Part shown: in pieces, positions 1 through 32,074 of the stretch
How positions within the stretch are numbered: the stretch's first letter is position 1
How the letters are laid out: each line of letters opens with the position of its first letter
IMG/VR virus record: IMGVR_UViG_3300046466_000194
Coordinates: 1-32,074 of that record
Direction: 5' to 3' (one strand)
Source: a virus
DNA length: 32,074 nt
Notes under the pieces: generated by a model
Told to the model about the DNA's origin: nothing
Seen by the model: the letters and a program-made list of their open reading frames with translations, nothing else
The model's database searches: none
Made by a program: the position numbers and the translations under genes

Positions 1-1
1 T

Positions 2-751
2 ATTGGTGGTATCCTTGGTGGATTACTTGGTGGTTTTGGTGGAGCAACTCTAGGTGGTGGTATTGCTGATAGTGCAACTGGTGCTAATAAAGAAAATGGT
101 GGTGGATGGTTTGGTGGTTTATTTGGTGGTAAGAAAGATGTTGCTGAAACTAGTAACGATGGTGGATTAACAGATACTGCATTTGGTGGAGAGTCTAAAA
201 ATGACCCTAAAGCTGATGCATTGACGAAGGTTATCGAAAAAAGCACTAATGCTAGTAGTATAAAAGAAACTCTTAAGATGGGTGAAGCACCAAGTAAAGA
301 GTTTATGGATAAAACTAGAAATACACAGATTAGTAAACTAAAGTTCCTTCAAAAGAGAGCTGCTTCCCCAGAAGCTAAAGCAGAATATCAAAAACAAATA
401 GATAATCTTAAGGCAGGTGGAGATGGTGGAACATATGTCAATAGTAATAGTTCCAGCAAAGCATCAACCACTATTACTGATATGGGAAATATTTCCAATG
501 TATCTTCCAATTCTTCTACTCCATTCATGGCAACATCTGCAACACCAGATAATTCAAATCAGGTACTTGCGTCATCTGCATCAGTTTCTATGAATGAAAA
601 ACAGGGTGGTGGTAATACTGTTGTTAATAATTACTATTCTGGTGGTGGTGGAGAACAACAAGGTGTTAATCCTAATGGGGTTAGTGCTGGAATTAGTATG
701 AGTGGTACTGGAACAGAAATGTATCAAAAAGTCAATATTGCTAACTTATGA
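2..751 (+). CDS. Glycine-rich virion/baseplate-associated protein, C-terminal part (5' truncated)
   Basis: The reading frame is open from the first bases of the window, so the true start lies upstream; about 249 residues are visible. The visible N-terminal part is a glycine-zipper-like hydrophobic stretch rich in GG pairs (bases 2-90), then a second Gly/Trp patch, a charged helical segment (about bases 215-420) and a Ser/Asn/Thr-rich low-complexity tail containing the residues VVNNYYSGGGG. Such tails are common at the ends of phage tape-measure and baseplate proteins. The stop overlaps the next start as ATGA, so it is probably translationally coupled to the gp27-like gene. The position next to the hub genes supports a virion role. 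I cannot assign it to a specific T4 gene; a tape-measure or hub-associated protein is the main possibility. A TTG at 221 could be mistaken for a start but is internal. Confidence 0.6.
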   Translation: MGGILGGLLGGFGGATLGGGIADSATGANKENGGGWFGGLFGGKKDVAETSNDGGLTDTAFGGESKNDPKADALTKVIEKSTNASSIKETLKMGEAPSKEFMDKTRNTQISKLKFLQKRAASPEAKAEYQKQIDNLKAGGDGGTYVNSNSSSKASTTITDMGNISNVSSNSSTPFMATSATPDNSNQVLASSASVSMNEKQGGGNTVVNNYYSGGGGEQQGVNPNGVSAGISMSGTGTEMYQKVNIANL

Positions 752-2130
752 CAAAAGAATTCCAAAATATTACTGATTTTTCTCTTAGAAGTGTTTCCAT
801 TACTTCTGTTGGTAGTAATAATGCATATGAGATTAAACAGATGGTCAATACATTCTCTTATGTTGAGAGTTTAAATAGTCCATTTGTTGCTGCTACACTT
901 ACTATTGCTGATAGTGCTGGATTATTGAACGATCTACCTATTCAAGGTGGAGAGACTGTTAGAGTCATTGTTGAGACTAGTTCTTCTGATGATCCAGTTG
1001 TATATGATCTAATAGTATGGAAGATTGGCAATCGTTATGCTAAGAATCAAACTCAAGCATATACTTTGGGTTTGATTTCAGAAGAAGCATTGAATAATGA
1101 ATATACTAGATTGATTAAACCCTTAAACGGAACTGGTGATTCTATCATTATAGAAATGTTAAATGAGTTGGGTACTAAAAAAGAAATATTTTCCGAACCA
1201 ACAGAATTCAAATTTAAGTTTCTTCCTAATAATAGAAGACCTTTTGATATTGCCTCTACTATTGCAGTCAAATCTATTGCAAGAGGTGGAAAGATAAGTG
1301 GTACGACTAAATCTAAGAATGAAAGACAAAAGGTTACTGGTAGTGCTGGATTCTTCTTTTATGAGACTAAGAGAGGATATAATTTCTTTTCAGTAGACAA
1401 ATTACTAGCAAAGAATGATCAGGACACTTGGGGAGAATATATTGAGAAACCAGCAAATCAGTCGGATGGTGCTGATGATAGGTTTACTATATCACAGGCA
1501 GTATTTAAGTCTGAAGTAGATGTCATGAAATCATTGAGGAAAGGTAAATATTCTTCTTTGATGGTATTTTTCAATCATTCTACTGGACAATATCACGAAT
1601 TCATGTATAGTCTAGAGGATGCTTATAAAACCATGCCTCACCTAGGATCTCAAAATACACCATCAGTCATTAAAACAGCAGATGCTGACAGAACGGTGTC
1701 TGACTACCCAACTCGGATTATATCTAGTATACTGGATCATGAATCGTGGTACAATGATCCCGATATTGCTTCATACGATGAAGAAGACGGAGCAGAAAAT
1801 CCAAGTGAATTTTGTGACTTTCACAAACACTATGCTGCTCAGTCTCTTATGCGTTATGAATTGCTTAGGAATCAGTTAGCTGAAATTGTAATTCCTGGTA
1901 ATTCAGGAATATGTGCAGGTGACAAGATTGATATCAAACTTGTTAATAAAGTACCAACAGTACAAGCGAGCGGTGAACCATATGATCAAGAAAGTAGTGG
2001 AGTCTACTTGATTGAGGAAGTCACACATACTTACAATTCTACTGAATCTACCAATGGAAGATTCGTGACTACACTAAGGTTAGCGAGAGATTCTCACGGT
2101 GACATAGATTCCAACCACGGCACTAAATAA
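748..2130 (+). CDS. Baseplate hub protein, gp27-like
   Basis: A 460-residue protein with no signal peptide or membrane segment. The N-terminal half (about residues 10-125) is beta-rich with the pattern 'FSYVESLNSPFVAATLTIAD', followed by 'GGETVRVIVET', as expected of a tail-tube-like barrel in the gp27/gpD hub family. Toward the C-terminus (about 380-450) a second barrel-like region contains 'VIPGNSGICAGDKIDIKL' and ends with a Tyr/Thr-rich strand. T4 gp27 is slightly shorter (about 390 residues). In T4, gp27 forms the trimeric hub that gp5 sits on, and here a gp5-like gene lies just downstream, which supports the call. The start ATG overlaps the upstream stop (ATGA). The last codons overlap a possible late-promoter motif for the following CP12 gene. 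The family call rests on pattern and gene order. Confidence 0.7.
   Translation: MTKEFQNITDFSLRSVSITSVGSNNAYEIKQMVNTFSYVESLNSPFVAATLTIADSAGLLNDLPIQGGETVRVIVETSSSDDPVVYDLIVWKIGNRYAKNQTQAYTLGLISEEALNNEYTRLIKPLNGTGDSIIIEMLNELGTKKEIFSEPTEFKFKFLPNNRRPFDIASTIAVKSIARGGKISGTTKSKNERQKVTGSAGFFFYETKRGYNFFSVDKLLAKNDQDTWGEYIEKPANQSDGADDRFTISQAVFKSEVDVMKSLRKGKYSSLMVFFNHSTGQYHEFMYSLEDAYKTMPHLGSQNTPSVIKTADADRTVSDYPTRIISSILDHESWYNDPDIASYDEEDGAENPSEFCDFHKHYAAQSLMRYELLRNQLAEIVIPGNSGICAGDKIDIKLVNKVPTVQASGEPYDQESSGVYLIEEVTHTYNSTESTNGRFVTTLRLARDSHGDIDSNHGTK
2123..2129 (+). promoter_or_regulatory. Possible phage late promoter (CTAAATA) ahead of CP12
   Basis: The heptamer CTAAATA overlaps the stop codon of the gp27-like gene. 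It resembles the T4 late-promoter -10 box TATAAATA and the variant described for marine T4-like cyanophages. Transcription would begin near 2136, giving a leader of only about 16 nt to the ATG at 2152. That leader would include the AGAGG at 2135-2139. The motif is short and AT-rich, so chance occurrence is a real alternative. Confidence 0.4.
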
Positions 2131-2151
2131 AAACAGAGGTAACTATCTACT

Positions 2152-2379
2152 ATGAAAAGCATAGAAGACCACATACAAAAAGACCAAGAGATCTTACAAG
2201 ATCCTACAACTAATCCACAGATGCGTCGTCATATTGAAGGCGAATTGCATGACTTAGAAGATTATGTTTCTCATCATGCATCAGAGATTAAAGCAGGAGA
2301 CCATCACGATCCTAACACAATAGAACTATGGTGTGATCAGCATCCAGACGAGCCTGAGTGCTTAGTCTATGATGATTAA
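2152..2379 (+). CDS. cp12: CP12-like Calvin-cycle inhibitor
   Basis: A 75-residue acidic protein, the usual size for CP12. The C-terminus carries the CP12 signature: Cys61 and Cys70 separated by eight residues, a Pro in the loop, then a Tyr-Asp-Asp end (IELWCDQHPDEPECLVYDD). The middle segment 'EGELHDLEDYV' (about 29-39) takes the place of the AWDxVEEL helix. The N-terminal cysteine pair of plant and many cyanobacterial CP12s is absent, which is also true of some cyanobacterial forms. CP12 is a redox-responsive disordered linker that joins GAPDH and phosphoribulokinase into an inactive complex. In infected cells, phage CP12 is thought to divert NADPH from carbon fixation toward the pentose phosphate pathway and nucleotide synthesis. 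AGAGG at 2135-2139 is a plausible ribosome site. It sits between two baseplate hub genes, an unusual place for a metabolic gene. Confidence 0.88.
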   Translation: MKSIEDHIQKDQEILQDPTTNPQMRRHIEGELHDLEDYVSHHASEIKAGDHHDPNTIELWCDQHPDEPECLVYDD

Positions 2380-2384
2380 TTAAT

Positions 2385-5291
2385 ATGGATCAGGTATTAT
2401 CAAATTTAATACCTTCCCAAAGGATTGGACAAGATGGTTTCCAATGGTGGGTCGGTCAAATTGAAGGAACCGCTTCTGATGAACAGAACAACAAAGGCGG
2501 TTACAGATTCAAGGTAAGGATTGTCGGGGATCATCCTGGCGATCCTGAAATCCTTGGGACTGATGATTTGCCATGGGCAACTGTGATGATGCCTGTTACA
2601 GCACCATTTATTCCTGGTAATTGTGGTGGAGCACACCCACAACTAGAGATTGGTTGTTGGGTGATGGGGTTCTATATTGATACTACTGAGAAACAAAAAC
2701 CCATTATCATGGGTTCTATTGGACAAACTCCTGGTGCAACTAAAGTCTTTGTAGAAAGGACACCAGAAACAAAACCGTTTACTACAGCAGTTGGACAACT
2801 TAATATACAGAAGGTTGGTAAACCAATTCAAAAAGGAACAGATAAGAACACTGCTACTGGTGGACTATCTGATGGAACAAAAGATGGAGACGGTAATGAG
2901 AGGGTAGGAGTACCACCAGCAAAGATTGCACCATTGAAGAATGGTCTACCACAATCAGAGGATTGGTGTCAAGGTAAAGCAGAGAAATGTGATGAAGAAG
3001 ATATGATGTCATCGATGACAAATATCATGGGAGAATTTCTTGCTGCAGTACAGGCTAATAATGGTAATGTTGGAACTTATCTTGTTAACGAAGCAACTGG
3101 TGAGTTCTATGATAGTATTAGCATAGCAAGAGGTTATGTTAATAAGGCAATGACTGTTGTTAATGAGTTTGTTGCTAGGATAAAGGGATTTGTTATTGAG
3201 ACTATTAGTAAAGCAGTAAAAAATCTTATCAAAGCATTATTACACCCTTCAGATACTGGTAATGCATTGACACCTGTTACTGAGTTCTTTAATAACCTGC
3301 TAAAGCAACTGGGTTGTTCTATTGCTGATCTTGGTGACAGATTGGAAGCATGGTTAACCAATGTTCTAATGAGTCTAATCCAACAGGTCTATCAGTCTGT
3401 TGCATGTCAGGTTGATGCATTAGTTAATGGTATCATGTCTAAGATCAATTCATTGATGACTGAATTACTAAGTTCAATTTTAGGTCCATTGCAATCTATT
3501 CTTGGTGCTATAGCAAAACCACTTGATATGATCGGTCAAGCAATCAATAAGGTATTAAGTCTTCTAGGAATTACTTGCTCAGGACCAGACAGATCATGTA
3601 GTGATACTAAACAGGTCTGTACTAATGGAGGATCAACACCAAAAGAGGAAGGTGACTTCTTAGATAATCTACTTGATAGTATTGATAATTTATTTCCATC
3701 AACAGGTGCTGATTATACTCAGTATGTTTGTGGTGATGCATTCAAAGGTAAGAGTTTAAGTATCACAACTGTAGGATTTACTGGTGGTGTTCCTAAAGGT
3801 GGAACATATACTGGTAGTATTCCAGACTCAACGACACCAGAGGCTGGTGATAATAAAGGTGTTAAGCAAGATAAGAGAATTGTATATGATATTCAAGATA
3901 TAACTGTAAATGAAGGTGATATTGCACGTTTCAGGGTAACTCGTAGTGGATATAGAGAAGTAGCATCGTCAGTTACATTCAAGACTTTAAAATATCAGGG
4001 AACTGCTGAAGAGAATACTGATTATCTTCCTGTTGATGATATTGTAGGATTCGCACCAGGTGAAATGTTTAAGGATATTCAAGTAAGAACTCTTACATCA
4101 GTTGAGCGTGAAGAAGATGAAGAGTTTATGGTTCTTATTAGAAAGAACACACCAATGGAAGGTTCTGATGTTCAGACAAGATTTAAGAAGAATGTTGCTA
4201 TTTGTACTATTACAGAACAGGCATTAAAGGATAACAGAAATCCATATCGATCACCAAATAATAATCCATTCAGTGATATTGGAGAAACATTTACAGAAGA
4301 AGTGACTGGTACTCCTACAGATGTTATTACTGATGATGGTGGTGAAGATCTTGATGATGATAATATTGATGATAACACTGGACTCCCATTAGAACCTCAA
4401 GTCAGTGTTACTGCTGATAGAAATACATGTCCAGAGGGTGAGTTTATTAGGTATGATATCTTCACTAAAAATATTGATAATGGAAGTAGATTATACTTCA
4501 CGTTAACTGGTAATGGTATTGATGCTGATGATATTATTGGTGGCAGTACAACTGGTAGTTTTACTATCAATAATAATCAAGGTTCTGCAACAGTTGGTAT
4601 AGAAGAAGATGGAGTTGTAGAAGATGCAGAAATTTTAAGGTTTACTGTTAATGGAACTGGTGCTTTCGTTGATGTTATTATTACTACTCCCACTGAGGAT
4701 TTTGATGAGGGTGTTGGAGATGATCCTTCTACAGTAACTGTTCCATTTACTCAACCATTTGTTAGCACACCAGATATTATTACTGATGATAATGGTGGCA
4801 TCATTGATATTCCTGTATCTAATCCTGGTTCACCATGGGCAGAACCACCATATGTTTTCATTGTTGGTGAGGGTATTGGTGCAACAGGAACTGCTCTACT
4901 AGATCAAGATGGATTTTTAACTGAGATTAGAATTAAATCTCCTGGATATGGATATAAGAAGAACTTACAGGATGATAACCAAAAGAGATGTATCGTTGAT
5001 ACTTACACAGTAATAAGACCAGGTGCAGGATATACTTCAAAACCAACCATCTATGTTGATGGTGTCAAAGATGCTGCAGAAGCAATCATTGATCCTGAGA
5101 CTGGATTTGTTATTGGTGCTAGACCACTTGATAAAGTAACTACCTATAATAGATTCCCTGAGATTATTATTGTAGGTGGAGGAGGTTATGGTGCTAAATT
5201 ACTCCCATCACTAGCATGTCTAGATACTCCAACACTTGCTAATATTGGTTCTACTAAGATTGGAACTGGTCGTTACGTTGATTGCCCATAA
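2385..5291 (+). CDS. gp5-like baseplate hub protein with OB-fold and Calx-beta-like domains
   Basis: A 968-residue protein. Residues about 20-125 resemble the gp5 N-terminal OB-fold: 'WWVGQIEG', 'RFKVRIVGDHP', 'DDLPWATVMMPVTAP' and 'GCWVMGFYIDTTEKQKPIIMG' align well in order with T4 gp5. No T4-lysozyme-type catalytic segment follows. Instead there is a long amphipathic helical region (about 205-400), a short cysteine-rich segment (about 400-425), a Calx-beta-like domain (about 497-595, with 'VNEGDIARFRVTR'), a second similar domain (about 670-770, 'CPEGEFIRYDIF') and a C-terminal region of PGYGY/GAGYTS beta repeats (about 815-955). The beta-helical spike expected at the end of gp5 is encoded by the next gene, whose ATG overlaps this stop by one base. 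The protein probably caps gp27 and carries decorations at the tail tip. No strong ribosome site is seen before ATG 2385. Confidence 0.75.
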   Translation: MDQVLSNLIPSQRIGQDGFQWWVGQIEGTASDEQNNKGGYRFKVRIVGDHPGDPEILGTDDLPWATVMMPVTAPFIPGNCGGAHPQLEIGCWVMGFYIDTTEKQKPIIMGSIGQTPGATKVFVERTPETKPFTTAVGQLNIQKVGKPIQKGTDKNTATGGLSDGTKDGDGNERVGVPPAKIAPLKNGLPQSEDWCQGKAEKCDEEDMMSSMTNIMGEFLAAVQANNGNVGTYLVNEATGEFYDSISIARGYVNKAMTVVNEFVARIKGFVIETISKAVKNLIKALLHPSDTGNALTPVTEFFNNLLKQLGCSIADLGDRLEAWLTNVLMSLIQQVYQSVACQVDALVNGIMSKINSLMTELLSSILGPLQSILGAIAKPLDMIGQAINKVLSLLGITCSGPDRSCSDTKQVCTNGGSTPKEEGDFLDNLLDSIDNLFPSTGADYTQYVCGDAFKGKSLSITTVGFTGGVPKGGTYTGSIPDSTTPEAGDNKGVKQDKRIVYDIQDITVNEGDIARFRVTRSGYREVASSVTFKTLKYQGTAEENTDYLPVDDIVGFAPGEMFKDIQVRTLTSVEREEDEEFMVLIRKNTPMEGSDVQTRFKKNVAICTITEQALKDNRNPYRSPNNNPFSDIGETFTEEVTGTPTDVITDDGGEDLDDDNIDDNTGLPLEPQVSVTADRNTCPEGEFIRYDIFTKNIDNGSRLYFTLTGNGIDADDIIGGSTTGSFTINNNQGSATVGIEEDGVVEDAEILRFTVNGTGAFVDVIITTPTEDFDEGVGDDPSTVTVPFTQPFVSTPDIITDDNGGIIDIPVSNPGSPWAEPPYVFIVGEGIGATGTALLDQDGFLTEIRIKSPGYGYKKNLQDDNQKRCIVDTYTVIRPGAGYTSKPTIYVDGVKDAAEAIIDPETGFVIGARPLDKVTTYNRFPEIIIVGGGGYGAKLLPSLACLDTPTLANIGSTKIGTGRYVDCP

Positions 5292-6226
5292 TGACTAAAC
5301 CTGCATCTCAATACGCAACTACGATTGCAAAACCCACAACTCCAGATGAAACACAGGAGTTAACTGATAATCCTAAATTTTTAACATGGCATAAAGGATG
5401 TTTGACAAAATCAGAGATATATGAGAGACTATTACCAGATGGTGTATCTGGTGCATTACGCATAGATGGACCAGATGCCAGTTCAATAGTCCAAGATAGT
5501 CTAGGATGCATTAAACTTATTACAGGTCAAAGAAACAAAGAGAAGGGACCTGGTAGTGGTAAACTATGTGTTCATACTTGGGGTTATCAAGCAAAGCATG
5601 AATATAGATCTGATCTAGAGTTCATGGCAGGTGATGATAAAGAAGGTCAAGCATTAAACGTTCTGGTTGAGGGTGATTATGTTGAACAAACCAAAGGTGG
5701 TGAAAGATTCATCCGAGCACAGAAGATTATTATAGAAGCATCCGAAGAATTATTACTGATTGGTAAAACTCAGGTTAATATCCAATCAGGAACTGATGGC
5801 GGTGGTGCTATATACATGAATGCTGGTACTATTGAAAGAGTTACCGATAACGATAAGGAGATTATTACTGGTCAGAAGATGACATTTGGTGTCAGTGAAC
5901 AAACTGCTATCCAATTTGATCCTAGAGGATCACAAAATATTGTTTCTCCAGGTCACGTCAACCACTCAATTATGGGTGACTATAAACAGTGGATTGGTGG
6001 TATAGAGCAACATATTGTTGCTGGTGGTGTACCAGTACCACCATTGATCAAATCAAGAGACTCAGCATACTCTGTCAAAACTGTTATTGGTGGACAGAAG
6101 TATACCTCTGCAGACTTTATTGACAGCACAGCAGGATTGAATTACTCAGTTACTGCAGGTGGTGCTGCAAATATCACTGCTGCTGGTACAGTCAACATTA
6201 CAGGTGCATTAATTTTACTTAATTAA
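5291..6226 (+). CDS. Baseplate central spike / beta-helix tip protein
   Basis: A 311-residue protein starting at the ATG that shares its A with the preceding stop (TAATG). A TTG nine bases upstream is in frame but less likely. The first half contains an OB-like or gp5-like region ('GALRIDGPDASS', 'VEGDYVEQTKGGERFIRAQKI'). The second half consists of short alternating beta strands ending in 'AANITAAGTVNITGALILLN', the form seen at the end of gp5/VgrG-type triple-stranded beta-helix spikes. It probably forms the membrane-puncturing spike below the gp5-like hub. No separate PAAR tip is visible. The split between this gene and the OB-fold gene is discussed as a finding. The fold assignment is by pattern only. 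Confidence 0.62.
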   Translation: MTKPASQYATTIAKPTTPDETQELTDNPKFLTWHKGCLTKSEIYERLLPDGVSGALRIDGPDASSIVQDSLGCIKLITGQRNKEKGPGSGKLCVHTWGYQAKHEYRSDLEFMAGDDKEGQALNVLVEGDYVEQTKGGERFIRAQKIIIEASEELLLIGKTQVNIQSGTDGGGAIYMNAGTIERVTDNDKEIITGQKMTFGVSEQTAIQFDPRGSQNIVSPGHVNHSIMGDYKQWIGGIEQHIVAGGVPVPPLIKSRDSAYSVKTVIGGQKYTSADFIDSTAGLNYSVTAGGAANITAAGTVNITGALILLN

Positions 6227-6231
6227 AAACT

Positions 6232-6516
6232 ATGATTTTTTGGATTGGATTCTTCGTCATGTTCTTCAATGAAGGATTTGTTATGATGAGACACGTATCA
6301 CCTTTGTTCGCAAGACAAAGAGATAAATTTATTAAAAAGTATGGTGCTAATGTATGGTATAGATTCCATGGCACACTTGATTATACTTGGATGGGACTCG
6401 TGACTATTGGTTTAATAGTAAACTCAAGTAGAATACTACACATAATGGCATTGATAACCTTCTGGACATTATCTTTCATAATATTTTACTTACCTCGCTG
6501 GATTACACGCAAATGA
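6232..6516 (+). CDS. Small three-span membrane protein, unknown function
   Basis: A 94-residue protein I do not recognise. It has three hydrophobic segments (about residues 2-20, 52-68 and 70-88) separated by a basic, aromatic-rich loop containing 'ARQRDKFIKKYG', and ends in a basic tail (PRWITRK). This predicts an integral inner- or thylakoid-membrane protein with a cytoplasmic loop. It begins five bases after the spike gene stop and overlaps the next gene by four bases (ATGA), so it is likely co-transcribed with the baseplate genes and coupled to the next membrane gene. Lysis-related or host-membrane roles are possible from context alone, but no holin signature is visible. Confidence 0.6.
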   Translation: MIFWIGFFVMFFNEGFVMMRHVSPLFARQRDKFIKKYGANVWYRFHGTLDYTWMGLVTIGLIVNSSRILHIMALITFWTLSFIIFYLPRWITRK

Positions 6517-6752
6517 ACGACCTCACCGTCACAATATACTTGATAATGTTCGTTAGTCTCATGGGAGCAACATTTGCATTCATGTATACTATGATGGTAT
6601 CAACACTTAAAGATTTTAATGAAGTCAATAATCCCAGAAGACGTAGAGAGAAAACCGTATTACCAGCACCTCACCCTGAGATGGAAGGAGTTGCTTATGG
6701 AGAGGAATTGCTAGTATTCAGAAGCGAAGACGATGATTCAGACGATGATTGA
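6513..6752 (+). CDS. Small single-span membrane protein, unknown function
   Basis: A 79-residue protein with one N-terminal membrane segment (about residues 5-28, 'IYLIMFVSLMGATFAFMYTM'), a basic stretch 'NNPRRRREK' and a strongly acidic C-terminus ending in a run of Asp. The positive-inside rule suggests the C-terminal part is cytoplasmic. The start overlaps the upstream stop (ATGA). Immediately after the stop is a 6-bp hairpin, ATAAGT AAA ACTTAT (6752-6766), with no U-tract, so it may stabilise the RNA end rather than terminate. I do not recognise a function; pairing with the preceding membrane gene suggests the two products work together. Confidence 0.6.
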   Translation: MNDLTVTIYLIMFVSLMGATFAFMYTMMVSTLKDFNEVNNPRRRREKTVLPAPHPEMEGVAYGEELLVFRSEDDDSDDD

Positions 6753-6885
6753 TAAGTAAAACTTATGACAATGGTAAGATATACTCATTGACCAACTGGC
6801 ACAAGCCCCCTTGATTTTTGGGTAAATGTATCATAAATTACTTTTATAGCAGCAGAGAATAGTATCAAGTCTTTTAATAAATCAC

Positions 6886-6914
6886 TTGACGCCCTCTGCA
6901 TCATATGCTATAAT
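6886..6914 (+). promoter_or_regulatory. Strong sigma70-type promoter
   Basis: TTGACG (6886-6891) and a perfect TATAAT (6909-6914) are separated by 17 bp. Transcription should start near 6921. It is the best host-type promoter in the window and lies between late structural genes and the secreted porin-like gene, implying early or host-driven expression of the latter. Confidence 0.8.
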
Positions 6915-6926
6915 TTTCAAGCAATC

Positions 6927-6964
6927 GAGAAATCGGTTCTCCATCTGCGGGTAATCACTCCGCA
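6927..6964 (+). other. Two-hairpin 5' leader of the porin-like gene
   Basis: Two small perfect hairpins sit at the start of the predicted transcript. The first is GAGAA/TTCTC (6927-6931 with 6937-6941, loop ATCGG). The second is TGCGG/CCGCA (6946-6950 with 6960-6964, loop of nine). The ribosome site AAGG (6975-6978) and ATG (6990) are left single-stranded. Such structures at a 5' end commonly protect mRNA from decay; a regulatory role is inference. Confidence 0.5.
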
Positions 6965-6989
6965 AGTAAATTACAAGGTAAAAACAAAC

Positions 6990-7367
6990 ATGTCTATCAA
7001 ATCAACAATCGCTGCAATAGCAGCATCTCCATTCCTTCTCGCTGGTGCAGCTTTTGCTGGTCCTTACGTGAATGTTGAAGCTAACTCTGGTTGGACTGGT
7101 ACAAATTATACTGGTACTAACACAGACCTTCACATTGGTTGGGATGGTTCTCTTGGCGAAACTGCTTCATACTACGTACAAGGCGGTGCAACTGTAACAG
7201 CTCCTGATGGTGCTGATGGTGATACAGTTCCTTCTGGTAAGGCAGGTATCGGTGCAAGTCTAACTGAAGGACTTGGTGCATACGGTGAAGTTTCTTTCGT
7301 TGGATCAGGCGTAGAGAACGTTGACCGTGGATACGGTGCTAAAGCAGGACTTAAGTACAGCTTCTAA
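6990..7367 (+). CDS. Secreted, porin-like small outer-membrane beta-barrel protein
   Basis: A 125-residue protein. Residues 1-23 form a typical signal peptide: basic N-terminus (MSIK), a hydrophobic Ala-rich core, and an AFA site before Gly24. The mature part, about 100 residues, is made of alternating amphipathic strands ('YVNVEANSGW', 'TDLHIGWDG', 'ASYYVQGGATV', 'GKAGIGASLTE', 'AYGEVSFVG', 'YGAKAGLKYSF'). It ends in Phe, the classic terminal residue for outer-membrane barrel insertion. It is transcribed as a single gene between its own sigma70-type promoter and a UUCG terminator. Outer-membrane location is a prediction. Possible roles are altering host envelope permeability or blocking superinfection, and neither is shown by the sequence. 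The strand count fits a six- to eight-stranded barrel. Confidence 0.65.
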   Translation: MSIKSTIAAIAASPFLLAGAAFAGPYVNVEANSGWTGTNYTGTNTDLHIGWDGSLGETASYYVQGGATVTAPDGADGDTVPSGKAGIGASLTEGLGAYGEVSFVGSGVENVDRGYGAKAGLKYSF

Positions 7368-7400
7368 GTTGCACACTTCAGTCTAATTTGATATAATAAC

Positions 7401-7425
7401 AGGGAGTCTTCGGACTCCCTTTTTT
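7401..7425 (+). terminator. Rho-independent terminator with UUCG tetraloop
   Basis: A perfect 8-bp stem, AGGGAGTC (7401-7408) with GACTCCCT (7413-7420), encloses TTCG and is followed by a T run. It lies 34 bases after the porin-like gene stop and should end that transcript. Confidence 0.93.
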
Positions 7426-7428
7426 ATT

Positions 7429-7435
7429 CTAAATA
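7429..7435 (+). promoter_or_regulatory. Possible phage late promoter (CTAAATA)
   Basis: CTAAATA lies directly after the terminator and 20 bases before ATG 7456. A start near 7441 would leave a leader of about 15 nt. The arrangement (terminator, then late motif, then gene) is what one expects for re-initiating late transcription, but the motif is short. Confidence 0.45.
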
Positions 7436-7455
7436 TTTGGGAATTGAATTCTAAT

Positions 7456-7755
7456 ATGCTATCAACTCAATACCGCCTTCGCTTAGAAGGCATATGCAAA
7501 GACATTGCTTCTGGCAGTGAAGTAAGTATAGATGATATGATATGGGCACAGAAATTAGCAAAATCAAATACTTCAGCAAGAGGTATGTTAAATCAAGCAA
7601 GAAGATTAAGTACAGATCCAACAGATTCTTTTCTGAATAACTTGAATATTGGAGACCCCGATTCAAGTAATCACCGTAGGGGTTTCGGATCTCCAGAAGA
7701 TGTGGTAGACTGGTTCCACCAAGAAAGATCTGACGATTGGAGACAGAGAGACTAA
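7456..7755 (+). CDS. Hypothetical protein, 99 residues
   Basis: I do not recognise this protein. It is soluble and mostly helical, with basic residues in the first half and an acidic/aromatic end ('SPEDVVDWFHQERSDDWRQRD'). ATG 7456 is preferred over an upstream in-frame TTG at 7444 because the latter sits too close to the putative late-promoter start site. The stop shares a base with the next ATG (TAATG), so the two genes are coupled. Its place at the head of a small-gene operon after a terminator suggests a phage accessory function. Confidence 0.6.
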   Translation: MLSTQYRLRLEGICKDIASGSEVSIDDMIWAQKLAKSNTSARGMLNQARRLSTDPTDSFLNNLNIGDPDSSNHRRGFGSPEDVVDWFHQERSDDWRQRD

Positions 7756-7952
7756 TGCCAACACAATCCGAATTAATGCATTATCGCTTACAGGCGATGA
7801 TACGTGAATACAATTTTCCCGAACTTCAGTATCTGGGTGTTAAACCAGATAGTATTGGTGTGGATCAACACTGGTATAGTATTAATGGTAATCCTGTTCC
7901 TGTTGATGCAATAACTGAACTAGAGGATGTCGAGGAGATAGAAGATACTTGA
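7755..7952 (+). CDS. Hypothetical protein, 65 residues
   Basis: An unrecognised small acidic protein. The ATG overlaps the previous stop (TAATG), with purine-rich AGAGAG just upstream. The C-terminus is a run of Glu/Asp ('ELEDVEEIEDT'). The stop codon TGA (7950-7952) is inside the -35 hexamer of the next promoter, so the gene ends exactly where a new transcription unit begins. Confidence 0.6.
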   Translation: MPTQSELMHYRLQAMIREYNFPELQYLGVKPDSIGVDQHWYSINGNPVPVDAITELEDVEEIEDT

Positions 7953-7977
7953 CAATATAGATAAAATTGGGTAAAAT
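7949..7977 (+). promoter_or_regulatory. Sigma70-type promoter overlapping a stop codon
   Basis: A perfect TTGACA (7949-7954) and TAAAAT (7972-7977) have a 17-bp spacer. The predicted start is near 7984. It would drive the microprotein, the 67- and 44-residue genes and possibly the oxygenase-like gene downstream. Confidence 0.7.
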
Positions 7978-7979
7978 GG

Positions 7980-8087
7980 ATGCACGACCACAGAATCGTT
8001 ATGCACTTACTTTTACCCATCATCTGTATTATTCTAATTAGTACAGCAATTGTTTACTCTGTTATTCAAAAGTATGACCCTCACTAA
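7980..8087 (+). CDS. 35-residue membrane microprotein (alternative start at 8001 gives 28 residues)
   Basis: A short frame from ATG 7980 (or ATG 8001) to TAA 8085-8087. It encodes a His/Arg N-terminus followed by one strongly hydrophobic segment (LLLPIICIILISTAIVYSVI) and a short polar tail (QKYDPH). The next gene's ATG (8074) lies inside its last codons, suggesting coupling. If the promoter at 7949-7977 is used, the start near 7984 favours ATG 8001. The single span resembles many phage and photosystem small membrane peptides, but I do not recognise a family. A continuous hydrophobic stretch and fit with neighbours support a real gene; its short length keeps confidence moderate. Confidence 0.55.
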   Translation: MHDHRIVMHLLLPIICIILISTAIVYSVIQKYDPH

Positions 8088-8277
8088 AACCGTAGAAGAG
8101 TCTTTAAGAGACGCACAATCACATATGCGTAATGCATTAGCATTCGCTGCAAGGAGTGAGAAACCTTATGTTAGTAAGCACATTGCTGATATGCTTGCTG
8201 GTATAGATAATCTCATCGATTCATCATTTTTACTTGATACACTAGAGGAATATAACAATGAAGAAGACATTCACTAA
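8074..8277 (+). CDS. Hypothetical protein, 67 residues
   Basis: An unrecognised small helical acidic protein beginning MTLTKTVEESLRDAQSHMRN. ATG 8074 is chosen over an upstream TTG at 8050 because the region upstream is better explained by the overlapping membrane microprotein. It overlaps the microprotein gene by 14 bases and the following 44-codon gene by 20 bases, both in different frames. Predicted amphipathic helices over nearly the whole length suggest a small helical bundle or a protein-binding partner. Confidence 0.6.
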   Translation: MTLTKTVEESLRDAQSHMRNALAFAARSEKPYVSKHIADMLAGIDNLIDSSFLLDTLEEYNNEEDIH

Positions 8278-8392
8278 AATTGATAAGAAAGGTCGTGAGG
8301 AGACATGGGAGTGGGAAGAGACTCCTGAATTAAAAGAGTACATCAAAAGAACAATGAAATCTAAGGTTTATCCCAAACCTATTCGTAAATGA
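8258..8392 (+). CDS. Hypothetical basic protein, 44 residues
   Basis: ATG 8258 opens a 44-codon frame encoding a highly charged peptide (MKKTFTKIDKKGREETWEWE..., ending KVYPKPIRK). It overlaps the upstream gene by 20 bases and meets the next ATG as ATGA (8389-8392). It fills what would otherwise be a 110-base gap in a compact operon. Coding density and overlap support it; the function is unknown. Confidence 0.6.
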   Translation: MKKTFTKIDKKGREETWEWEETPELKEYIKRTMKSKVYPKPIRK

Positions 8393-9000
8393 AGCATATT
8401 GAATTTCCTAACTACGGATTTATCTTTGATGAAATGCCTGATAGTGTTGTAAAGAAAGTTCGTAGTTTATGTTCAGCAGCAAAAGACTTTGGTAAATCTC
8501 AGAATGATAAACTTGCTGGACAGTTAGAGGAAGAGTGGTATATTAATCCTAAATTAATTGATCAGGAAGTTAGAGAGTATATTCTACAAAACGTTCGTGA
8601 TTATACTGAACGTTGGAATTATCTTGACTCTATGAGGGTAAACACTTCAGATCGTGTTATTGATATTGGTACCATGTGGGTTAATTATCAAAAGAAAACA
8701 GAGTTTAATCCAATCCATTATCATGATGGTGTGTTTAGTTTTGTTATGTGGATTGATATTCCTTTTTCATATGAGGAAGAGGGACAGATACCACTTGCAA
8801 AGAAATCTAATAAAGCACAGTGTGGTAAGTTTCAGTTCCACTATATTAACATGTTAGGTGGGATAACTAATCATGCTGTAGAAGCAAAGGTAGGTGATTT
8901 TGCTTTGTTCCCTGCTGGTTTAAATCATTCTGTATCTCCATTTTACACATCAGATGGATACAGAATTTCTGTCTCAGGCAATTTATATTATATTACTTAG
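8389..9000 (+). CDS. 2OG-Fe(II) oxygenase-like protein
   Basis: A 203-residue protein. The pattern resembles phage 2-oxoglutarate/Fe(II) dioxygenases: 'NPIHYHDGVFSFVMWID' (His110, His112, Asp113), then 'GDFALFPAGLNHSV' (His180), then 'DGYRISVSGN' (Arg192). The two His-containing motifs would bind iron and the Arg would hold the 2-oxoglutarate carboxylate. Length and C-terminal motif order fit the family. T4-like cyanophages carry many such enzymes, mostly with unknown substrates, so hydroxylation of a protein, nucleic acid or small molecule remains open. The start overlaps the previous stop (ATGA). Exactly which of His110, His112 or Asp113 binds iron cannot be settled from one sequence. Confidence 0.72.
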   Translation: MKHIEFPNYGFIFDEMPDSVVKKVRSLCSAAKDFGKSQNDKLAGQLEEEWYINPKLIDQEVREYILQNVRDYTERWNYLDSMRVNTSDRVIDIGTMWVNYQKKTEFNPIHYHDGVFSFVMWIDIPFSYEEEGQIPLAKKSNKAQCGKFQFHYINMLGGITNHAVEAKVGDFALFPAGLNHSVSPFYTSDGYRISVSGNLYYIT

Positions 9001-9028
9001 TTAAATATTACCAAGCGAAACTTTGGCA

Positions 9029-9313
9029 ATGGGTAATTTTAACAGGTATAGGGTCAGTAAAAAACATGTCTTTGTTGACAACGATCCAGTTTTGATGTAT
9101 TATGTAGAGAACATACCATTCGCCTTTGATTCCCTTGAAAAGGATCAGAGAGAAGATAAGTGGGTGTTATCTGAAGCAGCAATCAATGAAAGTTATACCT
9201 TAGATGATATTCTTAGGTTCTCTGATTACTTGGCTGCTGAAGAATGTCATCCAGTATTGTTTGACTTAGACCTAATTAACCCTGAAGTATTACCTGATGA
9301 ACACTTTTCTTGA
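9029..9313 (+). CDS. Hypothetical protein, 94 residues
   Basis: An unrecognised acidic soluble protein (MGNFNRYRVSKKHVFVDNDP...). ATG 9029 is preferred to an in-frame TTG six bases upstream. The last 17 bases overlap the CpeT gene, whose ATG (9297) is internal to this frame, so the two are probably translationally coupled. This conserved-looking pairing suggests a function connected with CpeT, but that is inference from overlap alone. Confidence 0.6.
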   Translation: MGNFNRYRVSKKHVFVDNDPVLMYYVENIPFAFDSLEKDQREDKWVLSEAAINESYTLDDILRFSDYLAAEECHPVLFDLDLINPEVLPDEHFS

Positions 9314-9833
9314 ATTATTTGAAGGCACTTTTGCTAACAGACGTCAAGCACAGAGTCATCCTACTCGTTATGCACACATTCGTGTTACACATCGTAGAGT
9401 TAAAGACAACAGGTTTTATGGTGAGCAAGCATACAATTATCTTTTGAATCGTCCTTACAGACAATTTGTTATTGACGTAATTGATGAGGGTGAATTCATT
9501 CGCCTTAAAAATTATGAGATTGTAAACCCCAGTTTATATGTTGGGTGTCAAAATCTAGAAAACCTTACCGATGATGTTTTAACATATCGAGAAGGTTGTG
9601 ATCATATTATGAAACAAACGGGAAAGTATTCCTTTGAAGGTAAGAACGATGGATGTGAATGTTATGTTCAACGTGGTGCCCAAAAGACCTATGTTGCGAA
9701 TGAAGTAAAACTCTCTAAAGAGCATTACAGTGTTTTAGACAGAGGTCTCCACGTTGATAATCATACGAAAGTATGGGGATCTGATTGGGGTCCATTTAAT
9801 TTTACTAGACAAGATGCTTCCGTACAATCTTAA
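9297..9833 (+). CDS. cpeT: CpeT-like phycobiliprotein lyase
   Basis: A 178-residue protein close to the usual length of CpeT/CpcT. Family hallmarks appear in order: 'FANRRQAQSHPTRYAHIRV' near residue 12, 'YGEQAYNYLLNRPYRQFV' near 40, 'LKNYEIVNPSLYVG' near 70, 'GCDHIMKQTGKYSFEG' near 100, and the end motif 'DRGLHVDNHTKVWGSDWGPF' near 147. CpeT proteins bind bilin chromophores and attach or chaperone them to phycoerythrin or phycocyanin beta subunits. The phage copy may maintain or remodel light harvesting during infection. It lies downstream of an overlapping 94-residue gene and overlaps the next gene by 20 bases. The gene implies a host with phycobiliproteins. The lyase activity of phage CpeT versus a purely bilin-binding role cannot be told from the sequence. 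Confidence 0.9.
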   Translation: MNTFLELFEGTFANRRQAQSHPTRYAHIRVTHRRVKDNRFYGEQAYNYLLNRPYRQFVIDVIDEGEFIRLKNYEIVNPSLYVGCQNLENLTDDVLTYREGCDHIMKQTGKYSFEGKNDGCECYVQRGAQKTYVANEVKLSKEHYSVLDRGLHVDNHTKVWGSDWGPFNFTRQDASVQS

Positions 9834-10329
9834 AGAAACCTATCAGATCACTCCTAACGCAGAAGCAGCGGAGTTCATTCAAGCAGAAGTACAAGACTAT
9901 TTTGGTTATGAACAGAAATCAAAACGAGAAAAGTATGCTGATGTTTGGATCACCAAGAATGAAGGTATCAATGTAAAAACTGATAACCTTCTATCACAAC
10001 AGAACAAAGGTCGTCTCTGTACTGCTGAAGTTAATCAGTGGTTGAGGGATCCAAGTAACAATCTTAAGTTCTTGTTTATTGAATACAGGAATGAAGATGG
10101 ACTACTCACTTTGGTATCAACTCAAGAAGTTTATATCGAGGAGGTAGTTTATGAAATTTGTAATCAGGGTCGTGGTCTCCTACAACCCAAAAGAAATAAA
10201 GAAGGTAAGGTCATTCTAAGAGATCGTATTAGTAGAGATGAGTGGATGGAAGAGTTTAAGGTTAAATACTCTGAGTTTGTGGGCAAGCAGATTGCACGAT
10301 TCAGAAAATACGAATCAGAATGGTGTTGA
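9814..10329 (+). CDS. Unrecognised protein, possible degenerate PD-(D/E)xK nuclease fold
   Basis: A 171-residue soluble protein starting at ATG 9814, inside the end of CpeT. A more upstream TTG at 9754 lies deeper in CpeT and is unlikely. Residues 41-57 read 'YADVWITKNEGINVKTD': a strand with Asp43, then Asn-Val-Lys (53-55). This is the layout of the PD-(D/E)xK nuclease core with Asn in place of the second acid. An acidic helix precedes it (Glu20, Glu25). Later strands ('LKFLFIEYRN', 'LTLVSTQEVYIEEV') fit an alpha/beta core. A basic helical tail ends the protein. The nuclease reading is a weak inference. The stop TGA is within the -35 box of the next promoter. Confidence 0.6.
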   Translation: MLPYNLKETYQITPNAEAAEFIQAEVQDYFGYEQKSKREKYADVWITKNEGINVKTDNLLSQQNKGRLCTAEVNQWLRDPSNNLKFLFIEYRNEDGLLTLVSTQEVYIEEVVYEICNQGRGLLQPKRNKEGKVILRDRISRDEWMEEFKVKYSEFVGKQIARFRKYESEWC

Positions 10330-10353
10330 CATTATTTTTCTTTATGGTATAAT
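10326..10353 (+). promoter_or_regulatory. Sigma70-type promoter overlapping a stop codon
   Basis: A perfect TTGACA (10326-10331) and a perfect TATAAT (10348-10353) are separated by 16 bp. The upstream stop TGA (10327-10329) is part of the -35 hexamer. The start should be near 10360, about 17 bases before ATG 10377. Confidence 0.8.
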
Positions 10354-10376
10354 ACTACAGTACACAATACAAAACT

Positions 10377-10637
10377 ATGGCTAAAGGACCAACCACAAGC
10401 GTTTCCAATGCTAAACTACATCACTTGCTAAAAATAGCAGACACTTACTGTATCAAAGCAGAGAAGGGTGAGTGGGAAGTTGAAAAAGGAACCTACCAAG
10501 CGATTAAAAGAGCAGTAGATCATGTCAAGACAGAGATGTTTAAGCAAGGTCGTCAGAGAAAGAGAACCATGAACATCAATTATATTGCTGATGAGGAAAG
10601 AAGATCAATGGTCAGCAGATTAAACACAGAAGATTAA
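10377..10637 (+). CDS. Hypothetical basic protein, 86 residues
   Basis: An unrecognised, strongly basic, helical protein (MAKGPTTSVSNAKLHHLLKIAD...) with a Lys/Arg-rich stretch 'KQGRQRKRTMNINY' near residue 59. The charge suggests nucleic-acid binding, which is inference. It is a single-gene unit: a consensus promoter ends 24 bases upstream of ATG, and a terminator follows the stop by about 8 bases. No clear Shine-Dalgarno sequence is present (AT-rich leader). Confidence 0.62.
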   Translation: MAKGPTTSVSNAKLHHLLKIADTYCIKAEKGEWEVEKGTYQAIKRAVDHVKTEMFKQGRQRKRTMNINYIADEERRSMVSRLNTED

Positions 10638-10643
10638 TTAAAT

Positions 10644-10680
10644 TTAAAAAGGGGGTTGACACCCTCTTTTTTTATGCTAT
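10644..10680 (+). repeat. 37-nt terminator/promoter repeat, copy 1
   Basis: An exact 37-base match to 10884-10920, spaced 240 bases apart. It begins TTAAAAAGGGGGTTGACACC and ends in TTTATGCTAT. Each copy contains both a hairpin terminator and a complete -35 hexamer, and runs into the -10 box (TATGAT here, TATAAT in copy 2). Confidence 0.95.
10646..10673 (+). terminator. Terminator hairpin of the 86-residue gene
   Basis: The stem AAAAAGGGGGT (10646-10656) pairs with ACCCTCTTTTT (10661-10671) with one G-U pair and loop TGAC, and a run of seven T (10667-10673) overlaps the 3' arm. It sits just after the stop at 10637. Confidence 0.8.
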
Positions 10681-10683
10681 GAT
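10656..10683 (+). promoter_or_regulatory. Sigma70-type promoter embedded in a terminator
   Basis: TTGACA (10656-10661) occupies the terminator loop and closing pair. A 16-bp spacer leads to TATGAT (10678-10683). The start is expected near 10690, which rules out the in-frame ATG at 10679 as the start of the next gene. Confidence 0.7.
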
Positions 10684-10708
10684 ATTAGAGTCTTACATAT
10701 ACAAACAT

Positions 10709-10882
10709 ATGACAACTCGTGATGAAGCAGAATTTCTTACAGATCAATACTTATACCATGCGGTACAAAGTGTTGATGCTAGACTTGGTGAGGGTTATGC
10801 AAGAAAGAATCCTCAGTTAGTATCTACTATGGTGTCTCTTACCGCAACAGAACATCAACGAATCCTGACACTTGATGATTAA
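10709..10882 (+). CDS. Hypothetical protein, 57 residues
   Basis: An unrecognised small helical protein (MTTRDEAEFLTDQYLYHAVQ...). ATG 10709 is used because the upstream ATG 10679 is within the -10 box of its promoter. The gene is enclosed by the two copies of the terminator/promoter repeat, so it is a separate one-gene transcription unit. No Shine-Dalgarno sequence is evident. Confidence 0.57.
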   Translation: MTTRDEAEFLTDQYLYHAVQSVDARLGEGYARKNPQLVSTMVSLTATEHQRILTLDD

Positions 10883-10883
10883 A

Positions 10884-10920
10884 TTAAAAAGGGGGTTGAC
10901 ACCCTCTTTTTTTATGCTAT
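10884..10920 (+). repeat. 37-nt terminator/promoter repeat, copy 2
   Basis: Identical to 10644-10680. It begins two bases after the stop of the 57-residue gene. Confidence 0.95.
10886..10913 (+). terminator. Terminator hairpin of the 57-residue gene
   Basis: Same stem as copy 1: AAAAAGGGGGT (10886-10896) with ACCCTCTTTTT (10901-10911), loop TGAC, seven T. Confidence 0.8.
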
Positions 10921-10923
10921 AAT
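10896..10923 (+). promoter_or_regulatory. Sigma70-type promoter for the structured RNA/HNH unit
   Basis: TTGACA (10896-10901), a 16-bp spacer and a perfect TATAAT (10918-10923). The predicted start near 10930 is within the first bases of a strong hairpin (10928-10951). This is the only clear host-type promoter for the region up to the HNH gene. Confidence 0.78.
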
Positions 10924-10927
10924 ATAT

Positions 10928-11118
10928 TTGTTGAATCGACGGGTTCGACAAGGGTGTGACAGAATAACGCTTGTGGAGGCACGGCGTATTGTATATTAGG
11001 ACAGGGGTGGTGCCCGCTGCGTATCGCAGAACCTTTACCATAGGGTCCGAAAGTCTGAGAGTCCTACTATTCACATTAGTGATTCCCTCTCAGTGAAGGT
11101 ATAATGTAATCCTTTCAC
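10928..11118 (+). ncRNA. Candidate structured RNA (five hairpins), unknown class
   Basis: This gene-free stretch is dense in pairing. H1: 10928-10937 with 10942-10951, ten pairs including two G-U, loop GACG. H2: 10967-10970 with 10984-10987 plus 10972-10975 with 10980-10983, one bulged T, loop GAGG. H3: 10999-11002 with 11045-11048, then 11008-11011 with 11037-11040, capped by 11017-11021 with 11025-11029. H4: CTGAGAG 11055-11061 with CTCTCAG 11087-11093, containing ACTA/TAGT. H5: 11093-11099 with 11111-11118, one bulge. No protein-coding frame of note is present on the + strand, and no U-tract follows H5, so the RNA may continue as the HNH leader. It does not match tRNA, tmRNA or a group I intron core that I recognise. 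Pairing is by eye. Confidence 0.5.
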
Positions 11119-11137
11119 CCACCACACAATTCAGTTA

Positions 11138-11206
11138 ATATCATGGTTACTCTGAGAGAACAACTACACTACATCTACATATGTGTTAGAGAAGTAACCT
11201 TGATAT
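11138..11206 (+). promoter_or_regulatory. Long stem-loop sequestering the HNH start codon
   Basis: Bases 11138-11151 (ATATCATGGTTACT) pair with 11193-11206 (AGTAACCTTGATAT) at 13 of 14 positions, enclosing a 41-nt loop with a smaller ACAC/GTGT pairing. The first two bases of the HNH ATG (11205-11207) and the entire ribosome-binding region lie in the 3' arm. This should block translation of the long transcript. T4 homing endonucleases such as I-TevI use comparable hairpins. Confidence 0.7.
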
Positions 11207-11555
11207 GCCTTACAAAAATAAAGAAGAAAATCGTAAATATCAGCGTGAGTGGGCTAGAAAGAATTCAAAGACTCGTAAAGCAAATCAAATTAGTCATAAG
11301 AGGAGAAAGCAGATAGTAGAGGATGCAAAGAAGCATCCTTGTATAATATGCAATAAAGATTTTAATCCTGTGGTAATGGATCTTATTCATGTGGATCCAG
11401 AACCTCAAAAATATAGTGTATCGAAGTTATTGCAGTATGCTAGTTACAAGACATTGAAGGAAGAAATAGATAAGTGTGCTCCAATATGTTCAAACTGCAA
11501 TAGATTACTACAGAATGGGTATGTAGAGCTACCCGAACTCGTTGTTATGCCATAG
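11205..11555 (+). CDS. HNH-family endonuclease, probably mobile
   Basis: A 116-residue protein with a very basic N-terminal helix (residues 1-45, 'NREENRKYQREW'-type charge), then the HNH core. The core has zinc pair Cys46-x2-Cys49, strand and 'MDLIHVDP' with His62, a helical linker 'SVSKLLQYAS', and second zinc pair Cys95-x2-Cys98 in 'CAPICSNCNRLL'. This follows the common phage layout C-x2-C, LDFHHxDP, CxNCHRxxH, except that the first His of the pair is Ile61, the terminal His is Asn99, and the final His is Gln103. HNN variants of the fold can be active, but this copy may have altered metal binding. It lacks any second domain. Small free-standing HNH genes in phages usually act in homing. 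It is preceded by a structured leader and a start-codon hairpin and followed by no obvious terminator. Confidence 0.82.
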   Translation: MPYKNKEENRKYQREWARKNSKTRKANQISHKRRKQIVEDAKKHPCIICNKDFNPVVMDLIHVDPEPQKYSVSKLLQYASYKTLKEEIDKCAPICSNCNRLLQNGYVELPELVVMP

Positions 11556-11601
11556 GGTTCAAATCCTCACATAAAGAAATCATAGAACCACACAGTATTT
11601 T

Positions 11602-11614
11602 CAGTTGTTAACTG
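11602..11614 (+). other. Small inverted repeat next to the late promoter
   Basis: CAGTT (11602-11606) and AACTG (11610-11614) form a perfect 5-bp palindrome with a GTT centre, one base upstream of TATAAATA. It could be an operator-like site or a weak RNA end; either is inference. Confidence 0.35.
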
Positions 11615-11615
11615 G

Positions 11616-11623
11616 TATAAATA
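11616..11623 (+). promoter_or_regulatory. T4-type late promoter (TATAAATA)
   Basis: An exact copy of the T4 late-promoter box, 30 bases before ATG 11653. Transcription should begin near 11629. The leader includes GTAGG (11646-11650) as a ribosome site. It marks the return to late structural expression after the island of small genes. Confidence 0.8.
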
Positions 11624-11652
11624 AATCCGAGGATAAAGTATAGAAGTAGGTC

Positions 11653-14600
11653 ATGCCATTAACACGTTTGGATAATCTTATCAGCAGTAAAACTGGTAAG
11701 TATCTTTATGTTTCACCTGATGATTTTAACGCAACGGATGCGTTATCAAACAGAGGTAATTCACCTGTAACACCATTTAAGAGTATTCAGAGAGCATTCC
11801 TAGAGATTGCAAGATACTCTTATCTACCTGGTTCAAACAATGATAGGTTTGACCAGTTCAGTATCATGTTGATGCCTGGCATCCATTATATTGATAACAG
11901 ACCTGGTCTTACTGATACTACAGGAATCGATGTATTTGGATTTGATCAAGCATCAAATGCATGGACTGATGATAGTATACTTGATATTTCTAATCCTGAT
12001 AACATACTCTATAAATTTAACAACACTGAAGGTGGTGCCATTATTCCTCGTGGTTCATCACTTGTTGGTTATGACCTAAGAAGAACTGTTGTAAGACCTC
12101 TATTCGTTCCTGACCCTACAACAACGGAACGTGAAATTCCTCGCTCTGCAATCTTTAACGTAACTGGTGGTTGTTACTTCTGGCAGTTCACTATTAAAGA
12201 TGGACAAACATCTGCTGAATCTCCCCTATTCAATTCCGTAGAAGGAACTGGTGAAGTATACTATGATCCTACTGACTTCACTAAGAAAGCAGCACCAAAC
12301 TATTCTCACCATAAACTAACTGTATTTGAATACGCAGACGCAGAAGAGTTGTCTCTATTCTACAGAAAGATTGCTAAGGGATTCTCATCATATCAACCTA
12401 CAATCGATGATCCTGGTGAGTTTTCTGCTAGAGTTCAAGAGAACAGAATTGTTGGACCTTTGTCTGACTCTAGAGTCGTTGAATCATTTAAGTTTAATGA
12501 TGCTACAACTATCCCTAGTATCCCTGCATCTACATCTGAAATTGAAGTAACAACTAAAGTTGACCATGGATATTTTGCTGGTCAATTTATTGCTATTTCT
12601 AATACAGAAATTGATAGTGTACTTGAGGGTATCTTCCCCATCAAACGTATTGATGAGAATGATCCTCGTAAGTTTACCTATGAAGTAGCAGAAGTTGTTA
12701 GTGCAATTGGTACTGGTATTGCAGCAGGTAATACTATTGATACTGGCACAACACCTGCACTAGGTGGTAACGCACTAGCATTAGCAGAAGTTGACTCTGT
12801 TGAATCTGCATCTCCATACGTATTCAACTGCTCCATCAGATCTACATGGGGTATTTGTGGTATATGGGCAAATGGTTTGAAAGCCACTGGTTTCAAATCA
12901 ATGGTTATCGCTCAGTACACTGGTGTATCTCTACAGAAAGATGATAGATCATTCATTAGATATGATGAGTATAGTAATACTTGGAACCAAGCATCACTTG
13001 TAGATGCATTTGCAACAGTACCTTATCACACTAAGGGTGATAGTTACTGGAAGGATGAGTGGAGAAACTTCCACGTTCGTGCATCTGAAGATGCATTCAT
13101 TCAGTGTGTTAGTATCTTCGCTGTTGGTTATGCTGATCACTTCCTAATGGAAAGTGGTGGTGATATGAGTATCACCAACTCTAACAGTAACTTTGGTAAT
13201 ACATCACTACATGCTATTGGTTTTAAAGGTTTCGCCTTTAACCAAGATAAGGGTGGTTACATTACTGACATCATCCCACCACAAGTAATTTCTACTGATG
13301 CTGCTAATGTCAAGAAGACTCAATATTATACTATTGATATTCAAGGCACAGTTGCTGATCCAACTAACTTCACTAAGTTGTTCCTAGGTAGTGATGACAT
13401 TGCAGATCCATTAAATCGTCCTGCTGTATCAATTGGTGGATATAGACTTGGTGCTAAGGGAGGAGAAAAACTATTTGTTAAACTAGATCCAGCAACTGCT
13501 GGTGGTACAGAAGAGTTTGATGTATCTCTAGAACCAACTGGTTTTGTTAAGTATATTGCAGCAGCATCTATTCTTAATCCTTCTGGATTTGCTTACAATA
13601 GCATATATGCTGACGCTGCTAACTTAATTGAAAGCAACCGCACGATGATCCAAGAGGAAGTCTTCGGTTATATTATTGAGAAATTCCCTGCATTACAAGA
13701 TCTTTCTTATGTTAATCCTGGTAGAGATCCTAATGCAAACCGTTACAATGATGCACGTAATCTCATCATCAGTAACAGACAAGATATTGTTAATGATACA
13801 TTAACATCACTTACTGCTTTTGAGCCTACTTCAACAGTTACTGCTGAAGATATAGGTGAGATGGTTGATGCTATTGCAGAAGACCTTAGAGATGGTGGTA
13901 ACTTTAATGTTATTACTTTAATTCAGTCATATTTTACTGGCACTGGTACTTTAATCAAGTATAACGGTGAGCAAGAGAATATTATCTGGGCAATGAACAG
14001 ATGTAGAGATCTGTGTAAGCAAGCATCATCTAACTTGTTAGCAGTTAAGGCAGATCTATTTGATCCAGACTCAGCTAGTTTACTTGCTCCTTATGGTGGA
14101 CTACCAATCGGTACTATCACTGCTGGTAAGACTGGTTCACAAGCAGAGGAAGATGGTGACACAACCAATGGTCTTACTCTTGACCCTGCACAGAAGATTG
14201 ATCCTGGTGCTAGGTTCAGAGATACTTATAGACTAATCAATAACAACAGAGATTATATCTTAGACAATGCACTTGCTGAGATTACAGTTTATGATGAGGC
14301 TCCATTCTACTACTTCCCTGGTGATCCACAAGAGACACAGTATTCAAGATTTAAGACTGCATATCGTTTGATAAGACGTAACAAGGAAGGTGCATTGGAT
14401 GCAGGTATTACAGCAATTCAGACACAATATCCAGCATTCCAGTTCATAGGTGGTTCACCTGAGAAGTGTAAGAGAGACCTAGGAATCTTCGTTGATGCAA
14501 TTGCAATGGACGTCTTCTTAGGCGGTAACGAGTGGACTATTACATTCATCGAGAAGTATTTTAATGGTGGTGGTGCTTGGATTGGTGGTGGATTAGAAGG

Positions 14601-17600
14601 AGAAGAGAATGAATCTATTGTTGGTTTTAATGGTGCTAGAGATTATCTACAGGAAGCAGTATCTAACCAACTCTCTAATGGGTATCAAGATAATACCCTA
14701 TCACCAGGTGAATCTGTCTATGGTGATGGTAATGGTGATGTAAGCAATACAGATCCTACTGCATGTACTGACGTTCAGAACGCAATTGCTACACTAACTT
14801 CTATTGTTACTCAGGTTATTAATGATGGTGATCCTGATACAGTTAGAAATCCTTCTAACCCTAATTACGTAAGTCCACAATCTCGTGTTCTACAAACAAA
14901 CGAGAACAAGTGTCGTAGAGACATTGCTTTCATTGTTGATGCAGTAATGCAAGATTTATGGTTCGGTGGTAATGCTTACTCTATCTCAATGGCAAAAACG
15001 TTCTTTGATCGTTTTGGCAATCCAATTAATAATGGTTTAGTTGGTGAGGAAGCACAAGCAATTACTGCATTTAGACGTGCTGCTAATGCTATTAATGATG
15101 CTATTAACAACCAATTATATTATTCTGATCAAGCAATTACTCTTGATACTGTTGGAGAACCTCCAATTGTATCTGATACTAATGCAGACGCAGCTCGTTT
15201 GCTTGATGGTAACAAAGAATGGTTAGCAGAGGAAGCATACGAGCGTATGATTGCTAATCCACTATACTCTTCTTATGAACCACAAGCCCAGAATACTAAG
15301 CAAGATTGTTTAGATGACATTGTTAATATCCTTGAGCAAATTACGTATGATATTAAGTTTGGTGGTAACGCTAAAACTTATGATTCTGCAGAGATTTACG
15401 TTACTAACGTCATGCCTTGGTTTGGTACTGACAAGAAGCGTAAGCAATTCACTCCAACAAATGTAACTTATACTCCTAACACTGGTGATCTAGTATTAAC
15501 TATTCCTGGTCATGATATGACTACGGGTAACTATGTTAGATTTGAAGACAATAGTTTGACCTTTACCTGTGGCATGGATAATAACCAGGCACAGAAGACT
15601 TATCCTCGTGCTGGTGCAGATCCTTCTGCTGGTAACTGGGTTCAAATTACTGCTGCTACTGCTAGTAGCATAACATGTAATGTTGGTGCAACTGGACCTA
15701 ACGTTAGTTACACTCCTACTAACATATTATACAACTCCACTTCTGGAGTGATGGAAATTACCGTCGGTTCTGGTCATGGATTGAGTGTTGGTGAAGGTGT
15801 GATGATTGCTAACAACTCTCTAACATTTACATGTGATCAAGATAGCAACCAAACTAACCACACATATCCTCGTGTTGGACAGGATCCTTATGCAGAACAA
15901 TCCTTTACTATTACTGCAATTAGCGTTAGCACTATTACTGTTAATGTTGGTGTTGCAGGAACTGCAGCTGGTGTACCACACGCATTTGTAAGTGCTTTAT
16001 CTGGTTGTGTTACTCATTCACCACAGACTACACATACATTTGTATCTGCAACAACTGACTGTGTTAATTATGGTTTAGCAGCTGCAACATTCATTGATCC
16101 TGAGCGTGATGAAGCAAAAGAAGTATTCAATCAGGTAAGAGCTCTTGTTCCTGATGTACTTAGAAATATTGAAATTATCAATACTGGTTCTAATACATTA
16201 CAACAGTTCACTGATGCTGCTATTGTTAGTGATTGGGGTGAAACTGAAGTTGGAACTCCTACTGATGCAACATATGATCCTGCTACTGGTATTCTTGCAG
16301 TAACTGTTACTGGTCACGGTCTTTCAAATGGAGATAGGATTCAATTCCTACAAGAATCTTTAACATTCACATGTGAGTGTGATGGTAACTATGAGAACCA
16401 AGTATATCCACGTACATCTGATCCATCATTTGACTCATGGTTAGAGGTTGCTAACGCAACTGTAGATACTTTTGAAGTTAATGTAGGTACATCACCTTTT
16501 GTTAACTATAACGTAACTAATGCAACATATGATGCTGCTACAGGTCTTCTTAATCTTAACATTGGTTCTGGTCATGGTTTAACAACCAATACAAAGATTA
16601 AGATTGCTGATAAGTCATTGAAGTTTAAGTGTTCAATGGATGATTATGGTTCAGTACATCATTATCCTAGATCAACTGACCCTGCAGCTGGTGAAGCATT
16701 AAACATTGTAGCAACAACATTTGAAACTATTACTGTTAATGTTGGTGCATCACCTCTTGTCACATACACTCCAACTAACGGTAGTTACGATCCTAATCTA
16801 GGATTGATGAACTTAACTATTGGTGGTCACGATCTACGTGGTGCTGATAGATATACTCCTAGCAGTGCAGCATACAATCCTACTTCAGGATTCATGACAA
16901 TAACCATTGCAGATCACGGGTTTGTAGATGGTGAAGTTATTCAAATTACTGATCTAGGATTAACCTTTAGTTGCCCTGCTGCTACTGGTCAACACCAATT
17001 CCAATCTGGTTCTAATAATGGTATTGTTGATCAAAACTTAGCAGGTTATACTGCAGGTGCTGGAACTACTTACAATCCTACTACTGGTGAATTGGTATTA
17101 GAGATTGGAGCACATAGTATAAATGCTGGACAGAATATATCGATTGCTAATGGTGCTGTTACATTCAGATGTGAGGCTGATAATTATAGCACTGATCATG
17201 CTTATCCTCGTGCTTCTGACCCCGTTGCTAACACACCTGTTTCTGTTGGTTCTGTAACTGCTACAACTCTTACAGTTAACGTTGGTGCAGCATCTGCAAA
17301 TAGTGGTCAAAGTTCTTATCCACGTGCTAGTGACCCTGTAAGTGGAATGTGGATGCCTATTTCAAGTGTAACTCAGAATACATTTGATGTACAGGTACTA
17401 GCAGATGCTCCTTCTACAAACACACAAGTCCATACATTTATAAGTGCTGCAACTGACTGTATTGTTAAACCTAATAGCACTATTAAGTTAGCTGATGATG
17501 CTGTTACATTTAGATGTACATATGGTAATGGAGTTCATGCATTTGTAAGTGGAACTACTGGAGGAATTACTCCTAATTCTGGAAGTGCTGTTACAGCAGC

Positions 17601-20600
17601 TGCTGGAACAACTTATGATCCTTCTAATGGAGTCCTTGAAATAGAGATTGGATCTCATACTCTAACTACTGCTAATACAATTCAGATTGCTAATGGTGCT
17701 ATCACATTTACTTGTGATGCTGATAACAATGCAACAGAACATGCATATCCACGTGCAACTGATCCTGTATCTGGTCAGACCCTTAACATCACTGCAGTAA
17801 CTGCTACAACCATCACAGTTAACGTTGGTATCACCAACGGTAGCTTGAGTGCTAAGTCTTATCCTAGAAATACTGTTCTTAATACTACAGTAACTTTTGC
17901 TGATTACGATCCTCAAACTGGTGTCATGGAACTTACTGTTCCTAACCATGGATTTAATAACGGTGAACAAGTTAAGATTGGAACTGGTTCATTAACCTTT
18001 ACTTGTGCTCAAGACGGTGATCAAACACAACACACATATCCAAGATCTTCTGACCCTGTAAATCAGAAGTGGTTGAAGATCTTTAATGTACAAACAAATA
18101 CTTTCCAAGTACAGGTATTAGATTCCATACCTTCTACTAACGTAACTAATCATACATTTGCAAGTGCAACTACTGATGGTCTAACATATAAGAAAGACCC
18201 ATTCTATGATAACTCTATCTACGTTTGGGATGTTCCAGAGACATCATTTACAGTAAGTGATGCATCATATGATCCTGCTACTGGTGTAATACAAGTCACT
18301 GCTAATGGTTGGGGTGGATCAAATGGTACTAGAGTTAAGTTTGTTAAGGAGTCTCTAACATTCAGTTGCACAAAAGATGGCAACGGAACAAACCATAGTT
18401 ACCCACGTGAGTCAGACCCATCATATGATGAGTGGTTATCTGCTTATGATTCTGATGTTAATGGATTTAAAGTTAACGTTGGTATTTCTGGTGTTAATGA
18501 TCAGTATGCACATACATTTGTAAGTGCTACTGCTCAAGGTGCATTAAGACAGGATCCATCTATTACAGTATTCATTGGTAAGTCTCCTACTGCTACTCAA
18601 CCTCATACATTTGTAAGTGCTCTTGCAGATTCAGTTAAAACTGGTGGATCATATACTCACGAGTATACTGGTGGTGTTGCAGCCAATGCAGTAATTTCAG
18701 GTGGTAACTATCCACATACATTCATATCTGCAACTTCTGGTGCTGTTAAGAAACAGAACGCTGCAGTTTGTGCTAACGTTATCTCTGCTGTACAGTCTAA
18801 CTTAGACACCATCATGCAGGCAATAGGATCTGACTCTGGTGTTGGTAACTTAACTGGTATCACCCGTACAACTCCTACTCAACCTGTAAGTAATATTCAG
18901 AACGGTGTTGACCAAGCATTTGTTGCTGGTAATTGTGCTGATGTTATTTCTGCTGTTAACTCACTGGTTGATATTACTGTTGAGGCACTCCTTGCAGGTA
19001 ATCTAACTGTTCTACCAGCACTAGATAATGGTCTCTATGATTGTGCTAACGTTCGTAGTAGTATTGAGAACCTATTTGATATCGCTGTTGATGCATTCAC
19101 AGTAAGTAATCTATCTCAATTACCTGTTCTTAATAAAGGATCCTTTACTAATGAAGCTCAAGTATCTACATGTTATCGTGACGTTGCATACATTGTTGAT
19201 GCTATTGTTGGTGACCTTAGACTTGGTGGTAACATCAACTCTGTACAGGCTGGTGAAGCATACTACGTAGGTAATAGTCTAGCCTTCATTGATAGTGAGA
19301 AGACTGAAACATTAGATGCATGGAACTACGTTGGACAGATGGCAACTGCTGCCATGAGGAACTTCGACTTCCTTGCATATAATTGTACAACCACTGCTGG
19401 ATCAGCAATCGTTGATGTTGGTGATACTCGTGGTATCATCATTGGTATGACAGTAACTGAGTACGATGATACTGATCCTTCTGCTCCTGCATATGTTAAT
19501 GGTGTTCTACAAACAGGTTCAACTCCTGTCTACACTACAATCGGTCAGAATGTATATGTTAAGAGAATTATTAACAATACTGAGATTGAACTTGGTGTAG
19601 AGAATTCCAGACTTGACTTCGGTCAGACTATAAATGCACAGCAGTCTAGTGGAACTATTGATCTGTTCTTTGACTTCCCTAGTGGTCAGTGGGCAGACAC
19701 ACTTCCTAAGACAGTTATCGTTGGTCCTGAAAGTATTAGTCCAGATATTATTGCTGATACAACTACTGGTAATGTCATCACTGATCCCGCTGATCCTAAT
19801 GTTGGTCAGCAGATCAGAGAGTGTGCTGGTACTGTAAATGCAATTGAGACATTAGTTAGTAACATCAACACAATTATTAACTCTGGTCCTGGAGCTGTTA
19901 CTAGACAAGAGCAGACAGCAAATGTATCTCTCTTCTCACAAAGAGGAACAGTATTTACTATTAATACCTCTGGTCTTGGTGGATCCAACCCACATCAATT
20001 TGAAACTGGAACACCAGTTAGATTGGTTCCACGTCCTCGTTTTGATGTTGATCTTGGTCAGTATGTTGATGTTGATAAGCGTCTTATTAGATTGCCTGAT
20101 GGATTTTCAACTAACGAAACTTACTATGTAATTGCACCAGGCAGAAAGACACAACCATTTGATTACTCTAACACTACATTCTTTAATGGTAGTGATCAGA
20201 CAAAACTGATGCTTGCAACTTCTAGAGAGAATGCAGCAGCAGGTATCTTCATCTATGCATCTGAAGCTGATAGCATTGATCCTAATGTAGAGATTGACAT
20301 CTATCAGTTCATACTTGATGAAAATTATGATTTACATCGTTATAAGTGTAAACTATCAACAACAGTTGTTGGTGGTATTACTACAGATGTTCCACACATC
20401 TTTGATGTACCATTCTCTTCTGTAACACCACATAAAGTATTCTTCAGGTCACTTGCACCAGATGATCTACCAACTATAGGTGAGCAAGAAGATGATAATC
20501 CAGAAGTTACTACTACTGATATCAATGATGATAACTTTGGTAGATTGAATCCAGTTAAGGAATTCTATGCACGTTATCAAACTGCTAGAGTCTTTACGAT

Positions 20601-23600
20601 CCATAAGTCACATGCTGATGCGATCAACAATGCTGATCCTATTCAATTTACTGCTGGACAGAGTGATGAATTTAATGTATTCTGTAACAAACGTCGTTCA
20701 CCTGTCAAGTATGATCCAACATTTAGTGTTGGTGTTGCTACTGAAGGTAAGTGGTATGTTGATTGTATTAATGAAGCAGATCCACAGAATGTAGTACCAA
20801 ATGTCTACAATAAGAATATCATCTGGAGATTAAAACAAGACGATTACTCTGATAGACCTAAGACTACTGATACGTGGTTCACACGTCTAGATGATAGTCG
20901 TCCTGCAGATGACAGAACATATAAACTACGTTATGTTATTCCTTCTTATCTTGAGAACGCAAGAGATCCTATCAATGGATTTGTTATCAAGACAAGAACT
21001 GACGACACACGTAAGTTAGTACCACAGAAAGTTCTACTAAAACCTGTTGCTGGTGAAGTATATGGTGCTAGATTTGAGAACCCAGTACAAGCTGGTGAAT
21101 ACATTGGTTACAAGTCAAATCAATTCCTTGGTAATGGATTAAATGAAGAAGATGCATATGATCCTTATAAGAATGATACCACTGGACAAGGTATTGAGTA
21201 CAAGGCATATGCCAGATTTAATTCTGGTATTCAAGCGACCATTCAATCTGCTCGTTATGTACAAGATCCATTAGTTCAAACTATTAGTTATCTAGAACTT
21301 GATGTGGTTGATCACACAGTTGATATTAAGAACTTCCCTGGTCTTAAGAATGAGCAGTTTACTACAGTTCAGATTAATGCACCACAAGGCGGTGATTGGG
21401 TAACCAATAAGACTGCTAGTATCACTGCTAACCAGGTCGAATGGACTGGTAACTCTTCAGGTATTGCAAATATCCATGGGTATTACGAAAATGCAGGTTC
21501 TCATTACCTAATTCTGAAAAATATTCGCGGCGGAAAATTAGAGTTCTCAGAGTTTTATAACACTAGATTTACTCAAGGTAGCACATTTGCTGATATGCTT
21601 GAGGATCAGGATATGGGTAAATCCCTACCACTCAAGACTCTTATTAAGAAGGGATATCCTGAGTATTATTATAGACAAAATGGTTCTAATGTTTACACTA
21701 TTACTCCTGGTGATAGGATTCAGGATAGTGCAGGTGTTGAATATTATGTTGCTAGTGTTGAAGATACTGGTATTATCGAAGATACATTCTACATCTTTAA
21801 CTACGAGACACTACAGAAGAGAATTTCAGGTCAGCAAGATGGTATTTACTACCTATCTTGTCTACGTGGTAACATTTCACCATTACCTCAAGGTGCTGGT
21901 GCAGGTGGTAACTTCCGTGACTTCCAGTTCTCTCAACCAGTTAGCAGTCTCTATCCTCTGAACTATAAGAACGATCCTCTTTGGTTCCAGAAGGCAGGTA
22001 CAACTGCAGAAGAGAAGAATGTTAAACAACAATTAATTGATCCACCAGCAACATATTCTGCTGCTGATAACTATACTCATGGTCTAGTTAGAACTAACGA
22101 TTACAAGAACTCTGTAACAAGAGAACTTGTTGAAGACTTTATTGTACAACCAGCATTTATTGAGAATGATTATCAGGGTACATCTGCTATTAGAGCACTT
22201 CCTGGTAATGCAACTTCAGGATCTGAAGATCGTCGTATTCCTATTTCTGGTACAAGTACAGTTCTTGTAGATCAGAAGTATTATGTTGAACTTAGACGAC
22301 CATCTATAGCAAGAGCTGGTAACCACACATTTGAATATCTTGGTTTTGGTCCAGGTAACTACTCAACTGGTCTTCCAGCACGTCAGGAGATCGTTCTAAC
22401 TCCTACAGAGGACTTCTACGCCCAAAGTAAGAAACAGAACGCTGGTATCGTCTTCTATACGGGTCTAAACTCCAATGGTGATCTCTATATCGGTAATAGA
22501 AAGATTAATGCTATTACTGGTCAAGAAACATACTTAGAGGCAGCAGTTCTTAAGGACAGTGACGATGATGACGAGGATATCGGTGATCTAGTTACATCGT
22601 TCGATACTCCTGTAACATTCAACCAGAATATTACAGTTGTTGGTGGCGATGGATCACTTCAGAACGTATTCCAGTCTCCTTTAGTTGTATCTGTTCAGGA
22701 TAATGATCTAACTCAGTCTAGAGATGCATTAATCATTAGATCCAATGTATCATCTGTTGATCCTGTAACTAACTTACAACAAGATGAAGGACTAGACAGA
22801 ACTGCATGGACTGGACCTGGTAATCCTTTAGATGGTGATATTCGTATCAGTAAGAACAGAGTAGATGCTGCAGTATTTGGATTCAATTCTAGAGGTAAGG
22901 GTCAAAAGTATCAGATTCAGACACATACTAGCTCTGGTCTTCCTTCTAACATTACACCTAATAACAATGAGCTCGTCAATATTGATCCTAATACAGGTAT
23001 TAATCTTGGTGGAAGCAAAGTAGAAGCTAATCAGAGCGTAAACTATGGTAGTGTTCAACCAAAATCAGGTGACATGCTACTTAAGGGTCTTGAAGTTGGT
23101 AAGACTGGTTCACTTGGTTGGATATATGCTAACTACTTTAATCAAATACCTGCAAACAATATCTTTACGATTGAGTTTGATGGTACTAACGTAGTTAAAT
23201 TAACATTCAAGGATATTCAAGGCAATAATATTGCTAACTCTTCAATTGGTATTAGTGATGTATCACAGATTAAATTAACTAATTTCAGTAATCCATTATT
23301 AAATTCTTCATGGTTGGTATTCTCCCCTAATGGTGATGCATTCAGTTCTTCCAATAACTATGTTCACTTCCAAGTTAATAATGGTATTGGTATTGATGTT
23401 CTATCTTGGAATGGTGCTGGTGGTGTACTTGATACTGCTCAGACAAATGGAAATCCAGTTCCTATAGTTGAGTTTTCTAACTCAAATTGGAAAGAGTATG
23501 GTGTACTTGGTGCTGAAGCACTCAGAACTGAAACTGAAACTATTGGTGATTACAAACTTGGTGTTAACACTGTTGCAAGAACTGAACATCCATCTGCTCT

Positions 23601-26451
23601 TAAGGCATTTACTAGTGATGAAGCAACACCTAGAGCAAACTTAGATGTTGTTGGTACTGCATTTGTTAGTGGTAAGACTATTAATAGTTACCTAGCAGAT
23701 ACAACTATCAATAAGACTGAGACTGCTGAAGATAACGCATTCTTGGTTGGTGGCGATAGCACTGATCCTGATGATAGTGCAACTTTACGTGTCATGACTA
23801 CTAACACTGGTCGTGTTGGTGTTAATACTAAAGTAGAGGATACTGTTAACCCACAGAATGAATTAGATAGAAACTTCGTTGTTGTTGGTAATTCTAGATT
23901 CACTGGCGATTCAATGTTCATGACTGACATTGAAGTTAATGGTGGAGATATTACTACTACTAACACTGCATTCAACTTCGTTAATAGTAATGCAAACATC
24001 CTGAACTGGGCAGGTGATGGTCAGATATTGACTCTGATGAACAATTCGACCTCTCCTCAGACATATACAATAGGTGGATCTTCACCAACCTCAACATGGT
24101 TGATCAATGAAGCTGCAGCAACTACTAATCTGTATTTTGCGAGAAATACCACTAAGTTTAAATCAGAAATTGGTACTGTTGAAGAGGCATTTACTTCAGA
24201 GTGTGAAATTACACTTGGTGGTGGTTTCGCAACCAGCTCACCTGGTAAGTCAAACACTAAGATTGGTACATTCTACACTGGTGTTGCTGGTCAATTTGAA
24301 TTTGGGTACGGTTATGGAGCTGGCACAAGTTCATCTAGAATCTTCTCTCAGACGAGAGAAGTTAATGCGTTTGATGGTTCATCCACTAACACTGTTAACC
24401 TCGCAACAAATGCAACTCAATTTACATTAGGTTCAACTGGTGGTAATACTACTATCAGAAATACTCTGAATGTTCTTGCATCTACAATCGTTGAAGGTAA
24501 TATCAGACTAGACGGTGGTCTAAATGCTGGTATTGTTGAGATAGGAAGAGGTAGATTTGGTACATCAACTATTGGACATCAAATTGGTGGTTTAGAAAAT
24601 CCAAATATTGACTTCTACAAATATGAATCAACTGGTAGAAGAATTGATACTGCTGGTGTTGCACCATGGGGTTCAACTCTATTCTTACAAGGTGGTGGTC
24701 AGATTGCATCTGTTGATAACATTGTTAATAATGGTTCTACCTCAAGAACACCTGGCACATATCAATTCCTTGATGCAACTGGATCATTAGGTGGTCTTGG
24801 TGCAGCATTCACAATTCTTATCCGCTTTGACTTTACAATCGACATTACGATTGAGTCTGGTGGTGAAGGATATGCAGACAATGAGACTCTAACTATCACT
24901 GACGCCCAATTAGGTGGCGGTGGTGGTGGAGACCTCACATTTGATGTTAATGGTGTTAATGCTGCAGGTAACAATTACTACCTACCAATTACTACACCAT
25001 CTGTTAATGATTTCCAACTTGGTGATCTTCTCTTAATTGATAGACAGGTTGGTCCTCAAGATGCTACTGGTCAACCTATTGCAGGTTACACATCTGATGA
25101 ATCTAAATCTGAAATTGTTCAGGTTATTGGTATTGATAACATTAGTAACCCTAATGATCCACAAGGTTTCAGATTGATCGTTACAAGAGGAATTGATGGA
25201 ACTGCATCTGCTACTGATCACCCTGACAGCTGTGTCATAGCAAAACTTGATAAGCAGTCTAATTCTTCATATATTACTGGTTCTGACCTTGATGGTAACG
25301 GTGAATTAGATGAACCTTTAACTGGTATTGGTGCTGACCCTGCTAATGTTAACATTGGTGTTGCAGAATTTGGTGGTACTATTACTACACAAGACTACTT
25401 TAGATTATCAGGACTTGAATTCTGTTCTATTGAGCAACTAATTAGCACCTCACCACAATCTTTACAGATTAATGATGGTGGTGATCCTGCTGCTATTGTA
25501 TTCAATGTTGAGTCTACAACTGGTAATACTCAGATCTTTGGTAATATTACTGCTGGTTCTGGATTTAATAAATTCACCATGGATTCCAATAGTGGTAATA
25601 CTGCTATTGCTGGAACACTCACTGTTGAGGATACCTTTACTGTTAATGGTTCTACCATCGAAGGTCAGCAGTGGTTTAGACTAACAAATGGTGGTGCAAC
25701 TGGCATCCCAATAAGAACAACTCTAGAAGTTGATACTGCATCTGGTGATCTAACGATCAACGGTGGTGACATTAATATCTTCGGAACTGATGAAACTACA
25801 CCAAGATTGACCTTTAATAATTCATCTGGTGACTTTACCACTTATGGTTCGTTCTCTGCTCTTGGAACAGGAACATCTACATTTGGTGGTGATATTGATG
25901 TTACTGGTGATGCATTTATTCGTGGTGGAGATCTCACAGTATATGCTGGAGAGAACACTTCATATGCAACTGCAGGTGATGAAATCTTCGGTGTTGATAA
26001 CAATGGTGCAGTTAAGATTGCTGGAATTGAGAATTACTTCTCCCAGACTGGAGCACGTAAGTGGCTCTATGAGGCAGAATCATTCCTTGCTGAAGCAAAT
26101 GTTAACTACTTTGTTAACTGTACTGGTAATACTCTAATCAAACTTCCTGCAGCACCTGAAATGGGTGATATGATTCGCATTATAGATATTAGTGGTAGTC
26201 TATCATACAACTTAAGTATGGTTGTTAGAGCACCTGATAATGTTAAGGTACAAGGTGAATCATCTAATACTGGAACTACTGTTCTTCCAGGTATTGCACC
26301 ATCAACCTTTGTTGGATATGAAGCTGGTGGTGAACTAGTTGTACAGACTCCAAACGCAGCGTTCAGTCTAGTTTATGCTGGTAATGCCACACCAGACGGA
26401 GGACCTGGCGCACCATCATCCTTAGTTGGTTGGTATCTCACAGACGTATAA
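11653..26451 (+). CDS. Giant virion/tail-fibre protein, 4,932 residues
   Basis: One uninterrupted frame. The N-terminus ('KYLYVSPDDFNATD', 'TPFKSIQRAFLEIARY', 'IMLMPGIHYIDNRPG') and residues up to about 550 have the look of a right-handed beta-helix like pectate-lyase-type phage fibres. Residues about 650-1265 are helical repeats sharing a 'C-RDI-FIVDAI--DL--GGN' core (near 733, 937, 1085, 1217), with a further copy near 2505. Residues about 1267-2350 are tandem beta domains with a 'SLTFTC...YPR..DP' core and 'HTFVSAT' motifs. The middle and C-terminal thirds are mixed beta regions, with a Gly-rich segment at 24913-24930 and a final domain ('GDMIRIIDISG', 'VKVQGESS') typical of cyanophage fibre ends. 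No signal peptide is present. It probably forms a long tail-associated fibre. The late promoter at 11616 and GTAGG site support the start. Function in receptor binding is inference. Confidence 0.8.
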   Translation: MPLTRLDNLISSKTGKYLYVSPDDFNATDALSNRGNSPVTPFKSIQRAFLEIARYSYLPGSNNDRFDQFSIMLMPGIHYIDNRPGLTDTTGIDVFGFDQASNAWTDDSILDISNPDNILYKFNNTEGGAIIPRGSSLVGYDLRRTVVRPLFVPDPTTTEREIPRSAIFNVTGGCYFWQFTIKDGQTSAESPLFNSVEGTGEVYYDPTDFTKKAAPNYSHHKLTVFEYADAEELSLFYRKIAKGFSSYQPTIDDPGEFSARVQENRIVGPLSDSRVVESFKFNDATTIPSIPASTSEIEVTTKVDHGYFAGQFIAISNTEIDSVLEGIFPIKRIDENDPRKFTYEVAEVVSAIGTGIAAGNTIDTGTTPALGGNALALAEVDSVESASPYVFNCSIRSTWGICGIWANGLKATGFKSMVIAQYTGVSLQKDDRSFIRYDEYSNTWNQASLVDAFATVPYHTKGDSYWKDEWRNFHVRASEDAFIQCVSIFAVGYADHFLMESGGDMSITNSNSNFGNTSLHAIGFKGFAFNQDKGGYITDIIPPQVISTDAANVKKTQYYTIDIQGTVADPTNFTKLFLGSDDIADPLNRPAVSIGGYRLGAKGGEKLFVKLDPATAGGTEEFDVSLEPTGFVKYIAAASILNPSGFAYNSIYADAANLIESNRTMIQEEVFGYIIEKFPALQDLSYVNPGRDPNANRYNDARNLIISNRQDIVNDTLTSLTAFEPTSTVTAEDIGEMVDAIAEDLRDGGNFNVITLIQSYFTGTGTLIKYNGEQENIIWAMNRCRDLCKQASSNLLAVKADLFDPDSASLLAPYGGLPIGTITAGKTGSQAEEDGDTTNGLTLDPAQKIDPGARFRDTYRLINNNRDYILDNALAEITVYDEAPFYYFPGDPQETQYSRFKTAYRLIRRNKEGALDAGITAIQTQYPAFQFIGGSPEKCKRDLGIFVDAIAMDVFLGGNEWTITFIEKYFNGGGAWIGGGLEGEENESIVGFNGARDYLQEAVSNQLSNGYQDNTLSPGESVYGDGNGDVSNTDPTACTDVQNAIATLTSIVTQVINDGDPDTVRNPSNPNYVSPQSRVLQTNENKCRRDIAFIVDAVMQDLWFGGNAYSISMAKTFFDRFGNPINNGLVGEEAQAITAFRRAANAINDAINNQLYYSDQAITLDTVGEPPIVSDTNADAARLLDGNKEWLAEEAYERMIANPLYSSYEPQAQNTKQDCLDDIVNILEQITYDIKFGGNAKTYDSAEIYVTNVMPWFGTDKKRKQFTPTNVTYTPNTGDLVLTIPGHDMTTGNYVRFEDNSLTFTCGMDNNQAQKTYPRAGADPSAGNWVQITAATASSITCNVGATGPNVSYTPTNILYNSTSGVMEITVGSGHGLSVGEGVMIANNSLTFTCDQDSNQTNHTYPRVGQDPYAEQSFTITAISVSTITVNVGVAGTAAGVPHAFVSALSGCVTHSPQTTHTFVSATTDCVNYGLAAATFIDPERDEAKEVFNQVRALVPDVLRNIEIINTGSNTLQQFTDAAIVSDWGETEVGTPTDATYDPATGILAVTVTGHGLSNGDRIQFLQESLTFTCECDGNYENQVYPRTSDPSFDSWLEVANATVDTFEVNVGTSPFVNYNVTNATYDAATGLLNLNIGSGHGLTTNTKIKIADKSLKFKCSMDDYGSVHHYPRSTDPAAGEALNIVATTFETITVNVGASPLVTYTPTNGSYDPNLGLMNLTIGGHDLRGADRYTPSSAAYNPTSGFMTITIADHGFVDGEVIQITDLGLTFSCPAATGQHQFQSGSNNGIVDQNLAGYTAGAGTTYNPTTGELVLEIGAHSINAGQNISIANGAVTFRCEADNYSTDHAYPRASDPVANTPVSVGSVTATTLTVNVGAASANSGQSSYPRASDPVSGMWMPISSVTQNTFDVQVLADAPSTNTQVHTFISAATDCIVKPNSTIKLADDAVTFRCTYGNGVHAFVSGTTGGITPNSGSAVTAAAGTTYDPSNGVLEIEIGSHTLTTANTIQIANGAITFTCDADNNATEHAYPRATDPVSGQTLNITAVTATTITVNVGITNGSLSAKSYPRNTVLNTTVTFADYDPQTGVMELTVPNHGFNNGEQVKIGTGSLTFTCAQDGDQTQHTYPRSSDPVNQKWLKIFNVQTNTFQVQVLDSIPSTNVTNHTFASATTDGLTYKKDPFYDNSIYVWDVPETSFTVSDASYDPATGVIQVTANGWGGSNGTRVKFVKESLTFSCTKDGNGTNHSYPRESDPSYDEWLSAYDSDVNGFKVNVGISGVNDQYAHTFVSATAQGALRQDPSITVFIGKSPTATQPHTFVSALADSVKTGGSYTHEYTGGVAANAVISGGNYPHTFISATSGAVKKQNAAVCANVISAVQSNLDTIMQAIGSDSGVGNLTGITRTTPTQPVSNIQNGVDQAFVAGNCADVISAVNSLVDITVEALLAGNLTVLPALDNGLYDCANVRSSIENLFDIAVDAFTVSNLSQLPVLNKGSFTNEAQVSTCYRDVAYIVDAIVGDLRLGGNINSVQAGEAYYVGNSLAFIDSEKTETLDAWNYVGQMATAAMRNFDFLAYNCTTTAGSAIVDVGDTRGIIIGMTVTEYDDTDPSAPAYVNGVLQTGSTPVYTTIGQNVYVKRIINNTEIELGVENSRLDFGQTINAQQSSGTIDLFFDFPSGQWADTLPKTVIVGPESISPDIIADTTTGNVITDPADPNVGQQIRECAGTVNAIETLVSNINTIINSGPGAVTRQEQTANVSLFSQRGTVFTINTSGLGGSNPHQFETGTPVRLVPRPRFDVDLGQYVDVDKRLIRLPDGFSTNETYYVIAPGRKTQPFDYSNTTFFNGSDQTKLMLATSRENAAAGIFIYASEADSIDPNVEIDIYQFILDENYDLHRYKCKLSTTVVGGITTDVPHIFDVPFSSVTPHKVFFRSLAPDDLPTIGEQEDDNPEVTTTDINDDNFGRLNPVKEFYARYQTARVFTIHKSHADAINNADPIQFTAGQSDEFNVFCNKRRSPVKYDPTFSVGVATEGKWYVDCINEADPQNVVPNVYNKNIIWRLKQDDYSDRPKTTDTWFTRLDDSRPADDRTYKLRYVIPSYLENARDPINGFVIKTRTDDTRKLVPQKVLLKPVAGEVYGARFENPVQAGEYIGYKSNQFLGNGLNEEDAYDPYKNDTTGQGIEYKAYARFNSGIQATIQSARYVQDPLVQTISYLELDVVDHTVDIKNFPGLKNEQFTTVQINAPQGGDWVTNKTASITANQVEWTGNSSGIANIHGYYENAGSHYLILKNIRGGKLEFSEFYNTRFTQGSTFADMLEDQDMGKSLPLKTLIKKGYPEYYYRQNGSNVYTITPGDRIQDSAGVEYYVASVEDTGIIEDTFYIFNYETLQKRISGQQDGIYYLSCLRGNISPLPQGAGAGGNFRDFQFSQPVSSLYPLNYKNDPLWFQKAGTTAEEKNVKQQLIDPPATYSAADNYTHGLVRTNDYKNSVTRELVEDFIVQPAFIENDYQGTSAIRALPGNATSGSEDRRIPISGTSTVLVDQKYYVELRRPSIARAGNHTFEYLGFGPGNYSTGLPARQEIVLTPTEDFYAQSKKQNAGIVFYTGLNSNGDLYIGNRKINAITGQETYLEAAVLKDSDDDDEDIGDLVTSFDTPVTFNQNITVVGGDGSLQNVFQSPLVVSVQDNDLTQSRDALIIRSNVSSVDPVTNLQQDEGLDRTAWTGPGNPLDGDIRISKNRVDAAVFGFNSRGKGQKYQIQTHTSSGLPSNITPNNNELVNIDPNTGINLGGSKVEANQSVNYGSVQPKSGDMLLKGLEVGKTGSLGWIYANYFNQIPANNIFTIEFDGTNVVKLTFKDIQGNNIANSSIGISDVSQIKLTNFSNPLLNSSWLVFSPNGDAFSSSNNYVHFQVNNGIGIDVLSWNGAGGVLDTAQTNGNPVPIVEFSNSNWKEYGVLGAEALRTETETIGDYKLGVNTVARTEHPSALKAFTSDEATPRANLDVVGTAFVSGKTINSYLADTTINKTETAEDNAFLVGGDSTDPDDSATLRVMTTNTGRVGVNTKVEDTVNPQNELDRNFVVVGNSRFTGDSMFMTDIEVNGGDITTTNTAFNFVNSNANILNWAGDGQILTLMNNSTSPQTYTIGGSSPTSTWLINEAAATTNLYFARNTTKFKSEIGTVEEAFTSECEITLGGGFATSSPGKSNTKIGTFYTGVAGQFEFGYGYGAGTSSSRIFSQTREVNAFDGSSTNTVNLATNATQFTLGSTGGNTTIRNTLNVLASTIVEGNIRLDGGLNAGIVEIGRGRFGTSTIGHQIGGLENPNIDFYKYESTGRRIDTAGVAPWGSTLFLQGGGQIASVDNIVNNGSTSRTPGTYQFLDATGSLGGLGAAFTILIRFDFTIDITIESGGEGYADNETLTITDAQLGGGGGGDLTFDVNGVNAAGNNYYLPITTPSVNDFQLGDLLLIDRQVGPQDATGQPIAGYTSDESKSEIVQVIGIDNISNPNDPQGFRLIVTRGIDGTASATDHPDSCVIAKLDKQSNSSYITGSDLDGNGELDEPLTGIGADPANVNIGVAEFGGTITTQDYFRLSGLEFCSIEQLISTSPQSLQINDGGDPAAIVFNVESTTGNTQIFGNITAGSGFNKFTMDSNSGNTAIAGTLTVEDTFTVNGSTIEGQQWFRLTNGGATGIPIRTTLEVDTASGDLTINGGDINIFGTDETTPRLTFNNSSGDFTTYGSFSALGTGTSTFGGDIDVTGDAFIRGGDLTVYAGENTSYATAGDEIFGVDNNGAVKIAGIENYFSQTGARKWLYEAESFLAEANVNYFVNCTGNTLIKLPAAPEMGDMIRIIDISGSLSYNLSMVVRAPDNVKVQGESSNTGTTVLPGIAPSTFVGYEAGGELVVQTPNAAFSLVYAGNATPDGGPGAPSSLVGWYLTDV
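13741..15420 (+). repeat. Helical repeat block in the giant protein
   Basis: Several degenerate copies of a helical unit share the core 'C(K/R)RD(L/I)..FVDAI..D(V/L)..GGN' followed by a segment ending in 'YF' or 'FF'. Cores lie near bases 13849, 14461, 14908 and 15301. A further copy lies past the beta-repeat array near 19168. Confidence 0.7.
15451..18770 (+). repeat. Tandem beta-domain repeat array in the giant protein
   Basis: About ten copies of a degenerate 80-110-residue unit. The most conserved element is a strand of the type SLTFTC/AVTFRC followed in most copies by 'YPR..DP'; cores lie near 15553, 15817, 16357, 16615, 16960, 17155, 17500, 17695, 17988 and 18355. An 'HTFVSAT' motif recurs at least eight times between copies. 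Some units are truncated (cores at 16960 and 17500 lack YPR), so the array is a mosaic. Confidence 0.85.
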
Positions 26452-26455
26452 GAAA

Positions 26456-27775
26456 ATGCCTTTTTACCAAGAAACAAGAACAATGAAGGCTGCCGTTATC
26501 GGCACTATTATGCCTTGGTCAGGGGGCGTTAGTGTAGTTCCTGACGGGTGGATTATTTGTGATGGAACAACACCTGATGCAAAAGATTATCCATTGCTGG
26601 TACAAGTTATTGGTGATACTTATAATCAGGGAACATCGAATTTAGGAGGAGCATTTCCAGCATATACTGGACAATTTGTTCTTCCTGATTTGGTTGCTGG
26701 TAAAACATTGATGGACATTGAAGGTAGTTACTTTAATGCTGTATCTGGTACTGGTGATCCAATTGATTCTGATCCTGATGCTAGACCAATAATTGAACCA
26801 TTTATAGGAGAGAATACTGATAATGGTATTCCTAGTGTCTTTAATGATGTAAGAACTGACGTTGAGTTTACACTTAACGATAGAAATGGTTATACTGGTT
26901 CTATTACTGGAAATACTATTATTGATGGTACAGGTGAAAAACTAGTTTTTATTGCTGGCAGAAAACTAGGAAATCAACATATTAGACCTCATGCTCATCC
27001 TGGTGTTTATGATACATTACAGAATGCGGATCCAACTAAACCAGGACTTGGTGTTGTCCCCTATGATAATATCACTATGAGATATACCTATGCTTCTTAT
27101 GATAGAAGAGACCTTCCAAACATATTCAATAGTAATGAATTTGATGAGGCAAGATTTAGTATGAGATGGTATAAGGATGACACACTAACTGTTGAGTTAT
27201 TAGATTCAACTATTTGGGGTCAAATTTCTTCCTTTAGTGGTGCTGGTTCGGGTTTGCCAGGTAGATCAATTATGAAAGTATTATCTGAGGATCCAGCGGA
27301 TCAGGATTTTGGTCCAAGAGGTGTAACAGAGACTAGTATCACTAACAAAGATGAGTTTATTAGTGATAAGGTCAGAACTGGTAGACCTTATGGTGGAATG
27401 CGGGGTGGTGATGTTATTCCTTATGGTTCATATGGAAGTAACTATACAGTTCCTGTAGGTCAGAGGAATTATAGTCCTGCTCCTGATGCTGGTGGAGATC
27501 CAGCTGGAGCATGGAGCGTAAATTATGGTACATTTGTAAGTAATATTGGTAGTGCTTTAGATTGGCAAAGCACTGATATTCAAGCACATTCACATGATCC
27601 AATATCTATCTTTTATGATCAAGCTAGTTTAAAACCTCAGTCTAGATTGACTGCTGATGTTAATATTCCAGTCACTACTATACTAGATAATGTAAGTAAT
27701 GTTGGTGCATTAGAAATTAGTATGAACACCAGTCAACCTTCGTTAACCGTTTTGTATATTATCAGAGCATACTAA
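26456..27775 (+). CDS. Tail-collar-domain fibre protein 1
   Basis: A 439-residue protein. Residues about 14-35 carry the phage tail-collar signature 'IGTIMPWSGG...VPDGWIICDG', followed near 80 by 'GQFVLPDLVAGKTLMD'. This is the pattern of the short-fibre/collar domain. The rest is beta-rich with internal His-containing segments ('LGNQHIRPHAHPGVYD', 'DIQAHSHDPISIF') similar to metal-binding His clusters in the trimeric tips of T4-like short fibres. ATG 26456 is four bases after the giant gene stop; an upstream TTG at 26426 overlaps that gene and is rejected. The stop shares a base with the next ATG (TAATG). Likely a trimeric fibre or adhesin subunit. Confidence 0.75.
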   Translation: MPFYQETRTMKAAVIGTIMPWSGGVSVVPDGWIICDGTTPDAKDYPLLVQVIGDTYNQGTSNLGGAFPAYTGQFVLPDLVAGKTLMDIEGSYFNAVSGTGDPIDSDPDARPIIEPFIGENTDNGIPSVFNDVRTDVEFTLNDRNGYTGSITGNTIIDGTGEKLVFIAGRKLGNQHIRPHAHPGVYDTLQNADPTKPGLGVVPYDNITMRYTYASYDRRDLPNIFNSNEFDEARFSMRWYKDDTLTVELLDSTIWGQISSFSGAGSGLPGRSIMKVLSEDPADQDFGPRGVTETSITNKDEFISDKVRTGRPYGGMRGGDVIPYGSYGSNYTVPVGQRNYSPAPDAGGDPAGAWSVNYGTFVSNIGSALDWQSTDIQAHSHDPISIFYDQASLKPQSRLTADVNIPVTTILDNVSNVGALEISMNTSQPSLTVLYIIRAY

Positions 27776-28662
27776 TGGCAAATTACGCTAATCACAGAGG
27801 AAGATACGGTGGGATGGTAGGAAGTATCATTGTACACACTACTGATACAATTGTAGGAGGAAATGATCCTAGTTCTGCAAACTTTAAACAAGTATTACCT
27901 GCAGGATATTTAAGATGTGATGGATCTAAACTTCAAGCAAAGGATTTTCTAGCATTATCACGTGTGTTGGGTGTTGGTGATAATTCAAGGTTTAAAAAAG
28001 ATGATATACAATTGAGGAATGAAGATGTATCAACTGGAGATCTGGGTGAGTTTCAACTGCCAGATATGGGATCGAAAGTAATTGCTGGTGGTAGAGGTAC
28101 AGGTGCGTATTCAAATGATTTTATTGATACTGGATTGGTTGGTCAGGCAAAAGTTAATAGAGTTGGACCACAGATTGAAGTTATTAGTAATTTTGGAGAT
28201 ACAATAAGTGCTAGTTATCTTGGTAATGTGAGGATTGTACCTTCTGGTGATGTTGCTTTCCTAGGAAATCCTAGATATAATCTGGCCAGGAATACCACTG
28301 AAACTGAGTTAAATATTGAAAATTTTGAAGGTCATGCACATACATCTAACCAAAGGTATCTAAATTATACTGGTCAACATGAAATAGGTTATACTGGTGG
28401 TAAAGACCTTGATGCACAAACTGCTAATTCAGGTTCTCAGAACTCTGCAGAGTACACTTCAATAGGAGGTAGGGAATCTATACACAAACATAGTATTACC
28501 AGACCTACAACATATGCACATAATTTTGTATACTCATATGATCAAAAAGATGTTGATATGACTGGAGTAGAAGCATATGTTGACGTTGATATTTCTAATG
28601 ATGAAAAATTAGATCAACTTGTAACACCATTCACCCTTGTAGAATATCTAATTAAGATATAA
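27775..28662 (+). CDS. Tail-collar-domain fibre protein 2
   Basis: A 295-residue protein with the same layout as its upstream neighbour. A collar-domain start (GSIIVHTTDTIVGG, 'LPAGYLRCDGSKLQAKDF') is followed by 'GEFQLPDMGSKVIAG', then beta-rich sequence with His motifs 'FEGHAHTSNQRY' and 'GGRESIHKHSITRPT'. It looks like a shorter paralogue. The two may have arisen by duplication and may assemble together. The ATG overlaps the previous stop by one base. The His clusters may bind metal as in phage short-fibre tips, which is inference. Confidence 0.72.
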   Translation: MANYANHRGRYGGMVGSIIVHTTDTIVGGNDPSSANFKQVLPAGYLRCDGSKLQAKDFLALSRVLGVGDNSRFKKDDIQLRNEDVSTGDLGEFQLPDMGSKVIAGGRGTGAYSNDFIDTGLVGQAKVNRVGPQIEVISNFGDTISASYLGNVRIVPSGDVAFLGNPRYNLARNTTETELNIENFEGHAHTSNQRYLNYTGQHEIGYTGGKDLDAQTANSGSQNSAEYTSIGGRESIHKHSITRPTTYAHNFVYSYDQKDVDMTGVEAYVDVDISNDEKLDQLVTPFTLVEYLIKI

Positions 28663-28666
28663 TAAC

Positions 28667-28990
28667 ATGAATAAACCATCTCAAAAATCTTTCGATCCAA
28701 TACCACCATTATCTTTAGAATTTGTTTATGCAGATGAGAGTAATTGTGTTGTTGAATTAGAATATAACCAGAGAGAACCAGATCAAGATTTGCAGTTGCA
28801 GATCCTTTTAACTGCTGATAATGATTATAAGTGGGTTGAAGAGGAATACTTTAAGGGTGAAAAGAGATCTAAAGGTAAATTCACTCATCGTCATCCAGAA
28901 AAATTAAAAGAGATTCATTATGCTCTTGTGGGTATACCTAATGAACCATCAGACATACCCAAACTAGTCACTCGTACAGTAGAATTCTAA
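28667..28990 (+). CDS. Hypothetical protein, 107 residues
   Basis: An unrecognised acidic protein with predicted beta strands ('LSLEFVYADESNCVVELEYN', 'LQLQILLTADNDYKWVEEEY') and a basic loop (KGEKRSKGKFTHRHPEK). It lies between two late fibre genes, starting four bases after one stop and ending exactly one base before the next ATG. It may be a small fibre-associated or assembly protein; position is the only support. Confidence 0.6.
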   Translation: MNKPSQKSFDPIPPLSLEFVYADESNCVVELEYNQREPDQDLQLQILLTADNDYKWVEEEYFKGEKRSKGKFTHRHPEKLKEIHYALVGIPNEPSDIPKLVTRTVEF

Positions 28991-31900
28991 ATGGCATTTC
29001 AAGACGGTCACTACTATGTACACGGACAGACTTGTACCAATGGAGTTCCTGGAGATCCAACATCCTCTGATAGATTTTGGTTTCCAGGTGGTACTAGTAG
29101 TGATCCTAGCCGTCCTATTACGTGGGTTTTTAATGAAATAAGTTATTGGTATGATTCATTCTTTGGTAGGTATGCTGAAGAAGGTGGTGCAAACTATTGG
29201 TATGATGGATTTGTTTCATCGAGCAATGGGTTTGTTAATGGTGGAACTGGTTCTAATAGTACCTTTAATACTTCCTTATACACATTCATCTTTAATGGTG
29301 GTGTTACAGAAAGAGGAATGGTTGCTGCCTATGGAAGGCATACAGGTATGGCAACTGGTAATTGTCCTATTTTTGGGTGTACTAATCCACAAGCAACAAA
29401 CTATAATCCAAATGCAGATACAGATGATGGATCTTGTATACTCCCTACAGGATGTACTGACCCATTAGCAAATAACTATGATTCAAGTGCTACAATTGAT
29501 GATGGTAGTTGTACATATACAGCACCACAAATTATTTTTAGTGCAAACCCATCAACTATAATTAACGGACAATCTTCTACTGTTTCGTGGTATTGTGTAA
29601 ATCCAACAACCAGTTTTGGTTTTATTTCTGGTACTATTAGTAGTTCAAATCAAACAGGTAATCAGATTGTAGTACCTAGTGATACATCAACATGGTGTGC
29701 TCAAGCTTTTGGTCCTGGTGGTGGTTCTGGAACTACTTGTGTTACAGTTACTGTGTTGCAAGCACCAATATGTTCATTAACTGTTCCTAATTCTGTAGTG
29801 TATGGAGATTCTACTTATAATATAGGATATGAAACAATATATGCTACAAATTCTATCCAAATAACACCAACATATAATTATTTGGATGGTAGTCAAGTTG
29901 TTGGTACTACTGTTAATATTTCACCAGCAACATCTTCAGAGTTGGGTGATCCAGCATCATCTACAGAGAGAAATGGTACTGTTGCTATTTCTATGCCATG
30001 GAATAATCAGGGACCACAGTCAGTTTCGGTTAGTTTAAATGTTAGTGGTACTACCACTGCATCAGATTCTGATACTTTTTTAAATATCATAGACAGAAGT
30101 CCTGATAGCTTTACAATTCCACAATCAATAGATAAATTTATAGACGAAGACCCAGTTATCTCACCAGAGACTGAAGTTCTTAGTGAGAAGATATTAATAG
30201 ATGACATTGACATTCCAGTAGAAATTCATGCAAATTATCCTGTACTGGTAGATAAAAATTCCCAGGATGTCTGGCAGGGAGTAAGACAAAGTGGATTACC
30301 AGGTGTTGGTGGAAATAGCACTTTTGATGAGAATCAAGGACTCATAAGTAGTAATTCTAAACACTCTCTTATGCGTAAGATTGCTGCAGCAGAGGAACCA
30401 AATCCAGAATTTCGATTTAATGGTAGTAATGAGTTTAGTAGTGAAGTATTTTATAGTGATGATCCTAATCAGGAACCACCATTAATTGCAAAGATTTCAA
30501 ATGCACAACTTGCTCAGTTAGTTAACTGTATCTCTCTTATTGATGAGGTATCTCCATCAGAACAAACTATGTTTAATGATTGGGCTGCTTTTCGTACTAA
30601 CTTCCCATTTAGAACATTCTGGTTGCTACAGGCAGTTATACAATCTAATGGTGGTATAAGGTATCCACTCAGCAGATTGAAAATGCCATCAAACTATTTG
30701 AGTGATCCATATGCAAATGGTGGTATTCAAGTTAGACGTGATGATGGTAATGCTAGTTTTACCTCTAGTTGGTTTGATATTTGTAATCTAACAGATGTGC
30801 CTGAGGGTACATATGTATCACTATGGATTGATATATCTGGTAGTATGGTATACTCTACTATTCAGGCATCTTACAATGAATTTGTAGCAGATTGTACTGC
30901 TAATGGTGTTAATATTATTCTTGAGACTAGTAACAGTGGAGAAAGATGGATTCCAGGTCACAATAAAACTCTACCACCAAGTGCTAACTTTAAGATCATT
31001 GCTCCTAATGGTACTGCTGTTACTACTTTAGAAATTGCAGCTGGTCAAGGTGTTACATTAGCATGGATCGTGTTTGGTGATGTTAATAATATTGTAATTT
31101 CTCCTGGTGTTATTAATACTAATGATAGTAATTTCTTCTATGCCAGCATGATAGTATATCCAGTATCGGACACCACATATACATTGAATGCTACAGGACC
31201 AGAAGGAACAGTTACAATTACTGTTTCAGTTACTGTCTTCTCACCACCAACATTCTTTCTTAGTGCTAATCCATCAACTAGTATTGTTGTTGGACAATGC
31301 ACTAATATAGAGTGGTACGTAACTGGTGATGCTGATACACTCATATGGACACAAGGTACTATTACTAATGGGAATCTTACTAGTCAAGAAAATGTATGTC
31401 CTGGTGATACCACAACTTATTGTGGTTATGTAACTGGTACTGCTGGTGATTCTCCTACTGCATGTATTACTATTAATGTATCTCAATTCCCAACATGTAG
31501 TATTGATTCACCTGTTAGTATTAATTACGGTAATGATAATTTTGATATCGAATATGAAACAAAATATGCAACTTCATCCATTCAGATAACACCAACCTAT
31601 TATTATCTTGATGGAAGTAATACTGTTGGTTCGGTTGTTGTTGTCAATCCCGCAACTTCATCTGAATTGGGAGGTACTCAAGGACAAACAGATAGAGATG
31701 GTGTTATTGACTGGAGCACTGTTGGTGTACCATGGAACAACTTTGGTCCAAGTAGCATAGCATGGACAATTCAAGTACAAGGTAATGGCGGAACCACGTC
31801 AGCTTCCACAACAACAGGAGTAATAATTGATAGAAGACCTGACAACTTTATAATACCACCATCTGATGATAAAATTAGAGACGAGGAACCTGTAGAGTCA

Positions 31901-32032
31901 CCAGATACAACTGTTTTGTCGGAATTAATATTAGTTGATGGTATTGATATTCCAGTTGAGGTTAAAGCAAACTATCCGATTCAGGTAGATAAGAACCTTG
32001 AAGACAATTGGGAAGGTGTGAGAGAGATCTAA
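28991..32032 (+). CDS. Adhesin-like virion protein with internal duplication and MIDAS-like motif
   Basis: A 1,013-residue protein. Residues about 45-80 ('EISYWYDSFFGRYAEEGGAN' and the Trp-Tyr that follow) resemble the DUF4214 pattern of surface proteins. Residues 129-149 and 154-174 are two copies of a cysteine motif (GC-T-P-A-NY...DDGSC). Residues about 179-435 and 752-1013 are two copies of a 255-residue beta-rich segment made of Ig-like domains ('SANPST', 'YATNSIQITPTY', 'ATSSELG', 'DIPVEIHANYPV'). Between them is an alpha/beta region with 'LWIDISGSM' at residues 612-619; Asp614-x-Ser616-x-Ser618 is a MIDAS-type metal site of von Willebrand A domains. The domain is shorter than a full vWA. 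It likely contributes to host or surface binding. No signal peptide. Confidence 0.7.
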   Translation: MAFQDGHYYVHGQTCTNGVPGDPTSSDRFWFPGGTSSDPSRPITWVFNEISYWYDSFFGRYAEEGGANYWYDGFVSSSNGFVNGGTGSNSTFNTSLYTFIFNGGVTERGMVAAYGRHTGMATGNCPIFGCTNPQATNYNPNADTDDGSCILPTGCTDPLANNYDSSATIDDGSCTYTAPQIIFSANPSTIINGQSSTVSWYCVNPTTSFGFISGTISSSNQTGNQIVVPSDTSTWCAQAFGPGGGSGTTCVTVTVLQAPICSLTVPNSVVYGDSTYNIGYETIYATNSIQITPTYNYLDGSQVVGTTVNISPATSSELGDPASSTERNGTVAISMPWNNQGPQSVSVSLNVSGTTTASDSDTFLNIIDRSPDSFTIPQSIDKFIDEDPVISPETEVLSEKILIDDIDIPVEIHANYPVLVDKNSQDVWQGVRQSGLPGVGGNSTFDENQGLISSNSKHSLMRKIAAAEEPNPEFRFNGSNEFSSEVFYSDDPNQEPPLIAKISNAQLAQLVNCISLIDEVSPSEQTMFNDWAAFRTNFPFRTFWLLQAVIQSNGGIRYPLSRLKMPSNYLSDPYANGGIQVRRDDGNASFTSSWFDICNLTDVPEGTYVSLWIDISGSMVYSTIQASYNEFVADCTANGVNIILETSNSGERWIPGHNKTLPPSANFKIIAPNGTAVTTLEIAAGQGVTLAWIVFGDVNNIVISPGVINTNDSNFFYASMIVYPVSDTTYTLNATGPEGTVTITVSVTVFSPPTFFLSANPSTSIVVGQCTNIEWYVTGDADTLIWTQGTITNGNLTSQENVCPGDTTTYCGYVTGTAGDSPTACITINVSQFPTCSIDSPVSINYGNDNFDIEYETKYATSSIQITPTYYYLDGSNTVGSVVVVNPATSSELGGTQGQTDRDGVIDWSTVGVPWNNFGPSSIAWTIQVQGNGGTTSASTTTGVIIDRRPDNFIIPPSDDKIRDEEPVESPDTTVLSELILVDGIDIPVEVKANYPIQVDKNLEDNWEGVREI
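29375..29512 (+). repeat. Two tandem GCTxP...DDGSC cysteine motifs
   Basis: Twenty-one-residue units at 29375-29437 and 29450-29512, each beginning Gly-Cys-Thr and ending Asp-Asp-Gly-Ser-Cys with an invariant Asn-Tyr in the centre. This type of unit is known from secreted bacterial surface proteins, where it is thought to bind calcium or form a disulfide-stapled loop. Confidence 0.85.
29525..30296 (+). repeat. Internal duplication of the adhesin-like gene, copy A
   Basis: The encoded segment (about residues 179-435) has the same order of landmarks as 31244-32029: SANPST, ATNSIQITPTY, ATSSELG, a DRSPDSF segment, LIDDIDIPVEIHANYPV and a final VDKN...W.GVR. Confidence 0.88.
31244..32029 (+). 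repeat. Internal duplication of the adhesin-like gene, copy B
   Basis: The second copy (about residues 752-1013) forms the C-terminus of the protein. Landmarks (SANPST, ATSSIQITPTY, ATSSELG, DRRPDNF, LVDGIDIPVEVKANYPI, GVREI) align with copy A, but many positions differ, so the duplication is old. Confidence 0.88.
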
Positions 32033-32035
32033 ATA
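32029..32035 (+). promoter_or_regulatory. Possible phage late promoter (CTAAATA) at window edge
   Basis: CTAAATA overlaps the stop codon of the adhesin-like gene, as at 2123. Transcription would begin near 32041. The remaining 40 bases hold no open frame longer than seven codons, so the target gene, if any, lies outside the window. Confidence 0.4.
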
Positions 32036-32074
32036 TACTATGACTGGAATAATATCTGTATAGCCCAGAATGAC

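Follow-up and report, generated by a model that had tools for sequence, protein, structure and literature searches.

The window, as we call the whole stretch of DNA analysed here (32,074 nt), gave DNA and protein matches to Synechococcus and Prochlorococcus phages. These matches mark it as part of a T4-like cyanophage genome, in keeping with the phage origin claimed by an earlier sequence-only reading. A small cassette lies between 6886 and 7426:

6886–6914, +: sigma-70-type promoter TTGACG-17-TATAAT with extended TGn (consensus scan, 11/12)
6914–6977, +: entire leader RNA element (cmsearch, 59.7 bits)
6923–6938, +: HP1, the leader's 5′-terminal hairpin, AAUCGA-GAAA-UCGGUU (covariation, 55 sequences)
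6942–6945, +: CAUC, single-stranded linker preceding HP2 (invariant alignment columns)
6946–6964, +: HP2 hairpin, UGCGGG-UAAUCAC-UCCGCA, followed by an invariant AG at 6965–6966
6975–6978, +: AAGG, probable ribosome-binding site 11 nt 5′ of the AUG (sequence)
6990–7367, +: Phage_OMP gene, 125 aa (PF24653, 6e-47; phrog_417, 2.7e-50)
7401–7426, +: intrinsic terminator with UUCG tetraloop (scan: 8 pairs, loop of 4, T-run)

The promoter comprises TTGACG (6886–6891), a 17-nt spacer and TATAAT (6909–6914), with TGC at 6906–6908. In the consensus scan it was one of the two top-scoring sites in 5500–9000 and the only one of the two with TGn; +1 is predicted near 6921. Residues 1–23 of the encoded protein form a signal peptide with an AFA↓GPYV cleavage context that is conserved in relatives, and the mature part is encoded by 7059–7364. 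The terminator reads AGGGAGTC-TTCG-GACTCCCT followed by a T-run. One flanking ORF ends at 6752 and the next starts at ~7456; both fall outside 6886–7426, and the cassette therefore stands alone and is monocistronic. The sequence-only reading had described a complete expression cassette with a signal peptide and a UUCG terminator, and all of these parts were found.

The Phage_OMP family and its fold

The protein belongs to PF24653, Phage_OMP (159.3 bits against a cut-off of 27, model positions 2–122 of 122), and to phrog_417 (2.7e-50), and it did not differ at the protein level from this family, with which it shares signal peptide, size and C-terminus. Using tblastn, we found the family in 421 phage records (a redundant count), all of them named cyanophage, marine or uncultured. 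The C-terminal residue was F in 148 of 153 distinct relatives. The family appears as DUF680 or PhCOG173 in papers and as T4-GC_241 in genome notes. Pfam searched at E up to 0.1 returned only PF24653 and no DUF680 model, so the annotation name DUF680 is unsupported by present Pfam; NCBIfam held no family for either the phage or the host protein. The protein family is thus already known, whereas the leader RNA is absent from the RNA catalogue that we searched (Rfam). The Pfam description line of PF24653 mentions neither the leader RNA nor the reading as six strands and half of a host barrel, and in the open literature we found no paper on the leader RNA or on Phage_OMP biochemistry.

AlphaFold2 (46 sequences) produced a monomer model with six strands and a mean pLDDT of 92.3, and hydropathy showed alternating hydrophobic and polar faces in all six strands across the family. 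The top PDB fold matches were all outer-membrane proteins, among them OmpX, OmpA, Ail and the designed barrel TMB2.3 (best E 0.022; TM-score to OmpX, normalised to query length, 0.62). In BFVD, most matches at E up to 0.001 were named cyanophage relatives. The search for a solved homologue by sequence yielded nothing beyond a weak autotransporter match (E 0.49), which we discarded. The protein is thus modelled with high confidence as an outer-membrane-type six-strand meander. The sequence-only reading had proposed structure modelling as a check, with a non-barrel fold as the outcome that would count against it; an outer-membrane-type meander was predicted.

Like Phage_OMP, the best structural matches OmpX, OmpA and Ail have amphipathic membrane strands, but each of them is built from eight strands and is about 147 residues long or longer, compared with six strands and 102 residues in Phage_OMP. 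Six strands also fall short of the ~16 per chain of general trimeric porins and are therefore too few for a conventional porin. No membrane barrel formed by one chain in natural outer membranes is known to have as few as six strands. Of the porin-like protein with a short barrel ending in Phe that was proposed earlier, the outer-membrane-type beta protein and the C-terminal Phe stand, but 'porin-like' would apply only to an oligomer.

A conserved leader RNA tied to Phage_OMP

Of 200 shuffled sequences, 196 folded less well than the window leader (z −2.65). We aligned 55 leaders from relatives, mostly IMG/VR contigs, by sequence, and the RNAalifold consensus consisted of two hairpins, in which 10 of the 12 pairs changed in a compensatory manner. 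Double-sided changes occurred in all six pairs of HP1 and in four of the six pairs of HP2, in which 98.8% of cells were paired. Over the leader alignment, 166 double-change cells were observed against 50.5 in shuffles, and pairing in 94% of cells fell to about 50% after a one-column slide. With the window's near relatives left out of the covariance model, 6914–6977 was still recovered at 47.5 bits (E 4e-11), the next match having E 0.46. Covariation and shuffling confirm the two leader hairpins claimed by the sequence-only reading, and the leader is thus a genuine structured RNA. Its elements follow each other in the order HP1 (variable stem, loop often GUCGA), CAUC, HP2 (YGYGGG...UCCRCR), AG, ribosome site and AUG. 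The ribosome-site region was mostly unpaired (mean 0.62), and the position of AAGG held AAGG or GAGG in many relatives.

With Rfam 15, the leader had no match at gathering score, and a permissive threshold gave only chance-level matches (E 3.4 and 7). Likewise, no Rfam match was found at the leader in the loci of seven relatives. Identity with a known riboswitch was rejected for want of any Rfam match. In the window, the HP2 loop sequence GUAAU could by eye form a pseudoknot with a downstream AUUAC, but most relatives do not keep this pairing, and it was rejected.

A leader-only pattern matched 120 times in IMG/VR, and 106 of these matches preceded Phage_OMP. The remaining 14 contigs lacked the gene, and 13 of them had no covariance-model match at E 0.01, the exception being L174 with a marginal 20.9 bits. 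With a pattern for the second leader class, 110 of 120 IMG/VR matches preceded Phage_OMP. Whole T4-like cyanophage genomes carried one leader each, immediately 5′ of Phage_OMP, with second-best matches at chance level; in one phage record an equal-scoring match occurred twice, probably at a duplicated end. In the whole phage genomes searched, we found no convincing leader upstream of other genes. Genomes with two Phage_OMP copies (P-SSM2, G204 and G205) had one leader, and in the T7-like phages 9515-10a and S-RIP2, where Phage_OMP adjoins psbA, the leader was absent. We also searched 201 host-family genomes and obtained a single match, which sits on a phage-sized 189-kb contig of a single-cell assembly; a host origin of the leader was therefore rejected. 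The neighbourhood of the cassette varies among phages (gp5 side, nrdC side, talC/pstS side), indicating that leader and gene travel together as one cassette. The co-occurrence of promoter spacing, both hairpins and gene in hundreds of phages puts the cassette far beyond chance.

Promoters were compared in 145 distinct upstream regions of relatives. A TATAAT-like box was present 7–11 nt 5′ of HP1 in 63 of them, compared with 6% in shuffled sequence, and these 63 regions included 60 with TGn and 43 with at least 5/6 matches at −35. In 60 of the 63 class A sequences the −10 box lies 8–10 nt 5′ of HP1, a spacing that would place the transcript start 2–4 nt 5′ of this hairpin. The other regions have different promoters, often with an extra hairpin ahead of HP1. 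About half of the relatives have such a hairpin upstream, and HP1 is therefore not always 5′-terminal. Late-type ATAAATA boxes, as described for cyanophages (PMC2984593), were frequent in relatives with and without the TATAAT-like box; none was found in window positions 6601–7000. The earlier claim of early expression had the sigma-70-type promoter as its sole basis; this promoter is present, but many relatives carry the late-type box also or instead. Since HP1 and HP2 are kept under different promoters and also behind an extra upstream hairpin, their role would be post-transcriptional.

Host relatives and a phosphate-side paralogue

PF24653 matched in 33 of 201 host-family genomes and in none of 14 control genomes. 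Two strong host-family matches were phage-like (G001, G069). A 2.4-Mb host-family chromosome contig (L236; G118:C1:132523-132861) carries a Phage_OMP copy disrupted by in-frame stops, which is a probable relic of phage DNA. The other host frames were roughly 150–390 aa long, mostly 260–340. Five host ORFs of 260–283 aa hold the Phage_OMP unit twice in tandem, and a Pfam scan of one such protein returned two PF24653 stretches. As read by eye from translated sequences, the tandem-unit genes adjoin a gene for a CobW-type GTPase and in some cases also a Fur-family regulator gene, and a relative of greater length, whose loop is rich in His/Asp, lies directly 3′ of a znuA-like gene. The znuA gene of Synechococcus WH8102 is followed by synw0972, which encodes a Zur-repressed protein of unknown function (PMC9337993); from its context, the longer relative may be synw0972-like.

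The host zinc-locus outer-membrane proteins thus share a sequence unit with Phage_OMP, although their sequence homology to the phage protein is weak. The host proteins are single chains of 12-strand size, some with His/Asp-rich loops, whereas the phage chain has one unit. Since the host proteins are tandem duplications of this unit, a phage chain probably corresponds to one half of a 12-strand barrel. Of the two roles suggested by the sequence-only reading, altered nutrient uptake and exclusion of other phages, this kinship leans towards the first.

Some phages carry a second, leaderless Phage_OMP paralogue (AGPYVSTKSEF...) near the leader-bearing copy:

L208:2586-2942, leaderless paralogue
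L156:5069-5434, leaderless paralogue
L199, start near 2654, − strand, leaderless paralogue
L095, start at 9391, leaderless paralogue

In P-SSM2 this paralogue adjoins the leader-bearing copy and lies just 5′ of pstS, with a Pho-box-like CTTA-N7-CTTA upstream (consensus in PMC3037559). The phosphate link of the literature may concern this pstS-side paralogue and not the leader-bearing copy.

Possible functions of leader and protein

We tentatively favour a reading in which the leader is a post-transcriptional protector and Phage_OMP an outer-membrane half-barrel whose dimer forms a pore that alters solute entry. The cassette would be a portable, monocistronic expression unit of T4-like cyanophages. 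With the transcript starting about 2–4 nt 5′ of HP1, as promoter spacing suggests, a stable hairpin would cap the 5′ end. HP1-CAUC-HP2 would then act in the mRNA, most likely by blocking 5′-end-dependent decay (RNase E), and would leave the ribosome site accessible, which could allow a high yield of Phage_OMP. The signal peptide would export the protein and the C-terminal aromatic beta-signal would direct it to the host outer membrane, where it may sit as a six-stranded amphipathic meander. There it would most likely pair with itself (2 × 6 = 12 strands) into a small pore, because it corresponds to half of the host's duplicated zinc-locus barrel, and this pore could change solute entry during infection.

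The mRNAs of the ompA type carry a 5′-terminal stabilising stem-loop. The likeness is that the cyanophage mRNA, too, encodes an outer-membrane-type protein and has a hairpin predicted to lie within about 2–4 nt of its 5′ end. In contrast to ompA-type leaders, the cyanophage leader has an unrelated sequence, a conserved loop and linker and a second conserved hairpin. Its stabilising role is putative, as is the stable, abundant RNA suggested by the sequence-only reading.

HP1 often has a GUCGA loop, and the unpaired CAUC and the AG never vary, which is more conservation than mere stabilisation by a hairpin would require. These features would fit a sensor leader that adjusts translation of Phage_OMP to a metabolite, a metal or the stage of infection, either as a riboswitch or by binding a protein of phage or host, autoregulation included. 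Class II leaders, found in Prochlorococcus-type phages (L004–L006, L208–L210 and L241–L357), have an extra conserved 5′ hairpin, HP0 (AGG..CGAAAGAUCG..CCCUGYG). In each of the 41 class II leaders examined, at least 6 of 7 pairs can form between the 3′ strand of HP0, CCCUGYG, and the 5′ strand of HP2, so that the RNA could adopt either of two folds that exclude each other. Across these 41 sequences, however, the alternative pairing did not covary, and our search pattern had fixed part of HP2, including the strand involved; a switch is therefore only a possibility, and the class II leader a possible bistable RNA. Known cis-regulatory RNAs of cyanophages include manA (PMC2864571), which also occurs in the window. 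Like the manA and wcaG motifs (PMC2864571), the leader is a conserved 5′-UTR RNA of T4-like cyanophages, but it is without Rfam similarity and tied to a single gene. Against a sensor, the element is very small, has no conserved junction or pseudoknot, leaves the ribosome site accessible in the predicted fold and controls only one gene. We regard a sensor as possible but doubtful.

The protein might instead act in phage competition at the cell surface, by masking or altering receptors (superinfection exclusion) or in release, rather than as a pore. The outer membrane is the natural site of exclusion proteins, and published evolution data bear on this question. During evolution of phage S-TIM4, ORF224 (DUF680) gained 13 mutations, many of them disruptive, only on Synechococcus WH8102, where their cumulative frequency approached 100% (PMC6224464). 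We found that ORF224 belongs to the Phage_OMP family and carries the leader. The sweep of frame-shifts, nonsense mutations and deletions (PMC6224464) establishes only that Phage_OMP is dispensable and disfavoured on WH8102 in a host-dependent manner, as expected for a gene useful only in some hosts or settings. A role in competition nevertheless appears unlikely to us: the host relatives sit in zinc-uptake neighbourhoods, and the P-SSM2 paralogue beside pstS, with its upstream Pho-box, points to nutrients.

More improbable in our estimation is a combined reading, in which the leader would represent a cyanophage regulatory RNA of a new class, acting as a sensor with a bistable Prochlorococcus-phage form, and Phage_OMP would be a natural half-barrel, two chains of which build a 12-strand pore that is related to the host zinc-locus barrel and might form hybrids with it. 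That the protein is a minor virion component is very improbable. Two peptides of the S-SZBM1 DUF680 protein were detected in a virion preparation (PMC9146016), but outer-membrane debris is a common contaminant, a signal peptide and a C-terminal aromatic beta-signal are unexpected in virion proteins, and the S-TIM4 study classed the family's protein as non-structural (PMC6224464). Single hairpins of this size are common, and the region has four terminator-like sites against 1.6 expected, but an origin of the leader hairpins as chance features of an AT-rich leader can practically be dismissed, being refuted by the strong covariation and the one-to-one tie to the gene.

Phage_OMP is among the commonest unknown-role genes of ocean cyanophages, and a conserved leader RNA missing from the catalogue offers a direct way into the questions of when the protein is produced and to what end. 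The link to the host zinc locus leads to testable hypotheses on a phage-made outer-membrane pore, the nutrient that it serves and a natural two-chain barrel. Zinc is a candidate nutrient, as is phosphate for the Pho-box paralogue. If confirmed, the favoured pore reading would provide a case of a marine virus remodelling the outer-membrane traffic of its host.

The window contains further features. A complete manA RNA (RF01745, 108.6 bits) lies at 10929–11125 (+), 5′ of the ORF at 11205–11555. Two auxiliary genes encode a 2OG-Fe(II) oxygenase (8389–9000) and a CpeT-like antenna protein (9297–9833), and a single ORF of 4932 aa spans 11653–26451; the gene in the matching place of ACG-2014h is annotated as tail fiber-like. 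Outside the window, a phage-sized contig of a Prochlorococcus single-cell assembly carries a near-threshold glutamine riboswitch (L210:1424-1475; 33.9 bits against a gathering score of 35).
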